From assembly GCA_021154885.1 (NCBI GenBank), contig JAJKHS010000132.1, positions 1 to 64,000 of the forward strand: 64,000 bases of DNA. Direction: 5' to 3'. The translations under genes were made by a program, and so were the position numbers. Positions 1 to 64,000 of this stretch are shown here, one piece after another. The notes beneath the pieces are model-generated. The model was not told the origin of the DNA. It did not search any database and saw nothing but the letters and a program-made list of their open reading frames with translations. The DNA is from Thermoanaerobaculum sp. (GTDB lineage Bacteria; Acidobacteriota; Thermoanaerobaculia; Multivoradales; UBA5704). The number at the start of each line of letters is the position of its first letter. The first letter of the stretch is position 1.

Positions 1-398
1 ACAGCCGATTCGAGTATGCGACGACTGAGACCGTGATCCTCTCCAAGATTCCCTGCTGGGCTCATCTCTCCGACGAAGCCTACCGTCAACGCGTCGCTTC
101 CTTGGGAGAGGATATTGAAGCCGAAGCTGCCGTTGTGAGAGAAGCGACGGGGACCCGAGTTCTGGGAGTCGAAGCGATCTTGGCTCGGGATCCCCTGTAC
201 CGGCCCAAAAAGCTCGCCCGTTCGCCGGCGCCGCGGGTGCATGCCGCGACCCGGGCAGCGCGCAAGGCGTTCTACGAGGCCTACTCCTGGTTCGTGGGAG
301 CCTTCCGCGATGCCGCCGAGAAGCTGCGCCGAGGGAATCGAGCCGCCCCCTTCCCCGCCGGCAGCTTCCCGCCGGCCCTGCCCTTTGTCGTCGGATAG
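1..398 (+). CDS. Y1/RAYT-like transposase, C-terminal part (partial at left edge)
   Basis: An open frame enters from the left edge (codons from base 3) and stops at 398. It encodes the Arg/Lys-rich C-terminal tail of an IS200-like/REP-associated tyrosine transposase, ending with the motif PPALPFV. The N-terminal HUH-nuclease half lies outside the window; a sister gene starting at 63542 shows what that half looks like. The same tail recurs as a broken copy at 4571-4963. These enzymes are single-strand DNA transposases that act on short hairpin ends. Family assignment rests on the pairing with the 63542 gene and on recognition of the tail. Confidence 0.6.
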   Translation, partial: SRFEYATTETVILSKIPCWAHLSDEAYRQRVASLGEDIEAEAAVVREATGTRVLGVEAILARDPLYRPKKLARSPAPRVHAATRAARKAFYEAYSWFVGAFRDAAEKLRRGNRAAPFPAGSFPPALPFVVG

Positions 399-628
399 GC
401 AAGCCAGGACGCGATCTTTGACAGGTAGGCAGCCCGCCGAGGGCCATTTTCGTGAGCGGACCCGCTCGCATGGGCCGAGGTGTATCCGAAACTTTCAGAA
501 AGTGAGGCTCGGAAGGCCACGATGCCTTCGAATCGACGCCTCAGGAGCGAGGGAAGGGCAAGGTCAATCCCATCGCGGCGATCTTCTGCGATCTTCTCCT
601 ACAAACCTCTGGCGCTTATTGCAGCTCT
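16..628 (+). repeat. Direct repeat copy 1 (transposase tail plus 3' flank)
   Basis: Bases from about 16 to about 628 are nearly identical to about 4571-5175, in the same orientation. The unit covers the transposase tail and about 230 bp of noncoding 3' flank, ending near the shared GGCGCTTATT. Copy 1 carries a small duplication (GCGATCTTCT twice) near 585-600 that copy 2 lacks. The two copies bracket the cassette array, so homologous recombination between them could delete or circularise about 4.5 kb. Confidence 0.8.
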
Positions 629-680
629 TTGTTTTTGCAGCTTTGGGGACGGGGACCGCTGGTGCAACCGCTAGTTGGGC
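629..680 (-). other. Truncated attC site downstream of the DinB cassette
   Basis: On the minus strand, 20 nt after the DinB stop, a perfect inverse core GCCCAAC (680-674) is followed by a left-arm-like TTGCACCAGCGG. No matching right arm or GTTRRRY core follows, because the sequence runs into the transposase-tail repeat at about 628. Placement and orientation match the complete attC sites at 1189-1251 and 2693-2765. I read it as the 5' half of an attC cut by the repeat. Confidence 0.5.
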
Positions 681-700
681 GGCGTCGCAAGGGCCCGAGG

Positions 701-1141
701 TTACGACTCGTCCGCCGCTGCCGTCGGCGGCCACGCTCCGATGCGCTGCCGCAACGCTACGATCTTGCCAAGGTGATATGCGTTATGCACCGCCACACTG
801 TACAGCTCGTCGGCCATTGTCACGCCCGGCTCTACCTCAAGCGCCAACCGCTCAGGCGCCTGCCCTAACGCTGCCGCAGCGTGAGCGCCGTCCAGGAACA
901 CTCGCACCAAGTCGTGCCATTGGTGCTCGTGCTCCGGCGCCGCGCTCGGGTACACGTCGCCGGCCGGGTCGCCCGGCTCGATGACACTCTGCTGGTACGC
1001 CACAACGTGCCACAACTCGTCGTAGATAGAGTGCGACGCGCCGTCCGGGCATTGCGTGACTTGCTCAAGCGTTAGCCCAGACAGAAGGTGGGCTCGCGCA
1101 GGGAACTCGCCGACCAGAAAAAGATGTTCCAGGATATGCAT
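701..1141 (-). CDS. DinB-family protein (gene cassette)
   Basis: 146 aa. The layout suits the DinB/YfiT-like four-helix metal-binding superfamily: an N-terminal helix with HILEHLFLVGEF, a central YDELWHVVAYQQ and a C-terminal VAVHNAYHLGKIVALRQ, giving His residues at the positions expected for a metal triad. Such proteins are often thiol-dependent transferases or stress proteins; the substrate is unknown. The ATG at 1141 follows a good Shine-Dalgarno (GGGAGAAAAGGAGCG). The gene begins 47 nt after the GTTGGGC core of one attC and ends 20 nt before a truncated one, so it is a mobile cassette. An unrelated-looking DinB-fold gene lies at 60420-60920. Confidence 0.8.
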   Translation of the reverse strand: MHILEHLFLVGEFPARAHLLSGLTLEQVTQCPDGASHSIYDELWHVVAYQQSVIEPGDPAGDVYPSAAPEHEHQWHDLVRVFLDGAHAAAALGQAPERLALEVEPGVTMADELYSVAVHNAYHLGKIVALRQRIGAWPPTAAADES

Positions 1142-1188
1142 CGCATCGCTCCTTTTCTCCCTGTGCTCGTCACTGCGACACGGTAGCC

Positions 1189-1251
1189 GCCCAACGCGCT
1201 TGGGCCTAAGCGCGCGGCGTCAGCCGTCCGCTTGAGGCCTCCGAGTTATGC
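1189..1251 (-). other. Integron attC recombination site (63 bp)
   Basis: Read on the minus strand: inverse core GCATAAC (1251-1245), left arm GGCCTCAAGCG, a small central hairpin (GGC-TGAC-GCC type), right arm CGCTTAGGCC, then core GTTGGGC (1195-1189). The arms pair except for one extra C in the left arm, the extrahelical base that sets attC orientation. The spacer before the core (AAGCGC) also looks canonical. It lies 65 nt after the stop of the upstream membrane-protein gene and just before the DinB gene, exactly where a cassette boundary belongs. The A at position 3 of the inverse core departs from RYYYAAC. Confidence 0.85.
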
Positions 1252-1315
1252 GGCGGCTACGGCTGCCTCAGATACCTCTTCTTAGGCAATCGCCGCCCAG
1301 GAATCGATACCATGA

Positions 1316-1795
1316 CTAGAAATCTACTGCGTCGCTTGTCATGTCGAGCAACCCATATATCGCTCCGAAAATGACAGCTCCCGCCGCAACCATAGAAGCT
1401 AATAAGCCTGAAAGCATAAACGCCCATTCTTCCAACCCAGGTTTCTCTGCACCCTGAGACCCGCGAAGGAAGCCATAGGCGATCATAAAAGCAAGAGGCA
1501 GCAGCAAGAGACCGATTGCCATTACAGATGAACCTACAACCTCGTGAACCGGACTTTCTCTCGTCAAGGTTTCGCGGCTGGCTGCAGTTCGCGCCAGCTT
1601 CCGTTGAGCCAAGATCCACGATACCAGGAACCAGCCGTAGATCAAAACAAGGATACCCCAGATTTGAGGAACCGAGATCGTGCTTGATGTCGTACCGAAA
1701 TGCAAAGCCTGCGCCAGGTAAGCGGCAAATGCTATCGCATCAACAATGAAGCCGAGGATACCGGCAATAAGAGTAAAGAGTTCCCGCCTTTTCAT
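1316..1795 (-). CDS. Four-helix membrane protein (gene cassette)
   Basis: 159 aa and not recognised as a known family. There are about four hydrophobic segments: near residues 8-30, 45-62, 88-110 and 125-150. A polar loop rich in Arg/Thr/Glu (about residues 63-85) lies between the second and third. Base composition is more AT-rich than the chromosomal genes to the right, as expected of a cassette. The gene lies between an intron-split attC core upstream and the attC at 1189-1251 downstream. The ATG at 1795 has only a weak upstream purine stretch. Function unknown. Confidence 0.7.
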   Translation of the reverse strand: MKRRELFTLIAGILGFIVDAIAFAAYLAQALHFGTTSSTISVPQIWGILVLIYGWFLVSWILAQRKLARTAASRETLTRESPVHEVVGSSVMAIGLLLLPLAFMIAYGFLRGSQGAEKPGLEEWAFMLSGLLASMVAAGAVIFGAIYGLLDMTSDAVDF

Positions 1796-1878
1796 AGCTG
1801 CTCAGAAGGAGTCAACGACAGCTGGATCAAATCTCTGCTGAAGCCGGCTCTGCCTCCTGCCCTCTGCATGCCGCAGCC

Positions 1879-2692
1879 GAGTAGGCCAGGGGCCCTCACG
1901 GGCCCCAGCCCCTCTAAGAACCGTACGTGCGAGTTTCCCCGCATACGGCTCAGGCACCTCAAAGGCCGATTCTTCATCGACCCGGCTGCCCTCACGTAAC
2001 AACCTTTGCGATACTAGCATGTAGGCACCAGGCTCTGGACCTGCCAGAGGAGGGGATGCACCGACGGGTGGTCGAACCACCTCCATCTCTCTTGTTTTGC
2101 TCTTCCCGTTTAAGGTGTTCTCCATACTTTCTCGCAAAAAAGGCACCCGTCGGACGTGGGCTCACTTTCGTGCCGGGTGAGGCTGCCACCCGTATCCGAC
2201 CCATTACAGGCCGGCCTTCGCTTCTTCCGACATCCCAAGCTCGCACCTCCATCAGCTCCCCTTGCGGTTCGCCTTCCCTTGCGGGAGAAGATACGAGGTT
2301 ACCACGTTCCGCTACTGAAGTCTGCACGGGGTTAGTTAGGTACCTGCTGTCGACCGGGAAGCGCTGTTGACCACGAGGTGGCACCGTTAAATCCACCTCC
2401 GGCTTCCGTGCCTTTTGGTTTAAGCTTGTCAGTCACTTTAGCTTATGCTCCATGACGGTCGTTGCACAGGTTCATATGTGTTTACCATACCCGCTACCTA
2501 GCCATCGCCCGGCTTGTGGCTGCCAGGAGAGCGGGTTCCTCACGGTTCCCGCCCCGCACGCTTACGCGTGCCTCTGTACATTGTCAGGGCCGCTCTTTAT
2601 TCAGGCCCCTAGGTTCACCCGGTGGTACGGGTAGTCCCACCTCTAGTTTCGAGGGAAACAACTTCATATCAAAGAGCGACATCGTGTCGCAG
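1879..2692 (-). mobile_element. Group II intron lacking a reverse-transcriptase ORF, inserted in an attC core
   Basis: About 814 nt on the minus strand. A canonical 34-nt domain V (1918-1951) is followed by a domain VI-like hairpin (GGGGCCC GTGA GGGCCCC) and a 3' end near CCTAC. Upstream lie domain I-III-like segments. No intron-encoded protein is present; the short open frames in the domain IV area show no RT motifs. The upstream flank ends ...GCGTTA and the downstream flank starts GGCTGC, so excision would restore GTTAGGC, a perfect attC core. The first intron bases read CTGCG rather than the consensus GTGYG, so the exact 5' boundary, and whether it still splices, are uncertain by a few bases. 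Confidence 0.75.
1918..1951 (-). ncRNA. Group II intron domain V (catalytic hairpin)
   Basis: 34 nt on the minus strand. It has the AGC catalytic triad near the 5' side (GAGCCGTATGC), a GAAA tetraloop and the complementary 3' arm GCACGTACGGTTC with the usual two-nucleotide bulge. This is the most conserved part of group II ribozymes and is the main evidence for the intron call. Confidence 0.9.
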
Positions 2693-2765
2693 TAACGCGA
2701 TGGGCCTCAGCGGCGGAAACCGCGCAGTATGCGGTTTCAGTCCGCTGCAGGCCCGGGGGTTGGGC
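2693..2765 (-). other. Integron attC site, core split by the group II intron
   Basis: Minus strand: GCCCAAC (2765-2759), left arm GGGCCTGCAGCGG, central hairpin (AAACCGCATACTGCGCGGTTT), right arm CCGCTGAGGCCC and core start GTTA (2696-2693). The right arm pairs with the left except for one extra G in the left arm, the extrahelical base that gives attC its polarity. Orientation matches the attC at 1189-1251. The last core bases (GGC) appear only beyond the intron, at about 1878-1876. Confidence 0.85.
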
Positions 2766-2824
2766 GCCTCTCACGTTTAGGCTCCAGCCATCGCAACCTT
2801 CACCTAGCCTCGCGTAGGCTACGC

Positions 2825-3184
2825 TTAGCGAGCATGAGAACCTACAGAATCTGCCTGTACCTTCGCTTCAGTTGGTTTCGCCCACTTTTTAATTAGTTCC
2901 ATGGCCTCATCGGTATAGCCAGCCTCGAGAAGAGCTGGAATAGCGCCTAGAAGATCGCGATACTTCTCGTTCGCCTTTCCGCTCACTGGATCTAAGGAAA
3001 AAAACTTTTCCCACGCCACATAAACGGCGATAGAATAAGCCAGAGTAGGGTAAAACCAGTCCATCCCTGTTGTAGCTATCAAAGCTATAAGCGTAACGCC
3101 AGCGAGCACCACAACTGAGTAGATAATTGCTCTTATTAGCAGGATGCGACGCGACAGGTCACTTGCAGTGTATAAGATTGCCAT
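2825..3184 (-). CDS. Two-helix membrane protein (gene cassette, second ORF)
   Basis: 119 aa using the ATG at 3184. That ATG lies 1 nt after the TAA of the upstream gene (stop at 3186), so the pair is probably translated in coupled fashion. A longer frame exists, but it would overlap the upstream gene by about 50 nt. Two hydrophobic segments (about residues 13-35 and 41-60) precede a soluble C-terminal helix pair with ALLEAGYTDEAMELIKKW, which resembles a single TPR-like helical hairpin. The gene ends 60 nt before an attC. No family recognised. Confidence 0.65.
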   Translation of the reverse strand: MAILYTASDLSRRILLIRAIIYSVVVLAGVTLIALIATTGMDWFYPTLAYSIAVYVAWEKFFSLDPVSGKANEKYRDLLGAIPALLEAGYTDEAMELIKKWAKPTEAKVQADSVGSHAR

Positions 3185-3185
3185 T

Positions 3186-3488
3186 TTAAGCCTCTTCTTC
3201 CTCGTTTTCGCCTCGCTTGCGTCGTAAGCCGCCCGCAACGGCTATCATACTGCCGCCGCTCACCAGTTGCCTTTCCGCCTGTTTCTGAAGTAAATTGAAC
3301 TGCTCCAACGCTACGTCAGGATGAGTTCCTGCGACTTGGATGATCTGAGTCGTAGGGTGTGAGATGAGATAGCTGTTGTACCCGCCGCCCAGAATTGCAG
3401 TTGATCCAAAGAAAATTAAAGTCCACTGAGCCCAGCCTCTAATCCTTGAGCCCTTTCTCCTAGACGCAGGTGAAAATTCGGGTGGCAT
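3186..3488 (-). CDS. Small single-helix membrane protein (gene cassette, first ORF)
   Basis: 100 aa with one clear transmembrane segment (about residues 20-42, WTLIFFGSTAILGGGYNSYL). A helical stretch with FNLLQKQAERQL follows, then a weaker hydrophobic patch and a charged tail (KRGENEEEEA). The ATG at 3488 has a strong Shine-Dalgarno (GTAGGAGAGAACTACC). Its TAA sits 1 nt before the next start, so the cassette carries two genes, which is uncommon. No function is evident; it may work with the neighbouring membrane protein. Confidence 0.65.
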   Translation of the reverse strand: MPPEFSPASRRKGSRIRGWAQWTLIFFGSTAILGGGYNSYLISHPTTQIIQVAGTHPDVALEQFNLLQKQAERQLVSGGSMIAVAGGLRRKRGENEEEEA

Positions 3489-3585
3489 GGTAGTTCTCTC
3501 CTACTGGTTAATTGTTGGCCTGATCGGCGAATTGTCGATAATAACATATGGTCGTATCGCTCAAGTCGCATATCGTCATTGCCCC

Positions 3586-3682
3586 GCCCAACCTTTAAGC
3601 GTCTATCCGAGATCCTCCCCGAGAAATCGTCCCGAAGTCCTTCACCGGTCCCGGGAGGATTTCGGATAGACGCAGGTTGAAC
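3586..3682 (-). other. Candidate attC site opening the cassette array
   Basis: Minus strand: GTTCAAC (3682-3676, perfect RYYYAAC) and GTTGGGC (3592-3586, perfect GTTRRRY) enclose a long imperfect palindrome of about 22 bp arms (GCGTCTATCCGA...). Position and orientation fit a cassette boundary: the next gene starts 98 nt downstream. The arms lack the extrahelical base seen in the two better sites, so it could instead be a degenerate attC or a terminator-like palindrome. Confidence 0.5.
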
Positions 3683-4558
3683 GAAGCCGCGGGCGAGTCC
3701 GAGGCGGTCCTATGGGGATTAATCCCGGCAGGGGCTTCGCGCGATTCCCTGCCGGCCTCCACACCACCCCGACAGCCGCCGTGACGCTGTCAGAGGACCG
3801 TCCAGCGAAGGGATCTGCCGCAGGCCCAGGCTCCGCAACCGCGATTTCACGCCGACGATTATACAGCAGGAACCCGGTGGAATACACAACTCCCTGCCTC
3901 CACGGCTGAGCAGATAAATATAGGTATCGGGCTATGAGGAGTAGGATCATCGCGGCGGAGCCCTCGGCGCTCGGGCCGGTGCCACTTCACCGACCAGACG
4001 CAGAGCCTTCTGACCGCAGACCTCACACCGCCGGGGATCGATGCCGGTGAGACTCTGGAGTCGATCGCACCAATCGGTCTTCGGTGGCTTCGGTCGTGCC
4101 GGAGGTCCGGGGAGAACCTCACGGCACAGCGCCAGAGTCTTCTCCCGGTGGCGGTTGGCCAGCAGCCCGTAGTAGCGGATCCGCACGAAGCGGTCGGGAA
4201 GGACATGCAGTAGAAAGCGGCGCAGGAACTCCTCGCCTGACAGCGTCATCTCCCGAATGCGGTCGTAGTCCTTCCAGGTGAAGATCACCTCCTCGCCCTC
4301 CAGATGCACCAGCCGCGAGTTGGTGATCGCGATCCGATGGGTGTACCGCGCCAGGTAGGCGAGCACCTGCTCGGGACTGCCGAATGGCGGTTTGCAGTAG
4401 ACCACCCACGGCTTGCGACACAGCGTGTCGAGGTCGGGCAGGTGGGAGGCGGGCAGGTCTCCGGACTGCTCCGCGGCTTTGAGTGCCGCCAGGAATTTGC
4501 CTCGAAACAGTTTCCTCAGGACTCGTACCGAGAGGAAGAAGCTCGGCCGGCACCCCAC
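3683..4558 (-). mobile_element. Truncated IS91-family element (oriIS end retained)
   Basis: Contains the 3' part of a Y2 transposase gene (3947-4558) and about 260 nt of downstream noncoding DNA with a 9-bp inverted repeat (CCGGCAGGG at 3725-3733, CCCTGCCGG at 3747-3755). The element ends at 3683, directly next to GTTC on the minus strand. GTTC is a known IS91-family target tetranucleotide that lies beside oriIS. The 5'/terIS end is missing; the fragment breaks at about 4560 against the second transposase-tail repeat. Confidence 0.7.
3947..4558 (-). pseudogene. IS91-family (Y2) transposase, N-terminally truncated
   Basis: About 200 residues corresponding to the C-terminal half of IS91/IS801-type rolling-circle transposases. 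Recognisable blocks are FRGKFLAALK, VVYCKPPFGSPEQVLAYLARY, THRIAITNSRLV, FTWKDY and EEFLRRFLLHVLPDRFVRIRYYG. A C-terminal CEVC-type cysteine pair is present. The N-terminal zinc finger and the HUH/first catalytic tyrosine region are absent. The frame opens in sequence created by the junction near 4560, so no functional start exists. Confidence 0.85.
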
Positions 4559-4570
4559 CCACCGACGACT

Positions 4571-5175
4571 GAGATTGTGATCTGATTGTGATCCTCTCCA
4601 AGATTCCCTGCTGGGCTCATACTGGGCTCATCTTTCGGACGAAGCCTACCGTCAACGCGTCGCTTCCCTGGGAGAGGATATTGAAGCCGAAGCTGCCATC
4701 GTGAGAGAAGAGACGGGACCCGGGTTCTGGGAGTCGAAGCGATCTTGGCTCGGGATCCCCTGTACCGGCCCAAAAAGCTCGCCCGCTCGCCGGCGCCGCG
4801 GGTGCATGCCGCGACCCGGGCTGCGCGCAAGGCATTCTACGAGGCCTACTCCTGGTTCGTGGGAGCCTTCCGCGATGCCGCCGAAAAGCTGCGCCGAGGA
4901 AATCGAGCCGCCCCCTTCCCCGCCGGCAGCTTCCCGCCGGCCCTGCCCTTTGTCGCCGGATAGGCAAACCAGGACGCGATCTTTGACAGGTAGGCAGCCC
5001 GCCGAGGGCCATTTTCGTGAGCGGACTCGCTCGCATAGGCCGAGGTGTGTCCGAAGCTTTCAGAAAGTGAGGATCGGAAGGCCACGATGCCTTCGAATCG
5101 ACGCCTCAGGAGCGAGGGAAGGGCAAGGTCAATCCTATCGAGGCGATCTTCTCCTACAAGCCTCTGGCGCTTATT
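4571..5175 (+). repeat. Direct repeat copy 2 with broken transposase tail
   Basis: Near-identical to 16-628 in the same orientation. Relative to copy 1 the coding part is broken by a stop-creating insertion near 4588, a duplication of CTGGGCTCAT at 4612-4631 and loss of one G in a G-run near 4710. Only the last 72 codons (4745-4963) read in frame to the ...ALPFVAG end. The repeat stops at about 5175, where IS21-type sequence begins. It is therefore a decayed copy. Confidence 0.8.
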
Positions 5176-5330
5176 CTGTGACGATTTTCGAGGTCCTGCG
5201 GGATCGTGCGGAGCTGAGCTTTTCGGACGGCCAGTTGCGTACGCTGCAGCGACGGATCCGTCGTTGGCGAGGCCTCGAAAGAGCCGTCTTCTCCAGTCAC
5301 GTGGCACCTCTTCTGTGGGGCGGGCCTTGA
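5176..5330 (+). pseudogene. IS21-family IstA transposase fragment
   Basis: About 50 codons read FEVLRDRA...SFSDGQLRTLQRRIRRWRG. This is the N-terminal helix-turn-helix block of IS21-family IstA proteins, whose hallmark is a DGQLRTLQRR-type motif. No start, DDE catalytic region or IstB gene follows, and the frame stops at 5330. It is a relic joined directly to the transposase-tail repeat. I see no recognisable gene between 5331 and 5466. Confidence 0.65.
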
Positions 5331-5466
5331 CGGCTCCACTCGCTCGGCCTTCTCTGCGCTCCGCTTCAGAGGGGGGCGCCGGTAAAAACGCCGAGGTCTG
5401 TCGAGTCGGCAACGCCACGAGCGTGCTGAGGGAACGGGCCTACCCGATGCCAGGGCTTACGCCAAT

Positions 5467-5495
5467 TTGTAAATTTTCTTGTATACGGCTATTAT
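5467..5495 (+). promoter_or_regulatory. Candidate sigma-70 promoter of the RiPP precursor gene
   Basis: TTGTAA (5467-5472) and TATTAT (5490-5495) are separated by 17 bp in a locally AT-rich patch of an otherwise GC-rich region. Transcription would start near 5502, about 30 nt before the ATG at 5531. Prediction from spacing and consensus only. Confidence 0.5.
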
Positions 5496-5530
5496 GACTC
5501 CCATTCGCCTATCGTCCGAAAGGAGCCGCC

Positions 5531-5755
5531 ATGAAGAAGAAGCAGAGGAAGCTGTCCCTGTCCCGAGAGACCGTCCGTGCCCTCGACTCCCTCCCTCTCG
5601 GAAAGGTGGTGGGTGGCATCACGGCCGCAACGTGTGACGAAGCCGGGACGTGTGGAACCTTCGGCACCTGCAATTATTCCTGCGGAGGAACGTGCGACGA
5701 GACCTGCAACGGCACTTGCTGCAATTGCACCTGCACCTGTTGCGGCTGCTGCTGA
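5531..5755 (+). CDS. Cys/Thr-rich RiPP precursor with class I lanthipeptide-type leader
   Basis: 74 aa. Residues 1-29 form a leader with KLSLSRETVRAL, like the KLxLxKETI leaders of class I lanthipeptide-like precursors, and end in a double-glycine-type KVVGG. The 45-residue remainder holds 14 Cys, 10 Thr and 1 Ser, mostly as TC pairs, ending TCTCCGCC. The pattern suits Thr dehydration and Cys capture (lanthionine) or heterocyclisation. The start is set by a strong Shine-Dalgarno (GAAAGGAG) 6 nt upstream. No dehydratase, cyclase, protease or transporter gene lies in the window, so modification in trans is inferred. A metal-binding peptide is an alternative. Confidence 0.75.
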   Translation: MKKKQRKLSLSRETVRALDSLPLGKVVGGITAATCDEAGTCGTFGTCNYSCGGTCDETCNGTCCNCTCTCCGCC

Positions 5756-5790
5756 AGGTGCCTTCCCCAGGGCGGACCCTACCTCCTTAT

Positions 5791-5817
5791 GCGGCGCAAG
5801 CCCGAAGGGTGCGCCGC
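5791..5817 (+). terminator. Hairpin downstream of the RiPP gene
   Basis: GCGGCGCA (5791-5798) pairs perfectly with TGCGCCGC (5810-5817), and an inner CCC-GAA-GGG extends the stem. It starts 35 nt after the precursor stop. There is no T-run, so termination is possible but not assured. Confidence 0.4.
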
Positions 5818-6035
5818 CGGGGGTCCGGCGGGCCTGCGAGGTGTCGGCGTGAGACGATCGGAGGTGCGACGAGAGAGCGCGCAGCGGCAGAGTCGTAGAC
5901 TTCGCGATCACCAAGCCTCAGTTCGCCGAGCCGTGACAGCCGGCGAGGCGATGGCGGGGCGGTTCGGCATCGGGGTCGAAGAGCCCGCCCAGGGAATGCC
6001 TCCCGTGGAGGTGAAGAGCCGATGCCGACTCTGCT

Positions 6036-6597
6036 TACGACGGACTGTCGCCCGCGTACTACGTCTCTCGTTGTCTGGAGACGATGGAAATGCGCCGCGT
6101 ACAACGGTCCATTGTCCGCGTACAACGTCCCGTCGTATGGGGACGATGAAAATGCGCCGCGTACGACGGAGCATCGTCCGCATGCAACGGTCCATTGTCC
6201 GCGTACAACGTCCCGTTGTATGGGGACGATGAAAATGCGCCGCGTACGACGGAGCATCGTCCGCGTGCAACGGTCCATTGTCCGCGTACGACGTCCCGTT
6301 GTATGGAGACGACAGAAATGCGCCGCGTACGACGGTCCATCGTCCGCGTACAACGTCCCGTCGTATGGGGACGCTGAAAATGCGCCGCGTACAACGGACC
6401 ATTGTCCGCATACGGCGGTCCATTGTCCGCGTACAACGTCCCGTCGTATGGAGACGCTGAAAATGCGCCGCGTACGACGGAGCATTGTCCGCATACGACG
6501 GTCCATTGTCCGCGTACAACGGTCGATTGTACGCGTACAACGTTCCATTGTATGGAGACGCTGGAAATGCGCTGCGTACGACGGACCGTGGTCCGCG
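6036..6597. repeat. Two-level hairpin repeat array (13 x 21-bp and 7 x ~41-bp units)
   Basis: The region is built almost entirely from a short unit S, TACRACGGNCCATYGTCCGCR (21 bp), and a long unit L of 41 bp (43 in the first copy), TACAACGTCCCGTYGT then an ATGGGGACG-type block and GAAAATGCGCCGCG. The order is S L S L SS L SS L S L SS L SSS L S. Within S, ACRA pairs with TYGT across a short loop. The variable R (position 4) and Y (position 14) form Watson-Crick pairs in 9 of 13 units and G-T wobbles in 3. Spacing between L units (62, 83 or 104 bp) is always 2 modulo 3, so no reading frame is kept and the array is not coding. The area 5818-6035 has no recognisable gene. Confidence 0.9.
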
Positions 6598-6662
6598 TAC
6601 GGGCCGTGGCGGGCAGACGACATAATTCCTCTGCGTATGGTAAGCGGGAGGCGTGATCGCCT

Positions 6663-7499
6663 TCAGGGCCGGCCCCACATCTCCTTCTCGGACTTGGGAG
6701 CGGCCGGCGGCCGGCGGCGGTCCTTGGAGAGGATGCCGGAGAGGTCCGCCAGGGTGGGGGCGAGGGCGGCGTTCTGCGCCACGGCCAGCTCCCCGATGCC
6801 CTTGAAGGCGAGGTCGACGAGGGCGTCCATCTCGTCCCGCCGGAAGCTGCGCTTCTCGCCGGTGCCCTGGATCTCCACCAGCGAGCCGGCGGCGGTGGCC
6901 ACGACGTTCATGTCCACCTCCGCCACCTGGTCCTCGACGTATTCGAGGTCGAGCAGGGGGACGCCGCCCACCAGCCCCACCGACACGGCGGCGAGCTGGT
7001 CGCGCAAGGGCCAGGCCGGGATCTCGCGGGTCATCAGCAGCCGGGCCAGCGCCAGGACCGCGGCGACGTAGGCGCCGGTGATGGCCGCCGTGCGGGTGCC
7101 GCCGTCGGCCTGCAGGACGTCGCAGTCCAGGGTGAGGGTGCGCTCCGGCATGGCCGAGAGGTCCACCACCGCCCGCAGGCTGCGGCCGATCAGCCGCTGG
7201 ATCTCGGCCGTCCTCCCCGAGGGTTTCCCCTGGTTGACCTCGCGGCCGGAGCGGGTGTGGGTGGCCCGCGGCAGCATGGAGTACTCGGCGGTGAGCCAGC
7301 CTTCGCCCGAGTCCTTCTTGAAGGGGGGCACCCGGTTCTCGACGCTCGCCGCCACCAGGACGCGGGTGTCGCCGATCTCGATCAGGGCGGAGCCTTCGGC
7401 GAACTTGAGGACGCCGGTCTCGATGCGGAGCGGACGCAGGGCGTCGGTGGCCCGGCCTCCGGGACGGACGTGGGGATCGGTCGTGTTCATGGCCCGCAT
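6663..7499 (-). CDS. rph: Ribonuclease PH
   Basis: 278 aa, slightly longer than the usual ~240 because of a Pro/Lys-rich tail. RNase PH is a phosphorolytic 3'-5' exoribonuclease that trims tRNA 3' ends and degrades structured RNA as a hexameric ring. Family signatures are [20 protein letters not shown], the phosphate-site [40 protein letters not shown] and the Asp-containing [10 protein letters not shown]. The ATG at 7499 lies 9 nt from a perfect AAGGAGGTG; a second ATG at 7490 is less well placed. It is divergent from the DUF4331 operon. Confidence 0.95.
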
Positions 7500-7645
7500 T
7501 GTACCCGCACCTCCTTCCGGTCTTCCTGCAAAGACTTTCACGCGCCACTCATCCGGTCCGCCCTCCGGTTGCGTAATCCCGACAGAGAGGGGTTCGCCAG
7601 CCGAGCCCGAGAAAAACTTCGAGAGAGGAAAAGGAGGAGGACATC

Positions 7646-9139
7646 GTGAAGAGGAGAGTGGTTCTTGCCCTGTTGATCCTGGCCGCCGTCCTGGGTCTGG
7701 TTCCGGCCTACGCTTCCAGCCACCGGGAGGCGCCGGCGATCACCGGGATGCCCAAGGTGGACGGGACCGATTTCTACATGTTCAACAGCTACGAACAGGG
7801 GCGTGGCGGCTTCGTCACCCTGATCGCGAACTACGTGCCGCTCCAGGACGCCTACGGCGGTCCCAACTACTTCGCCCTGGACCCGGACGCCCTGTACCGG
7901 ATCAACATCGACAACACCGGCGACGGCGTGGGGGACATCAGCTTTCAGTTCAATTGCACCCAGACGCTGGCGGACATCAAGGTGCCGGTGGGCGGCCAGC
8001 AGGTCTCGGTGCCGCTGATCAACGTCGGGCCGATCTCGGGCGGACCGGGCCATCCGGACGCCACCCTGAACCGGCGTGAGACCTGCACCCTGGGTGTCGC
8101 CCGCGGCAAGCTCAACGCGAAGTCTCACTTCCAGGCGGTCACCAACGCTGCCACCCACGGCGCCACCTTCGACAAGCCGGTGGACAACATCGGCGAGAAG
8201 TCGATCGCCGACTACGCCGGGTACGCGCGGCAGTTCATCTACGACCTCAGCATCCCGGGCTGCACCGGCAACGGCCGGCTCTTCGTCGGCCAGCGCAAGG
8301 ACCCCTTCGCGGTCAACCTGGGCGAGATCTTCGACCTGGTGAACCTCTCGAATCCCCTCGGGCCCCGTAACTCCCAGCCCGACGCCCTGGCGGACAAGAA
8401 CGTCACCTCCTTCATCCTCGAGGTCCCGGCCGCCTGCCTGACCGGCAGCAAGGGCCCGGTCATCGGCGGCTGGACGACGGCCCTGCTGCCCCGCCAGCGC
8501 TTCCTGCGCGACAAGCCGACCTTCGACAGCCCGGCCTCGGAGAAGGGCGATTTCGTCCAGGTCTCGCGCCTCGGCATGCCGCTGGTCAACGAGATCGTCA
8601 TCGGCCTCAAGGACAAGAACCTGTTCAACGCCTCCAGTCCCGAGGGCGACGCGGCCCTCGCCACCTACGTGACCAACCCGACGCTGCCCGCGCTCCTGGA
8701 GATCCTCTTCGGCGCCGCCGGCGTGAAGGCGCCGACCAAGTTCCCCCGCACCGACCTGGTGGCGGCCTTCGCCACCGGCGTCCAGGGCGTGAACTTCCTC
8801 TCGGACGGCAAGCCGCACGAGATGTTGCGCCTCAACACCGCCACCACGCCGACGCCGGCCATTGCCCAGAACAACCTCGGTCTGCTGGGCGGTGACACCG
8901 CCGGCTTCCCCAACGGCCGCCGGCCGGGCGACGACGTGGTCGACATCGAGCTGCGGGTGGCGATGGGGGTGCTGTGCCACGCCTTCCCCGGCGTCTTCTG
9001 CTCGCCGGCGGACGCGCCCTCGGGCAACCTGCCGTTCACGGACGGGACGCTCCAGGACGTCAGCCAGTTCGACACCACCTTCCCCTACCTGCGGACGCCG
9101 CTGCCGGGCTCGCCCAACGGCCCCAACGGCATCAAGTAG
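7646..9139 (+). CDS. Secreted DUF4331-domain protein
   Basis: 497 aa with a signal peptide (about residues 1-24, ending AYASS). The mature protein starts SHREAP, the typical DUF4331 opening. A glycine/Asp-rich [12 protein letters not shown] near residue 90 looks like a calcium loop. Several Cys suggest disulfides outside the cytoplasm. The GTG start follows AAAAGGAGGAGG. It is the first gene of an operon-like run with a DUF4198 protein, an ECF sigma factor and its anti-sigma factor. Function of the family is not established; the context suggests an envelope-stress or surface role. Confidence 0.9.
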
Positions 9140-9152
9140 AAAGTACGACGTG

Positions 9153-9184
9153 CCGGTGAGCGGCGCTGCGTCGCCGCTCACCGG
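9153..9184 (+). terminator. Strong intergenic hairpin (13-bp stem)
   Basis: CCGGTGAGCGGCG (9153-9165) and CGCCGCTCACCGG (9172-9184) form a perfect stem with a 6-nt loop between the DUF4331 and DUF4198 genes. There is no U-tract, so it may stabilise or attenuate the message rather than end it. Confidence 0.55.
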
Positions 9185-9213
9185 ACCGATTTCGAGGACC
9201 TGGAGAAAGAAAG

Positions 9214-10020
9214 ATGATGCTGCGCAGACTCCGCCAGGCCACCCTGCTGGCCCTGCTCGCCGCCCCCGCGCTGCGGGCCCACGACTTCTGGATCGAGCCC
9301 TCGGCGTTCCGGCCGGCCATCGCCCAGCGCGTGGCCGTGCGGCTGCGGGTCGGCCAGGAATTCAAAGGCGATCCGGTGCCACGGGACCCGAAGCTGCTGC
9401 GCCGGTTCGGGCTGGTGGGACCGGGCGGCGAGACGGCCGTGCCGGGCGTACCCAACACGGAGCCGGCCGGCTTTCTCTCCATCCCGGCTCCGGGCCTGTA
9501 CACGATCGTCTACGCCAGCAACCCCGAGCCGGTGCAGCTCGACGCCAGGAAGTTCGACGACTACCTGAGCCAGGAGGGGCTGGAGAGGATCCGCGACCTG
9601 CGGGCTCAAGCCGGACAGAGCGACGCCCCGGATCGCGAGATCTTCTCCCGCTGCGCCAAGGCGCTGGTCGCGGCCGGCGGCGGCGAGGCCGCCGCGGGGT
9701 GGAACCGGGCGCTGGGTCTGCGCCTGGAGTTGGTGCCGGAGGCGAATCCCTATACGCTCCCCGCGGGCGGGGTGCTGCCGGCGCGCCTGCTGTACGAGGG
9801 CAGGCCGCTCGCGGGTGCCTTGGTGACGGCCTTTACCAAGGATCATCCCGAGCAGAAGGTTTCGGCCCGGTCGGACGCCAAGGGGCGGGTGGCGCTGAAG
9901 CTCGACCGCCCGGGCGTGTGGCTGGTCAAGGCCGTGCACATGATCCCGGCTCCCAAGGAGTCCGGTGCCGACTGGGAGAGCTTCTGGGCCTCGGTGACCT
10001 TCGAGATGCCGGGGAAGTAG
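9214..10020 (+). CDS. Secreted DUF4198-family protein
   Basis: 268 aa with a signal peptide (about 1-22) followed by AHDFWIEPS, the typical mature start of DUF4198 proteins. An N-terminal beta-sandwich-like part (VAVRLRVGQEFKGDPVPR) leads to a C-terminal Ig/CarboxypepD-like domain (LLYEGRPLAGALVTAF ... SDAKGRVALKLDRPGVWLVKAVHM). Family members sit with metal-uptake or TonB-linked systems, and the His-Asp start may bind a metal. A Shine-Dalgarno (GGAGAAAGAAAG) precedes the ATG. It is probably co-transcribed with the sigma/anti-sigma pair 20 nt downstream. Confidence 0.85.
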   Translation: MMLRRLRQATLLALLAAPALRAHDFWIEPSAFRPAIAQRVAVRLRVGQEFKGDPVPRDPKLLRRFGLVGPGGETAVPGVPNTEPAGFLSIPAPGLYTIVYASNPEPVQLDARKFDDYLSQEGLERIRDLRAQAGQSDAPDREIFSRCAKALVAAGGGEAAAGWNRALGLRLELVPEANPYTLPAGGVLPARLLYEGRPLAGALVTAFTKDHPEQKVSARSDAKGRVALKLDRPGVWLVKAVHMIPAPKESGADWESFWASVTFEMPGK

Positions 10021-10039
10021 GGGGAATCAGCCAGGATTC

Positions 10040-10600
10040 ATGGACGCGAGGGAAGCGGAGGATCTACACCTCATGAGCCGTGTGGCAGCCCACGACGGCG
10101 CGGCATTCACGCGTCTGTTCGAGCACCACGCACCCGTCACGCTGGGCCTGTTGAGCCGCATCCTGGGCCGGCGGATGGAGGCGGAGGAGGTGCTGCAGGA
10201 GGTCTTCCTGCAGGTGTGGACGCAGGCTGACCGCTACGACGCGGACCGTTCGACGCCCCGCGGTTACATCCTGATGCTCGCCCGCTCCCGCGCCCTCGAC
10301 CGCCTCCGCCGGCGGGACGCGTCCAGGCGCCGCGAAGAGGTGGTGGGTGCGGAGCAGGGCGAGGCCGTCTCGCCGCTGGGCACCGAGCGGCTCGAGAGCC
10401 TGGAACGGCGGCGCCAGGTCACCGGCGCTCTCGACTCGCTGTCCCCGGATCAGCGCCGCTGCATCGAGCTGGCGTTCTTCGAGGGGCTCACCCACACTCA
10501 GATCGCCGAGCGCCTCGAAGCCCCCCTCGGCACCGTCAAGTCCCGCATCCTGCTGGGGATGAACAAGCTCCGGCAGACCCTGAGCGCGGAGTTGCAATGA
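10040..10600 (+). CDS. ECF RNA polymerase sigma factor (SigK-like)
   Basis: 186 aa with sigma region 2 (FTRLFEHHAPVTLGLLSRIL, EEVLQEVFLQVW, RGYILMLARSRALDRLRRR) and region 4 (LSPDQRRCIELAFFEGLTHT, QIAERLEAPLGTVKSRI). It directs RNA polymerase to a regulon held off by a partner anti-sigma factor. The stop overlaps the start of that anti-sigma gene by 4 nt (ATGA). The operon with two exported proteins suggests that these are among its targets. Confidence 0.93.
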   Translation: MDAREAEDLHLMSRVAAHDGAAFTRLFEHHAPVTLGLLSRILGRRMEAEEVLQEVFLQVWTQADRYDADRSTPRGYILMLARSRALDRLRRRDASRRREEVVGAEQGEAVSPLGTERLESLERRRQVTGALDSLSPDQRRCIELAFFEGLTHTQIAERLEAPLGTVKSRILLGMNKLRQTLSAELQ

Positions 10601-11394
10601 CCGCCGCCCCGCACTCCGCCCGCTTCGAGGAGCTCCTCCCGGCCTACGCCTTGGGCGCGCTGGACGGCGACGACCTGCGCGAGCTGGAGGAGCACCTGAC
10701 CGCCGGCTGCGAGGAGTGCCGCCGCCAGCTCGAGTTGTGGGACCGGGACCTGGAGGCTCTCGCCGGTTCGGTCGTGCCCGTCGAGCCTTCGGAGACCACC
10801 CGCGCCCGGGTCCTGCGGATGACCGCGGGCGCGGCGACCGCCGTGCCGCCTCCCCGCCGCCTGCCGCGGTGGCTTGCCCTCGCCGCGGCCGCCCTGCTCG
10901 TGATGGCCGTCTGGGGGGTGGCCGGCCAGACGAGGCTGCGCGGCGAGCTCGAGCGCCTGACCGCGGAGCGGGACCGGCTGGCGCGGCAGGTCGCCGTGCT
11001 GGACCGCGAGGTGACCCTGGCCCGCGACGCGGCGGAACGGTCGGCCCAGGCCCTCCAGGTGGTGGCCGCTCCGGGCGTCAAGTCGGTGGTCCTGGCCGGC
11101 CTCGGCCCGGCGCCGCAGGCCAAGGGCCAGACCTATGTCAACCCGCGGCAGGGCGGCGCCCTCTTCTACGCCTTCGACCTGCCGGCCCTGCCGCAGGGCA
11201 AGACCTACGAGCTCTGGTACATCGCCGCCGGCAAGCCGGTCCCGGCCGGGACCTTCGCCGTCGACCCGCACGGTGCGGCCAGCGTGCGGGTCGAGCGCGT
11301 GCCGGATGTGTCGAGCATCCAGGCCTGGGCGGTGACCGTCGAGCCCGCGGGCGGCGTGCCCCAGCCCACGGGCGCGATGGTGCTCAAGGGGTGA
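10597..11394 (+). CDS. Membrane anti-sigma factor (RskA-type)
   Basis: 265 aa. A cytoplasmic N-terminal anti-sigma domain (residues 1-50, ALGALDGDDLRELEEHL, CEECRRQ) has only part of the usual zinc-finger HxxxCxxC. One transmembrane helix (about 92-108, WLALAAAALLVMAVWGVAG) follows, then a coiled coil (LRGELERLTAERDRLARQVA) and an extracytoplasmic RskA C-terminal domain (KTYELWYIAAGKPVPAGTF). It should bind the upstream sigma factor and release it after a signal, probably by regulated proteolysis. Translation is coupled to the sigma gene. Confidence 0.9.
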   Translation: MTAAPHSARFEELLPAYALGALDGDDLRELEEHLTAGCEECRRQLELWDRDLEALAGSVVPVEPSETTRARVLRMTAGAATAVPPPRRLPRWLALAAAALLVMAVWGVAGQTRLRGELERLTAERDRLARQVAVLDREVTLARDAAERSAQALQVVAAPGVKSVVLAGLGPAPQAKGQTYVNPRQGGALFYAFDLPALPQGKTYELWYIAAGKPVPAGTFAVDPHGAASVRVERVPDVSSIQAWAVTVEPAGGVPQPTGAMVLKG

Positions 11395-11532
11395 GGCCGC
11401 CCCTACCCTAGAAAGCTCGCAGGAATCGCCGTCCCGCGAAGGCGTGTCACGATCCGCTCTTCCCGGGCACTTCCATCCAGGAGGGACGTAAGATATTCTG
11501 TGAAGGCGTACCTGTCCGTCGAGGAGGGCTGA

Positions 11533-13005
11533 ATGATCCGCTCGTTTCGCTCGCTGGTCGTCTCGATGCTGGCGCTTTGGAAGGGCCTTTCGCAGAAGGA
11601 GGTCGGCGCCCGGGCCGGCTTGCCGGACAAGAAGGTCTCGTATCACCTCCGCCGGGGGAACCTTGCCGACGAGGCTCTCTACCAGCGCCTGCTCGCCGGT
11701 ATGGAGGCCCGGCCGGCGGAGGTCGACATCGTGACCCAGTGCCTCGAGACCCTGGAGGCCCTGGAGAAGGACACGGAGCTCACGGCCGCCGAGCAGGTGG
11801 AGGTGGAGACCGGCGTCCTGGAGATCACGCGTTTCATCCGCAGGATTCTCACCGAAGCGGCCCGGCGGTCGCGGGCGATCCCGGCGCTGGACGTCTACCC
11901 CCGGCCCGCCGACCTCGAGACCGCCCGCTGGCTCGCCGGAGAGGCGTGGGCGACGCTCTCGCGGTTCCCGGAGGACCGGCGGCTCGCACTGGTGCAGGGC
12001 GTTTCGATGTTCCAGACCTGGGCGCTGGTCGAGCGGGTCTGCGAGGAGTCGGTGGTCCAGGCCTCCCGCCAAGTCGAGCGCGCTGTGTCCCTGGCGCGGC
12101 TGGCGCAGGAGATCGCCGGCTTGGTCCAGGGGCCGGAGGGCTGGCGAAAATGCGTTCAAGCCTTCGCGGCGGCCCATTTCGCCAATGTCCTGCGGGTGGC
12201 GGGCGAGCTGAAGGGGGCGGAGGCGGCCTTCGCAAGGGCCCGGCAGCTCTGGCTCTCCGGCTCGGACCCGGACCAGGTGCTCGACCCGGGCCGGCTGCTC
12301 GACCTGGAAGCCTCGCTGCGCCGTGACCAGCGCCGGTTCGAAGAGGCCCTGGCACTGCTGGAGGAAGCCCTCAGGGTCGGGCGCTGCCCGGAGCGCTACC
12401 TCATCAAGAAAGGATTCACACTCGAAGTCCTGGGGGACTATGAGCGCGCCGTCGAGGCCCTCCTCCAAGCAGAGCCCCTGTTGAAGCGAGAAGCAGAGCC
12501 GCGCCTCTGGTACAAGCAGCGCTTCAACCTGGCCGTCAACCACTGCCATCTCGGGCATCACTCCGAAGCCGCGATGCTGGTACAGCAGGTCCGCGATCTG
12601 GCGGCTGACCTGGGCGATGAGGTCTTCCTGATCCGCGTGATCTGGCTCGACGGGCGCATCGCCGCCGGGCTGGGCCGGCCGGAGGAGGCGCGACGGCTGC
12701 TGGCGCAGGCGCGACGGGAGTTCGCCGCCCGGGGGATGGGCTACGACGTGGCGCTGGCGCTGCTGGAGGAGGCGGCGCTGCTGCTGGAAGAGGGGCGGGC
12801 GGCCGAGGTGCGGGCCCTGACTCCGGGTCTGGCGCAGGTCTTCGAGTCCAGGGGGGTGCACCGGGAGGCCCTGGCCGCCCTGCGGCTCTTCCAGGAGGCG
12901 GCCCAGCGCGGGGAGGCCACGGCCGAGCTGGCCCGCCGCGTCCTGGCCTACCTCTTCCGCGCCCGGCACGATCAGGGTCTCCGGTTTGAGGCGATCCAGG
13001 GCTAG
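11533..13005 (+). CDS. HTH and TPR-repeat putative regulator
   Basis: 490 aa. The N-terminus (residues 18-40, GLSQKEVGARAGLPDKKVSY) is a Cro/XRE-type helix-turn-helix. The remainder is helical with TPR-like pairs, e.g. RFEEALALLEEALRVGRCPE, YERAVEALLQAEPLLK and RPEEARRLLAQARREF. The plan resembles peptide-sensing XRE-TPR regulators (Rap/Rgg/PlcR-like), though no family name is certain. A Shine-Dalgarno (GAGGAGGGCTG) precedes the ATG. A small secreted peptide gene lies convergent at its 3' end, overlapping by 4 nt, and another XRE gene follows. Confidence 0.75.
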   Translation: MIRSFRSLVVSMLALWKGLSQKEVGARAGLPDKKVSYHLRRGNLADEALYQRLLAGMEARPAEVDIVTQCLETLEALEKDTELTAAEQVEVETGVLEITRFIRRILTEAARRSRAIPALDVYPRPADLETARWLAGEAWATLSRFPEDRRLALVQGVSMFQTWALVERVCEESVVQASRQVERAVSLARLAQEIAGLVQGPEGWRKCVQAFAAAHFANVLRVAGELKGAEAAFARARQLWLSGSDPDQVLDPGRLLDLEASLRRDQRRFEEALALLEEALRVGRCPERYLIKKGFTLEVLGDYERAVEALLQAEPLLKREAEPRLWYKQRFNLAVNHCHLGHHSEAAMLVQQVRDLAADLGDEVFLIRVIWLDGRIAAGLGRPEEARRLLAQARREFAARGMGYDVALALLEEAALLLEEGRAAEVRALTPGLAQVFESRGVHREALAALRLFQEAAQRGEATAELARRVLAYLFRARHDQGLRFEAIQG

Positions 13006-13217
13006 CCGTTGGGGTCCCACCCTCCGCCTTCGTCGGTCGTGGGCCGCGGCGCCGGGGCGCACCGGCCGTCGGGATCCGCCCCGCAGCCTGCGTCGGCGGT
13101 GGCTCCGCTCCAGAGGGAGGAGAGGAAGGAGCAGAGCGAGCCCAGCAGGGGGGACTGGCCGGCCATGGGAGCGAGGAGAGACGCGGAGAGGGTTGCGGCG
13201 ACGAGAGCTCGGCGCAT
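13002..13217 (-). CDS. Small secreted peptide, unknown
   Basis: 71 aa. A basic N-terminus and hydrophobic stretch (about 4-25) form a signal sequence. The mature part is small, Gly/Pro/Asp-rich and carries two related motifs, CGADPDGRC and the C-terminal GGGWDPNG, plus Cys residues. The ATG at 13217 has a strong Shine-Dalgarno (GCAGGAGGCAACCCCG). Its position beside the HTH-TPR regulator suggests a secreted signal or effector paired with that regulator, which is inference only. Confidence 0.6.
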   Translation of the reverse strand: MRRALVAATLSASLLAPMAGQSPLLGSLCSFLSSLWSGATADAGCGADPDGRCAPAPRPTTDEGGGWDPNG

Positions 13218-13347
13218 CGGGGTTGCCTCCTGCGCGGCACCGGCATCGAGCCTTCGTGGTCCGCGCGGGCCGCGCCTGCCTCTAATAGTGCTTCACGGAA
13301 CGGCGCGCCCGGCGAAAATTCGCTGCCGCGTGCTAGCAGGGGGGACG

Positions 13348-13695
13348 ATGAGACGAAAGAACCTGATGGTGCACGTCTTCCGCGCCCTCTCCGGAGAGAC
13401 GCAGAGGGACTTCGCCCGGAGGACGGGCGTGCATCCTGGCCTGCTGGCCCGATACGAGAGGGACCAGGTCGAGCCCAGCCCGGACCACCTCCAGGCCTTG
13501 GCGCAGGGAGCCGGCCTCACGGTCGAGGACGGAGAGCAGATCCTGCAGCTCGCCGACATCCTGCGCCAACCCCGGAGGAGAGCCGGACAGGGGATCGAAG
13601 ACCTCCATGGTGAGCTTTCGCAGCGGGTCTCCAGCGTCTACCGGCGCCTGCTGCGGCTGCCGCTTCCCGACGATCTCTGGGGGCCGCAGAGGTGA
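13348..13695 (+). CDS. XRE-family HTH protein
   Basis: 115 aa with a Cro/C1-type helix-turn-helix at about residues 12-60 ([40 protein letters not shown]). A basic linker and a helical C-terminus ending [10 protein letters not shown] follow. The start is the ATG preceded by AGCAGGGGGGACG. The upstream intergenic DNA is shared with the divergent small secreted peptide gene, so it might regulate that gene. Target unknown. Confidence 0.7.
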
Positions 13696-13738
13696 GGGCT
13701 CCGAGGGCCCGCCCCCCATCTGCTACAGTTCCCGCCGC

Positions 13739-14758
13739 GTGTCCGAGACGCCGAACCCCCTCGCACGGCTGAGAGCCCGGGCCGCCGCGGCGCCGCGCCC
13801 GGCCGTCGTCGTGCTCGCCGAGGGCGGGGACCCCCGGGTGGTGGCCGCGGCGGAGCGCGCCACGGCCCTCGGTCTCTGCCGGGCCGAGCTGGTGGGATCG
13901 CCGGCGAGGGTGGCCACCGCGGCAGCGGCCGCCGGGGTGGCCCTCACCGTGCCGGTGCGCGATCCCGCCGCCGATCCCGACCTGCCCGTGCTCGTCGCCC
14001 TCCTCGCCGGGCGCCTGCCGGCTCTCGACCCCGCCCAGGCCACGGCCCTGGCCCGCGATCCGCTCTACTACGCGGTGCTGCGCGTCGCCACCGGGCGCGC
14101 GGACGGTGCGGTGATGGGCGCCCTCGCCACCACCGCTGACACGCTGCGGGCGGCCTTGCGGGGTGTCGGGCCCCGGCCCGGCCTCAAGGTGGTCTCCTCC
14201 TGCTTCCTCATGGTCCTCCCCGACGGCCGCAGCCTCATCTACAGCGATTGCGGCGTGGTGCCGGACCCGGCTCCCGAGGAGCTGGCGGACATCGCCGAGG
14301 CGGCGGCGGCGAGCTGCCGGGTGCTGCTGGGCGAAGAGCCCCACGTGGCCCTGCTCTCGTTCTCCACCCGCGGGAGCGCCCGCCACCCGCGGGTGGACAA
14401 GGTGCGCGCCGCCGTCGAGGCGCTGCGGTCGCGGCGGGTGGGATTCGCCTTCGACGGCGAGATGCAGGCCGACGCCGCCCTGGTGCCCCACGTGGCGGAG
14501 CGCAAGGCGCCGGGGAGCCCGGTGGCGGGCCGGGCCAACGTCCTCATCTTCCCCGATCTGGACGCGGGCAACATCGCCTACAAGCTGACGGAGCGGCTGG
14601 CCGGAGCGCGGGCCGTGGGGCCGCTGCTCCAGGGGCTCGCCCGCCCGGTCAACGACCTGTCGCGGGGGTGCTCCGCGGAGGATATCGTCGACGTCATCGC
14701 AGTAACCGCGGTCACGGCGGTCAACGTCGTGGATACCGCCGAGGGGAGGCCCTCATGA
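13739..14758 (+). CDS. pta: Phosphate acetyltransferase
   Basis: 339 aa, the size of a single-domain Pta. It converts acetyl-CoA and phosphate to acetyl-phosphate for acetate metabolism. Signatures include [19 protein letters not shown], the conserved [24 protein letters not shown] and [20 protein letters not shown]. The start is taken as GTG at 13739, giving [11 protein letters not shown] at the N-terminus; the Shine-Dalgarno is weak. It overlaps purD by 4 nt (ATGA). No ackA is in the window. Confidence 0.9.
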
Positions 14759-16056
14759 AGGTCCTGGTGGTGGGAGGCGGCGCGCGGGAGCACGCCCTGT
14801 GCTGGAAGCTGCGGCAGAGCCCGCTGCTGACCGAGCTCTACTGCGCCCCGGGGAATCCCGGCATCGCCGCCCTGGCCGACCGGGTGCCGCTGGCGCCCGA
14901 GGAGGTCCAGCGGCTGGCCGACTTCGCCGGCGAGCTCAGGATCGACTTGACGGTGGTGGGGCCGGAGCTCCCCCTCACCCTGGGGATCGCGGATGAATTC
15001 GCCAACCGCGGCCTCCCCCTCTTCGGTCCCACCCAGCGCGCCGCCGAGATCGAGGGGAGCAAGGTCTTCGCCAAGCAGTTCATGGAGCGGCACGGCATCC
15101 CCACGGCACCCTCCGAGGTGGTCCACGACGCCGCGGCGGCCCGCGCCGCCGCCGGGCGTTTCGGCTATCCCGTGGTGTTGAAGGCCGACGGGCTCGCCGC
15201 CGGCAAGGGGGTGATCATCGTTCAGGATGACGCCGGGCTCGCGGCAGCCGTCCAGGCCCTGTTCGAGGAGCGCCAGTTCGGCACCAGCGCCGACCGCGTG
15301 CTGGTCGAGGCCTTCCTGCCGGGCGAGGAGGTGTCGTTCATGGCCCTCTGCGACGGCGAGCGCGTGCTGCCGCTGGCCACCGCCCGGGACTACAAGCGGA
15401 TCGGCGACGGCGATACCGGACCCAACACCGGCGGCATGGGTGCCCACAGCCCCTCCGGCGGGCTGTCGGCGGAGGCTGGAGCGGTGGTGGTGGAGACCAT
15501 CCTGCGTCCGGCCGTCGCCGGCCTCGCCGCCGAGGGGCGGCCGTTCGTGGGGGTGCTCTACGCCGGCCTGATGCTGACCCCGGAGGGTCCCAGGGTGCTG
15601 GAGTTCAACGCCCGCTTCGGCGACCCGGAAGCCCAGGTCGTTCTGCTGCGGCTGGAGGACGACCTCCTCCCCATTCTGGCCGCCGGCGCGGCCGGGAGGT
15701 TCGACGCGCGGCGCCTCTCCTTCCGCCGGGAGGTCGCGGTCTGTGTCGTTCTGGCCAGTCCCGGCTATCCTGGCCGGCCGGTCCAAGGGGAGCCGATCGG
15801 TGGCCTCGACCGCGCGGCGGCCCTGCCAGGGGTCGAGATCTTCCACGCCGGCACCGCCTGGGCGCGCGAAGGCGCGGATGGCGAGCTGGTGAGCGCCGGC
15901 GGGCGGGTCCTCTCCGTCTGCGCCCTCGACCCCGGCCTCTCGGGGGCGCTCAAGAAGGCCTACGCCGCCGCCGCCGAGATCGACTGGCCCGGCAAGGTCT
16001 ACCGCCACGACATCGGGCGCCGTCTCCTCGACCAGGTCTCTCTCGGGGGATCGTGA
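14755..16056 (+). CDS. purD: Phosphoribosylamine-glycine ligase
   Basis: 433 aa, normal for the family. It joins 5-phosphoribosylamine and glycine with ATP in step 2 of purine synthesis. The N-terminal domain carries [19 protein letters not shown] and [17 protein letters not shown]. The ATP-grasp region has [29 protein letters not shown] and the metal-binding [14 protein letters not shown]. The start overlaps the pta stop, so translation is coupled. Confidence 0.97.
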
Positions 16057-16238
16057 TAGCGTGCTGAAAAGCGAGGCCCGCCGATTGACGCCGGGACTCG
16101 CCACTGCAACAATGAGCTCAGCGGCTCCGAGCCTCTATCAATCCGTCGGCCTGACCCGGTGGGCCGGCGCGTCCGCGGGCGCCTGGTACTCTTCCTGCAT
16201 AGGTTGTCAGGTCGCTGTCGCATGGAATGGAATAGCCC

Positions 16239-16973
16239 ATGGGTGGATGTAGCGGTTGTGCTTTCAAAGGGATGTCGACGGCAGTCGAGGACGCGTTCGT
16301 CGGCGTGCGGTTTCGGGAAGAGACCAATCTGACGCTCTGCTCGACGGGAGGGCGGACCTACGCCCGGGGGGACCAGGTGGTGGTGGAGCTGGAAGCGGGG
16401 CCGGCGTTCGGCCATGTCGAGCAGTCTCCCATGCCGGTGTTCAAGCCGTGCCAGAAGTCGAGCGCCCGGCCGATTCTGCGCCCGGCCGACGTCGGCGATC
16501 AGGCGTCCTACGACCGCCAGTGCCAGAGCGAGATGAGCGGCAAGCTCTACGCCCAGGAGCGGTCCCGCGCCCTCGGCCTGGACATGAAGATCTCCCTGGT
16601 CGACTTTGCCCTCAGCGGCAAGAAGGCGACTTTTTACTTTACATCTGACGGAAGAGTGGACTTCCGACAACTCGTGCGCGACTTGTCGAGCCGGTTTTCC
16701 GTGCGGGTGAAGATGGTGCAGGTGGGGGCGCGGGACGAGGCGGGGCTGATCGGCGGCATCGGCATCTGCGGCCGCACCCTCTGCTGCTCGACCTGGCTCA
16801 AGGACTTCCGGCCGATCTCCATCCAGATGGCCAAGCGCCAGAACCTCAGCTTGAACCCGTCGAAGATCTCCGGGCAGTGCGGGCGGCTCCTCTGCTGCCT
16901 GGCCTACGAGGACGACCAGTACAAGACCCGGACGCCGGACGACCGGTCTGCAGCGGCCCCTCCGACAGCCTAG
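16239..16973 (+). CDS. ricT: PSP1-domain protein, RicT/YaaT-like
   Basis: 244 aa. The PSP1 domain is followed by the cysteine pattern seen in YaaT/RicT: GGIGICGRTLCCSTWL and GQCGRLLCCLAYEDDQY. Further Cys occur at the N-terminus (GGCSGCAF). In Bacillus, RicT joins RicA and RicF in a complex carrying Fe-S clusters that affects RNase Y-dependent RNA processing; the partners are not seen here. The 180 bp upstream (16057-16238) holds no recognisable gene. It is followed directly by the Hfq-like gene, an RNA-related pairing. Confidence 0.85.
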   Translation: MGGCSGCAFKGMSTAVEDAFVGVRFREETNLTLCSTGGRTYARGDQVVVELEAGPAFGHVEQSPMPVFKPCQKSSARPILRPADVGDQASYDRQCQSEMSGKLYAQERSRALGLDMKISLVDFALSGKKATFYFTSDGRVDFRQLVRDLSSRFSVRVKMVQVGARDEAGLIGGIGICGRTLCCSTWLKDFRPISIQMAKRQNLSLNPSKISGQCGRLLCCLAYEDDQYKTRTPDDRSAAAPPTA

Positions 16974-16988
16974 GACTGACCTCGCCCA

Positions 16989-17351
16989 ATGGAACCGAAA
17001 ATGGCCAATCGCAAACTGATACGCCCGGACATGAACGAGCTCAAGAAGGACCTCCCCGCGCGCAGCGTGCGCCGCAAGCAGACGCCGCCCGAGCAGACCA
17101 ACGCCGAGGAGTTCTACTACCTCAAGCAGATGGCCGCGAAGACGCCCATGGTGGTCATCCTCACCGATGGCGAGGAGCTGCGGGGCTGGATCGAGTGGTA
17201 CGACAAGGGCGCCCTCAAGCTCAACCGGCACCAGGGGCCGAACCTCCTCATCCAGAAGCACTTCATCCGTTACATGTTCAAGGAGGAGGAGCTGAAGCGG
17301 CGGGGCAAGCGGACCAACGGCAGCAGCGACGAGGACCGTGACCGGGCCTGA
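16989..17351 (+). CDS. hfq: Hfq-like (Sm-fold) RNA-binding protein with extended N-terminus
   Basis: 120 aa. Residues about 44-98 match the Hfq Sm fold: YYLKQMAAKTPMVVILTDGE (Sm1 start), ELRGWIEWYDKGALKLN, then LLIQKHFIRYMF in the place of the Sm2 YKHAI motif. The N-terminal ~43 residues, rich in Lys/Arg, and the charged tail are extra to classical ~75-100 aa Hfq. An alternative start (ATG at 17001) would trim four residues. The 3' end overlaps pdxA by 14 nt. Confidence 0.75.
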   Translation: MEPKMANRKLIRPDMNELKKDLPARSVRRKQTPPEQTNAEEFYYLKQMAAKTPMVVILTDGEELRGWIEWYDKGALKLNRHQGPNLLIQKHFIRYMFKEEELKRRGKRTNGSSDEDRDRA

Positions 17352-18375
17352 GCCTTCGCCGCCGGCGCGGCCCGTCCTCGCCCTGACCCAGGGGGACCCC
17401 GCGGGCATCGGCCCGGAGATCCTCCTCAAGCTCTTCATGGAGTCCCCCGCCGCGCTCCCCTGGCAGCCGCTTCTGGTGGCAGAGCGGGCGGCTCTGGAAG
17501 CCCTCCGCCCCTCTCTCCCCGGCGCCCCCTGGGATCGCCTGGTCTACCTCTCCGCCGCCCCTGCCACCCGCCGGGACCTCCCCGCCGATGGCATTCCGGT
17601 GCTGGATCCGGTGGTAGACCGCCGCTCGCTCACCCTCGGCAGCTCGGGGCCGGCGGATGCCGCGGGGGCCATGGCCGCGCTCGACGCCGGCATCGAGCTG
17701 GTGGACTGCGGGGTGGCTGACGCCCTGGTCACCGCGCCGGTGAGCAAGGAGTCGATCGCCCGCCAGCACCTCCCCGGCTTCGTGGGGCATACCGACTATC
17801 TGGCCGAGGTCTGCGGCCTCACGCGCTATGGGCGGGACTATCTGATGGCCTTTCTCGCCCCCGAGCTGCAGGTCGCCCTGCTCAACGTCCACCTCCCCCT
17901 GCGTGAGGCGCTGGACGGCATCACCGGCGAGGCCGTGGGCGAGGCTCTCGACTGCCTCCACCGGCACGCCGGCGGCCGCATCGCGCTCGCCGGCCTCAAC
18001 CCTCACGCCGGGGAGGGCGGGCTGCTGGGCGGCGAGGAGGAGGCGGTGCTCGCCCCCGCGGTGACGGCGGCCCGCGAGCGGGGCATCGACATCCACGGCC
18101 CCGAGAGCGCCGATTCCCTCTTCGCCCGCGCCCGCCGCGGCGAGTTCGACTGGGTGCTCGCCCTCTACCACGACCAGGGGCTGATCGCCGTCAAGACCTC
18201 CTCCTTCGGCACGGCGACCAACTGGACGCTGGGCCTCCCCTTCCTGCGCACCTCCGTCGACCACGGCACCGCCTTCCCCCTCGCCGGCCGGGGAATGGCC
18301 GACGCGGCGCCCCTGGCGGCGGTGGTGGAGACGACGCTGAAATTGATCGCGGGCGAGCTGCCGAAGCGACGTTAA
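17338..18375 (+). CDS. pdxA: 4-hydroxythreonine-4-phosphate dehydrogenase
   Basis: 345 aa. It oxidises 4-phosphohydroxy-L-threonine with NAD in vitamin B6 synthesis. Family blocks: ALTQGDPAGIGPEILLKL, ALVTAPVSKESI, FVGHTDYLAEVCG (metal His), AGLNPHAGEGGLLG (metal His) and LALYHDQGLIAVK (metal His), then FLRTSVDHGTAF. The start is GTG inside the end of the Hfq-like gene. The stop overlaps the convergent methyltransferase stop by 4 nt. Confidence 0.95.
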   Translation: MTGPEPSPPARPVLALTQGDPAGIGPEILLKLFMESPAALPWQPLLVAERAALEALRPSLPGAPWDRLVYLSAAPATRRDLPADGIPVLDPVVDRRSLTLGSSGPADAAGAMAALDAGIELVDCGVADALVTAPVSKESIARQHLPGFVGHTDYLAEVCGLTRYGRDYLMAFLAPELQVALLNVHLPLREALDGITGEAVGEALDCLHRHAGGRIALAGLNPHAGEGGLLGGEEEAVLAPAVTAARERGIDIHGPESADSLFARARRGEFDWVLALYHDQGLIAVKTSSFGTATNWTLGLPFLRTSVDHGTAFPLAGRGMADAAPLAAVVETTLKLIAGELPKRR

Positions 18376-19100
18376 CGCGGCCTCTTCGCCACCGCCAGCA
18401 GCGAATCCCCGAACGCCGGGGTATGCACCACCCGGCCGATCACCCGCAACGGCTTCAGGAACTTCGTCCCCTCGCCCACGGAGCAGAAATTGGACTCGGT
18501 GATCAGGGTCTCGACCTCCAGACCGGCGTGCTCCAACCCCTCGCGCAGCATGCGAGGGGTGAACATGTGGATGTGGGTGGGATCCTGGTACCAGGCCCAG
18601 CGCCGGCCGAGGAGGGGGCGGGCCAGGCTGTGGGCGTTGAGGGTGATGACGAAGAGCTTCCCCCTAGGCTTCAGGCACCGCCGGCAGCTCTCCAGGGTGG
18701 CGGCGTAATCCTTCAGGTGCTCGATGACGTCGAGCAGGGTGACGGCATCGAAGCAGCCGTCGGGAAAGGGGAAGGGCTCCTCGGCCCCCTGCTGGATCAA
18801 TGGGCCGCGGACCCGTTGCCGGGCCTGCTCCACCGCATGGCCGGAGAGCTCCAGGCCGGACGCCTCGTAGCCCGCCTTCTCCAGGGCCGCCAGGAAGAAG
18901 CCGTAGCCCGCGCCCACGTCGAGCACCCGGCCGCCGGGGATGCCGTGGGCGCGCAGGAGCCCCACCAGGTAGTCCAGATACCGGACCTTGCCCGGATGGA
19001 GCTGGAAGTACTCGCGGTCGAAATATCCAGTGTCGCCGGCGTCGTGCACGGGCGGGGATGCTAGCACCGGCTTCGCGCCTGTGCTAACAATCCCGCCCAT
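18372..19100 (-). CDS. Class I SAM-dependent methyltransferase
   Basis: Up to 242 aa. SAM motif I is GGRVLDVGAGYGFFLAALEK, followed by an acidic ASGLELSGHA; the post-I region has FDAVTLLDVIEHLKDY and LKPRGKLFVITLN. The arrangement (DREYFQLHPGK near the N-terminus) resembles methyltransferases of surface-polysaccharide clusters, which fits the glycosyltransferase genes next door. The ATG at 19100 would overlap the divergent gene start; GTG codons at about 19073 or 19052 are plausible true starts. Substrate unknown. Confidence 0.85.
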   Translation of the reverse strand: MGGIVSTGAKPVLASPPVHDAGDTGYFDREYFQLHPGKVRYLDYLVGLLRAHGIPGGRVLDVGAGYGFFLAALEKAGYEASGLELSGHAVEQARQRVRGPLIQQGAEEPFPFPDGCFDAVTLLDVIEHLKDYAATLESCRRCLKPRGKLFVITLNAHSLARPLLGRRWAWYQDPTHIHMFTPRMLREGLEHAGLEVETLITESNFCSVGEGTKFLKPLRVIGRVVHTPAFGDSLLAVAKRPR

Positions 19101-21210
19101 GTTCTGGCTCGACCTCGTGGGGGCCGCGGCGACGCTCGCCGCGCTGGGCTTCCTGTTCCTCGGCGGCTATCTCGCCGCTCTGCGGCTGCTGGGGAGCGAG
19201 GCCGCCCGCGACCCGCTGTCCCTCGCCATCGCCACTCTGCTCCTCGCGACGGCCGAGGCGGTGGGGATCGGCCTCCTGCTGGGCGGGCTCGGGGTGCTGC
19301 GCTTCGACTTCGCCCTGGCGCTCCAGGCCGGTCTCACGCTGCTCCTGCTGCTGGGCTTCCGCAAGGCGCCTGTTGACAGCGGGGCTGGCGGAGTGGACGG
19401 GCCGGCGCGGGCCATCGCCCGGCGCTCCTGGGAGATCCTCTGCGCGCACCCGGCGCTGTCGCTCCTCACCCTGCACGCGGTGGCCATCGAGGCATTGCGG
19501 GGGCTGATCCGCCCGCCCCTCTCCTGGGACAGCCTCATGTACCACCTGCTGCTCGCCGGGACCTGGCTGCGCGACCGCAACCTCTTCCCGGTCTTCGGCA
19601 ACATCCCCGTCAACTACTACGGCTACGTCCCCGCCAACGGGTCGGTCTGGTTCTGGTGGTGGATGGCGCCGTCGCACAGCGAGTTGTACGTCAACCTCGC
19701 CGCCCTCCCTCACTGGCTGCTCCTCGGCCTGGCGGTGGGCGGCGTCGCCCGCCAGCTCGGGGCCCGGCGCTACTGGCCGCTCGCCTCCTTCCTGGTGCTG
19801 CTCACGCCGACGGTGATCCGGTTTGTGGCCACCGAGTACGTGGACGTCTTCGTGGCCGCGGTCTTCGTGGCCGCGGCCTACTTCGCCCTGCGCTGGCTGC
19901 GGGAGCCGGCCTGGAGCTTCGCCGTGCTGATCGGCGCGGGCCTCGGTCTTGCCGCGGGCGCCAAGGTGCTGGGAGTCTTCGACTCCGTCGCCCTCGCCGG
20001 TCTGGCGGTGCCGCTCGCGCGGGGAGCCTGGGGCCGGCGCGCGGGCCAGATCGTGGCCGCGTTGCTGGTGGCGGCTCTGCTGGGGAGCTTCTTCTACCTG
20101 CGCAACGTGGCGCTGGGAGCGGACCCGCTGGCCATCACGTGCGAGGAGACGTCGAGCGGTCCGGAGAACGCCAACCAGCCCACGATCCCGCGCAAGAACT
20201 CGGTGGTGGACCTCTGGGAGCCCATGATCCGGGAAGGGCAGCTCCTCGATTCGTTCCTGGGCATCAGCCGCCCGCAGTCGCAGGAGCTGGGGGTCGGGCC
20301 GCAGGCGTTCATCCTGCTGCTGGCGGCCTTGATCCTCCCTTTCGGCTTCGGCCGCGAGCGGTGGCGGGAGAGCCTGCTGGTGACCGGGCAGATGTGGGCT
20401 CAGCTCGCCTTCTGGCTGATGGTCCCCTTTGCCAAGAGCCATCACGTTTTCGCCAATGTCCGCTACCTCATCCCGGCCCTCGGCCTCGCCTTTGCCGGGA
20501 GCGTGGCCCTGGGGGAGAAGAAGGGGGTGCGCGACCGCTGGATGGAGGGGATCGCCATCGCCCTGCTCGCCCAGGGCATGCTCCAGCTCCACGCCGAGAT
20601 GCCACGCGGCGTGCGGCTGGCCCTGGCGGTGGCGGACCTGGGCGCGGTGGCCCTCGCCCTCTCCCCCGGCTTGCGCGCCTTCGCCGTCCGGCGCCGGCGC
20701 GAGCTGGCCGTGGCCGCCGTGGCGCTGGCGATCCTCGGGGCTCCCTCCCTCACCCGCTTCCGGGTGGCGGACCGGGCGCGGGCTCTGGGCCAGGAGTTCA
20801 CGGCGCACCAGACCACGGCGCGTTTCTCCGCGGAGGCCTGGGGCTGGCTGGAGGAGCACGGCGGGCACGGCAACGTCGCCGCCGTCAGCTCGCCCAACAA
20901 CTACTTCATGTACCCGGCCATGGGGACCCGCCTGGAGAGGGACGTCCGCTACGTCAACTTCAACGCGGCCAACCATCCCCTCGCCGTGCAATATCCGGAG
21001 TGCCAGCCGCGGGTCGACCCCTCGCCCCAGGCCTGGATCGCCAATCTGGAGGCCCGGCACATCCGGTGGGTGCACCTCTCCCGGTTTCCGCGCTTCGACT
21101 TCCCCCTCGAGCGGCAATGGGTGGACGCCAACCCCCGGCTCTTCGCGCTCCGCTATGCGGACGACGGCAATCTGATCTACGAGTTCCTATCCCCCCAGCC
21201 GCCCCCCTAA
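19099..21210 (+). CDS. Polytopic GT-C-type glycosyltransferase-like membrane protein
   Basis: 703 aa with about 12 hydrophobic segments in the first ~500 residues and a soluble C-terminal domain. A periplasmic loop carries PPLSWDSLMYHLLLAGTWLR, with an Asp in the place of the acidic residue common in GT-C/PMT enzymes, and NYYGYVPANGS. The C-terminal part (SSPNNYFMYPAMGTRLERDV) resembles the extracytoplasmic tail of such proteins. It likely transfers sugars from polyprenyl-phosphate donors. The ATG at 19099 lies back to back with the methyltransferase start. Confidence 0.75.
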   Translation: MFWLDLVGAAATLAALGFLFLGGYLAALRLLGSEAARDPLSLAIATLLLATAEAVGIGLLLGGLGVLRFDFALALQAGLTLLLLLGFRKAPVDSGAGGVDGPARAIARRSWEILCAHPALSLLTLHAVAIEALRGLIRPPLSWDSLMYHLLLAGTWLRDRNLFPVFGNIPVNYYGYVPANGSVWFWWWMAPSHSELYVNLAALPHWLLLGLAVGGVARQLGARRYWPLASFLVLLTPTVIRFVATEYVDVFVAAVFVAAAYFALRWLREPAWSFAVLIGAGLGLAAGAKVLGVFDSVALAGLAVPLARGAWGRRAGQIVAALLVAALLGSFFYLRNVALGADPLAITCEETSSGPENANQPTIPRKNSVVDLWEPMIREGQLLDSFLGISRPQSQELGVGPQAFILLLAALILPFGFGRERWRESLLVTGQMWAQLAFWLMVPFAKSHHVFANVRYLIPALGLAFAGSVALGEKKGVRDRWMEGIAIALLAQGMLQLHAEMPRGVRLALAVADLGAVALALSPGLRAFAVRRRRELAVAAVALAILGAPSLTRFRVADRARALGQEFTAHQTTARFSAEAWGWLEEHGGHGNVAAVSSPNNYFMYPAMGTRLERDVRYVNFNAANHPLAVQYPECQPRVDPSPQAWIANLEARHIRWVHLSRFPRFDFPLERQWVDANPRLFALRYADDGNLIYEFLSPQPPP

Positions 21211-22974
21211 CCGCAGCCCCGCGGGATTGGCCGGGTCCAGCTCCAGCAGGCGCCGGTTGAGCTCCCTCGCTCCCTGGAGGTCCCCTCGCCGGGCGAGCAG
21301 CAGCGTCTTGTTCTGGAGGGCCGGCAGGTTCTGGGGATTGAGGGCGAGGGCGCGGTCGAGGTGCGCCTCGGCCTGCGCGAGGTCGCCCAGCGCCAGGTAG
21401 ACGCCCCCCTGGTTGCTCTCGGCGTCGTCCGACCGTGGCTCGAGGGCCGCCGCGCGCTGGTAGAAGCGCAGGGCCGTGGCCCAGTCCCCCTGGCGCGCCG
21501 CGAGATTGCCGAGGTTGAGACAGGCCAGGAAGTCCTTGGGGTTCAGCACGAAAGCCGCCTGGTAGTGCTCCCGCGCCGCCGCCGGCCGCCCCTGCTCGTC
21601 GTAGAGCCGCCCGAGGTTGTACTCCACCAGGTCCATCCGCGGCTCGAAGCCCATGGCACGGGGGAGGAGCAGCGCCGCTAGCACGATCGCGGCGAGCCCG
21701 GGCCGCCACGCCTCGGCCAAGCGGGAGAGCGTCACGCCGCCGAAGACCAGGAGGGCCGGCACGACCGGCAGCCGGTAGCGGGAGAAGAGGAAGAAGACGA
21801 TCGTCGAGAGCATCCACCCCAGGGCGAAGAGGAGGGCCGGGGCGAAAAGGTTGAGATGACTGCGGGCGAGGACGAGCCCGGCCAGAGCCAGGAGGACGGC
21901 GCCGCCGAATTCCAGCAGCGGCAGCCGGAGGACCGGGGACAGGGTCTTCACGTGGTAGTAGTCCACCGCGTCCGGCCACTCGTACCAGCTCCAGAACATG
22001 CCGAGCTTGCGGATCTGCAAGCGGAGGAACGCTCCCGGCTCCCGCCGCGCCCAGTCCAGGGACCGGCCCAGCCAGTAGCGGGAGACCTCACCGCCCGTGA
22101 GCCGCCGGCCCGCCGCCTGCTCGGCGACCCGCACCGGCTCGCGCCGCTCCAGGGCCGGGATCTGCTTGCCCGGAACGATGGGCTGATAGGTGCCGTCCGC
22201 CTGCGGGTTGTTGCCGATGTAGAAGTTCACGCCTCCCTGAAAGGTGGTGGGGAGGAAGTCGCCGCCCTTCCCCCCGACAACCCCGTTGCGCACCGCCACC
22301 GGGAGGAGGGCGAGGACGAGCCCCGCGACCAGCGCTCCGCCCCGGCGGAGGAAAGCTCTTCCCCCTCCCTCCCGGCTCCAGGCGAGGGGCAGCAGAAAGG
22401 GGAGGAGGAGCAGAGCGTTCTCCCGCAGCAGCGCCAGCACCCCCAGCAGCGCCCCGACCCCCAGCCAGCGCCAAGTCCCCGGACGTTCTGGACGGCCCCG
22501 CGCCGCGGCCAGGGCCCAGAGCAGGAAGGAGGTGACGGCCACGGCCGGCGACTCCTTGGCGAGTTGCGCGTCATAGAAGAGGAAGGGGCCGTAGACGGCC
22601 GCCAGCAGGGCCGCTCCAAGCCCCACGTCCTCGCCTGCCATCTCGCGTCCGGCCCGGTACAGGGCGTAGCATCCCGCCACGGCCAGGGCGATCTGGGCCA
22701 GATAGACCGCGTCGAGGCTGCGGCCGAACACGGTGTAGAGGACGGCCAGGAGATAGGGATAGAGGGGCGCCTGGAAGAACACCTGGGAGCCCAGCCAGTC
22801 TCCGGCCGCGATCTCCTGCGCCCAGCGGTCGTACTCCTGGCTGTCCATGGCGAGCCAGGCGAAGAACGGCTGCTCCCGCACCGCCCACCAGTGCGCGAGA
22901 CGCAGGGCGAGGGCCAGCGCCAGGATGGCGCCGAGGGCCAGGAGGTGCCGACGAGAGAGCCGCTGCAGTTTCAT
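21187..22974 (-). CDS. PMT/GT39-like glycosyltransferase fused to TPR repeats
   Basis: 595 aa. The N-terminal ~430 residues hold about 10 membrane helices, with an acidic first loop (LAMDSQEYDRWAQEIAAGDW) and FFQAPLYPYLLAVLY, typical of dolichyl-phosphate-mannose-type GT-C enzymes. The C-terminal ~150 residues are TPR motifs (AAREHYQAAFVLNPKDFLAC, ALRFYQRAAALEPRSDDAES, AEAHLDRALALNPQNLPALQ). The fusion suggests a protein target or complex outside the membrane. The start at MKLQRLSRRHLL was chosen because the hydrophobic helix follows directly. Its 3' end overlaps the convergent gene by 24 nt. Confidence 0.8.
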   Translation of the reverse strand: MKLQRLSRRHLLALGAILALALALRLAHWWAVREQPFFAWLAMDSQEYDRWAQEIAAGDWLGSQVFFQAPLYPYLLAVLYTVFGRSLDAVYLAQIALAVAGCYALYRAGREMAGEDVGLGAALLAAVYGPFLFYDAQLAKESPAVAVTSFLLWALAAARGRPERPGTWRWLGVGALLGVLALLRENALLLLPFLLPLAWSREGGGRAFLRRGGALVAGLVLALLPVAVRNGVVGGKGGDFLPTTFQGGVNFYIGNNPQADGTYQPIVPGKQIPALERREPVRVAEQAAGRRLTGGEVSRYWLGRSLDWARREPGAFLRLQIRKLGMFWSWYEWPDAVDYYHVKTLSPVLRLPLLEFGGAVLLALAGLVLARSHLNLFAPALLFALGWMLSTIVFFLFSRYRLPVVPALLVFGGVTLSRLAEAWRPGLAAIVLAALLLPRAMGFEPRMDLVEYNLGRLYDEQGRPAAAREHYQAAFVLNPKDFLACLNLGNLAARQGDWATALRFYQRAAALEPRSDDAESNQGGVYLALGDLAQAEAHLDRALALNPQNLPALQNKTLLLARRGDLQGARELNRRLLELDPANPAGLRLGGRLGG

Positions 22975-23036
22975 GGAGGGGATTACCTCTGCTTTGTCAG
23001 ATTGCGTTCCCGAGCCGTTGGCCCTCATCACCCCGG

Positions 23037-23203
23037 CCCTCTTCTCCCAGCCTCCCCCCGGTTCGCCGGGAGAAGAGGGAGTGGTTAGTCTAAGAAGAAG
23101 CAAGAACACCCTGGGAGCGCCGGCGTCTCGCCGGCTACTTACTCCGTTTCTTCTTAAGCCCTCTCTCTCCCGGCCGGCGGGGGGGAGGCTGGGAGAGAGA
23201 GGG
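23037..23203. repeat. Pair of related intergenic hairpins (REP-like)
   Basis: Two G/C-strand-biased inverted repeats lie 80 bp apart: CCCTCTTCTCCC (23037-23048) with GGGAGAAGAGGG (23068-23079), and CCCTCTCTCTCCC (23159-23171) with GGGAGAGAGAGGG (23191-23203). Between them is a GCCGGCG-TCT-CGCCGGC hairpin. The two long palindromes are variants of each other, so they look like a dispersed intergenic repeat family. The 22975-23322 interval holds no recognisable gene. Confidence 0.65.
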
Positions 23204-23322
23204 TTGGGAGAGTGAGGGTCCGCCCCGAAGGGGCGCTGGCCACGGCTCTGTCTGGCAATCTGGCAAAGTAGAGCTACTCTGGCACAGATCGCGCACGGCT
23301 TGGAGGACCCGGGGGAGACCGC

Positions 23323-24429
23323 GTGGAAGCATCGCCCAAGAAATCACAGCAGCGCCGCAAACCCGAAAAGCGCACAATCGGCCGCACCGAGGTCAATCGC
23401 AGCGACCTCGAAGGCCTTCAGCGCGCTTGGCGGGAGAAGGACCTCGTCCTCTTCCTCGGCGCCGGGGTGTCGCGCCCCTACGGCATCCCGACCTGGAAGG
23501 ACCTCGTCCTGGAGATCCTCTTCGACCAGACCGACGTGGCCCGCCGGCTGGAGCCCATCGACCTGCCCTCCCGGCGCGCCCTCGCCGCCTGGCTGGTCGA
23601 CTACTACGAGTACGACCCCATCATCCTCGCCCGGGTGGTGAAGAACGAGATCCGGCGCCGGGCCCGCCGCTCCGGCGAGAGCTCCGACGGCCGGGACCTG
23701 TTCCTGGAAAAGGTCCGGGAGCACCTCTACCCTGATCATCCCCCTGAGCCGCGGGAGCCCACGGCCCTCACCGCCGTCGCCGACCTCGTCAAGCGGTCGG
23801 CCGAGGACTCCGGGGTCGCCGCCGTCGTCTCCTTCAACTACGACGACCTGCTGGAGCGCAAGCTCGCGGGGAGCGTCGACTTCCAGCCGGTGTGGAACGC
23901 CCGGCGCAGCCGCGACAAGGGCCTCCCCATCCTTCACCCCCACGGCTACCTGCCGAGGGAGGGGGACCACGAAGTCTGCGACATCGTCTTCACCGAGGAC
24001 GACTACCACGGCCTCACCACCACCGTCTTCCACTGGGCCCTGACCTCCATCGTCGGCTACCTCCGGCACAGCACCGTCCTGTTCATCGGCCTCTCCATGC
24101 TCGACCCCAACCTGCGCCGGCTGCTCGACGCGAGCTACGTCCACGGCGACGTCCCCGCCCACTGGCACCTCCAGCGGCGGCACACCATCGAGCCGCGCGA
24201 GGTCCGCGACGTCCTGCGGGACGTCCGCAACCGCGCGCGGCGGTTCCGCAAGGAGCTGCGCATCCCGCCCCCGGAGGAGATGCCGCCCCTGGAGGAGGCC
24301 ATCCGCGCCGTCCTCCAGCAGGCGGACACCTATGACCGGAACCTCTTCGAGGCCATGGGCGTCAAGACGATCTGGCTCGAAGACTGGGACGACATCCCGC
24401 CCCTGCTGGACCAGATCGCCGCCGGCTGA
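23323..24429 (+). CDS. SIR2-like (NAD-binding) domain protein
   Basis: 368 aa. After a basic N-terminus, residues about 40-60 read VLFLGAGVSRPYGIPTWKDL, the SIR2 NAD-binding glycine motif. Further SIR2-like blocks are AAVVSFNYDDLLE, LPILHPHGYL (candidate catalytic His) and VLFIGLSMLDPNLRRLL. Such stand-alone SIR2_2 proteins include NAD-depleting antiphage effectors, and some act with an Argonaute or other partner. The GTG start follows GGGGGAG. No partner nuclease or Argonaute is adjacent; the next gene is a zinc-ribbon protein 78 nt downstream. Confidence 0.8.
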   Translation: MEASPKKSQQRRKPEKRTIGRTEVNRSDLEGLQRAWREKDLVLFLGAGVSRPYGIPTWKDLVLEILFDQTDVARRLEPIDLPSRRALAAWLVDYYEYDPIILARVVKNEIRRRARRSGESSDGRDLFLEKVREHLYPDHPPEPREPTALTAVADLVKRSAEDSGVAAVVSFNYDDLLERKLAGSVDFQPVWNARRSRDKGLPILHPHGYLPREGDHEVCDIVFTEDDYHGLTTTVFHWALTSIVGYLRHSTVLFIGLSMLDPNLRRLLDASYVHGDVPAHWHLQRRHTIEPREVRDVLRDVRNRARRFRKELRIPPPEEMPPLEEAIRAVLQQADTYDRNLFEAMGVKTIWLEDWDDIPPLLDQIAAG

Positions 24430-24507
24430 CGCTGATGTCCGCAATCGTCCAAACATCCGCCGTGCTACCATGCCGCGGTCACCCACCCGTCTTTGGAGCA
24501 AACGAGT

Positions 24508-25143
24508 ATGGCGAACATCGAATTCACCGGGAATTACGACGACCTCTCGACCGACCGCGGCTATCAGTTCAAGTTCTACTGCGAGAAGTGCGGCAACGGC
24601 TACCTGTCGAGCTTCCAGAGCTCGAAGCTGGGCCTGGCCGCCTCGGCCGCCTCGGTGGCCGGCAACCTCTTCGGCGGGCTCTTCGGCCGCGTCTCTGATA
24701 CCGCCTACGAGATCCAGCGGGCCGTCGGCGGCCCGGCCCACGACGCCGCCCTGAAAGAGGCGGTGGCGGAGATCCGCCCCCTGTTCAAGCAGTGCACGCG
24801 CTGCGGCCGCTGGGTCTGCGGCCCGGTCTGCTTCAACGAAAAAGCCGGGCTCTGCGAATACTGCGCGCCCGACATGGACGAGGAGATCGCCTCCGCCCAG
24901 GCCGAGGCCGCCAAGCAGCAGGCCTTGGAGAAGGCGCAGCAGGTGGACTGGATGAAGGGGCGCGACCTCGGTCAGGTCACCGGCGTCGCCTGCAAGTCCT
25001 GCGGCGCCAAGCTCGCCTCGGGAGCGAAGTTCTGCCCCGAGTGCGGCACCTCGACCGTGGTGAAGAAGAGCTGCGGCGGCTGCGGTGCCCAGATCGAGGG
25101 CAGCCCCCGGTTCTGCCCTGAGTGCGGGCAGAAGGTCGCGTAG
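24508..25143 (+). CDS. Zinc-ribbon protein
   Basis: 211 aa. An N-terminal Cys pair (YCEKCGNGYLSSFQSSKLGL) precedes a Gly/Ala-rich amphipathic segment (ASAASVAGNLFGGLFGRVSD). Another Cys cluster (CTRCGRWVCGPVCFNEKAGL, CEYC), a helix (EEIASAQAEAAKQQALEKAQ) and two C-terminal double zinc ribbons (CKSCGAKLASGAKFCPECG, CGGCGAQIEGSPRFCPECG) follow. The ATG is 8 nt from GGAG. Function unknown; the ribbons suggest a scaffold or protein/nucleic-acid contact. It may be co-transcribed with the SIR2 gene. Confidence 0.8.
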   Translation: MANIEFTGNYDDLSTDRGYQFKFYCEKCGNGYLSSFQSSKLGLAASAASVAGNLFGGLFGRVSDTAYEIQRAVGGPAHDAALKEAVAEIRPLFKQCTRCGRWVCGPVCFNEKAGLCEYCAPDMDEEIASAQAEAAKQQALEKAQQVDWMKGRDLGQVTGVACKSCGAKLASGAKFCPECGTSTVVKKSCGGCGAQIEGSPRFCPECGQKVA

Positions 25144-25154
25144 GGGGAGCGGAT

Positions 25155-25181
25155 CTTGAGGTCACAGATTGTGACCTCAAG
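25155..25181. terminator. Perfect 12-bp inverted repeat between convergent genes
   Basis: CTTGAGGTCACA (25155-25166), loop GAT, TGTGACCTCAAG (25170-25181). It sits 12 bp after the zinc-ribbon stop and faces the end of the convergent cysteine-desulfurase-like gene. No T-run on either strand. A bidirectional transcript end is the simplest reading; an operator for a dimeric regulator is also possible. Confidence 0.5.
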
Positions 25182-25275
25182 CACCCCTGGGCATGAGGTT
25201 GTACCGCTCCGTACATCCTTTCCTGGCAAAGCGGCAGACCGACCCGGATTCAGCAGGCACTTTCGAGACACCCTC

Positions 25276-26517
25276 TTACACCGGGCGGGCGCTGCCCGCG
25301 ATCTCCGCCACCGCCGCCAGCAGCCGGTCAACCTCCTCGCGGGTGTTGTACATGACGATGCCGGTGCGGATCACGCCGCCCGTCTCCGCCAAGCCCAGGG
25401 CCTCGATGGGGCGCAGGGCGTAGAAGTGGCCGTCCCAGACCTGGAGGCCCTTCTCGCCCAGGCGGCGGGCGGCCGCGGCGGGGTGGACGCCGTCGATGGT
25501 GATCGACACCGTGGGCGCCCGGGGACCCGAGAAGTCCGGACCCCAGACGGTGACGCCGGGGATCCGCTTCGCTGCGTCGTGGTAGTAGGCGCCCAGCCCG
25601 TGCTCGTAGGCGGCGATCCCCGCCATGGCGGCGACGATCCGCTGCCGCAGGCTCTCCCCCTCCCCCCACGCCGCGAGGTACTCCACGGTCGCCTTCACGC
25701 CGGCGAGGGCGGCGTGGTTCAGGGTCCCCATCTCGAACCGCCAGGGGGCCTCCTCCTCCTGGGTACGGAGCCGCTCCGTGGGCAGCCGCGCGAGGAGGCC
25801 GGGCCGCGTGTACAGGATGCCCACGTGCGGGCCGTAGAACTTGTAGGCCGAGCAGAGCAGGAAGTCGGCGTCCAGCTCCTGGACGTCGAGCGGCAGGTGG
25901 GCGGCGTAGTGGACGGCGTCGAGCAGCAGCCAGGCGCCGGCCTGCCGCGCCAGGCGCCGGGCCAGGGCCACGTCGGTGACCGTGCCCAGGGCGTTCGAGG
26001 CCATGACCACGGCCACCAGCCGCGTCCGCTCCGTCACCTGCCGCGCGAAGTCCTCGGGATCGAGCGTGCCGTCCGGCCGCAGCGCCACCTCCCTCACGGC
26101 GATCCCCCGCTCCTGAAGGGCGAGCCAGGGGGCGCGGTTGGCCTCGTGCTCGAGCTGGGTGATGACGATCTCGTCCCCCTCCTTCATCTCCCGGGCCAGG
26201 GCGTGGCTGAGGGAGAAGTTGAGGGTCGTCATGTTCTGGCCGAAGGAGATCTCCCGCCAGCTCGGCGCGCCCAGGAAGGCGGCCATGGCCTCGCGGGTCT
26301 CGTGGAGCAGGCGGTCCGACGCCCGCGAGGTGGCGAACTCGCCGTGGGTGTTGGCGTTCGAGGTGCGGTAGTAGCCGGCGATGGCGTCGATCACCGCCTC
26401 CGGCACCTGGGTCCCCGCCGGCCCGTCCAGGAAGGCCAGCGGCGGGCCGTCGACGGTCCGGTTCAAGGCCGGGAAGTCCCGGCGGGCTCTCTCACAGTCG
26501 GCGGCGGTGAACGGCAT
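25276..26517 (-). CDS. Cysteine desulfurase-like PLP enzyme (class V aminotransferase fold)
   Basis: 413 aa. Motifs: FLDGPAGTQVPEAVIDAIAG, NANTHGEFATSRASD, SFGQNMTTLNFSLSHAL, ITQLEHEANRAPW, LLDAVHYAAHLPLDVQ (PLP Asp) and FLLCSAYKFYGPHVG with the PLP-binding Lys. It belongs to the SufS/IscS superfamily branch annotated cysteine desulfurase-like. No Cys-loop of classical desulfurases is obvious in the C-terminal part, so the substrate is uncertain. The start follows AAAGGGGAGATC and lies 10 nt after the upstream gene, at the end of a four-gene operon. Confidence 0.88.
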   Translation of the reverse strand: MPFTAADCERARRDFPALNRTVDGPPLAFLDGPAGTQVPEAVIDAIAGYYRTSNANTHGEFATSRASDRLLHETREAMAAFLGAPSWREISFGQNMTTLNFSLSHALAREMKEGDEIVITQLEHEANRAPWLALQERGIAVREVALRPDGTLDPEDFARQVTERTRLVAVVMASNALGTVTDVALARRLARQAGAWLLLDAVHYAAHLPLDVQELDADFLLCSAYKFYGPHVGILYTRPGLLARLPTERLRTQEEEAPWRFEMGTLNHAALAGVKATVEYLAAWGEGESLRQRIVAAMAGIAAYEHGLGAYYHDAAKRIPGVTVWGPDFSGPRAPTVSITIDGVHPAAAARRLGEKGLQVWDGHFYALRPIEALGLAETGGVIRTGIVMYNTREEVDRLLAAVAEIAGSARPV

Positions 26518-26527
26518 GATCTCCCCT

Positions 26528-27775
26528 TTAGAGGCTGGCCTTCACTCCCAGCCCGAAGTACACCCCGTCCGCCAGCGGCAGGCCGGGGAGGAAACCCCTG
26601 GACTTCGACCCCACCTTCGCCGCGACGCCCCAGCGCTCGCCCAGGCTGGCGTCGAGCTCGCCGGTGGCGTTCCAGCCGGTGCCGTGGTGGGGGCTCCCGA
26701 TGGAGTCCGGCTCCTTCCAGGTATCGGCGGCGAGATCGAGCTCCAGGCCGGGGCCGAGCCGCAGCCCGTGGACGCCGGCGCCGGCGCCGTAGGTGCGGTT
26801 CACCGGGGAGTCGAGGTCGCGGATATAGACCGTGAGCACCCCGTGGCGGGTGACGGCGTAGAGGTCGAGGTAGCGGGAGACCTCCTGGGGGCCGAGGGCG
26901 GCGCGGGTGCCCAGGGTCAGCCCCAGGCCGTCCCCGGCATGGAGGAGCGGCGCGTGGACCCGCACCTCGCCGCCGAGGACGTGCTGGCGGAAGTAGTTGA
27001 TCACGGCTCCCACCAGCGAGGGGTCGAGGACGTTCCACAGCGCCGCATCCCGCGCCGCCCGCCGGGTATGGTCGAGAGCCGGATCCTCAAGCATGGGGGC
27101 ATAGGTGCCGTCCCACACGGCGGCCGGGTCCGCCCCCCGCTCTTCGGCCTGGCGGGAGAAGAGGTAGTAGGCGACGTCGTTGCCCTGCCGGTACTGATCG
27201 ACGAGCCCCTGACCCGGCCGCTTCGCGCTCGCCACGTAGAGGGAGAGGTCGAGCTTGGACATCAGGGCCAGGGGGACCTTCGCCCCGTCCGCCCCCTCAA
27301 GTCCCAGCAGGTCGAGCATCACCCGGTGGGACATGACGCCGTCCGCCTCGACACCGCCGGCGGCGAGGAGGGTCCCCTCTTCGTTCGACCGCGGCGGCCG
27401 TGCCGTGCCGGTGGCGGCGGACAGGTCGTAGTGGAAGGCGTAGCTGGGCGCGAGGCCGAATTCCCGCGCCCGCCCCCCATGGCCGCCCACCTCGTGCTGG
27501 AGGAGCAGCACGGTCGCCCCGACGGGAAACTCCCAGGCGGGAGCAAGCCCGGGGTGGCGCTCGCCCACGTGGCCGATGGCGCCGATCGACCGGCTCACCA
27601 GGCTCTGGAGGGACGTCACCGTGCGGCCGCCGAAGTCCATCTCCGGCTCGGTGCCATAGCCGAGGAACAGGGGCTCCCACCGCCGGTCCGGCGCAGCGGG
27701 GGATTGGGCCTGGAGCGCTGGGACGAGGAAGAGCGCGGTGGTCGCGACCGGGAGGAGGATCTTCAAGGCTCTCAT
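26528..27775 (-). CDS. Exported protein with HEVGGHG motif
   Basis: 415 aa with a signal peptide (about 1-23, ending LQAQS). A central HEVGGHGGRAREFG inside a hydrophobic helix (ATVLLLQHEVGGHG) resembles the metal-site helix of membrane or periplasmic metallopeptidases, though the HExxxH spacing is not the classical HExxH. The second half alternates in short beta-like segments and ends YFGLGVKASL, like an outer-membrane beta-barrel terminus. No named family recognised. It lies in the same operon as the TPR and PLP-enzyme genes. Confidence 0.65.
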   Translation of the reverse strand: MRALKILLPVATTALFLVPALQAQSPAAPDRRWEPLFLGYGTEPEMDFGGRTVTSLQSLVSRSIGAIGHVGERHPGLAPAWEFPVGATVLLLQHEVGGHGGRAREFGLAPSYAFHYDLSAATGTARPPRSNEEGTLLAAGGVEADGVMSHRVMLDLLGLEGADGAKVPLALMSKLDLSLYVASAKRPGQGLVDQYRQGNDVAYYLFSRQAEERGADPAAVWDGTYAPMLEDPALDHTRRAARDAALWNVLDPSLVGAVINYFRQHVLGGEVRVHAPLLHAGDGLGLTLGTRAALGPQEVSRYLDLYAVTRHGVLTVYIRDLDSPVNRTYGAGAGVHGLRLGPGLELDLAADTWKEPDSIGSPHHGTGWNATGELDASLGERWGVAAKVGSKSRGFLPGLPLADGVYFGLGVKASL

Positions 27776-27816
27776 GAGGGCCTATCTTATCCCCCGCCCG
27801 GTCCCTGGAGGGGAGC

Positions 27817-28896
27817 CTAGTCCCGGCTCACCCGCGCCGCCCGCGGCGAGCGCTCGGGCACCACCTGCAGGTTCAGATTCCCGGTGCTCTGGAGGCCGGG
27901 CCGGTAGTAGACGCCACCCGGGGGCGGCGTGATGACCGGAGCGGGCTGGCCGCCGTCGTTCTGCACGTCGGGCTCGTCCGCCACGCCCTCCTGGACCACG
28001 GGCTCCGGCCGGTTCCATTCGCGCAGGCCGCCGCGCGCCTGCGCCTGCGGCGAGCGTACGCCGCCGGCCGACGTCGGGGGCCGGACCATGCCCGAGGGCA
28101 GGGCCTGGCCGGCGGGGTTGTTGCGGTCGAGATCGCGCTCGCGGATGACGGTCGAGCCCTTCGGGATCGGCTGGCCGGGCACCGGTCGGTTCGAGCCCAC
28201 CGCCCGCGAGCCGGCGGCGGTGCCCGGCCGGGCCGCCGGCGCCGGCTGGCCGGCCTTGGCGGTCTGGTCCTTGCCTTCGGCCGCGGCCGCGGGGGGCGGC
28301 ACCAGGAGAGCCGCGATGCGATTGGCATCCTCATAGACCTTCGGCGCCTGGGGCTGGGTGAAGTCGCTGCGGTAGGCGCGCAGCATGGCCTCGGTCACCA
28401 GCTTGCTCTCGACGACGTTGGGGTTGACCTCGGGGAAGGCGAGCTGCGGGTCGAGCGAGAAGGCACGGGCGTACTCGTCGATGGCCCGCGACGGCTGGCG
28501 CAGGGCCTCGTGGATTGCGCCCATCTGGTAGTGGGCCCAGGCGTGGCCCGGCTCCACCTTCACCGCCCGCTGGTAGAGCTGCTGGGCGTCCTTCAGCTCG
28601 CCCCGCTGCTGCAGCAGCAGCCCGAGGTTGAACAGGGCCGACACCTTGTCGGGATCGAGCTCCAGGGCCCGGCGGTAGGCCGCTTCCGCCTCCGCGGGCT
28701 GGGGCACCATGAGAAGCAGGTTGCCGAGGTCGTTGAACACCGCGGCGTCGTTGGGCCGCTCCGTCGTCAGGCGGCGCTGCACCTCGACGGCCTTAGTGAG
28801 GTTCGGAGGCGCCGCCGCGACCGCCGCGATGGCGGCAATCGCGGCGAAAGCGACGAGCGCAGAGGCGATGAGCCATGAGGTCCTTCTGTGCACCAT
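27817..28896 (-). CDS. Exported TPR protein with Pro-rich tail
   Basis: 359 aa. N-terminal signal or anchor helix (about 9-28, ALVAFAAIAAIAAVAAA). TPR units cover residues ~50-150 (DAAVFNDLGNLLLMVPQPAE, AEAAYRRALELDPDKVSALF, AQQLYQRAVKVEPGHAWAHY). The last ~160 residues are Pro/Gly/Ala/Arg-rich and probably disordered. The ATG has an excellent AAGGAGATC Shine-Dalgarno. It begins 7 nt after the upstream stop, so the two genes are in one operon. Probably a scaffold in the envelope; specific role unknown. Confidence 0.75.
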   Translation of the reverse strand: MVHRRTSWLIASALVAFAAIAAIAAVAAAPPNLTKAVEVQRRLTTERPNDAAVFNDLGNLLLMVPQPAEAEAAYRRALELDPDKVSALFNLGLLLQQRGELKDAQQLYQRAVKVEPGHAWAHYQMGAIHEALRQPSRAIDEYARAFSLDPQLAFPEVNPNVVESKLVTEAMLRAYRSDFTQPQAPKVYEDANRIAALLVPPPAAAAEGKDQTAKAGQPAPAARPGTAAGSRAVGSNRPVPGQPIPKGSTVIRERDLDRNNPAGQALPSGMVRPPTSAGGVRSPQAQARGGLREWNRPEPVVQEGVADEPDVQNDGGQPAPVITPPPGGVYYRPGLQSTGNLNLQVVPERSPRAARVSRD

Positions 28897-28903
28897 GATC
28901 TCC

Positions 28904-29575
28904 TTAAGAGCCCTCGCGGGGAGCGACGGGCCGGGCCTTGAGCTTCACCTTGCCGTCCTCCGAGGCCAGACGGAACTGGACCTGGGAGCACCCCGTCTTC
29001 TCGCGAATGGCGGTCACCTGACGGGCAAGGTAGGTTTGAAAGCTGTCGAGGTCGAAACGGGGGGAGTCTCCCGGCGCCGCGGCGAGACCCTGATAGAGCG
29101 CCGCAGCGGCCTCCGGATCGATGCGCTCCCCGAAGACGATCCCCTGGGCCGGGTCGTGGCGGCGCGGCGCCGGCAGCGAGGGCGGCGCGTGGCGCACCCC
29201 CGGCTGGCGCCCCTCTTCGGCGTCGCGCAGGCGGCGGTTGAAGAGCTCGTTGTAGCTGTTGTACCGGGCTTCGAGGTCGCCCAGCCGGAAGCTGTCCACG
29301 GCGGTGGCCAGATTGGCGTTGCGCAGGTTGCGGAGCTGTGCCTGGACGCGGCCGCGCAGCTCGTCGGGTGGGAACGGCAGGGAGCCGTTGAAGAAGCGCT
29401 CGAAGTCGACGCGGAGCTGCTGCACGTCGCGGCCGAGCTGATCGAGAGCCTCGGCGAACGACGGCCGGCGCCCGGCCCCCACGGACGCCGCAGGGGCGCC
29501 GAGGCCCGGCTTCGCCGGCCTGAGCGGGGACGGTAAAGGTCCCGGGCCTCCTCTCGGGCTTCGCTTGGGGTCCAC
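28904..29575 (-). CDS. MXAN_5187-like C-terminal domain protein
   Basis: 223 aa from GTG at 29575 (Shine-Dalgarno TAGGAGATCC). The N-terminal half contains FAEALDQLGRDVQQLRVDFE and LEARYNSYNELFNRRLRDAE, helical. The C-terminal half (FDLDSFQTYLARQVTAIREK, TGCSQVQFRLASEDGKVKLK, ARP) matches the domain named after Myxococcus MXAN_5187. Function unknown. It is divergent from selA with about 25 bp between starts, and first in a four-gene operon. Confidence 0.7.
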   Translation of the reverse strand: MDPKRSPRGGPGPLPSPLRPAKPGLGAPAASVGAGRRPSFAEALDQLGRDVQQLRVDFERFFNGSLPFPPDELRGRVQAQLRNLRNANLATAVDSFRLGDLEARYNSYNELFNRRLRDAEEGRQPGVRHAPPSLPAPRRHDPAQGIVFGERIDPEAAAALYQGLAAAPGDSPRFDLDSFQTYLARQVTAIREKTGCSQVQFRLASEDGKVKLKARPVAPREGS

Positions 29576-29600
29576 GGATCTCCTAGAATGCTGTCGTACG

Positions 29601-30987
29601 ATGATGGATAGCTCCGAATTCTCCAATGCCCGGCGGGGGCTCCCGTCGCTCGACCGGCTGCTCAACCATCCGGCGGTGGCGAGTCTCATCTCATTATACG
29701 GGCGAGATCACGTCCGGGTCCAAGCGCGGCGGGTGGTGGACGAATTGCGGGAGCGTCTGGCGGCCGATCCACCCCCGCCGCCGGAGGTGGCGGAGAGCGC
29801 GGTGGCCGCGCTGCCGGCCGTGATCGCCGCGGCGGTCGAGGCCGCCCTCGGCGGTCCGCTGCGCCGGGTGCTCAACGCCACCGGCGTCTTCCTGCACACC
29901 AACCTCGGGCGGGCCCCCCTGCCGCCGGCCGTGGCCCGCAGCCTGCCGCCGCTGCTGGACGCCTACTGCGACCTGGAGCTCGACCTCGCCACCGGCCGGC
30001 GCGGCCAGCGCAACGGCCGGGTCGAGCGCCTGCTCACCGCCCTGTGCGGCGCCGAGGCCGCCCTAGTGGTCAACAACAACGCGGCGGCCCTGGTGATCGC
30101 CCTGGCGGCGCTGGCCCGGGACCGCGAGGTGGTGGTCTCCCGCGGCGAGCTGGTGGAGATCGGCGGCTCCTTCCGTATCCCCGAGATCATGGCGGCGGCC
30201 GGCGCCCGCCTGGTGGAGGTGGGGGCGACCAACCGCACCCGCCTCGCCGACTACGAGGCGGCGGTGGGACCCGCCACGGCGCTGCTGCTCAAGGTCTTCC
30301 CCAGCAACTTCCGCCTCAGCGGCTTCGTCGCCGCGGTGGAGCCGCGGCAGCTCGCGGCGCTGGGGGCTCGCGCCGGCGTGCCGGTGCTGGTGGACGAGGG
30401 GAGCGGGCTGCTGCGGCCGCGGCCGCAGCCCCAGCTCGCCGGCCATCCGAGCCTGGCCGAGCTCGTGGAGCAGGGGGTCGACCTCGCCTGCGGCAGCGGC
30501 GACAAGCTCCTCGGCGGTCCCCAGGCCGGCCTGCTGGTGGGCCGCGCCGCGTTGCTCGCCCGCTGCCGGCGGCATCCGCTCTACCGCGCGCTGCGTCCCG
30601 ACCGTACGGCGCTGGCGGCGCTCGAAGGGGTGCTCCGCCTCCATCTCGCCGGCTCCCCCCTGCCCGTCGACCGGCTGTGGCCCGACCGGCAAGCCCACCG
30701 TGCCCGCCTGGAGCGGGCCGCCGGGCTCCTGGGAGCGGAGATCATCCCCGCCGAGGCCTTCCTCGGCGGCGGCTCGGCGCCGGAGGCGCCCATCCCCGGC
30801 GAGGCCCTCGCCCTGCCGGGGGACGACGCCCTCCTCGCCCGCCTCCGCCGCGGCGATCCCCCGGTCGTCGGCTACCTCCGCCAGGGCCGGCTGATCCTCG
30901 ACCTGCGCACCGTCGCCCCTGAGGACGATGACGCCCTGCTCGCCGCCGTCCGCCTCGCCCTCCAAAATCCAAAATCCAAAATCCAAA

Positions 30988-30995
<8 letters not shown>
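29601..30995 (+). CDS. selA: L-seryl-tRNA(Sec) selenium transferase
   Basis: 464 aa. It converts Ser-tRNA(Sec) to Sec-tRNA(Sec) using selenophosphate and PLP. Conserved features: N-terminal LPSLDRLLNHP, LNATGVFLHTNLGRAPLP, YCDLELDLATGRRGQRNGRV, LVVNNNAAALVIAL, VDLACGSGDKLLGGPQAGLL with the PLP Lys, and LRPDRTALAALEGVLRL. It starts at ATG 29601 or 29604, with no clear Shine-Dalgarno. Its last codons lie in a TCCAAAA tandem repeat and overlap the response-regulator start. selB, selD and tRNA-Sec are not in this window. Confidence 0.95.
30961..30988 (+). repeat. Tandem heptamer (TCCAAAA)x4 at the selA/response-regulator junction
   Basis: Four perfect TCCAAAA units end on the A of the ATG at 30988. 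They encode the SelA tail QNPKSKIQNA and sit where the response-regulator Shine-Dalgarno would be expected. Heptamers shift the frame on copy-number change, so slippage would alter the SelA C-terminus. Confidence 0.85.
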
Positions 30996-32298
<1,303 letters not shown>

Positions 32299-32302
32299 AA
32301 AC

Positions 32303-33055
32303 CTACGGCTGCGGGTTGTCGTCCTCCGGCCTCTTGTCTCTGGGCGAGAGGTCCAGCGCCACGCCCCGGGTCTCGAACTTCACCTGGGCGAAGGCGAAGA
32401 CGCCGGGAAAGATGGCGCGGAAATCGGCCGTCCCCTTGGGCTGGATCGACGGCAGGCTGAGTATCCCCAGCGCGGTCCCCACCCGCTCGCCCGCCTCGTT
32501 GTAGAGCTGCACCTCGACGCCGGCGTTGCCGGCGATCCTGTCGGAGTTGTTCTGCAGCACTCCCTGGATCTCGATGCCCTTGCCGCCAGGGTTGTCGCCC
32601 CGCTTCCAGGAGGCGACGCTGACGGGGCCCACCGGCTTCGCGGGCTGGTCCTTCCTGTCGGCCTTGTCCTTCCTGTCCTTGTCGCCGGCCGCATCGTCCG
32701 CCGGTACCGCCGCCGGCGCCGGCGGCTTTTTGGTGTGGACGAGGGTATCGTCCGTCAGCACGGCGAGCTTCTTCCTGGGCGGCTCCGGCGTCACCGCCGC
32801 ATCGTCCTGCTGCACCTTCGCCTCTTTCGCTTCGGCCGTGGCCTGGTCGCTCGCCGGCAGGTCCACGTCGGCGAGGCGCAACGAAGCCAGGGCGCCGCCG
32901 GCCTGGGTGAAGACCACGAGCTTGCCCTTGACCTGCCAGGACCCCTTCGTCTCCACCCGGCCGCCGCTCCGGGTCACCAGCCAGTCGGCGGATGACGGCG
33001 AGGCGGCGAGCAGCAGAGCTGCCAGGGTCGCGGTTTGAAGCATTCCCTTCTTCAT
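32303..33055 (-). CDS. Exported protein downstream of pilY1, unknown
   Basis: 250 aa with a signal peptide (1-~22, ending PSSADW). An N-terminal segment DWLVTRSGGRVETKGSWQVK resembles short beta-strand motifs of exported proteins. A low-complexity linker rich in Lys/Asp/Ala/Pro follows, then a C-terminal beta-sandwich-like domain (GIEIQGVLQNNSDRIAGNAG, VEVQLYNEAGERVGTALGIL, FPGVFAFAQVKFETRG), like FxLYD-type domains. The ATG overlaps the PilY1 stop (TGATG), with AAGGAGCAG upstream, so it belongs to the pilus operon. Confidence 0.75.
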   Translation of the reverse strand: MKKGMLQTATLAALLLAASPSSADWLVTRSGGRVETKGSWQVKGKLVVFTQAGGALASLRLADVDLPASDQATAEAKEAKVQQDDAAVTPEPPRKKLAVLTDDTLVHTKKPPAPAAVPADDAAGDKDRKDKADRKDQPAKPVGPVSVASWKRGDNPGGKGIEIQGVLQNNSDRIAGNAGVEVQLYNEAGERVGTALGILSLPSIQPKGTADFRAIFPGVFAFAQVKFETRGVALDLSPRDKRPEDDNPQP

Positions 33056-36000
33056 CACTGCTCCTTCCAGTTGCGCTCGACGATCCCCACGGGGATCGTG
33101 GCATAGCGCTCGTAGCCGGTGTCCGAACGGACGCCGCTGACGCTGATCCAATAATTCGCGAATTTGGTGCCCTTCGGGAAGAACTTCTTCAACGTGTTCA
33201 GAATCGCCTTCTGCTCAGCGTCGAGATCCTCGGAGTTGACCGAGCCCGACCCGGCGGGCGAGTTCTTGGTCTGGCCCTGCTCGACGTAGGGGTTGGTGAC
33301 GAAGGAGTTGACCGTGCGGAAACGGATGGGAGTGCCGGCGGGCACGCTGCCGCTGGCCGCGATGGTGGACATCACGGCGTTGCCGTTGTTGGCGAAGACC
33401 ACGAAGATGTGGCTGGACCCGCCGTTGGCGCAGGGCGCGCTGTCGGGCGTGAAGCTGGAGAAGATGACGATCCCGGAGAGGCCGAACGCCTGGGTGATCA
33501 CCTTCTCGTTGGCGGGCAGCTTGACGAACCAGCCGGGTTGCATGTTCGTCGCGGGATGGAGCACGAAGTCGGTCCCATCCGCGGCCTGATTGTCTCCGGG
33601 CTGGATCTGCTGGTAATCGGAGTCGTGCTTCGGCAGGCCGCTGGTCGCGGCGGTGAAGCCGTCGTCGACGATCAGGTAGAAGCGGCCCTCCACGCCGTCC
33701 TCGTTCAGCAGGGCCTCGCGATCCCCGGTGCCGAAGGCGAGCGCGAACTTGTCCAGGCGGGACACGAAGAAAGCCGTGGGGGCCAGGTAGATCGGCTTGC
33801 CGCCCGTGTCGAAGATCTTGAACGGCTTCCAGGCGTCGTCGGTGATCCGCTGTACATCCACGCCGGCGGCCAGGGCGGGGATGAACCTGGTCTTGGCCAG
33901 CGTGACGGTGTCCAGGCTGACCAAGGTCTTCAAGTCCACCTTGTAGAGGAACCCCTTGGTGGTGCCGATGTAGAGGGTGTCCAGGATGCCGTCGAGGTCG
34001 ACGTCGAGGGCGGCCACGTCGGAGGGTACCGCGCCTTCCAGCGCGCGCTTGTAGAGGGTCTGGCCGGTCTCGACGTCGACCATGTAGAGCCAGGTGCCGC
34101 TCTTGGGGTTCGACTTGTTCGGAACGTCCATGCCGCCGCCGAAGATGGCCACGAACTTCTCGACCGTATCGGAGCCCACCTTGACCCGGATGCGGCCGAT
34201 GGTGGGCACGGACCAAGTCTGGCCGAGATCGGGAAATCCGTTGGGGGCGGGAGTCGTGCCGTCCGCGGCCAGCTCCTCGTCCAGCCGGGAGCCGTTGAGC
34301 GAATCCGTGAATTCCCACAGCACGGACGGGAAGGGCAGGGTGCCGCAGTTGGAGACGGCCTGGTTGGTCAGCGAGATACAGCTCGGCACCACCCGGTCGT
34401 CGATGGGGACCCGGTCGTCGACGGGGACGTTGGGGTCGAGCTGGTCCGGCTGAGTGATGTCGAGCGCGTAGTAGCCGCTCACGAAACCCGTGACGCTGGT
34501 GGTGCCGCCGTCGATCGAGCCGCCATCCCGGAAGCCGCCGATGGCCACGGTGCGCCACTCGCGCTGGGTGGGGTCCGGCGTGCCGTTGTGGCTGGGATCG
34601 ATGAACACGTCCTTCAGCCGCGGCGTGGAGTCGACGCCGAAGATCTGGTGCGGCGGCCCGGGAGGGACCATCTGGTCCCTGACGATCGGCATCGCGGTCC
34701 GCGGGATGTAGGAGAAGACCTCCGTGCCCGTGCCGTCGGAGAAGGTCTTGGTGCTCGCTTCCCAGACTCCGGCGTCAAAGGCGTGAAGCTGGCCGTCGTC
34801 GGCCCCGACCAGCAGGAGCTTGCGGCGATGCCGCTGCACTCTCGAGAAGCACCGGTAGCCGGAATCGTTTTTGCAGTCCGTCGACTGCGAGGTGTCCGCC
34901 GCGAAGCCGAAAAAGTCGTTGGGACGGTCCACCAGCACGGGATCGGCGTGGAAGATGTCGCCGAGGACGTACCTGATGTTCAGGGTGGACCCGTCGCTCG
35001 GGTGGACGGTGGCAGTCTTGATCCGCAAGGTGCCCTTGATGACGTTGTCCACCGTGTTGACGATGGTCGTGGCGTTCGCGGCGGTGACCGGGTCGGCGAG
35101 CTTGAACCCTCGCCACAGGTCCTGCCAGTCGCCCGTATCGTTGAGGATGCCCGTGTTGGGGACGGTCGGAGGGTAGAACAGGCGCAGCGTCGAGGGGATG
35201 CCGCTGCCGCCGTTCGCCTTGGGGTAGAACACCCGGCGCTGGTCCACGGCCAGGCCGAGCTTCAGAGTGGGCTGGTCGGGGGGCGATGCGATGTCGCTCC
35301 CGTTCGGAGCCTGCCCGAGCATCACGGCGCCGGCGTCCCAGAGATGGCAGCTCGACCGGTTCGGGCTCCCCGGGGCGGGGCAGGCCTTGGAGGTGTCCGG
35401 CTTGCCGTTGGCCAGGGGGAGCGGCTTGAGGTAGGCGTCGAGATGGCCGTCCCAGACGAAGGAATCGGGATTCGGGGTGACGGTCGTGGACTTGATGGGG
35501 CGGAAGCTCGAGAGGAAGATGCGGTCCGCCACCTCGGCCTGCACGGAAGGCACGGCGGCGGAGGCGAAGGCCCGCTGGTCCTCGAGGATCAGACCGAACG
35601 CCGTCTTCAGGTCCTGGATCAGCTCGTCCTTGGTCTGCGGATAGAAGGTGTGATCGGCGGCCGCGATGCAGCTCAGCTTGTTGCCCTGAGCCGCCTGGAC
35701 GCCGAAGGCGACGACGAAGACGGTCACCTTCAGGTTCGGGTTCGCGGCGCTCATCGCGCGCAACTGATTCGCCACCGCGCAGGGATCGTTGGGCTGGCCG
35801 TTGGGACCGTTGAAGCCGCCGCAGGTCTCGTCGCCGTCGGTGACGATCAGCAGATACTTGTTGCGGCATTCGAAGGAGGTGTCGTAGTCGGTCTGCGCGC
35901 TGTCCCGCGCCCGGTCGGCCCACTGGACGTACCACTCCCGGAAGGATTCGAACGAGTTGCCGATCGGCGTGGCGCCACCGGCGATCAGCGGACGCTGCGC

Positions 36001-37206
36001 GTCGACTTTCAGGCGCAGGAAGGTGTCGGTGCCCTGGCGGTCATCCTTGAGATAGGTTGCGATGCGGAAATCGGCGGTGGCCGCATTGGGCGGGCTGGGG
36101 TTGTTCGGGGCCAGGCGTTTCAGGATGTCCGCCTTGTGGTCCGTCTTCCAGTCGAATGGCAACACGTCTCCCGTGAAGAACAGGGAGCCTCGGGGATCCG
36201 AGGTGTCGGTGGGGAAGCGGAGGTTGTAGGCGGCGTTGAACGCGTCGAAGGTGTCGTCGGTGTTGGGGTCCCACCCGGTGCAGACGCCGCCCTCGGCCGA
36301 GTCGTTGGCGAAGTTCGGTTTGAAGTAGGTGAGCTCAGGGTTGCTCCGATTGAGGGTATTGGTGGCGTTATCGCCGCCGTCGTCCCAGGACAGGAAGTCG
36401 CCGAGGGAGTGGAAGGTGACCGTCTTCGGTGAGCCCCCGAGCACCGTCGACTGGGTGGCGTTGCCGACCGTGCAGGGGTTCTTGATGCAGGTCCAGATGG
36501 CCACGCTGACGTTCAGGTCCGAGCCGTAGGTCCCCAAGACCGGCGTATAGCGGACCCGGTAGATGGTGCCGGCCAGCGACTTGATGAAGAACTCGACGAA
36601 GTTGGCGGCGGCGAACGTCAGGCCACCCTTGGAAAGGCGCTGCACGCGGGCGGCCTCCCAGGGGACGCTGAGGCGCGCCGGGTTGTTGAACGAGCAGCCG
36701 ACCAGAAAGTCGCCGTTGCCGCTGTTGGTGCAGCTCCAGATGTTGCCGAAGACGTCCACGCCCCCCGCCACCGGGTACTTCTCCCCCCCGCCGAGCGAAA
36801 GGCCGTCGGCGGCAGCCTGGTAGAGCCAGTGTTTGGAGCTCACCACCAGCGTGTCCTGGTTGTAGGTGGCGAAACCCAGGTGGGCCTTGGGGAAGGCGGG
36901 ATCGATCAGCGTCTCGTAGAGGGCGGCCTTCGCCTGATAGAACTTGGACTTCGAATCGTCCGCCTGGAAGGGCACGTAGCAGTCGCCGGTGGTGCAGCTC
37001 GTGTCGGGTGCCGCGCTCGGCGGCGCCCAGTTCATGGACCCCGACGTGTCGAGGAGGATGAACAGGTAGGGATCGCCGACCCCCGTGCGCAGCAGGTCGC
37101 GGTCGTCGCCGTGCACCGTGCCGGCGCCCACCAGGCCGAGCAGGGCGGCGGCGGCGAATGCGCGGACGGCTTGCGTCCGGTCGAAGCAGCGGGGTCTGGT
37201 CGACAT
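33055..37206 (-). CDS. pilY1: PilY1-like type IV pilus tip/biogenesis protein
   Basis: 1383 aa with signal peptide 1-~33. An N-terminal von Willebrand A domain carries the MIDAS motif DTSGSMN (residues 53-59) and VTDGDETCGG; Cys pairs there suggest disulfides. The C-terminal ~700 residues form the PilY1 beta-propeller (RKLLLVGADDGQLHAFDAGV, VFSYIPRTAMPIV, FVAIFGGGMD) with a calcium loop DVDLDGILD near residue 1070. PilY1 promotes pilus extension and can act as an adhesin or mechanosensor. Last of the minor-pilin block; the tail overlaps the next gene. Confidence 0.92.
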   Translation of the reverse strand: MSTRPRCFDRTQAVRAFAAAALLGLVGAGTVHGDDRDLLRTGVGDPYLFILLDTSGSMNWAPPSAAPDTSCTTGDCYVPFQADDSKSKFYQAKAALYETLIDPAFPKAHLGFATYNQDTLVVSSKHWLYQAAADGLSLGGGEKYPVAGGVDVFGNIWSCTNSGNGDFLVGCSFNNPARLSVPWEAARVQRLSKGGLTFAAANFVEFFIKSLAGTIYRVRYTPVLGTYGSDLNVSVAIWTCIKNPCTVGNATQSTVLGGSPKTVTFHSLGDFLSWDDGGDNATNTLNRSNPELTYFKPNFANDSAEGGVCTGWDPNTDDTFDAFNAAYNLRFPTDTSDPRGSLFFTGDVLPFDWKTDHKADILKRLAPNNPSPPNAATADFRIATYLKDDRQGTDTFLRLKVDAQRPLIAGGATPIGNSFESFREWYVQWADRARDSAQTDYDTSFECRNKYLLIVTDGDETCGGFNGPNGQPNDPCAVANQLRAMSAANPNLKVTVFVVAFGVQAAQGNKLSCIAAADHTFYPQTKDELIQDLKTAFGLILEDQRAFASAAVPSVQAEVADRIFLSSFRPIKSTTVTPNPDSFVWDGHLDAYLKPLPLANGKPDTSKACPAPGSPNRSSCHLWDAGAVMLGQAPNGSDIASPPDQPTLKLGLAVDQRRVFYPKANGGSGIPSTLRLFYPPTVPNTGILNDTGDWQDLWRGFKLADPVTAANATTIVNTVDNVIKGTLRIKTATVHPSDGSTLNIRYVLGDIFHADPVLVDRPNDFFGFAADTSQSTDCKNDSGYRCFSRVQRHRRKLLLVGADDGQLHAFDAGVWEASTKTFSDGTGTEVFSYIPRTAMPIVRDQMVPPGPPHQIFGVDSTPRLKDVFIDPSHNGTPDPTQREWRTVAIGGFRDGGSIDGGTTSVTGFVSGYYALDITQPDQLDPNVPVDDRVPIDDRVVPSCISLTNQAVSNCGTLPFPSVLWEFTDSLNGSRLDEELAADGTTPAPNGFPDLGQTWSVPTIGRIRVKVGSDTVEKFVAIFGGGMDVPNKSNPKSGTWLYMVDVETGQTLYKRALEGAVPSDVAALDVDLDGILDTLYIGTTKGFLYKVDLKTLVSLDTVTLAKTRFIPALAAGVDVQRITDDAWKPFKIFDTGGKPIYLAPTAFFVSRLDKFALAFGTGDREALLNEDGVEGRFYLIVDDGFTAATSGLPKHDSDYQQIQPGDNQAADGTDFVLHPATNMQPGWFVKLPANEKVITQAFGLSGIVIFSSFTPDSAPCANGGSSHIFVVFANNGNAVMSTIAASGSVPAGTPIRFRTVNSFVTNPYVEQGQTKNSPAGSGSVNSEDLDAEQKAILNTLKKFFPKGTKFANYWISVSGVRSDTGYERYATIPVGIVERNWKEQ

Positions 37207-37234
37207 AGGCCTCTCCAGGGAGTGGTGAAAAGTT

Positions 37235-37798
37235 TTAGAACTTGACCTGCTGCAGCGCCGCCGGATCGGTGGGCAGGGACTCGACCGGCGGGGTCGGCCA
37301 TGGCTGGAACTCGTACATCGCGCTCAGGCTCTTCTGCCCCAGCAGCGTCACCTGCGCCGGGTCGGTGGGCGGATCGCCATTGCCCTTCCAGCCGATACGC
37401 TGCGCGTTGGCGGTGACCGCGTGATTGACCTTCCAGAACTTCGGCACGCCGTCCTCGTTGGCCGGGCACCAGTCGCAGCGCACCGTGAGGATGGGCACGA
37501 ACGAGGAGATCGTCACCTTGTCGGCGATGCTGTAGCCGCCCACCGTGGTCTTGTTGAGGATCACCGTCAGACCGTTGTAGCGGCCGCTGGTCAGCGCCTC
37601 GGCCGCGGCCACCCCGAGCCCGGAGTCGGCGGCGTAGAACGTGCGGTTGATCGTCTTCTCGTTGGCGCCGACCTGGACCTCGGTCTGGGTCACCATGGCG
37701 AGAGCCAGCGCCAGGATCGTCAGCACCACCAGGGCGAGCAGCGTGACGATATAGGCGCTGCCCTCTTCGCTGTGCCGGGGAGAGCGGTTGGCGGTCAT
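37235..37798 (-). CDS. pilX: PilX-type minor pilin-assembly protein
   Basis: 187 aa. The short N-terminus SEEGSAYIVTLLALVVLTIL, with the helix continuing ALALAMVTQTEV, matches the PilX N-terminal domain, in which Glu follows the basic leader. Further along is NRTFYAADSGLGVAAAEALT, a PilX signature. A Cys pair (CDWC) occurs near residue 110. It is co-assembled with PilV/PilW at the pilus tip. The start overlaps the pilW stop by 4 nt. Confidence 0.85.
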   Translation of the reverse strand: MTANRSPRHSEEGSAYIVTLLALVVLTILALALAMVTQTEVQVGANEKTINRTFYAADSGLGVAAAEALTSGRYNGLTVILNKTTVGGYSIADKVTISSFVPILTVRCDWCPANEDGVPKFWKVNHAVTANAQRIGWKGNGDPPTDPAQVTLLGQKSLSAMYEFQPWPTPPVESLPTDPAALQQVKF

Positions 37799-39021
37799 CC
37801 GAGGTTCCTCAAGTCGATTACGGTGCGCAGGATTCGCCGCCGGTACTGCAGCTCGTTGTCGCCGTTGAAAGGCGAGTCGACGGGGTAGGTGTGGTCCTCT
37901 ACGCGCTCCAGCAGCGGAGCCACGTAGCTGTGATCACGCCGGTCCGTGCGGGCGAGGGTGCTCAGCCGGATGTAGCGCAGATCGCCGGCCGGCTGGGCCG
38001 GGGCCTTCTCGCCGTTGTACATCCAGTCGTCGCCCTCGCCGTCCGACGTTTCGGCGAGGGCGCCGTTGACCTCGTCGGCGGTGAGCTTGTTGTCGAAACC
38101 GAGGGTCACCTGGAGGTCCAGGATGTTGTCCGCGATGTCCAGTTGCAGGTTGCCGGCGTCGTCGCCCCAGGGCACGTTGCTCCCCGGGTAGACCCGGGCC
38201 CGCGCCAGCTTAGGCGTCAGGTCGGAGGTCTTGACTCCCGGCACCGAGAACACCCGGCGGACGTAGAACCGGTGCTCTTCGAGGATCCCCACGTAGGCGG
38301 CCTTGGTGAGGTCCGGGGGGAAGATCCCGGGCCCCGCCGAGGAGAAGACCTTGTAGGAATCCGTCCTGGTCCCGCCCGAGATGTTGAACTTCACCGTGAC
38401 CTGGGTCGCCGTGCTCGTCGAGCCCGGGTCGAGCTCGACCACCGCCCAGACGTCCGCGCTGCGGGGGCTCACCAGCAGGAGGGCCTCGGGGCGCTTCTTG
38501 GCGATGGCGTCGCTGAGCGCCGTCAGGTCCTGGGGGATGCTGGTGGGGGTGACGTTGGAGATCAGGATCGTGCCGCCGGTCGGCGCTCCGGCCGGAGAGA
38601 GCGTGAACGCCGCCGGGTCGGCGGTGTTGATCTGATAGATGGGTGACGAGAAGACGCCGCGGACCGTCAGGACGTCCGTGTCGGGGACGATCTCCGGCGT
38701 GTCGGTCTTGCCCGCGCCCCCGATGTAGGTGGGCTCTTTCACGTTGTCGCTCACGGCCACCGCGAAGCCGTCGGGCAGGTTGCTGAGCGGCAGCCCGCCG
38801 CGCCCCGCCATGCGGATCATCGCGATGGCGTCGGTCTGCGCCACGCGCAGCGATTGCTGCATGTCGGAGACGTTGGTCTGCGCGCGGGCGAGCTTGTTGC
38901 TGAAGTCGAACAGGGCCAGCACACCCAGCAGGATGATCACCGTGACGAACAGCGACACGGTGACCTCGACGAGGGTGAAGCCCCGCTGCCTCAGGCTGCC
39001 GTTGGGAAAGGTTTCAGACAT
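37795..39021 (-). CDS. pilW: PilW-type minor pilin
   Basis: 408 aa. The class III/IVa prepilin signal QRGFTLVEVTVSLFVTVIIL is cleaved by PilD before Phe, with Glu at +5. It then has RAQTNVSDMQQSLRVAQTDA and IRMAGRGGLP, typical of PilW, and a long beta-rich C-terminal head. It lies in the order fimT-pilV-pilW-pilX-pilY1 used in Pseudomonas-type minor pilin operons, which supports the name. Confidence 0.88.
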   Translation of the reverse strand: MSETFPNGSLRQRGFTLVEVTVSLFVTVIILLGVLALFDFSNKLARAQTNVSDMQQSLRVAQTDAIAMIRMAGRGGLPLSNLPDGFAVAVSDNVKEPTYIGGAGKTDTPEIVPDTDVLTVRGVFSSPIYQINTADPAAFTLSPAGAPTGGTILISNVTPTSIPQDLTALSDAIAKKRPEALLLVSPRSADVWAVVELDPGSTSTATQVTVKFNISGGTRTDSYKVFSSAGPGIFPPDLTKAAYVGILEEHRFYVRRVFSVPGVKTSDLTPKLARARVYPGSNVPWGDDAGNLQLDIADNILDLQVTLGFDNKLTADEVNGALAETSDGEGDDWMYNGEKAPAQPAGDLRYIRLSTLARTDRRDHSYVAPLLERVEDHTYPVDSPFNGDNELQYRRRILRTVIDLRNLG

Positions 39022-39036
39022 GTCGGCGGCTCCAGC

Positions 39037-39579
39037 TCAGAAGGGCTTGACGATGCGCAGGGTGATCCCCTGGCCGCTGCCCAGGATCCCGCCCAGCTTG
39101 GCGTTGTTCATCACCACCGTGACCTCTTTGAGTTGGACGAAGGTCGGCTGGGTATTGCCCGGCAGCGGGGTGTTGAGGTCGCTGACGCTGTACTGGCGCA
39201 CCTGCGTGGTGCGAGTCCAGAGGACGACGCCCTTGTCCGTGGGCGTTCCCGGCCACCACCCTTCGTCGGCGTCCCCGGTCTTCTTGACGTCCCCCTGGGT
39301 GAAGGAGTCGGTGGTCACGCCGACGTCGGCCGCCGCCGGGACGGTCAGCCGAGTGTTGATGAACGGCAGCCCCAGCATCTCCTCGAGCTGGGTGCGGCTG
39401 CCGTTGGTCGCCTGGGTGGCGTCGTTGCCGTTGATGTTGTCGGTGATCGCGCGCGAGAACAGCGGGATCAACCCGAGGGCGATGATCAGCAGGATGGCGG
39501 CGGCGATGAGGGCCTCGATCAGCGAGAAGCCCGCCGCCGCAACGTGGGGCGGTCGCCCGCCGGATCTCGTCAATTCCAT
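39037..39579 (-). CDS. pilV: PilV-type minor pilin
   Basis: 180 aa from the ATG at 39579, inside the last codons of fimT (10-nt overlap). Prepilin signal AAGFSLIEALIAAAILLIIA, then NGNDATQATNGSRTQLEEML, as in PilV proteins. A long leader (about 18 residues) precedes the Gly cleavage site. A beta-rich head follows. It is translationally coupled to fimT. Confidence 0.85.
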   Translation of the reverse strand: MELTRSGGRPPHVAAAGFSLIEALIAAAILLIIALGLIPLFSRAITDNINGNDATQATNGSRTQLEEMLGLPFINTRLTVPAAADVGVTTDSFTQGDVKKTGDADEGWWPGTPTDKGVVLWTRTTQVRQYSVSDLNTPLPGNTQPTFVQLKEVTVVMNNAKLGGILGSGQGITLRIVKPF

Positions 39580-40199
39580 TTCCAGGCCTCCCCGCCGTCG
39601 CCCGAGGCGTACCAGTCCGCGCGGATCGTGGCATCCTTGCAGTCGCGGCATTTGTGGACCTCGATGCGCGCCGTCGCCGCGGGCTCCACCCGGACCTCCA
39701 GAAAGTTCTGCGTCTGGTCGCCGAAGCGGAAGGCTCCCGGGTCGATCACCGAGCCGTCGTGCTTGAAGATGGCGATGTGCGGCAGGCCCGCGCCCGCCGG
39801 ATCGACGGAGAGCCCCTCCACCGAGTCCTTGTCCGTGACGTCGGGGGGAGCCAGGAAGGTGATTCCGGTGGGCAGCTCCAGGGTGCCGATGATCGACTCG
39901 CCCGCGGACAACCGGCCATCGGAGTTGGCGTCCGAGAAGGCCTCCACCCGGCCGGGCTGGCCGCCGGCCGGCAGCACGACGTGGACGACCGCCTGGGCCG
40001 AGAACCTGACGGCATCCAGCCGCGCCTGCCGCATGAGGGTCGCCGTCTCCTGCGCAATCCCCCGCAGCTTGGCCTGGCGCATCGCGGTGAACAGCGACGG
40101 CATCCCCAGCAGCATGAGGATCATCAGGAGCGCCAGCACCACGAGCATCTCGATCAGGGTGAAGCCGCGGCGGCCGCGGCCCGTCTCTGGGATTTTCAT
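39570..40199 (-). CDS. fimT: FimT/GspH-type minor pseudopilin with EF-hand-like loop
   Basis: 209 aa. Prepilin signal RGRRGFTLIEMLVVLALLMI; the following MRQAKLRGIAQETATLMRQA is typical for GspH/FimT. An embedded DANSDGRLSAGE (near residue 100) matches the 12-residue EF-hand calcium loop at positions 1, 3, 5 and 12. Two Cys pairs occur near the end (KCRDCKD). The ATG at 40199 has no Shine-Dalgarno and lies about 5 nt from the start predicted for the sigma-54 promoter at 40215-40230, so the message may be nearly leaderless. Confidence 0.85.
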   Translation of the reverse strand: MKIPETGRGRRGFTLIEMLVVLALLMILMLLGMPSLFTAMRQAKLRGIAQETATLMRQARLDAVRFSAQAVVHVVLPAGGQPGRVEAFSDANSDGRLSAGESIIGTLELPTGITFLAPPDVTDKDSVEGLSVDPAGAGLPHIAIFKHDGSVIDPGAFRFGDQTQNFLEVRVEPAATARIEVHKCRDCKDATIRADWYASGDGGEAWKWN

Positions 40200-40214
40200 C
40201 GCGGCCCGGGCTAG

Positions 40215-40230
40215 AGCAAGCGCAGTGCCA
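40215..40230 (-). promoter_or_regulatory. Sigma-54 promoter of the fimT-pilVWX-pilY1 operon
   Basis: Minus strand TGGCACTGCGCTTGCT: the -24 GG and -12 GC are separated by exactly 10 nt. It matches TGGCAC-N5-TTGCT fully. It lies in the gap between the kinase stop and fimT. A start point near 40204 is predicted. Confidence 0.75.
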
Positions 40231-40313
40231 TGCCCCACAGGCCTCAGGAGAGCAGAGGTATCTACTGATTCTTCAGTGACTTGCGTGAATTTCCTGGCCG
40301 TCGCGGCCGGCGC

Positions 40314-42053
40314 TCAGGGAGCAGGCGCTTCGCTACCCATCGTAACGATCGTGTCGCGCGGGAAGGAGAGGAGGGCCAGCGTGCCGCCCCCCGGCCGGTC
40401 CTCCAGACGGAGGCGGCCGCCGTGGAGCACCACGATGCGGTGCGCCAGGGCGAGCCCGAGCCCCACGCCGCCCGGGCGGCCGGTGGCGAAGGGGTGGAAC
40501 AGGCGCTCCCGGATCGCCGCCGGCAGCCCGGGTCCACGGTCGGCGACGGCCACCTCAACCCCCTCGGGCTGGAGGGCGACGGCGACCTCCACCGGCCCCG
40601 CCCGTCCCACCTCCCGCTCGGCCTGCGCCGCGTTGTGCAGCAGGTTGCGCACCGCCCGCTCGAGGAGCTGCGGGTCGCCCCGCAGCACGGGGTCGCCGGC
40701 CGGGTCGCCGCGCACCTGCACCTCGACGCCGGCGAGGGCCGGGTCGGCGGCGGCGCGCAGGAGGAGACGGGTGAGCGAGAGCTCGGCGGTGCGGGCGGTG
40801 CCCGGCCGCGCAAAGGAGAGGAAGTCCTCCAGCACCCGTTCGAGGTGGTCGGCCTCGCGCCGGATCTCCGACAGGAAGTCGGCGATCGAGTCCTCGTCCG
40901 GCCGCCGCTCGATGAGAGTGAGGTAGCCGCGCAGGGTCGCCAGGCTGTTGCGCAGCTCGTGCGCCACGCCGCCCGCCATCTCCCCCAGCCGCGCCAGGCT
41001 CTCGGCGAGGCGCCCCTCCCCCTGCCGCCGCTGCACCTCGGTGAGGTCGGCGAAGAGGACCAGATGCCCCCGCACCTCGCCGTCGTCGCGGCGCAGGGGG
41101 TGGACGGTGAGGCCGACGGTGAGGGTCTCCCTGCCGTGGCGCACGCTGTGCTCCTGGCGCTGGGGCGAACTCCCCGCCGCCACGGCCGCCGCCAGCACCT
41201 CGAGCAGCTCGGGCTGGCCCGCCAGCACGCGGGCGAGCGGCAGGCCGGGCGCGGGCAGCTCGGCGTCCAGCAGCGCGGCGCCCACGGCGTTCAGCGCCAG
41301 CACGCGCCCGTCGCGGTCGAGGAGCAGCAGACCGCTCTGCAGGCTGGCCGACAGCGTCCGCTCGAGGGCCGCGATGTCGTCCTCGGTGTCTTCGGCAGCG
41401 GCTCCCCGGTCCGCGCTCAGGGCGGCGAGGGCGCGCTCGAAGGTGGCGAGGATGAGCTCCACCTCGTCACCCTCCGGCTCCGGCGCCCCCACCTGGCGGG
41501 CGCGGGCGAGGAGGGTCTCCCAAGGCGCCAGGAGGTGGCGCAGGAAGAAGAGGATGAGGAGCACCAGGGCGGCATTGATCGCGAGCACCGCGACCGAGAG
41601 CACCGAGAGCGCCCGCCGCTGGGCCGCGAGCACCGCCGCCGGCAGGTCCACCCGCACGTAGCGCCGCGCGCCGCTCCCCCCCAGCGGCGCGAAGCCGGCC
41701 ACCGAGTCCGGCAGGCTTTCGTCCGGCCCGGCGCCGAAGGGCGCCGCGCCGTGCCCCGCCGGCAGCTCGCCGGCGTCGACGAGGGCGACGGCGCTCGCGC
41801 CGGGCGCCAGGTCGCGCAGCGCGCTCGGGGCCGGCAGCTCGCCACCCGGGGCGGCGACCCGCCCGGCCACCGACCGGGCCAGCCGCACAGCCTCCTCCTG
41901 GCGCTCGCCGGCGAGCAGGGAGATGGCGTTGCGGTAGGAGAGGAGGGTGAAGGTCGAGAGGACGACGAGCAACAGCAGGGCGACGGGCAGCAGGATCAGG
42001 ACCTCGCGGCGCAGGCCCAGGCGCCACCGGCCGGTCTCCGCGCCCGCCGTCAT
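40314..42053 (-). CDS. pilS: PilS-like membrane sensor histidine kinase
   Basis: 579 aa. Two transmembrane helices (about 17-38 and 145-168) flank an extracytoplasmic region. A helical linker and PAS domain follow (~220-330, GLLLLDRDGRVLALNAVGAA), then HisKA with the phospho-His in GGVAHELRNSLATLRGYLTL and HATPase_c with the N box RNLLHNAAQAE, G1 VADRGPGLP and G2 GVGLGLALAHRI. It should phosphorylate an NtrC-type regulator, probably the one at 30988-32298. The ATG overlaps the pilD stop (ATGA). The symbol rests on context; true PilS has more N-terminal helices. Confidence 0.85.
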   Translation of the reverse strand: MTAGAETGRWRLGLRREVLILLPVALLLLVVLSTFTLLSYRNAISLLAGERQEEAVRLARSVAGRVAAPGGELPAPSALRDLAPGASAVALVDAGELPAGHGAAPFGAGPDESLPDSVAGFAPLGGSGARRYVRVDLPAAVLAAQRRALSVLSVAVLAINAALVLLILFFLRHLLAPWETLLARARQVGAPEPEGDEVELILATFERALAALSADRGAAAEDTEDDIAALERTLSASLQSGLLLLDRDGRVLALNAVGAALLDAELPAPGLPLARVLAGQPELLEVLAAAVAAGSSPQRQEHSVRHGRETLTVGLTVHPLRRDDGEVRGHLVLFADLTEVQRRQGEGRLAESLARLGEMAGGVAHELRNSLATLRGYLTLIERRPDEDSIADFLSEIRREADHLERVLEDFLSFARPGTARTAELSLTRLLLRAAADPALAGVEVQVRGDPAGDPVLRGDPQLLERAVRNLLHNAAQAEREVGRAGPVEVAVALQPEGVEVAVADRGPGLPAAIRERLFHPFATGRPGGVGLGLALAHRIVVLHGGRLRLEDRPGGGTLALLSFPRDTIVTMGSEAPAP

Positions 42054-42847
42054 AGCAGCCGCGCGTACGCCGCGACGATCCGCTCGCCGGCGAACAGGGC
42101 GATCAGCCCGCCCATTGCGAGGAAGGTGCCGAAGGGGAGCTTCGACTTGAGGTCGCCGCCGCGCCAGGCCATCAGCGCCAGCCCCACCACCGCTCCCGAG
42201 AGAGCGCCGAAGAAGAGCGACACCAGCACCCCCTGCCAGCCCAGGAAGGCGCCGATGGCGGCCAGCATCTTGACGTCGCCGAGCCCCATCCCCTCCTCGT
42301 GACGGAGGAGATACCAGCCCGCCCAGACGGCGAGCAGGATGCCGGCGCCCACCGCCGCCCCCAGGGCGCCGCCGGCCAGCGCCCGCCAGGGGCCGGGCCC
42401 CAGGCGCGCCCAGGAGAGGAGCGGCTGGAGCAGGATGCCCAGCGCGATCCCCGGCCAGGTCAGGACGTCGGGGAGGATCATGTGGTCGAGGTCGATCAGC
42501 GCCAGCACCACCATCAGGGCGCAGAAGAGGGCGCCGGCCACCGCCTCCCAGGAGACGCCGAAGCGCAGGAAGGAGGCCAGGAAGAGCAGCCCGGTCGCCC
42601 CCTCGACCAGCGGGTAGCGCCGGGAGATGCGGGCGCCGCAGGCATGGCAGCGGCCTCGCAGCAGCAGGAAGGAGACCACGGGGACGTTGTCCCGCGCCCG
42701 GATGGCGGCCCCGCACGCGGGGCAGCGCGACCGCGGCAGCACGGTGGAGATCCCCAGCGGCAGGCGGTAGATCACCACGTTGAGATAGCTGCCGACGATC
42801 AGTCCGAGGACTGTGGCGTAGAGGCCGAGGAGGAGCTCGAGGGACAC
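42050..42847 (-). CDS. pilD: Prepilin peptidase / N-methyltransferase
   Basis: 265 aa. It cleaves prepilin leaders and methylates the new N-terminal residue. The N-terminal loop has two CxxC pairs (CPACG, CHACG) and NVVIYRLP. Catalytic Asp residues are in ALIDLDHMILPD and GMGLGDVKMLAAIG. About eight membrane helices. The start is GTG at 42847, 12 nt after the fourth YfhO-type gene. Its substrates are the prepilins encoded around it. Confidence 0.95.
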   Translation of the reverse strand: MSLELLLGLYATVLGLIVGSYLNVVIYRLPLGISTVLPRSRCPACGAAIRARDNVPVVSFLLLRGRCHACGARISRRYPLVEGATGLLFLASFLRFGVSWEAVAGALFCALMVVLALIDLDHMILPDVLTWPGIALGILLQPLLSWARLGPGPWRALAGGALGAAVGAGILLAVWAGWYLLRHEEGMGLGDVKMLAAIGAFLGWQGVLVSLFFGALSGAVVGLALMAWRGGDLKSKLPFGTFLAMGGLIALFAGERIVAAYARLL

Positions 42848-42859
42848 GGTGCGGGGATT

Positions 42860-45247
42860 CTACGTCAACGTCGTCATCGCCACCGGACGCTTCGTCCGCC
42901 GGAGCAGCGCCGCCCCGGCGGCGAGGGCGGCCAGGCTGAGGGCGGCGCCGGCGGGCACCCAGGGGTCGCGGTACTGGAGGTCGAGCCGGTGCTCGCCCGG
43001 TGGCAGCTCGACGCCGAGCTGACAGGCGGCCGTGGGGTGGATGGGGACGGGCGAGCCGTCCACCCGGGCCCGCCAGCCGGCGTCGAACGTCGTGGCGGCG
43101 ACCAGGAACGCCCCGTCGTCGGCGCGGTAGTGGAGCCGCGTCCGCCCGCCGTCGTCCTCCACCTCCAGCGACACCGGCCGGCGGGAGTAGGCGACGGTCC
43201 GCGCCGGCCCCACGCAATGCTCGCCGCGGGCCACCTGCCAGCCGCCGGCCCGGGCGGCGGCGAGGGCCGCCGCATGGCTGGGGTGGAAGGTCACCCGCGG
43301 CACGAAACGAAAGCGGGGGAGGACATAGGAGTTCGCCACCTTGACCAGGGCCGCGGCCCCGGCGTCGGGCGCGGCCGGCGGCTGGTCCGCGGCCGTCCGG
43401 CGCAGGAGGAGCGTGCCGACGTTCCAGACGCCGAGATAGCGGTACGCCATCTGCGGCCGGGCCCGCTCGCCGTCGAGGATCCCGGCCGCCTTGCGGGCCC
43501 AGCCGGTGAGCGTCAGGTCGTAGTCGGTCTGGAAGGCGTAGGGGATGTGCCAGAGCAGGCCGGAGTAGGGCTCCAGCCGCGACAGGTAGATGCCGGTGAA
43601 GGCCGTCCGGGAGCCCTCCCCGAGCGGCAGCCGCTCCCCGGCCCCGGAGGGCGCCGGCTGCACCCAGACGCGGTCCCGGGCCGGCAGCAGCGCGGCCGCG
43701 AGGGACGGCGGCAGGCGATAGACCGCGGCCGGGACGGTGCGCGGCAGGCCGTGCCCGTAATGCCAGAGGTCGCCGGCCAGCAGGGCGATGGCGAGGGGCG
43801 AGAGGAGGCGCCTGGAGGGCCGCGACCAGCGGCAGAGGGCGAGCAGGGCGGCGACCGCCGCCGCCGTGGCCACCGCCGCCCACCCCTCGTGCCGCAGGTA
43901 CGCCGCGGCGGCCAGCCGGCGCTCCGGGCTGAGGTCGGGGGCGCCGTGGGCCGCCACGAAGCCGGCGGCGGCCCGGGGCTCGAAGCACAGCACGAGCGTG
44001 AGGGTCAGGGCGGTGGCCAGCACGACCAGGGCGACGGCCAGGGGGAAGTCGGCGGCCTCCGGCCGGCCCGCCTCGCGGTCGGCGAGCAGCCGCTGCCAGC
44101 CCAGGACGCCGGCCACCCCAAGGGAAAGGACGGCCAGGAGGGCGAAACGCTCGGGAAAACGGAGGAGACCCAGCAACGGGATCGTCCGGCGGAGCCCCTC
44201 GTACGCCGGGTCGTGGCGGCCCAGGGCGAGGAGGAGGCCGGCGGCGAAGGTGAGCGCCCAGGCGACCCGCCGGGGAATGCCGCCCCGCAGCAGGGCCGAC
44301 ACCCCCAGCACGGCCAGCAGCAGCCCCGGGTAGAGCGACTCGAGATAGGGGTAGTCGAGGTCGTCGATCCCCCAGCCGAAGAAGAGGCCGTCAGAGCCGC
44401 GCGCGGGATCGCCGAAGAAGCGCGGGAAGACCATCTCGGCCAGGCGCTCCGGGGGCAGCGACCAGACCGTGACGTAGCGGGCCGGGAGGTCCCGCCGCGG
44501 CGAGTCGGCGAGCCGACCGAGGGTGGGAACGAGCTGCACGGCGGCCAGCGCCAGCGCCGCCGCGAAGGGCACCAGCGCCCGCAGCACCCGCGCCGGGTCC
44601 ACCGGGCGGCGGCAGCCCGCCGAGGCGGCGAGCGCCAGCAGGGCCAGGCCGCTCATCATCGCCGTCGACGGCTCGCCGTTGAGGAGAGCGAGCCCCAGGG
44701 CTCCCCCCGCCAGCAGCGCCGGCCGGCGCCACGGCTCTCCGCGCGGCGCCCGCAGCGCCTCGTCCCCCCAGGCCAGCACCCACGGCAGCCAGGAGATCCC
44801 CCACTCCAGGGTGTAGGCGCTGAGCAGCGAGAGGTAGGCGCCGCAGCCGGCGAAGCCCACGCCCGCCAGCGCCGCGGCGTCCGAGCCGCCCCCGAGCCGC
44901 CGCACCAGACGCCACGCTCCCGCGAAGGCCAGAGCGCCGTGCAGCACCGCCAGCAGGCCCAGCGCAAACGAGGGCGGCACCACCAGCACCAGCCAGCTCG
45001 GGGGATAGAAAGATCCATAGCTGGGGTTTGAGAGGATGGGCTGGCCGCCATGCAGCCAGGGGTTCCAGGCCGGGAGACCGAAGGCCGCGAGATCGCGGAA
45101 GGCGGTGCGCAGGGGGAGATGGAACAGGGCGATGTCACGGTTGGCGAGCGCTCGCGCCGGCGAGAGCAGCGGCGCGAAGAGGCAGGCGAGCCAGGTCGCC
45201 GCGAGCAGACCGGCTGCAGCCGTCGCAGCCAGGCGGCGGCCCATCAT
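42860..45247 (-). CDS. YfhO-type GT-C membrane glycosyltransferase, paralog 4
   Basis: 795 aa with about 12 membrane helices, then an extracytoplasmic C-terminal domain and a final helix. It shares with its three neighbours the blocks LANRDIALFHLPLR (acidic residue after the first helix), LSNPSYGSFYPPSWL, LLNGEPSTAMMSGL, FPRFFGDPARG, YLESLYPGLLLAVLG and ATTFDAGWRARVDG. YfhO in Bacillus adds sugars to wall polymers from lipid-linked donors. The ATGATG start overlaps the upstream stop by 4 nt. It is last in the tandem and leads into pilD. Confidence 0.85.
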   Translation of the reverse strand: MMGRRLAATAAAGLLAATWLACLFAPLLSPARALANRDIALFHLPLRTAFRDLAAFGLPAWNPWLHGGQPILSNPSYGSFYPPSWLVLVVPPSFALGLLAVLHGALAFAGAWRLVRRLGGGSDAAALAGVGFAGCGAYLSLLSAYTLEWGISWLPWVLAWGDEALRAPRGEPWRRPALLAGGALGLALLNGEPSTAMMSGLALLALAASAGCRRPVDPARVLRALVPFAAALALAAVQLVPTLGRLADSPRRDLPARYVTVWSLPPERLAEMVFPRFFGDPARGSDGLFFGWGIDDLDYPYLESLYPGLLLAVLGVSALLRGGIPRRVAWALTFAAGLLLALGRHDPAYEGLRRTIPLLGLLRFPERFALLAVLSLGVAGVLGWQRLLADREAGRPEAADFPLAVALVVLATALTLTLVLCFEPRAAAGFVAAHGAPDLSPERRLAAAAYLRHEGWAAVATAAAVAALLALCRWSRPSRRLLSPLAIALLAGDLWHYGHGLPRTVPAAVYRLPPSLAAALLPARDRVWVQPAPSGAGERLPLGEGSRTAFTGIYLSRLEPYSGLLWHIPYAFQTDYDLTLTGWARKAAGILDGERARPQMAYRYLGVWNVGTLLLRRTAADQPPAAPDAGAAALVKVANSYVLPRFRFVPRVTFHPSHAAALAAARAGGWQVARGEHCVGPARTVAYSRRPVSLEVEDDGGRTRLHYRADDGAFLVAATTFDAGWRARVDGSPVPIHPTAACQLGVELPPGEHRLDLQYRDPWVPAGAALSLAALAAGAALLRRTKRPVAMTTLT

Positions 45248-47580
45248 GGCGCCGCCCCTGCCACCCCGGGTCGCCGGAAGATCAGCGCTCCCACCAGGAG
45301 AGCGGCCAGGCTGACCGCGGCGCCGACGGGGACGAAGGAGTCCCAGTACTCGAGGACCAGCCGGTGCTCGCCGGCGGGGAGCTCCACCCCGAGCTGGCAG
45401 GCGGCAGTGGGCTCGACCGGGACCGGCGCGCCGTCCACCCGGGCGCGCCACCCCTCATCGAAGGTCGTGGCGGCCACGAAGAAGGCCCCCTCCGCCGTCC
45501 GGTAATGGAGCCGGACCCGTCCCCCTTCATCCGCCGACTCCAGCAGGCGCGGCGGCCGGGTGTAGATCAGGGTCCGGGGCGGCAGGCCCGGCCGGACGCC
45601 CTGCTCCTCGCGGCCGACCGCCCACTCCCCGGCCCGGGCGGCGGCGACCGCCGCAGCGTGGGTGGGATGGAAGGTCACCCGGGGCACGAACCGGAAGCGG
45701 GGGAGCACGTGGACGTTCTCCAGCCGGCGCAGCCCGAGGAGCGCGGGCTCCGCACCTGCCGGCGGCTGGTCCGGGCTTCGCCTGGCCGTCAGGACGGTGC
45801 GCACGTTCCACGCCCCGAGATAGCGGAAGCTGCGGGACGGCTCGGTCCACTCCTGCCGCAGGATCTCGTCCGACGCCTGCGCCCAGCCGGTGAGCATGAG
45901 GTCGAAGTCGAGGTCGAAGGCGTACGGGATGCGCCAGAGCAGGCCGCCGTAGGGCGCCAGCCGGGCGATGACGGTGCGGGTCATCTCGGGCTGCGTCGAC
46001 CGGCCGCCCGGCGCCGGGTCGAGCCCCTCCTGGGGGGGGGCGAAGACGCGGTCCCGAGCCGGCAGGAGCGAAGCGGCCAGGGGGGGTGGGACCTGGTAGA
46101 CGGCGGCCGGCACCGTCCTGACCTGGCCGTGGCCGTAGTGCCAGAGGTCGGTAGCCAGCAGCAGCACGGCCAGCAGCGAGAGCAGTCGCCGTCCCGGCCG
46201 GCGCCACCGGCAGAGGCCGAGGAGGACGGCGACGGCCGCGGCGGTGGCCACGGCGGCCCAGCTCTCGCCCCGCAGGTACGCCAGGGCCGCGGCCGGGCGC
46301 GCGGGGTCCGGAGCCCAGAGGAGGCGCGCCGCCAGGAGCGCGGCGCCGGCGAGCACCGCCAGCGACAGGGCCAGGGGGAGGTTCGCGGCCTGCGGCCGGC
46401 CGGCCTGGCGCTCGTCGAGCAACCATTGCCAGCCGAGGACCCCGGCCAGGACGAGCGCCAGGACCGCCAGGATCACGAACTTCTCCGGATAGCGCTGGAT
46501 GGCCAGCAGCGGGACGGCCCGCCGCACCGCCGCGTACAGCGGGTTGTGGCGGCCGAGGGCCAGGAAACAGCCGGCGGCGAAGGCCAGGACCCAGGCCGCC
46601 CGCCGGGGGATGCGGCCACGGATCAGGGCCGACGCTCCCAGCACCGCCAGCAGCAGGCCCGGGTAGAGCGACTCCACGTAGGGGTAGCCGGGGTCGTTGA
46701 GCGCCGCGCCGAAGAAGAGCCCCTCGCCGCCGCGGGTGGGGTCGCCGTAGAACCGCGGGAAGACGACCTCCGCCAGGCGCTGGGGCGCCAGCGACCAGAG
46801 CGTGGCGTGCCGGGCGGACAGCGCCGTGCGGGGCGACTCCGCCAGCCGGCCCAGGGTGGGCAGGAGCTGCACGGCCGCGAGCGCCACCCCGAAGGCGAAG
46901 GGCACCAGCACCCGCAGGGCAATGACCGCGGAGCGCGGACGCCGCCCCGCCGCCGAAGCGGCCAGGGCCAGCAGCGCCAGGCCGCTCATGACCACTGTCG
47001 AGGGCTCGCCGTTGAGCAGTTGCAGGCTCAAGGTCCCCCCGGCGAGCAGGGCCGGACGCCGCCACCGCTCCTCCCGCAGGGCCTCGTCCCCCCAGGCGAG
47101 GAGCCACGGCAGCCAGGCGAGGCTCAGGAGCAAGGTGTAGGCGTTGAGCAGCGAGAGGTACGCGCCGCAGCCGGAGTAGCCGACTCCCGCCAGGGCCGCC
47201 GCGCCACGCCCGCAGCCCAGCCGGCGCGCCAGCCGCCAGGCGCCGGCGAAGGCCAGGGCCGCGTGCAGCACCGCCAGCAGGCTCAAGGCATACCAGGGGG
47301 GCACGGCGAGAGCCAGCCAGCTCGGGGGGTAGAACGCGGCATAGCTGGGATTCGACAGGATCGGCTGGCCGCCGTGCAGCCAGGGGTTCCACCGCGGCAG
47401 GCCGAAAGCGGCGAGCTCCCGGAAAGCGGAGCGCAGGGGGAGGTGGAAGAGCCCGATGTCGCGGTTGGCCAGCGCCCGCGACGGCGAGAGCGCGGGAGCG
47501 AACAGTCCAAGGACCCATCCCGCCCCCAGCAGCGCCGGCGGGATCGCCCGTGCGCAGCGGTCCTCGACCCAGGGCTTCAC
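45244..47580 (-). CDS. YfhO-type GT-C membrane glycosyltransferase, paralog 3
   Basis: 778 aa from GTG at 47580 (GTGA overlap with the upstream stop); an ATG at 47616 would add 12 residues and overlap more. It has the shared blocks LANRDIGLFHLPLR, LSNPSYAAFYPPSWL, LLNGEPSTVVMSGL, FPRFYGDPTRG, YVESLYPGLLLAVLG and ATTFDEGWRARVDG. Divergence from its neighbours is greatest in the variable part (about residues 500-640), the region likely to define acceptor or donor specificity. Confidence 0.85.
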   Translation of the reverse strand: MKPWVEDRCARAIPPALLGAGWVLGLFAPALSPSRALANRDIGLFHLPLRSAFRELAAFGLPRWNPWLHGGQPILSNPSYAAFYPPSWLALAVPPWYALSLLAVLHAALAFAGAWRLARRLGCGRGAAALAGVGYSGCGAYLSLLNAYTLLLSLAWLPWLLAWGDEALREERWRRPALLAGGTLSLQLLNGEPSTVVMSGLALLALAASAAGRRPRSAVIALRVLVPFAFGVALAAVQLLPTLGRLAESPRTALSARHATLWSLAPQRLAEVVFPRFYGDPTRGGEGLFFGAALNDPGYPYVESLYPGLLLAVLGASALIRGRIPRRAAWVLAFAAGCFLALGRHNPLYAAVRRAVPLLAIQRYPEKFVILAVLALVLAGVLGWQWLLDERQAGRPQAANLPLALSLAVLAGAALLAARLLWAPDPARPAAALAYLRGESWAAVATAAAVAVLLGLCRWRRPGRRLLSLLAVLLLATDLWHYGHGQVRTVPAAVYQVPPPLAASLLPARDRVFAPPQEGLDPAPGGRSTQPEMTRTVIARLAPYGGLLWRIPYAFDLDFDLMLTGWAQASDEILRQEWTEPSRSFRYLGAWNVRTVLTARRSPDQPPAGAEPALLGLRRLENVHVLPRFRFVPRVTFHPTHAAAVAAARAGEWAVGREEQGVRPGLPPRTLIYTRPPRLLESADEGGRVRLHYRTAEGAFFVAATTFDEGWRARVDGAPVPVEPTAACQLGVELPAGEHRLVLEYWDSFVPVGAAVSLAALLVGALIFRRPGVAGAAP

Positions 47581-49976
47581 GTTCCCCCAGCCTTTCCGGA
47601 ACGGGCGCCCGGCCACCGCAAGAGGACCGCTCCCGCCAGCAGCGCCGCCAGGCTGGCCGCGGCCCCCAGGGGCACCCAGGGATCCCGGTAGCGCAGCTCG
47701 AGCCGGTGCTCGCCCGGCGGCAGCTCCACTCCGACCTGGCAGGCGGCGGTGGGGCGGACGGCGACGGACGAGCCGTCCAGCCGGGCCCGCCAGCCCTCGT
47801 CGAAGGTCATGGCGGCGACGAAGAACGCCCCCTGCTCCGCCCGGAAGTCGACCTCGATCCGGCCGCCCTCGTCCGCGACGGCCAGCAGGCGCGGCGGCCG
47901 GCCGTAGGCCACCGTCTGCGCCGGGAGGCCCGGCCGCACGCTCTGCTCCTCGCGGGCCACGGCCCAGGCCGCGGCGCGGGCGGCGGCGAGGGCGGCGGCG
48001 TAGCTGGGATGGAAGGTCACCCGCGGCACGAAGCGGAAACGGGGGAGCACGAAGGGGTTCTGAACCCTGCGGAGCCCCTTCGCCTCAGGCCCCGGTGCCG
48101 CCGGCGGCTGGTCCGGGCTGGTCCTCGGCAGCAGGAGGGGGCCGACGTTCCAGGCGCCGAGGTAGCGATAGAACGCCTGGGGACGCCCCCCCTCGCTGCG
48201 CAGGACGTCCTCCGCCTGCCGCGCCCAGCGGGTGAGCAGGAGCTCGAAGTCGGCGTTGAACACATAGGGAATCTGCCAGAGCAGGCCGGCGTAGGGCGAC
48301 AGGCGGGCGACGTAGGTGCGGGAGACGCGCGTCCGCGGGTCGCCGGCGCGCGGCAGCACCACCAGCCGCGAGGCGGCCGCGGCCTCCTGCACGAAGATCC
48401 GGTCGCGCGGCGGCAGGAGCGAAGCCGCCAGAGGAGGGGGCGTCCGGTAGACCGCGGCCGGGACCGTCCGCAACAGCCCGTGCCCATAGTGCCAGAGGTC
48501 CGCGCCCAGCAGCAGCACGGCCAGCAGGGAGAGCAGCGGCCGGGACGGCCGGCGCCAGCGGCAGAGGGCGAGCAGGAGGGCCACCGCGCCGGCGGTGGCG
48601 ACCGCGGCCCAGCTCTCGGCCCGCAGAGACTCGAGGCCCGCCGTCTGCCCCGCCGCATCCAGGCCGGGCAGCCCCTGGGCAAGGATGAACCCGCGGGCCG
48701 CGCCGGGCGCCCCCTGCAGGACTGCCACCAGGGTCGCCGCGGTGCCCAGCACCACCAGGGCGAGGGCCAGGGGCAGGTCCGCAGCTTGCGGGCGGCCGGC
48801 CTGCCGCTCGTCGAGCAGCCGCTGCCAGCCGAGGACACCCGCGAAGACCAGGGCCAGGACCGCCAGCGCGGCGAACTTCTCGGGATAGCGCAGCACCGCC
48901 AGCACCGGCACGATCCGGCGAAGCCCTGAGTAGAGCGGATTGTGACGGCCGAGGGCGAGGAAGCAGCCGGCGGCGAAGGCGAGCCCCCAGGTCAGCCGCC
49001 GTGGAATCCCGCCGCGGACGAGGGCCGCGGCGCCGAGGACGGCCAGCAGCAGGCCGGGATAGAGCGACTCCAGATAGGGATATCCGAGGTCGTTGAGCTG
49101 CGAGCCGAAGAAGCGCCCCTCGAGCTCCCGCGCCGGATCGCCGAAGAAACGGGGGAGGACGACCTCCACCAGCCGCTCCGGGGGCATCGACCAGAGGGTA
49201 GCCTGGGCGGCGGGGAGGCGGGAGCGCGGCGAATCCGCGAGGCGGGCGAGAGTGGGCACGAGTTGCACCGCGGCCAGCGCCACCGCGAAGGCGAACGGCA
49301 CCAGGACCCGCAAGGCCGTGGCCGGGCGCCATGGATGCCGCGCCACCGCCGAGGCGGTCAGGGCCAGCAGCGCCAGGCCGCTGATCACCACCATCGCGGG
49401 CTCGCCATTGAGGAGCTGGAGTCCCAGGGCGCCGCCGGCCAGCAGGGCCGGGCGCCACCACCGCTCACCCTGCGGTGCCCGCAGGGCCGCGTCCGCCCAG
49501 GCGAGGGGCCAGGGGAACCAGGCCAGGCTCCACAGCAGGTTGAGGGCGCTCAGCAGGCTCAGCAGGACCCCGCAGCCGGAGAAGCCCACCGCCGCCAGCG
49601 CCGAAGCACCCCGGCCGCAGCCCAGCCGCCGCGCCAGGAACCAGGCACCGGCGAAGCCGAGGCCCACGTGCAGCACCGTCATCAGGGTGAGGGCGTAGTG
49701 GGGGGGCACGGCGAACACCAGCCAGCTCGGCGGGTAGAACGCGCCGTAGCTGGGGTTGGACAGGATCGGCTGGCCGCCGTTCAGCCAGGGGTTCCACACC
49801 GGGGGGCCGAAAGCCGCCAGGTCCCGGAAGGTGAGCCGCAGGGGGAGGTGAAAGAGCCCGACGTCCCGATTGCCCAGCGCCTGGTCCGGCGGCAGCAACG
49901 GCGCGAAGAGGGCGAGCAGCCAGCCGGTCCCCAGCACCACCGGTGAGGCGAGCCGCCGCCAGGCCGGAAATCTCAT
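47577..49976 (-). CDS. YfhO-type GT-C membrane glycosyltransferase, paralog 2
   Basis: 799 aa. The ATG at 49976 overlaps the previous stop by 4 nt (ATGA). Shared motifs: LGNRDVGLFHLPLR, LSNPSYGAFYPPSWL, LLNGEPAMVVISGL, LPRFFGDPARE, YLESLYPGLLLAVLG and AMTFDEGWRARLDG. The C-terminal extracytoplasmic part ends in a beta-rich domain and one helix (LGAAASLAALLAGAVLL). Confidence 0.85.
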   Translation of the reverse strand: MRFPAWRRLASPVVLGTGWLLALFAPLLPPDQALGNRDVGLFHLPLRLTFRDLAAFGPPVWNPWLNGGQPILSNPSYGAFYPPSWLVFAVPPHYALTLMTVLHVGLGFAGAWFLARRLGCGRGASALAAVGFSGCGVLLSLLSALNLLWSLAWFPWPLAWADAALRAPQGERWWRPALLAGGALGLQLLNGEPAMVVISGLALLALTASAVARHPWRPATALRVLVPFAFAVALAAVQLVPTLARLADSPRSRLPAAQATLWSMPPERLVEVVLPRFFGDPARELEGRFFGSQLNDLGYPYLESLYPGLLLAVLGAAALVRGGIPRRLTWGLAFAAGCFLALGRHNPLYSGLRRIVPVLAVLRYPEKFAALAVLALVFAGVLGWQRLLDERQAGRPQAADLPLALALVVLGTAATLVAVLQGAPGAARGFILAQGLPGLDAAGQTAGLESLRAESWAAVATAGAVALLLALCRWRRPSRPLLSLLAVLLLGADLWHYGHGLLRTVPAAVYRTPPPLAASLLPPRDRIFVQEAAAASRLVVLPRAGDPRTRVSRTYVARLSPYAGLLWQIPYVFNADFELLLTRWARQAEDVLRSEGGRPQAFYRYLGAWNVGPLLLPRTSPDQPPAAPGPEAKGLRRVQNPFVLPRFRFVPRVTFHPSYAAALAAARAAAWAVAREEQSVRPGLPAQTVAYGRPPRLLAVADEGGRIEVDFRAEQGAFFVAAMTFDEGWRARLDGSSVAVRPTAACQVGVELPPGEHRLELRYRDPWVPLGAAASLAALLAGAVLLRWPGARSGKAGGT

Positions 49977-52375
49977 GACCGCGCTGGCCGCCGCGGCCAG
50001 CCGAGCGCCGCGACGGCGCCGGCCAGCGTGACGAGAGTGATGGCGGCCCCCGCGCTCACCAGGGGCTCCCGGTACTCGAGCCGCAGGCGGTGTTGGCCGG
50101 CCGGCAGGGCCACGCCGAGCTGGCAGGCGGCGGTGGGGTAGACCGGCAGGGGCGAGCCGCCGTCCAGCCGGGCCCGCCACCCCTCGTCGAAGGTCGTGGC
50201 GGCGACCAGGAAGGCCCCCTCCTCCGCGCGGTAGTCGATGCGGATTCGCCCCCCCTCGTCCAGCAGCGCCAGAACCTGCGGCGGCCGCGTGTAGACCAGG
50301 GTCCGCGCCGGCCCGCCCAGGCAGTGCTCGTCGCGCGCGACCTTCCAGGCCAGACCCCGGGCGGCGGCCAGGGCGGCGGCGTGGGTGGGATGGAAGCTCA
50401 CCCGCGGCACGAAGCGGAAGCGCGGCAGCACGAAGGGGTTCGGCACCCGCCGCAGCATCACGGCGCCCGGGTCCCGCCGGGTGGCCGGATCCCGCAGGGC
50501 CGCCTCCTGTTCCGGCAGCGACCGGCGGAGGAAGACGTCGCCCACGTTCCACACCCCGAGGAAGCGGTAGCCCCTCCCCGGCCCGGACCACTCGGCGCGG
50601 AAGACGTCGTCCGCCCGCTGGCCCCACCGGGTCAACATCAGCTCGAAGTCGACCTCGAAGACGGAAGGGACGTTCCACAACAGGGCCGAGTAGGGCTGGA
50701 GGCTGGCGACCGCCTGGCGCTGAGTCAGGGTCCGCAGGTCGCCCTGGGACGGCGTGAGGTCCAGAGAATCTTTCGGAGCATGCTGCACGAAGACCCGATG
50801 GGTGGCCGGCAGCAACGCGGCGGCGAGCGGCGGCGGGGTGCTGTAGAGCGCGGCCGGGACGGACCGCAACAGCCCGTGCTCGGCGCGCCAGAGATCGGCG
50901 GCCAGGAGGAGGAGGGCCAGGCCCTGGAGCAGGCGCGCCGGAGAACGGCTCCAGCGGCAGAGCGCCAGCAGCGCGGCCACGGCCGCCACCGTGGCCACCG
51001 CAGCCCAGCTCTCGCCGCGCAGGTAGCCCAGAGCGGCGGCGCGTCCCGCCTCACCCAGATTGGGGTCGGTGTTGGCGGCGATGAACCGCAGGCCGGCGCC
51101 CGGCGCCAGCCGGAGCAGGAGCGCCAGGGCCGCGGCGGTCGCCAGCACCGCCAGCGCCAGGACGAAAGGGAGGCCGGCGGCCTGTGGACGCCCGGCCCGG
51201 CGCTCGTCGAGGAGCCGCTGCCAGCCCAGGGCTCCCGCCAGGGCCAGGACGAGCACGGCGAGCACGGCGAACTTCTCCGGGTAGCGCAGCACCGCCAGCG
51301 GCGGGAATGCCCGGCGCAGCCACGCATAGCCTGGATTGTGGCGCCCCAGGGCGAGGAACCAGCCGCCGGCACAGGCGAGGGCCCACGCGCCGCGCCGCGG
51401 GATGCCGCCGCGCAGCAGGGCGGGGATCCCCAGGACGGTCAGCAGCAGGCCGGGATAGAGCGACTCGACGTAGGGATAGTGGCCGTCGTTGACCGTCCAG
51501 CCCAGGGAGAGCCCCTCCACACCCCGCGTCACGTCGCCGAAGAAACGGGGGAAGACGACCTCGATCAGCCGCGCCGGCGACAGCGACCAGTCGGCGGCCG
51601 CGGCGAGGCTGAGGCCGCGGCGCGACGACTCGGCGAGCCGGCCGAGGGTGGGCAGGAGCTGCACCGCGGCGAGCGCCGCCGCCACGAGGAGGGGTACCGC
51701 GACCCGGACCGCGGCCTGTCCCCCGCTGCCGCCGCGCCGGACGGCCGTGGCAGCGGCCAGCGCCAGCAGTCCCATGCCAATCATCATCGCCGTGGCCGGC
51801 TCGCCGTTGAGCAGCGCGAGCCCCAGGGCCCCCGCGGACAGCAGCCCCGGCCGCCACCACCGCTCCCCCTGAGAAGCCGTCAGCGCCTCGTCCCCCCAGG
51901 CCAGCGCCCAGGGGAGCCAGGCGATGCCCCAATAGAGAGTGAGGGCGCTCAGGCAGGAGACATAGACGCCGCACCCCGCAAACCCGAGCCCCGCGAGCAC
52001 CGCCGTGCCCCGCCCGCAGCCCAGGCGGCGCGCCAGGAACGCGGCGCCGGCGAACGCGATGGCCGCGTGCAGCACCGCCAGCAGGCTCAGGGCATAGGCG
52101 GGCGGCACCGCCAGGACGAGCCAGCTCGGAGGATAGAAGGCCGCGTAGCTCGGGTTCGACAGCACGGGAGCGCCGCCGTGCACCCAGGGGTTCCACGCCG
52201 GGAGCCCGAAGGCCGCCAGCTCACGGAAAGCTGTCCGCAGGGGGAGATGGAAAGTCGGGACGTCCCGGTTCGCCAGCGCCCGCCGCGGCGAGAGCACGGG
52301 CGCGAAGAAGCTCAGGAGCCAGGCCGACGCAAGGAGAGCTGGCAGGATCGTGACGGTCCGGCGGCGCATTCGCAA
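49973..52375 (-). CDS. YfhO-type GT-C membrane glycosyltransferase, paralog 1
   Basis: 800 aa from TTG at 52375, or 798 aa from ATG at 52369; neither has a clear Shine-Dalgarno. Motifs: LANRDVPTFHLPLR, LSNPSYAAFYPPSWL, LLNGEPATAMMIGM, FPRFFGDVTRG, YVESLYPGLLLTVLG and ATTFDEGWRARLDG. It is first of the four tandem paralogs and only 55 nt after pilin 1, so it is probably reached by read-through from the pilin's sigma-54 promoter. Confidence 0.83.
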   Translation of the reverse strand: MRMRRRTVTILPALLASAWLLSFFAPVLSPRRALANRDVPTFHLPLRTAFRELAAFGLPAWNPWVHGGAPVLSNPSYAAFYPPSWLVLAVPPAYALSLLAVLHAAIAFAGAAFLARRLGCGRGTAVLAGLGFAGCGVYVSCLSALTLYWGIAWLPWALAWGDEALTASQGERWWRPGLLSAGALGLALLNGEPATAMMIGMGLLALAAATAVRRGGSGGQAAVRVAVPLLVAAALAAVQLLPTLGRLAESSRRGLSLAAAADWSLSPARLIEVVFPRFFGDVTRGVEGLSLGWTVNDGHYPYVESLYPGLLLTVLGIPALLRGGIPRRGAWALACAGGWFLALGRHNPGYAWLRRAFPPLAVLRYPEKFAVLAVLVLALAGALGWQRLLDERRAGRPQAAGLPFVLALAVLATAAALALLLRLAPGAGLRFIAANTDPNLGEAGRAAALGYLRGESWAAVATVAAVAALLALCRWSRSPARLLQGLALLLLAADLWRAEHGLLRSVPAALYSTPPPLAAALLPATHRVFVQHAPKDSLDLTPSQGDLRTLTQRQAVASLQPYSALLWNVPSVFEVDFELMLTRWGQRADDVFRAEWSGPGRGYRFLGVWNVGDVFLRRSLPEQEAALRDPATRRDPGAVMLRRVPNPFVLPRFRFVPRVSFHPTHAAALAAARGLAWKVARDEHCLGGPARTLVYTRPPQVLALLDEGGRIRIDYRAEEGAFLVAATTFDEGWRARLDGGSPLPVYPTAACQLGVALPAGQHRLRLEYREPLVSAGAAITLVTLAGAVAALGWPRRPARS

Positions 52376-52398
52376 GGAGTCCTGCGCCGCATTCTACC

Positions 52399-52424
52399 CC
52401 GCCGGGGGCTGAACTCCGGCGGGC
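52399..52424 (-). terminator. Hairpin between pilin 1 and the YfhO cluster
   Basis: Minus strand CCCGCCGG...CCGGCGGG (8-bp stem, 10-nt loop), followed by GTAGAAT rather than a T-run. Probably a partial terminator or stabiliser that keeps pilin mRNA above the downstream genes. Confidence 0.45.
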
Positions 52425-52430
52425 AGCGAG

Positions 52431-52946
52431 CTACTTCTGCGGCCACCGTACGAAGAAGCCGTCCGCCCAGACGATGTCCTGATCGTAGTCCGTGGGCTCG
52501 AACCCGGCCACCGTGTAGCTGCCGGTGATGTCGCTGTTGTCCCGCCCGCCGCTGCCGATGACCATCAGGTGCTGCGACTGGACGTTCACAGGGTCGAGGA
52601 AGTACTGGTAGGGGTTCTTCCAACCGTCCCGGTCCACGACCCGCTCGATGTACGCCGGCACCAGGAGCGTCTGGAGGTCCGTCAGCGTCATCGCCTTGTA
52701 ATCGCTGATGTTGATGTTCGTCGCCGTCGCACCGGCCGCCGCCGCCCCCACCTGGTCGGACAACCAGGAGAACATCGCCGTGCCGGTGATCCGCATGTCC
52801 GCCAACGTCCGCTTCTGCTTCGCCTTCTGCATGGCGTCCAGCAGGTTCGGGATCAGGATGGCGGCCAGAATGCCGATGATCGCAATGACGATCAGCAGCT
52901 CGATGAGCGTAAAGCCCGTCTGTTTCCCTGCGAGTCTACGCTTCAT
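52431..52946 (-). CDS. Type IV major-pilin-like protein 1 (GspG-like)
   Basis: 171 aa. Leader MKRRLAGKQTG is cleaved before FTLIELLIVIAIIGILAAIL, the classical IVa prepilin signal with Glu+5. The helix continues PNLLDAMQKAKQKRTLADMR. The head carries a GspG-like SDQVGAAAAGATATN and ends TDYDQDIVWADGFFVRWPQK, nearly the same ending as pilin 2. Start chosen at 52946 (GGGGGAGACC upstream). Driven by an excellent sigma-54 site. Confidence 0.9.
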   Translation of the reverse strand: MKRRLAGKQTGFTLIELLIVIAIIGILAAILIPNLLDAMQKAKQKRTLADMRITGTAMFSWLSDQVGAAAAGATATNINISDYKAMTLTDLQTLLVPAYIERVVDRDGWKNPYQYFLDPVNVQSQHLMVIGSGGRDNSDITGSYTVAGFEPTDYDQDIVWADGFFVRWPQK

Positions 52947-52983
52947 GATCAAGGTCTCCCCCATGCGATGGACGTTCTCTCAG

Positions 52984-52999
52984 GGCAAGGGGCGTGCCA
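52984..52999 (-). promoter_or_regulatory. Sigma-54 promoter of pilin 1
   Basis: Minus strand TGGCACGCCCCTTGCC, matching TGGCACG-N4-TTGC at every defined base. GG/GC spacing is 10 nt. Predicted start near 52973, 27 nt upstream of the ATG. Confidence 0.85.
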
Positions 53000-53096
53000 G
53001 CCGGAGGCTCCTCCTAAACTATTGAAAACTCAAGATTTCAGCGCTCGAAGGGGAAGCCGGCCTAACAAAAAACGTCAGCCTGCCGCCCACAGGATG

Positions 53097-54473
53097 TCAC
53101 TGCGCTGCAGAGACATAGAAAGATAGGATTCGGCGCATTCGATCAACCCCGCGGTCGAGCTCCGGCAGCGAGATCCGCTCGTTCGGGCCATGGATCCCCT
53201 GCGTGTCCTCGGGGCCGAGCCGAAAGGGTGAAAGGCCGTAGGCGGCGATGCCCCGCTCGCGGAAGAAGCGGGAATCGGTGAAGCCGGCGATGAACGTCGG
53301 CACCACCGGAGCCTCGGGCCGCAGGGCCCGCTCCAGCGCGCCGTAGAGGCGGCCGGAGACCGGCGACGGCGGCGTGGGCGGTGAGGTCACCAGCACCTTG
53401 ACGTCGAAGCCCGGGCCCAGCAGGCGCTCGCCGTTCTTCAGGAAGGCGTTCGCATCCGTGTCGGGCAGCAGGCGGACGTCGATCCGGGCCGAGGCGGCGG
53501 CGGGGATGACGTTGATCCGGTCCCCGCCGCGCAGGACGGTCACCTGCACGGTGTCGAGAAACAGGTTCGCCATCCCCGGCATCAGGAACTCCTTCGGGCC
53601 GTTCTCGGCGATGACGGCGTCAACATTGGAGAAGATGCGGCGCCAATACTTGTTCTGGAGCGGCGCCATGGCCCGGCAGTAGTCGCGGACGGGCGGGCTG
53701 ACCCGGAACCTGGGGGGCGCGCCGAGCAGGCGGGCCAGCCCCTGGACGAGCTGGTGGTTGGCGCTGTCGGGGTTCAGGCCCGCGCCGTGGCCGCCGCGGC
53801 CGGAGGTGGAGACCTCGAGCCAGAGCGGGCGCTTCTGGGATACCTCGATCCCCCACCAGAGGAGCTTGCCACCCGCGCCCGTCTGGCTCCTGCCACCCTC
53901 GCCGACCACCGCCTCGACCCCCTGGAAGAGCTCGGGGTGCTGGGCGAGCAGCCAGGCCGTGCCGCGCAGGCCGCCGTTCTCCTCGTCGGCCACGGCGAGA
54001 AAGATCACGTCGCGGGCCAGAGGAGCCCGGCGGCGCTTGAGGTCCACCAGAGCGGCGAGTTGGACGATCCCCAGACTCTTGTCGTCGAGGGCACCGCGCC
54101 CCCAGAGGTAGCCGTCCCGCACTCGGCCGGCGAACGGCTCGACGCTCCACCCCGGCCCGGGCGGCACGACGTCCATGTGGTGCAGGAGCAGGACGGCACG
54201 GCCGCCGCTCGCCGGGGAGGAGAGCCGGGCCCAGAGGTTGGCCCGGCCTTCCGGCGTCTTCACCATCCGCGAGGCAATGCCCTCCCGCTGGAGGATACCG
54301 GCGAGGAAGTCCGCCGCCCGCTGCTCGTTGCCCGGCGGATTCGAGGTGTCGAGACGCAGGTATTGCTGAAGCCAGCCCGCCGGTTCCGACAGCGTGGGTG
54401 CGGCGGCCGGGGCGGCCGGCGGCACCGCGGACAGGAGCAGGGCGAGCAGGATGGAGGATCGGAGGCAGCGCAT
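53097..54473 (-). CDS. Exported M20-family metallopeptidase 1
   Basis: 458 aa with signal peptide 1-~23. M20 metal and catalytic motifs: AVLLLHHMDVVPPG (His, Asp), LWGRGALDDKS (bridging Asp), LAVADEENGGLRG (catalytic Glu and metal ligand), and a C-terminal His in GIHGPNERI. It removes N-terminal or small peptide residues in the periplasm. A lid/dimerisation domain lies between. It sits between the two pilin genes, an arrangement repeated upstream by M20 peptidase 2 and pilin 2. Confidence 0.9.
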   Translation of the reverse strand: MRCLRSSILLALLLSAVPPAAPAAAPTLSEPAGWLQQYLRLDTSNPPGNEQRAADFLAGILQREGIASRMVKTPEGRANLWARLSSPASGGRAVLLLHHMDVVPPGPGWSVEPFAGRVRDGYLWGRGALDDKSLGIVQLAALVDLKRRRAPLARDVIFLAVADEENGGLRGTAWLLAQHPELFQGVEAVVGEGGRSQTGAGGKLLWWGIEVSQKRPLWLEVSTSGRGGHGAGLNPDSANHQLVQGLARLLGAPPRFRVSPPVRDYCRAMAPLQNKYWRRIFSNVDAVIAENGPKEFLMPGMANLFLDTVQVTVLRGGDRINVIPAAASARIDVRLLPDTDANAFLKNGERLLGPGFDVKVLVTSPPTPPSPVSGRLYGALERALRPEAPVVPTFIAGFTDSRFFRERGIAAYGLSPFRLGPEDTQGIHGPNERISLPELDRGVDRMRRILSFYVSAAQ

Positions 54474-54494
54474 GGGGCAGGTATAGCGTAAACG

Positions 54495-54525
54495 AAAAAA
54501 AGGGGCCGCCCCGGAGGGCGCCCCC
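54495..54525 (-). terminator. Rho-independent terminator after pilin 2
   Basis: Minus strand GGGGGCGCCC TCCGG GGCGGCCCC (54525-54502), with one G-G mismatch in the stem, followed by seven Ts (54501-54495). It is the strongest terminator in the window and separates pilin 2 from M20 peptidase 1. Confidence 0.85.
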
Positions 54526-54566
54526 TAGCGACGGGCGAGAATCTCGCGAGAGCAACTCGCGGTTGG

Positions 54567-55097
54567 TTAGTTGGTCTTCTGCGGCCAGCGCACGAAGAAG
54601 CCGTCGGCCCAGACGATGTCCTGGTCGTAGTCGGTGGGCTCGAAGCCGGCAACCGTGTACTTGTCGGTGGAAGAAGTCGTGTCGCGGCCGTCCGACCGGA
54701 CCGCCAGCACGTTCTTGGCGAGCACGTTGGGGCCGACGTAGTAGTCGTAGGCATGCTTCCAGCCGTCCTTGTCCGGCACCGACTGGAGGTACTGCGGCAC
54801 GAGGAAGGTGCTGATCTCGCCGGCCGTCTTCGCGGAGCCGTAGACGAGGGCGTCACCGAGGTTGATCTCGGTGGCGGTCTGGCCGGCGGCGGCCGCGCCG
54901 ACCTGGTCGGTCAGCCATGAGAACATCGCGGTGCCGGTGTTGCGCATGTCAGCCACCGTCCGCTTCTGCTTCGCCTTCTGGAGCGCGTCCAGGAAGTTCG
55001 GGATGAGCAGCGCCGCGATGATACCGATGATCGCCACCACGATCAGCAGCTCGATCAGCGTGAAGCCCTTTTGCCGGTTACGGATCTTCGTCAACAT
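54567..55097 (-). CDS. Type IV major-pilin-like protein 2 (GspG-like)
   Basis: 176 aa. Leader MLTKIRNRQKG then FTLIELLIVVAIIGIIAALL with Glu+5, and FLDALQKAKQKRTVADMRNT. The head has SWLTDQVGAAAAGQTATEIN and the same C-terminal TDYDQDIVWADGFFVRWPQK as pilin 1, plus TN. A strong Shine-Dalgarno (GGGAGGAGACCC) precedes the ATG at 55097. Its own sigma-54 promoter and strong terminator make it a monocistronic, probably highly expressed unit, so it is the better candidate for the main pilin. Confidence 0.9.
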   Translation of the reverse strand: MLTKIRNRQKGFTLIELLIVVAIIGIIAALLIPNFLDALQKAKQKRTVADMRNTGTAMFSWLTDQVGAAAAGQTATEINLGDALVYGSAKTAGEISTFLVPQYLQSVPDKDGWKHAYDYYVGPNVLAKNVLAVRSDGRDTTSSTDKYTVAGFEPTDYDQDIVWADGFFVRWPQKTN

Positions 55098-55169
55098 GGT
55101 AGGGTCTCCTCCCCTGGTTTTCACTTCTCGCCCCCGGGAAATCCGCGGAGCCTTGTCACCCGGAGATAA

Positions 55170-55185
55170 AGCAGGGTCGATGCCA
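55170..55185 (-). promoter_or_regulatory. Sigma-54 promoter of pilin 2
   Basis: Minus strand TGGCATCGACCCTGCT: GG and GC are 10 nt apart, with one mismatch in each half against TGGCAC-N5-TTGCT. Predicted start near 55159, giving a ~62-nt leader. Confidence 0.7.
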
Positions 55186-55264
55186 GGGGTCTTCGTCCAG
55201 TAAGTTGTTTGTTTTCTTCAGTTTCACTTTCGGCCACGACAAAATTTGACACCGGCGCGTACCA

Positions 55265-56704
55265 CTAAGTGTCAGACACCAGGCGGCGAACCGCCTTGCT
55301 GTAGAGGGCCACGCCGTCCACGAAGCCCGGCAGGGCGAAGCGCTCGTTCGCGGCGTCGACCTGCAGGGTATCCGAGTTCATGATGAGGAACGGAGAGAAG
55401 CCGTAGGTCGGCACCCCCAGGGCGCGGAAGAAGCGGGCGTCGGTGGCGGTCATGGGCAGGAAGTAGGGCCCCAGCGGGGCGTCGGGGTAGCTGTCGTGGA
55501 GGGTCGCCTGGAGACCCTGGAAGACCGGATTGTCCAGCGGGCTGCCGGCGCGGGCCGAGTCGGGCGCGTCGAGCCGGAGGGTGAGGCCGAAGGTCAGCCA
55601 GGGCGGTACGAGCCGGTCGCGGACCTTCGCCAGCTCCTCCCCTGGCAGGAGCTGGAACTTGATCAGCATCTCGTAGCCGCCGCCGGGCGCCGGCTCCACC
55701 TTGAACGGCACCGCCTCGTTGCGCAGCATGGACCGCAGATAGCCGGGCAGCTTGCGGTAGGCGGCGATGTCCGTCATCGCCTTCTCGGGGTGGGTGACGA
55801 GGTCCCGCAGGTCCGAGCGGTCGCGGGTCGGACCGTAGGCGGCGAGCGTCGCCGCGGCCTCCGGCGTCAGCCGCAGGTCGGTCTCCGTGGGCCCGATCTC
55901 CAGCAGCGTCTTGCGGAGCTGCTCGAGCGGCTCGCGGTCGCCGCTGCAGACGGTGAGGTCGGCATAGTGCCGCTGGGCGACCTCGGTGCCCCAGAACTTG
56001 ATCTCGTCGCGGGCCCGGGCCTCGACCACACCCCCTTCGGTGAGCACCGCCCAGAAGTTGCGGACCCTCTGCGGGTCGAGCTGGACGAGGCGGCGCACCC
56101 CGAGGCGGCTCCCCCGCTCCTCGCTGCTGGTGCCGAGGAAGAGGACGGAGTGCTTCAGGGGAACGCCGCTCTTCTTCAGGTCGATCATCGCCAGCATCTG
56201 GGCAATGGCGATGCTCTTCATGTCGAAGACGCCGCGGCCATAGATCCACGGGCCGTCGATCCGCGCCTCGAAGGGGGGCGAGAACCACTCCTTGGGATCG
56301 ACCGCCGAGACGTCGAGATGGTTGTGGAGCACCAGCGGATGGGGGTCCTTGCCGTCCAGCCAGGCGTAGAGGTTGGCCTTCTTCGGTCCCACCGGCTCGA
56401 TGCGGTAGGGGATTCCCGCGGCCGCGAACTGACGGGCCAGGAACCGGGCGCCCGCCATCTCGTCGCCGGTGGCCTCGCTGGTGTCGATCTGCACGTAGTG
56501 CTGAAGCAGCTCGACCTCGGGCATGTGGGCGTAATCGCGTTGCGCCCACTCCTCGTTGCGGTGCGCCTTCAGGGGGCGGTCGAGGAGCTTCACCATGCCG
56601 AAGGTGACGCCCCCCACCAGCACCAGGCTGGAGTACAGGGCGATCCGGGCAGCCCGCCGGCGTCGGGGTTCGAGGACGTTGAGAGTCATGGGACCCGCGA
56701 TCAT
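55265..56704 (-). CDS. Membrane-anchored M20-family metallopeptidase 2
   Basis: 479 aa. One N-terminal helix (about 20-40, IALYSSLVLVGGVTFGMVKL) anchors it. Catalytic motifs: LVLHNHLDVSAVDP, IYGRGVFDMKSIAIAQ and FLGTSSEERGSRLG (Glu-Glu pair). The C-terminal FGFSP-like GVPTYGFSPFLIMN matches the YGLSPFRLG of peptidase 1, so the two are paralogs, though distant. The gene lies upstream of pilin 2, mirroring peptidase 1 and pilin 1. Confidence 0.88.
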   Translation of the reverse strand: MIAGPMTLNVLEPRRRRAARIALYSSLVLVGGVTFGMVKLLDRPLKAHRNEEWAQRDYAHMPEVELLQHYVQIDTSEATGDEMAGARFLARQFAAAGIPYRIEPVGPKKANLYAWLDGKDPHPLVLHNHLDVSAVDPKEWFSPPFEARIDGPWIYGRGVFDMKSIAIAQMLAMIDLKKSGVPLKHSVLFLGTSSEERGSRLGVRRLVQLDPQRVRNFWAVLTEGGVVEARARDEIKFWGTEVAQRHYADLTVCSGDREPLEQLRKTLLEIGPTETDLRLTPEAAATLAAYGPTRDRSDLRDLVTHPEKAMTDIAAYRKLPGYLRSMLRNEAVPFKVEPAPGGGYEMLIKFQLLPGEELAKVRDRLVPPWLTFGLTLRLDAPDSARAGSPLDNPVFQGLQATLHDSYPDAPLGPYFLPMTATDARFFRALGVPTYGFSPFLIMNSDTLQVDAANERFALPGFVDGVALYSKAVRRLVSDT

Positions 56705-56754
56705 AAACCCGTCTTCGCCAGTTGTGTATGCTGCGCTGCATCCGTGAGCCCCCC

Positions 56755-58410
56755 ATGACCTCTACCGATGTCTCTCCAGAAGATGCGCTCTCCCCCCGGC
56801 GCCGCTTCCCCGCCGGCCCGCTCCTCCTCCTGGCTGGAGCCGTGGTCTGCCTGCGCTACCTGCTGGCGGAGATCGCCCGGCTGAAGGGCGGGCTCGGCTT
56901 TCCACTCGACGACAGTTGGATCCATCTGCAGTTCGCTCGCAATCTGGCCCGCGGCCGCGGGCTCTCCTACAACCCCGGCCACCTCGTGACCGGCTCGACC
57001 GCTCCCCTGTGGACGGCCCTGCTCTCGCTGCTCTTCCTGTTCCCGGGGAGCGTGATCGCCTGGACCAAGGCCCTCGGCATCGCCCTCCATCTCGCCGGCA
57101 TCGACGCCACCCGGCGCCTCAGCCGCGAGCTGGGCCTCTCGCCCGGCCTCGCCGCTCTGGCCGCGGGGCTCACGCTCGCCACGAGCTGGCTCGTGTGGTC
57201 CGCCCTCTCGGGGATGGAGATCCCGCTCTTCATCCTGCTCTCGCTGTGGGGGATGATCCTCCATCTGCGCGAACGGCGCGAACGCGCCGCTCCCGGCCGC
57301 CTCCCCCTCTCCGCGGGCGTCCTGGCCGTCGGCGCCCTGGCGCGGCCCGAGGGCATCCTGCTCCTCGCTCTGGCCTTCCTGGACCGCCTCCTGGTCTTCG
57401 CTCCGGACGAGGGCTCCCAGGGACCGCCCCGCTGGCGCCTCCCCTCCCTCAGGACCCTGCTCCTGGGCGCGGCCTTCGCCGTCTGCGCACTGGCCGGCCC
57501 CTGTCTCTTTTACGCATGGGCGGGCGGTTCCGTCCTGCCCACCACCTGGGCGGCCAAGGGGGGCGGCGGCGCGCACGGCCTCTGGCCCAACCAGCGCTAC
57601 CTCGTGAACGTCCTCAACCTGTTCTTCCAGCCCCAGCCCTGGATGACCCTGTTCGCCGGCGCCGGCGCCGTGGCCCTCGCCGCCCGCCTGGGGACGCCCC
57701 GGGACCGCAGTCTGCTGCCGGCCCTCTGGCTCTTCGGCCTCCCCCTTGCCTACTCGGTGCTCACCCCGGGGCCCACCCAGATGCTGGGCAACTTCGGCCG
57801 CTACTATTTTCCCCTCTTCCCGGTGCTGGTGATCCTCGGCGTCCTCGGCCTCGAGGACTCCGTCCGCACCCTGGGGACCCTGCTGCGCCCGCCGCTCCTG
57901 CGCATCGCCCTGGCCGCCCTCGGCCTCGCCCTTCTCTTCGCCCCCACCCTGGTCAACCTTCTCCGGGGCGAAGACTTCTACGTGCAGAACGTGGCCAACG
58001 TCCAGGAGAGCGACGTGGCCGTCGCGCAATGGCTGGCGGCGCGCGTCCCCCCCGAGGCCGTGCTGGCGGTCAACGACATCGGCGCCATCAAGTACCTGCT
58101 CCCCAACCCGATCGTCGACCTGGCGAGCATCGCCACCCCGGAGATCCGCCGCGAGGTGCAGCGGGCCGCGGCGGCCGGCGTGCCCTGGGATGACGCCATG
58201 GTGGCCGCCGTCGAGCGGCGGCGGCCGGACTACGTCGTGATCTTTCCCTCCTGGGTGCGCGGCGTGGCCCGCGACCCGCGCTTCCGGCCCGTCCACCATC
58301 TGGAGATCCCGAACAACATCACCATGGGAGGAAGCGAGATCGTGGTCTATGACACCCCCTGGACCCGCTACCCCCTGCGGCCGGACGGGATAGAATCCGC
58401 CCCGCCATGA
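56755..58410 (+). CDS. Polytopic GT-C-type glycosyltransferase-like membrane protein
   Basis: 551 aa with about 10 membrane helices. The first periplasmic loop has GFPLDDSWIHLQFARNLARG, with the Asp-Asp pair of GT-C enzymes, then LSYNPGHLVTGSTAPLWTAL and ARPEGILLLAL. A C-terminal soluble part (LAVNDIGAIKYLLPNPIVDL) follows. This arrangement is common in exopolysaccharide and protein-glycosylation enzymes. The start could be an upstream ATG (56728). It overlaps the aminotransferase start by 4 nt. Confidence 0.8.
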   Translation: MTSTDVSPEDALSPRRRFPAGPLLLLAGAVVCLRYLLAEIARLKGGLGFPLDDSWIHLQFARNLARGRGLSYNPGHLVTGSTAPLWTALLSLLFLFPGSVIAWTKALGIALHLAGIDATRRLSRELGLSPGLAALAAGLTLATSWLVWSALSGMEIPLFILLSLWGMILHLRERRERAAPGRLPLSAGVLAVGALARPEGILLLALAFLDRLLVFAPDEGSQGPPRWRLPSLRTLLLGAAFAVCALAGPCLFYAWAGGSVLPTTWAAKGGGGAHGLWPNQRYLVNVLNLFFQPQPWMTLFAGAGAVALAARLGTPRDRSLLPALWLFGLPLAYSVLTPGPTQMLGNFGRYYFPLFPVLVILGVLGLEDSVRTLGTLLRPPLLRIALAALGLALLFAPTLVNLLRGEDFYVQNVANVQESDVAVAQWLAARVPPEAVLAVNDIGAIKYLLPNPIVDLASIATPEIRREVQRAAAAGVPWDDAMVAAVERRRPDYVVIFPSWVRGVARDPRFRPVHHLEIPNNITMGGSEIVVYDTPWTRYPLRPDGIESAPP

Positions 58411-59516
58411 ACGTCCCCATCCTCGACCTCGGCCGTACCCGGCGGCGCATCGCCTCGCAGCTCGACGAGCGCTGGCGAAAGATCCTCGACGACTCCTCCT
58501 TCGTCCTCGGCCCCGAGGTGCGGGAGTTCGAGACCGCCTTCGCCTCCTACCTGGGGGTGGCGGCCTGCGTCGCCCTCGGCAACGGCACCGACGCCCTGAT
58601 CCTCGCCCTCCGCGCCCTGGGCCTCAAACCCGGCGACGAGGTGATCGTCCCCGCCTTCAGCTTCTTCGCCACTGCCGAGGCCGTGGTCCTGCTGGGCGGC
58701 AAGGTCGTCTTCGCCGACGTCGATCCGGAGACACTGAACCTCGATCCGGCGGACGCCGCGGCCCGGGTCACCGCGCGGACGGTGGGCATCCTCGGCGTCC
58801 ACCTCTATGGCCGTCCCTTCGACGTGGACGGCATCCTCGCCCTGTGCCGGAAGCACGGCCTGTGGCTGGTGGAGGACGCCGCCCAGGCCCACGGCGCCCG
58901 CTGGCAGGGGACGCGGGTCGGGGGCTTCGGCCAGCTCGCAGCCTGGAGCTTCTACCCCACCAAGAACCTCGGCTGCTTCGGCGATGGCGGCGCCGCCACC
59001 GGCAACGACCGCGAGCTGGTCGAGCGGGTGCGGAGCCTGGGCAACCACGGCCAGACCAGCCGCTACCACCACGTCGCCGTGGGCACCAACAGCCGGCTCG
59101 ACAGCCTCCAGGCCGCCGTCCTCAACTGCCGCCTGCCGCTGCTCGACGCGGACAACGCCCGCCGGGGGGAGATCGCCTGCCGCTACCACGGCGCCCTCGC
59201 CGGCGTGGGCGACCTGCGCCTGCTGCCGGACCGGCCCGGGGTGCAGTCCGTCTACCACCAGCTCACCGTCCGCACCGCCCGGCGCGACGAGCTCATGGCC
59301 CACCTCAAAGCCGCCGGCATCGCCTCGGCCATCCACTACCCCTCGCCCCTCCACCACCAGCCCGCCCTGGCCGGCCTGGTGGAGGTCCGCGACGGCGACC
59401 TGCCCATCGCCACAGCCGCGGGGCGCGAGGTGCTCTGCCTTCCCGTCTTCCCCGAGCTGACGAACGAGGAGCTGGAAGCGGTGGGGGCGGCCGTCAGGTC
59501 GTTCTTTGGAGCCTAG
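58407..59516 (+). CDS. DegT/DnrJ/EryC1/StrS sugar aminotransferase
   Basis: 369 aa. A PLP enzyme that aminates nucleotide-linked keto-sugars. Motifs: GPEVREFETAFASYLGVA, ALGNGTDALILALRALGL, FSFFATAEAVVLLG, VEDAAQAHGARW (PLP Asp) and FYPTKNLGCFGDGG with the PLP Lys, then TNSRLDSLQAAVL. It likely makes an amino-sugar donor for a glycan; the coupled GT-C gene upstream may use it. Confidence 0.93.
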   Translation: MNVPILDLGRTRRRIASQLDERWRKILDDSSFVLGPEVREFETAFASYLGVAACVALGNGTDALILALRALGLKPGDEVIVPAFSFFATAEAVVLLGGKVVFADVDPETLNLDPADAAARVTARTVGILGVHLYGRPFDVDGILALCRKHGLWLVEDAAQAHGARWQGTRVGGFGQLAAWSFYPTKNLGCFGDGGAATGNDRELVERVRSLGNHGQTSRYHHVAVGTNSRLDSLQAAVLNCRLPLLDADNARRGEIACRYHGALAGVGDLRLLPDRPGVQSVYHQLTVRTARRDELMAHLKAAGIASAIHYPSPLHHQPALAGLVEVRDGDLPIATAAGREVLCLPVFPELTNEELEAVGAAVRSFFGA

Positions 59517-59519
59517 GCG

Positions 59520-60407
59520 ATGGCGACCGTCTACCTGGTGGATGCCAGCCCGTACATCTTCCGGGCCCACTTCTCCCTGCCGTCGAGCATCAAGATGCCG
59601 GATGGCCAGCCGGCAGCGGCCTCCTACGGCTTCACCTCGTTCCTCCTCAAGCTGATCGCCGACGAGAAGCCCACCCATCTCGCCGTGACCTTCGACCGCA
59701 GCCTCAACTCCAGCTTCCGCAACGACTTCTATCCCGCCTACAAGCAGCAGCGGGTGCTGCCACCGCCCGAGCTCGAAGCCCAGCTCACGGCCTGCGAGGA
59801 GATCGCCGCAGCCCTCGGCGCCGCCACCTTCGTCGACGACCGCTACGAGGCGGACGACCTGATCGGCGCCCTCTGTGCCCGGCTGGAGAAGGGAGGGCAC
59901 GGCGCGGTCATCGTCACCTCGGACAAGGACCTCGCCCAGCTCGTGGACGAGCGGACCTCCCTCCTCGACTTCGCCAAGGGGATCCGCCTCACCCCCGAGA
60001 CCGTCTTCGAGAAGTTCGGCGTGCGGCCGGACCAGATGACCGACTATCTCGGCCTCGCCGGCGACAGCGTGGACAACATCCCCGGAGTCAAAGGGATCGG
60101 CGGCAAGTCCGCGGCCGAGCTCCTGGCCCGCTTCGGCCACCTGGAGGACCTCTACGACCGGCTGGACGAGCTCCCCTGGCTCGCCGCCTCCATCCGCGGC
60201 GCCAAATCCCTCCACACCAAGCTGGTAGCCAACCGGGACCTCGCCTTCCTCTCCAAGCGGCTCGCCACCGTTGCCCGCGAAGTCCCCGGCGTCACCGCCA
60301 ACCTGAAGGACCTTGAATACCGCGGCGCCGATTCCGCCCGCATCGAGGAGCTCTTCCAGAGACTGGGATTCAACAAGATCCGGGAACGGGTGCCCTACCA
60401 GGGCTAG
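59520..60407 (+). CDS. 5'-3' exonuclease (PolI N-terminal/FEN domain, stand-alone)
   Basis: 295 aa. It matches the 5'-nuclease domain of DNA polymerase I: VYLVDASPYIFRAHFSLPSS, AVTFDRSLNSSFRNDFYPAY, YEADDLIGALC, VTSDKDLAQLVDE and GLAGDSVDNIPGVKGIGGKS (helix-hairpin-helix). Acidic metal ligands are present. No polymerase domain follows, so it resembles free-standing ExoIX/Xni-like enzymes for flap or RNA-primer removal. It starts 3 nt after the aminotransferase stop. Confidence 0.92.
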   Translation: MATVYLVDASPYIFRAHFSLPSSIKMPDGQPAAASYGFTSFLLKLIADEKPTHLAVTFDRSLNSSFRNDFYPAYKQQRVLPPPELEAQLTACEEIAAALGAATFVDDRYEADDLIGALCARLEKGGHGAVIVTSDKDLAQLVDERTSLLDFAKGIRLTPETVFEKFGVRPDQMTDYLGLAGDSVDNIPGVKGIGGKSAAELLARFGHLEDLYDRLDELPWLAASIRGAKSLHTKLVANRDLAFLSKRLATVAREVPGVTANLKDLEYRGADSARIEELFQRLGFNKIRERVPYQG

Positions 60408-60419
60408 ACGTCCGAGCGC

Positions 60420-60920
60420 TCATTCACCGCTCTTCGCCTTGGCGACCCAGCGGGGGGCCGAATCGATCGTCTGCCGGAGAATCAGGTTCAACTGTGCGGC
60501 ATGGTGCTGGACGTGGCGCATATTGTACAGAAGCAGCTCCGCGCCGCTGAGGTCCACCCATTCGAACTTACAACGTCGCCGAGCCTTCTCATCCGTCAGA
60601 GCTTCGATCGTCGCCTGGCACTTCCTGCGGCCATGCGCGAGATAGATTTGAAGCTCGGCCTTCGTATACGGCCGTTCGGGAAGCAGCCCCGCCGGGTCCA
60701 ACTCGTCCATTGTGAAGGGTGCAGGCGGAGCGAATCCCTCCACCGAGCCGGACAGGTAAAGGTCGAGGAAGAAGAGCGTGTGATAGACGACATACCAGAA
60801 CTCCGGTCGTTTCGAGCGGTCGTTCCAGAGCTCGTCGGGACAGGCGAGCAGGGCATTTTCGAGCATGTCGATAGCGGCCCCGAACTGCTGCCAGAGGATC
60901 GATCTCCAAAAAGTGTCCAT
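60420..60920 (-). CDS. DinB-family protein
   Basis: 166 aa. Helical bundle with WQQFGAAIDMLENALLACPD, EFWYVVYHTLFFLDLYLSGS (His) and LLYNMRHVQHHAAQLNLILR (His cluster), matching DinB-like metal-site positions. The ATG at 60920 has a good Shine-Dalgarno (GGGAGGATACAAA). It lies 20 nt after the remnant of an ECF sigma gene in a minus-strand run with a YCII remnant. The enzymatic role is unknown. Confidence 0.8.
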   Translation of the reverse strand: MDTFWRSILWQQFGAAIDMLENALLACPDELWNDRSKRPEFWYVVYHTLFFLDLYLSGSVEGFAPPAPFTMDELDPAGLLPERPYTKAELQIYLAHGRRKCQATIEALTDEKARRRCKFEWVDLSGAELLLYNMRHVQHHAAQLNLILRQTIDSAPRWVAKAKSGE

Positions 60921-60940
60921 TTTGTATCCTCCCGCCGTCA

Positions 60941-61230
60941 TCACGGTGCTTCGCTCAGCCGCGCCGCGCGCATCATCAGGTAGCTTCGCTCCGGAACGCT
61001 CGTCGTTTTCTCTGCGGCCGCGCGATAGAGCGCCACCGCCGCCTGGCGATGGCCGGCACGCTCGAGGAGATGAGCGCGCACCGCATCCAGGCGATGATTG
61101 CCGCTCAGCCGCTCGTCCTCGTCGAGCGCTGTCAGCAGATCGAGCCCCGCGTCGGGATCGATCAACGGCTCGCTGTAGAGCGCGGGTGCGGCGACGACTG
61201 GCGTCTCGTCCGCAACCACGGCCAATGCTT
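60941..61230 (-). pseudogene. ECF sigma factor remnant (C-terminal end only)
   Basis: In one frame the minus strand reads LDLLTALDEDERLSGNHRLD, AVRAHLLERAGHRQAAVALY, RAAAEKTTSVPERSYLMMRA, which is the C-terminal TPR-like tail of the large ECF sigma factors often found next to YCII genes. Sigma regions 2 and 4 are missing. At its upstream end it runs straight into the YCII gene, so a deletion has removed most of the sigma gene. Confidence 0.65.
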
Positions 61231-61547
61231 GGCGTAGAGGACACCTCCGCGGCGATCTCATACGCGCGCTCGGGACTGTCGACGTCCACGATCCAGTAGC
61301 CCGCGAGGAACTCCTTGGACTCGGGGAACACACCGTCGGTGATCGGCTTGCCGTCCGTGCCGGCGCGAACGAGCTTCGCCTGCAGCGGCGATGCCAGTCC
61401 TTCCGTGCCCACCAGCTCGCCCGCGGCGCTCAGCTTCTGGCTGAGCTCGATCATGAAGGCGATGTTTGCGTCGAGAACCTTCTTCGGCCAGCTCATGTAC
61501 TGGGCGTAGCCGTCGCGCGGGGTGTTCATCATCAGCATGAATTTCAT
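61227..61547 (-). pseudogene. YCII/DGPF-domain protein, C-terminally truncated
   Basis: About 105 intact codons: MKFMLMMNTPRDGYAQYMSW, LSAAGELVGTEGLASP and FLAGYWIVDVDSPERAYEIA are typical YCII-related sequence. The normal ending (...EVRPV-type) is lost where sigma-tail DNA begins at about 61230. The frame happens to stay open through the remnant and the DinB gene to 60420, creating a spurious 375-codon frame. A truncated YCII protein might still be made. Confidence 0.65.
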
Positions 61548-61643
61548 GACGTTGGCTCCTCTTCCACGTCAGCGGCCCGGAATGAGTCCGCTTTCATGGG
61601 TAAGTCGGAGCCGGGAGCGGGATTTCGACATCGGCGAGCGAGC

Positions 61644-62968
61644 TCATGCGGTATTCCTCTGGATGCCCGGGGGGACGTAGGTGTCGTTGGCGACGCTTCC
61701 CTCCGGGCCGTAGACGCGGAGCATTACGTTGAACCGCCGGTGCGCAACCGGAAGCCAGTTCGCAGTGGGAACGCCCGGGGGGAGCTCCGTGGCTATGTAG
61801 ATCGAGAGCGAGCCGTCGGCATGGTCTGCAGCCCCTGCTCGTAGCTGGCGACCTCGTACTTGTTCGCAGAGTTGTCGATCAGCTCGATCGAATCCGGAGT
61901 GTACGCAGTCACAGACCAGAAGCGCTGCGCCTGCGGGATCTGCCCGGCGGCAAACGTGAGGACGTAGCCCTCTTTGTTGTTGCCGTCGAGCGGGACGCCC
62001 GTGGCATCCTTGAACGCGTGGTAGTACGCCGCTGTGCTGCGTCCGTTGCCGTACTGGATGAACTCCGTGATCGACGACCTTTCGACGACGTTGTGACCCC
62101 ATGCACCGATATTGGTGAACGTGATCCAGTTCGTCGGACCCGTATGCGTGAGGTACTGGTCCAGGATCAACTCGTGGGCTGCCTGAGCGCCGACAGCAAA
62201 CTCGGACTGTTTCGCACTGCCACCGCCAAAGAGGAGATTGAAATGGTCCGCCAGAGCCTGTACGGCCGACGGCATCGGCGGCGTGTTGGACGACGCGACC
62301 GCCGTTTGGAGCTGCCTTAAGAATGTGATCGGATCTCTCGTGGCCAGGTTGTCGGCAATCGTCTTGTACGGTATGGCGAATGCGACTTCCGGAAGGATCC
62401 ACGCCGTACCTCCGGAGGGATCATCGATATAGTCGGAGAGCGTTTGAAGCCTCAGCGACGTGCGGAACTGTTCGGCTTCCGAAGTCTGGTCCTGGCCGGT
62501 TGAAGAGAACTTGTCTGCCCGGAAGATCAACACGGAAATGTCGAGAGGCATCGCGATGGGGGTGATCCCGGCGGGAAGCGTCCCGGTGAATCCGGGCCCG
62601 GTGAGGGCATAGGTTCCCGGCGTCATCGACGGGATGCCCGTCTGGAAAATATCGCCATAGGGGTCCAGCGTGAGCATTGAGTAGGTGGCGGTCGTTTCAG
62701 GGATCGTCAGGACCACCGGCTGGGCCGCCAGCTCGAGGAAGGTACTGGCATAAAGCGTGTCGACGTTGATCGCAACCACAATCTGGTAGAGGGGGGTAAC
62801 CTGGTCAGGGCCGACGAGGCGGTTGTGTGTGGCGAACCGCGACTGATTGTACGTGAACCATAGTGGATAGAACTGAACGACGTACGCCACCGTCGTCGAG
62901 TACGCCCCCATCTGCGAGATACCCTGCGCGGCGAGCTGTTGCGCTGAAACGTCCTGTTTGCCATTCAT
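61644..62968 (-). pseudogene. DUF1254/DUF1214 protein gene with a late frameshift
   Basis: The main frame (62968 to ~61820) gives an N-terminal DUF1254 domain (PLYQIVVAINVDTLYASTFL, TATYSMLTLDPYGDIFQTGI) and the start of DUF1214 (FWSVTAYTPDSIELIDNSAN). At about 61818-61830 the family sequence continues in another frame as HADGSLSIYIATELPPG, ANWLPVAHRRFNVMLRVYGP, to a stop at 61644. A one-base change would restore it. Without correction the product lacks the conserved C-terminal strand region. No signal peptide is seen, unlike many relatives. Confidence 0.75.
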
Positions 62969-63541
62969 TTATGAGGCCCTTTCGTCCGTTCTTGTGATGA
63001 GCAGCAAGAACCACGCGATTGGAAGGTTCCAGTCCGCTCGACCCGCTGTTTCAGACACGCGTAGAGAGAGAGTAGCCTCCGCTCGGCGCCGTGTCAACCC
63101 CTGGAATCGTCAGACACTTTCCTTGCGGGCCTCGACGGTTGAGCACGAGCTCGGTGAACACCTCTTGAAGGACGTACGCCTGGAACTTGTCGCTTCGCAG
63201 GTCGCCGCCAGGAGGTCGTACACGCGCAGAGCCGCCTCGTCGACGTCCCCCCCCGGTGCCAGCCGTTTCGAGGAACGAGGTGCGCTCCGCTCTGGATTGC
63301 CAGGTGGTGCAGAAGATCGCGCAAACCGCTGAATCTTCTGACACACGCCGTAGTGCGGAAAGTGGACGCCCGGCAGAGGGGCGGATCGCTGGAAGAGCCA
63401 GGGAAACACAAACCATCCGCTGAATCTTCTGCACTCCAGGGAAACCGGGGAGCTGACAGCTTTCTGGCCTAAGAGATTGAGAAATATAGACTTCTGCTTA
63501 AAGTGCGAAGCTGGCAGGATCTTTGACACAGGAGCCCGCCC
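62969..63541. other. Noncoding stretch with a 15-bp direct repeat
   Basis: I see no recognisable gene. CCGCTGAATCTTCTG occurs twice (63326-63340 and 63417-63431). The block between them has GGAAAGTGGACGCC, which recalls IS21-type terminal sequences, but I cannot confirm that. The area just upstream of the transposase gene shares GATCTTTGACA with the 3' flank of the two repeat copies at the left end (413-423 and the equivalent near 4978). Confidence 0.4.
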
Positions 63542-64000
63542 ATGTCACGGCCCCTGCGTTGGATCCCAGAAGGCGGCTCTCTCGTCGAAGTGACCTGCCG
63601 CACCGTCCATGGACGACTTCTCCTCCTGCCCAGCAAGGAGCTCAACGAGATCATCATCGGCATCCTGGCCCGAGCCAAGCAGATGTACGAAGTCAGGATC
63701 TGCGGCTTCGCCTTCGCCTCCAATCACTACCACCTGATCCTGTGGGTAAAGGACGCTGAGCAGCTCTCCTCGTTCATGTGCTATCTCAACTCCAACCTCG
63801 CACGCGAAGCAGGGCGGCTGGTCGATTGGGGGGAGAAATTCTGGTCCCGTCGCTACCGGTCCATCGTAATCAGCGAGGAGGAAGGTGCCCAGGCTGGACG
63901 GCTGAAGTACGTCGTCAGCCACGGCGCCAAGGAAGGCCTTGTGGATAGTCCCGGTCAATGGCCGGGCGTCCACTGTGTTCACGCCCTGCTCAACGGCGAG
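63542..64000 (+). CDS. Y1/RAYT-like transposase, N-terminal part (partial at right edge)
   Basis: 153 codons to the edge. IS200-like Y1 domain: SLVEVTCRTVHGRLLLLPSK, then the HUH motif in FASNHYHLILWV, YLNSNLAREAGRLVDWGEKF, WSRRYRSIVISEEE and the candidate catalytic Tyr in LKYVVSHGAKEGLV. The ATG follows AGGAG with 8 nt spacing. The missing C-terminus would correspond to the tails seen at 1-398 and 4571-4963. RAYTs act on single-stranded hairpin DNA and are often domesticated to mobilise REP-like repeats. Confidence 0.85.
   Translation, partial: MSRPLRWIPEGGSLVEVTCRTVHGRLLLLPSKELNEIIIGILARAKQMYEVRICGFAFASNHYHLILWVKDAEQLSSFMCYLNSNLAREAGRLVDWGEKFWSRRYRSIVISEEEGAQAGRLKYVVSHGAKEGLVDSPGQWPGVHCVHALLNGE

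Follow-up and report, generated by a model that had tools for sequence, protein, structure and literature searches.

Among membrane enzymes that transfer glycans, the O-oligosaccharyltransferases of the TfpO/PglL type are tied to pilins; they belong to a Wzy_C/WaaL-type family and transfer their glycan en bloc. GT-C enzymes are also known to be encoded with, and probably to act on, surface appendages. TfpW, a GT-C arabinosyltransferase of Pseudomonas group IV pilins, is described in PMC11841053 as the product of a pilin accessory gene that modifies the associated pilin. In the Pgf operon of Streptococcus mutans, the paralogous multi-TM proteins PgfM1 and PgfM2 are encoded beside the surface adhesins that they glycosylate; a pgfM2 deletion gives a product that is only partly modified, and from this the authors concluded that addition is sequential (PMC5856776). 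The YfhO family, by comparison, is known for the decoration of polymers. In the CsbB-GtcA-YfhO systems of Firmicutes, which act on lipoteichoic and wall teichoic acids (LTA and WTA), B. subtilis YfhO has ~13 TM helices, the last two being separated by a large extracytoplasmic loop, and is proposed to act outside the cell, moving sugar from C55-P onto LTA (PMC5836110).

The window analysed here, a stretch of 64,000 nucleotides from a Thermoanaerobaculum sp. genome, carries, on its minus strand, a head-to-tail run of four intact YfhO-type genes (Y1-Y4, 52369-42860) flanked by a prepilin gene and pilD (Table 1). The original prediction, made from the letters of the window, had described four tandem paralogs of ~780-800 amino acids with 4-nt overlaps at the three junctions, the first gene following a pilin gene and the last leading into pilD; the coordinates and intact frames bear this out in full, each junction being an overlap of exactly 4 nt (ATGA, GTGA and ATGA) and pilD beginning 12 nt downstream of Y4. 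For Y1, the in-frame ATG at 52369 is a likelier start than the TTG at 52375 because a matching methionine is present in the genus mates. The four proteins are 61-68% identical in pairwise comparison. An assembly error behind the four copies was considered and rejected: identity at third codon positions is only 58-64%, which makes the genes too different for strain variants, and the longest exact run that they share is no more than 29 nt. A plasmid origin was also discarded, as no match was obtained among 72,556 plasmids.

The predicted placement of the block inside a type IV pilus cluster was confirmed by profile matches to PilW, PilX_N, PilY1 and N_methyl in the locus, the minus-strand order being M20a, pilinA, M20b, pilinB, Y1-Y4, pilD, a PAS histidine kinase, fimT, pilV, pilW, pilX and pilY1. 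The host genome also has PilM and several PilT-family genes, so the pilus machinery is present.

Table 1. Features of the YfhO-type block and its surroundings in the window.
Feature	Coordinates	Strand	Description
562-aa membrane protein	56722..58410	+	weak match to LA_3751-type putative glycosyltransferase; divergent, conserved neighbour
DegT-type sugar aminotransferase	58407..59516	+	PseC/WecE-like; divergent, conserved neighbour
M20a	55265..56704	-	M20-family peptidase, N-terminal hydrophobic anchor
pilinA	54567..55097	-	second prepilin; 64% identical to pilinB
M20b	53097..54473	-	secreted M20-family peptidase; kept between the two pilins
pilinB	52431..52946	-	prepilin, GFTLIEL motif, GspG/PilA-like; N_methyl match
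Y1	49973..52369	-	predicted YfhO-type GT-C membrane glycosyltransferase, 798 aa from ATG; ORF (52375-49973) open to TTG 52375
Y2	47577..49976	-	predicted YfhO-type GT-C, 799 aa; 4-nt overlap between its start and the end of Y1; copy modelled by AlphaFold
Y3	45244..47580	-	predicted YfhO-type GT-C, 778 aa; GTG start; 4-nt overlap; sole copy above Pfam YfhO cut-off
Y4	42860..45247	-	predicted YfhO-type GT-C, 795 aa; 4-nt overlap with Y3
pilD	42050..42847	-	prepilin peptidase; A24_N_bact and Peptidase_A24 matches
Sensor kinase	40314..42053	-	PAS-HisKA-HATPase; PilS-like place; 4-nt overlap between its start and the end of pilD
Minor pilin, FimT/GspH-like	39570..40238	-	profile match
Minor pilin, PilV-like	39037..39651	-	N_methyl just below cut-off, and synteny
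PilW	37795..39021	-	profile match
PilX	37235..37798	-	profile match (PilX_N)
PilY1	33055..37206	-	1383 aa; profile match
NtrC/PilR-type response regulator	30928..32298	+	adjoins locus in several relatives
Group II intron RNA domains	1876..2634	-	RF00029 and RF02012

M20-family peptidases alternate with pilins throughout the order and also lie beside pilins in other families, a pairing that looks like a conserved partnership. Pilin-type globular domains were also seen in other settings. The host genome encodes two proteins (C131:24182-24652, L200:10177-10878; C73:18675-19187, L201:9673-10188) that match the window pilins in their globular domain, down to the C-terminal DQD..W.DG.FVRWPQK motif, with an ordinary secretion-signal-like N-terminus where the GFTLIEL helix of a prepilin would stand; these are apparently secreted, pilus-free pilin domains. 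In relatives, frames with two tandem pilin-type globular domains (G003:C83, G015:C246, G022:C523, G007:C21, G011:C13 and C51, G016:C65; L223, L229, L230) differ from a normal pilin subunit.

All four Y proteins are matched by the YfhO profile PF09586 over their C-terminal ~70 residues only; Y3 scores 29.0 bits against a curated cut-off of 28.5, the other three copies score 21-25 bits, and other YfhO genes of the host genome pass the cut-off. Given this partial coverage, with Y3 alone above the cut-off, the YfhO-family call is based on profile and fold together and not on Pfam alone. An AlphaFold model of Y2, built from 15 orthologs (pLDDT 80, pTM 0.82), has a helical membrane bundle to residue 501, a soluble domain of ~265 residues (503-765) and a last TM helix at 767-787, the TM count being approximate; this topology agrees with that of B. 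subtilis YfhO as described (PMC5836110). In a Foldseek search of the PDB, the top ten matches were all GT-C enzymes or complexes containing them (E-values 2.6e-7 to 5e-2), among them AftD, ArnT, AftA, ALG3, OST, DPY19, Pmt4 and Pmt1-Pmt2, with TM-scores that were low to moderate and so assign a fold class and not a substrate. GT-C enzymes have an acidic catalytic residue in the first extracytoplasmic loop; here the loop that follows TM1 contains D38, which 15/15 orthologs share without variation and which is also found in 71/72 wider relatives. Searches by sequence profile gave no credible relative of solved structure. With regard to the TfpO/PglL enzymes, which the window proteins resemble in that membrane glycan transfer is tied to pilins, the profile search of Y1-Y4 differed in giving no significant Wzy_C match (Y3 only, E = 0.27, far under the cut-off). 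Y1-Y4 are thus supported as predicted GT-C-type membrane glycosyltransferases, and the membrane glycosyltransferase identity first proposed for them agrees with the modelled fold, the PDB matches and the conservation of D38.

Exactly one ortholog, adjoining pilD, was found in each of 13 other genomes of the order (G001, G002, G003, G004, G009, G011, G012, G017, G019, G037, G045, G046 and G048), representing 7 genera and 5 families; G001 and G002 are genus mates of the window genome and G003 is a member of its family. The ortholog is downstream of a pilin or of M20b in 12 of the 13, the contig of G012 ending there, and the sensor kinase is also present in most of these genomes and the minor-pilin genes in several, before the contigs end. 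Against the profile, the pilD-adjacent orthologs score above 800 bits and every other gene listed from 149 genomes of the class scores at most 382. The block is therefore not one that sits away from pilus genes in most relatives, its orthologs being pilD-adjacent in 13/13. In G002 the single ortholog (C580; L066:16785-19130) is interrupted near residue 595 by two in-frame TAG codons, and is either a pseudogene or the product of an assembly error.

The linkage extends to further families, with G078 (family f12) having the order pilin-M20b-YfhO-pilD-kinase, the nearest relatives in family f10 being arranged as YfhO-M20-pilin in many genomes, and YfhO lying beside M20-pilin genes in G077 (f11). 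Arrays occur in f10 as triples in G062 and G063 (the G063 contig ends before a pilin) and as doubles in G059 and G075. In a tree of 72 proteins, the pilD-adjacent and f10-type groups come together in a single clade (SH-aLRT 97), outside which the host's remaining YfhO genes fall; G078 is on a long branch whose exact placement is unsure, and members of the clade without a pilin in the stretch examined are G072a, G073, G121, G144 and G146. As sister families keep YfhO beside M20-peptidase and pilin genes, with old arrays among them, the pilus link is old and class-wide. More distant YfhO genes also stand in tandem pairs or triples (host C131:31.6-36.2 kb and C144:243-246 kb; G024:C49; G007:C48), at sites remote from pilus machinery or past the DegT gene, and repeated tandem arrays are a habit of the YfhO family in these genomes.

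The position of the block could nevertheless be passive, an envelope enzyme unrelated to pili having come by chance to lie between pilin and pilD. In keeping with this, the M20-pilin-pilD locus is found without a YfhO gene there in many genomes of the order (e.g. G024, G018, G010, G007, G026, G031 and G013), several of which carry one to three more distantly related YfhO genes on the far side of the DegT/562-aa pair; as pilins and pilD are kept in these genomes without YfhO between them, the pilus can do without it. A chance arrangement is implausible, however, because the orthologs hold the same place in 13 genomes, and the adjacency, which spans five families of the order, recurs in G078 and persists in rearranged YfhO-M20-pilin form in f10 and f11. 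We judge a passive position very unlikely, and conserved linkage would seem largely to refute it.

A set of four enzymes is not a general feature of the system: the relatives of the order that have an ortholog are single-copy, and Y1-Y4 form one clade (support 99/98) with the two genus mates as its sister. AU tests rejected the grouping of each single Y with the gene of the genus mates (p 0.002-0.023). Set against the genes of other genomes, the paralogs thus have a single origin, with pilus linkage kept in the relatives, and on the tree the four copies are read as a lineage-specific tandem expansion of one gene. The f10 triples show copy-by-copy orthology between the congeners G062 and G063 and fall outside the window clade, so arrays arose more than once. 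The signal for monophyly is uneven along the protein, which leaves the age of the duplication uncertain: with segment 261-520 alone Y1 falls outside (90/90), and in the C-terminal third Y1-Y4 are more alike to each other than to the genus mate. These segment trees are suggestive of gene conversion, which may be blurring the date of duplication.

The paralogs had been said to differ around residues 500-640, and this is true of the sequences as such, with 36-52% identity among Y1-Y4 over residues 521-640 against 54-82% in most other segments compared. The divergence does not, however, mark specialised enzymes: the single-copy genes of G001 and G003 are 29-53% identical over residues 521-640, so this is a fast region of the whole family and its variability is no evidence for specialised copies. 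Faster evolution of the four copies, hinted at by branch lengths, was rejected, as relative-rate tests of the Y copies against the single-copy gene gave no significant difference (chi-square 0.01-2.99). These similarities in variability and rate, together with the single copy found in all order relatives having the ortholog, are what would be expected if the four copies were redundant, kept for dosage or by drift and doing the job of the single ancestor, whichever acceptor that job involved. We consider redundancy doubtful, given that all four genes are intact, with catalytic-loop residues conserved and a pairwise identity of 61-68% that indicates long constraint on each, and that, in the G062/G063 triples, each copy has stayed orthologous to its counterpart across deep branches, suggesting that the copies in those arrays have distinct roles.

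As to function, we lean slightly towards the block being a pilus-dedicated GT-C glycosylation module, derived from one ancestral YfhO gene by quadruplication and likely to modify pilins. The ancestral GT-C gene would have long belonged to the type IV pilus locus of this class before its duplication to four in the host lineage. The enzymes would lie in the inner membrane, with the D38 loop just after TM1 and the ~265-residue soluble domain facing the periplasm, and would transfer a sugar, supplied on a polyprenyl-phosphate carrier, to an acceptor at the outer face. The likeliest acceptor would be a pilin (pilinA or pilinB), before or during assembly, and four copies could serve several residues or several sugars, with one sugar per enzyme, as has been proposed for PgfM1/PgfM2. 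The sugar aminotransferase and the second putative glycosyltransferase, as conserved neighbours, were counted in favour of glycosylation.

A donor for such a reaction could be supplied by an ArnC/PgfS-like polyprenyl-phosphate sugar synthase (GT2) that is encoded in the host genome on C73, unlinked to the YfhO block. This synthase gene adjoins one of the secreted pilin-domain genes (L201:9673-11282), a neighbourhood kept with a 2.5-kb gap in G001 and absent from the other genomes looked at; as it is confined to the host and one genus mate, the link was not taken as strong evidence. No GtrA flippase (PF04138) was found in the host genome, which is 97% complete, with control genomes giving matches, so that if the polyprenyl route is used the donor must reach the outer face otherwise. 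When pilins from loci with YfhO were compared with those from loci lacking it, no Ser/Thr site tracked the presence of the gene.

The main rival holds that YfhO acts on a surface polysaccharide or LPS that is tied to the pilus through its export or function, the genes sharing the operon for co-regulation and the acceptor being a glycan. No teichoic acid is expected in a Gram-negative-type acidobacterium. Characterised YfhO proteins have teichoic acids (LTA and WTA) and not proteins as their targets, which counts against a pilin acceptor (PMC5836110, PMC8035078); the DegT aminotransferase and the 562-aa putative glycosyltransferase resemble envelope-glycan genes, and the more distant YfhO genes of the host lie away from pilus machinery. 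However, the genes found nearest to YfhO throughout the class are those for prepilin, M20 peptidase and PilD and not polymer-export genes, and the host's other YfhO genes lie outside the pilus-linked clade. Polysaccharide decoration is possible but on balance unlikely, and pilin modification remains the reading that we favour.

To say that nothing like this block is known would be too strong, given TfpW as a precedent for a GT-C enzyme on a pilin and PgfM1/PgfM2 for stepwise glycosylation of an adhesin. The window genes share with TfpW, as it is portrayed in PMC11841053, the encoding of a GT-C enzyme with a pilin, here as an adjacency in 13 genomes and in other families; TfpW is by that account a single gene, and is likened to the window genes by description. 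With PgfM1/PgfM2 the window proteins share their paralogous, multi-TM character and weak NCBIfam C-terminal matches (17-21 bits against cut-offs of 1400-1500), the differences being that the Pgf proteins are two and not four, act on wall adhesins and not pilins, and have dedicated PgfS and PgfE in the operon. The likeness to CsbB-GtcA-YfhO lies in the GT-C fold, the membrane bundle, the large extracytoplasmic loop before the last TM helix and the C-terminal PF09586 domain, whereas the window genes are linked to pilins and pilD and not to csbB, in a host genome where the flippase was not found. A search of the open-licence literature gave no report of pilin-linked YfhO genes or of YfhO with Acidobacteria; YfhO and pilin were named together in only three papers, pilin a single time in each.

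What looks new is therefore the pilin-linked YfhO gene with its lineage-specific quadruplication, in what looks like a little-described system for coating the pilus. A bolder proposal, which we think rather improbable as a whole, would be that pili in Acidobacteriota are glycosylated by a class of system not described before, with one to four YfhO-type GT-Cs assembling the glycan directly on the pilin from the periplasmic side, each adding a single sugar, and duplication setting glycan length or diversity. If pilins are indeed the acceptor, a new enzyme family would be added to pilin modification, and the related genomes would form a natural copy-number series (0, 1, 2, 3 and 4) bearing on whether added GT-C copies make a protein glycan longer or more diverse. 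Since pilin glycosylation by TfpO and TfpW in Pseudomonas leads to evasion of pilus-specific phages (PMC11841053), the expansion might be an adaptive response to phages or to surfaces in bacteria whose pili have been little studied.
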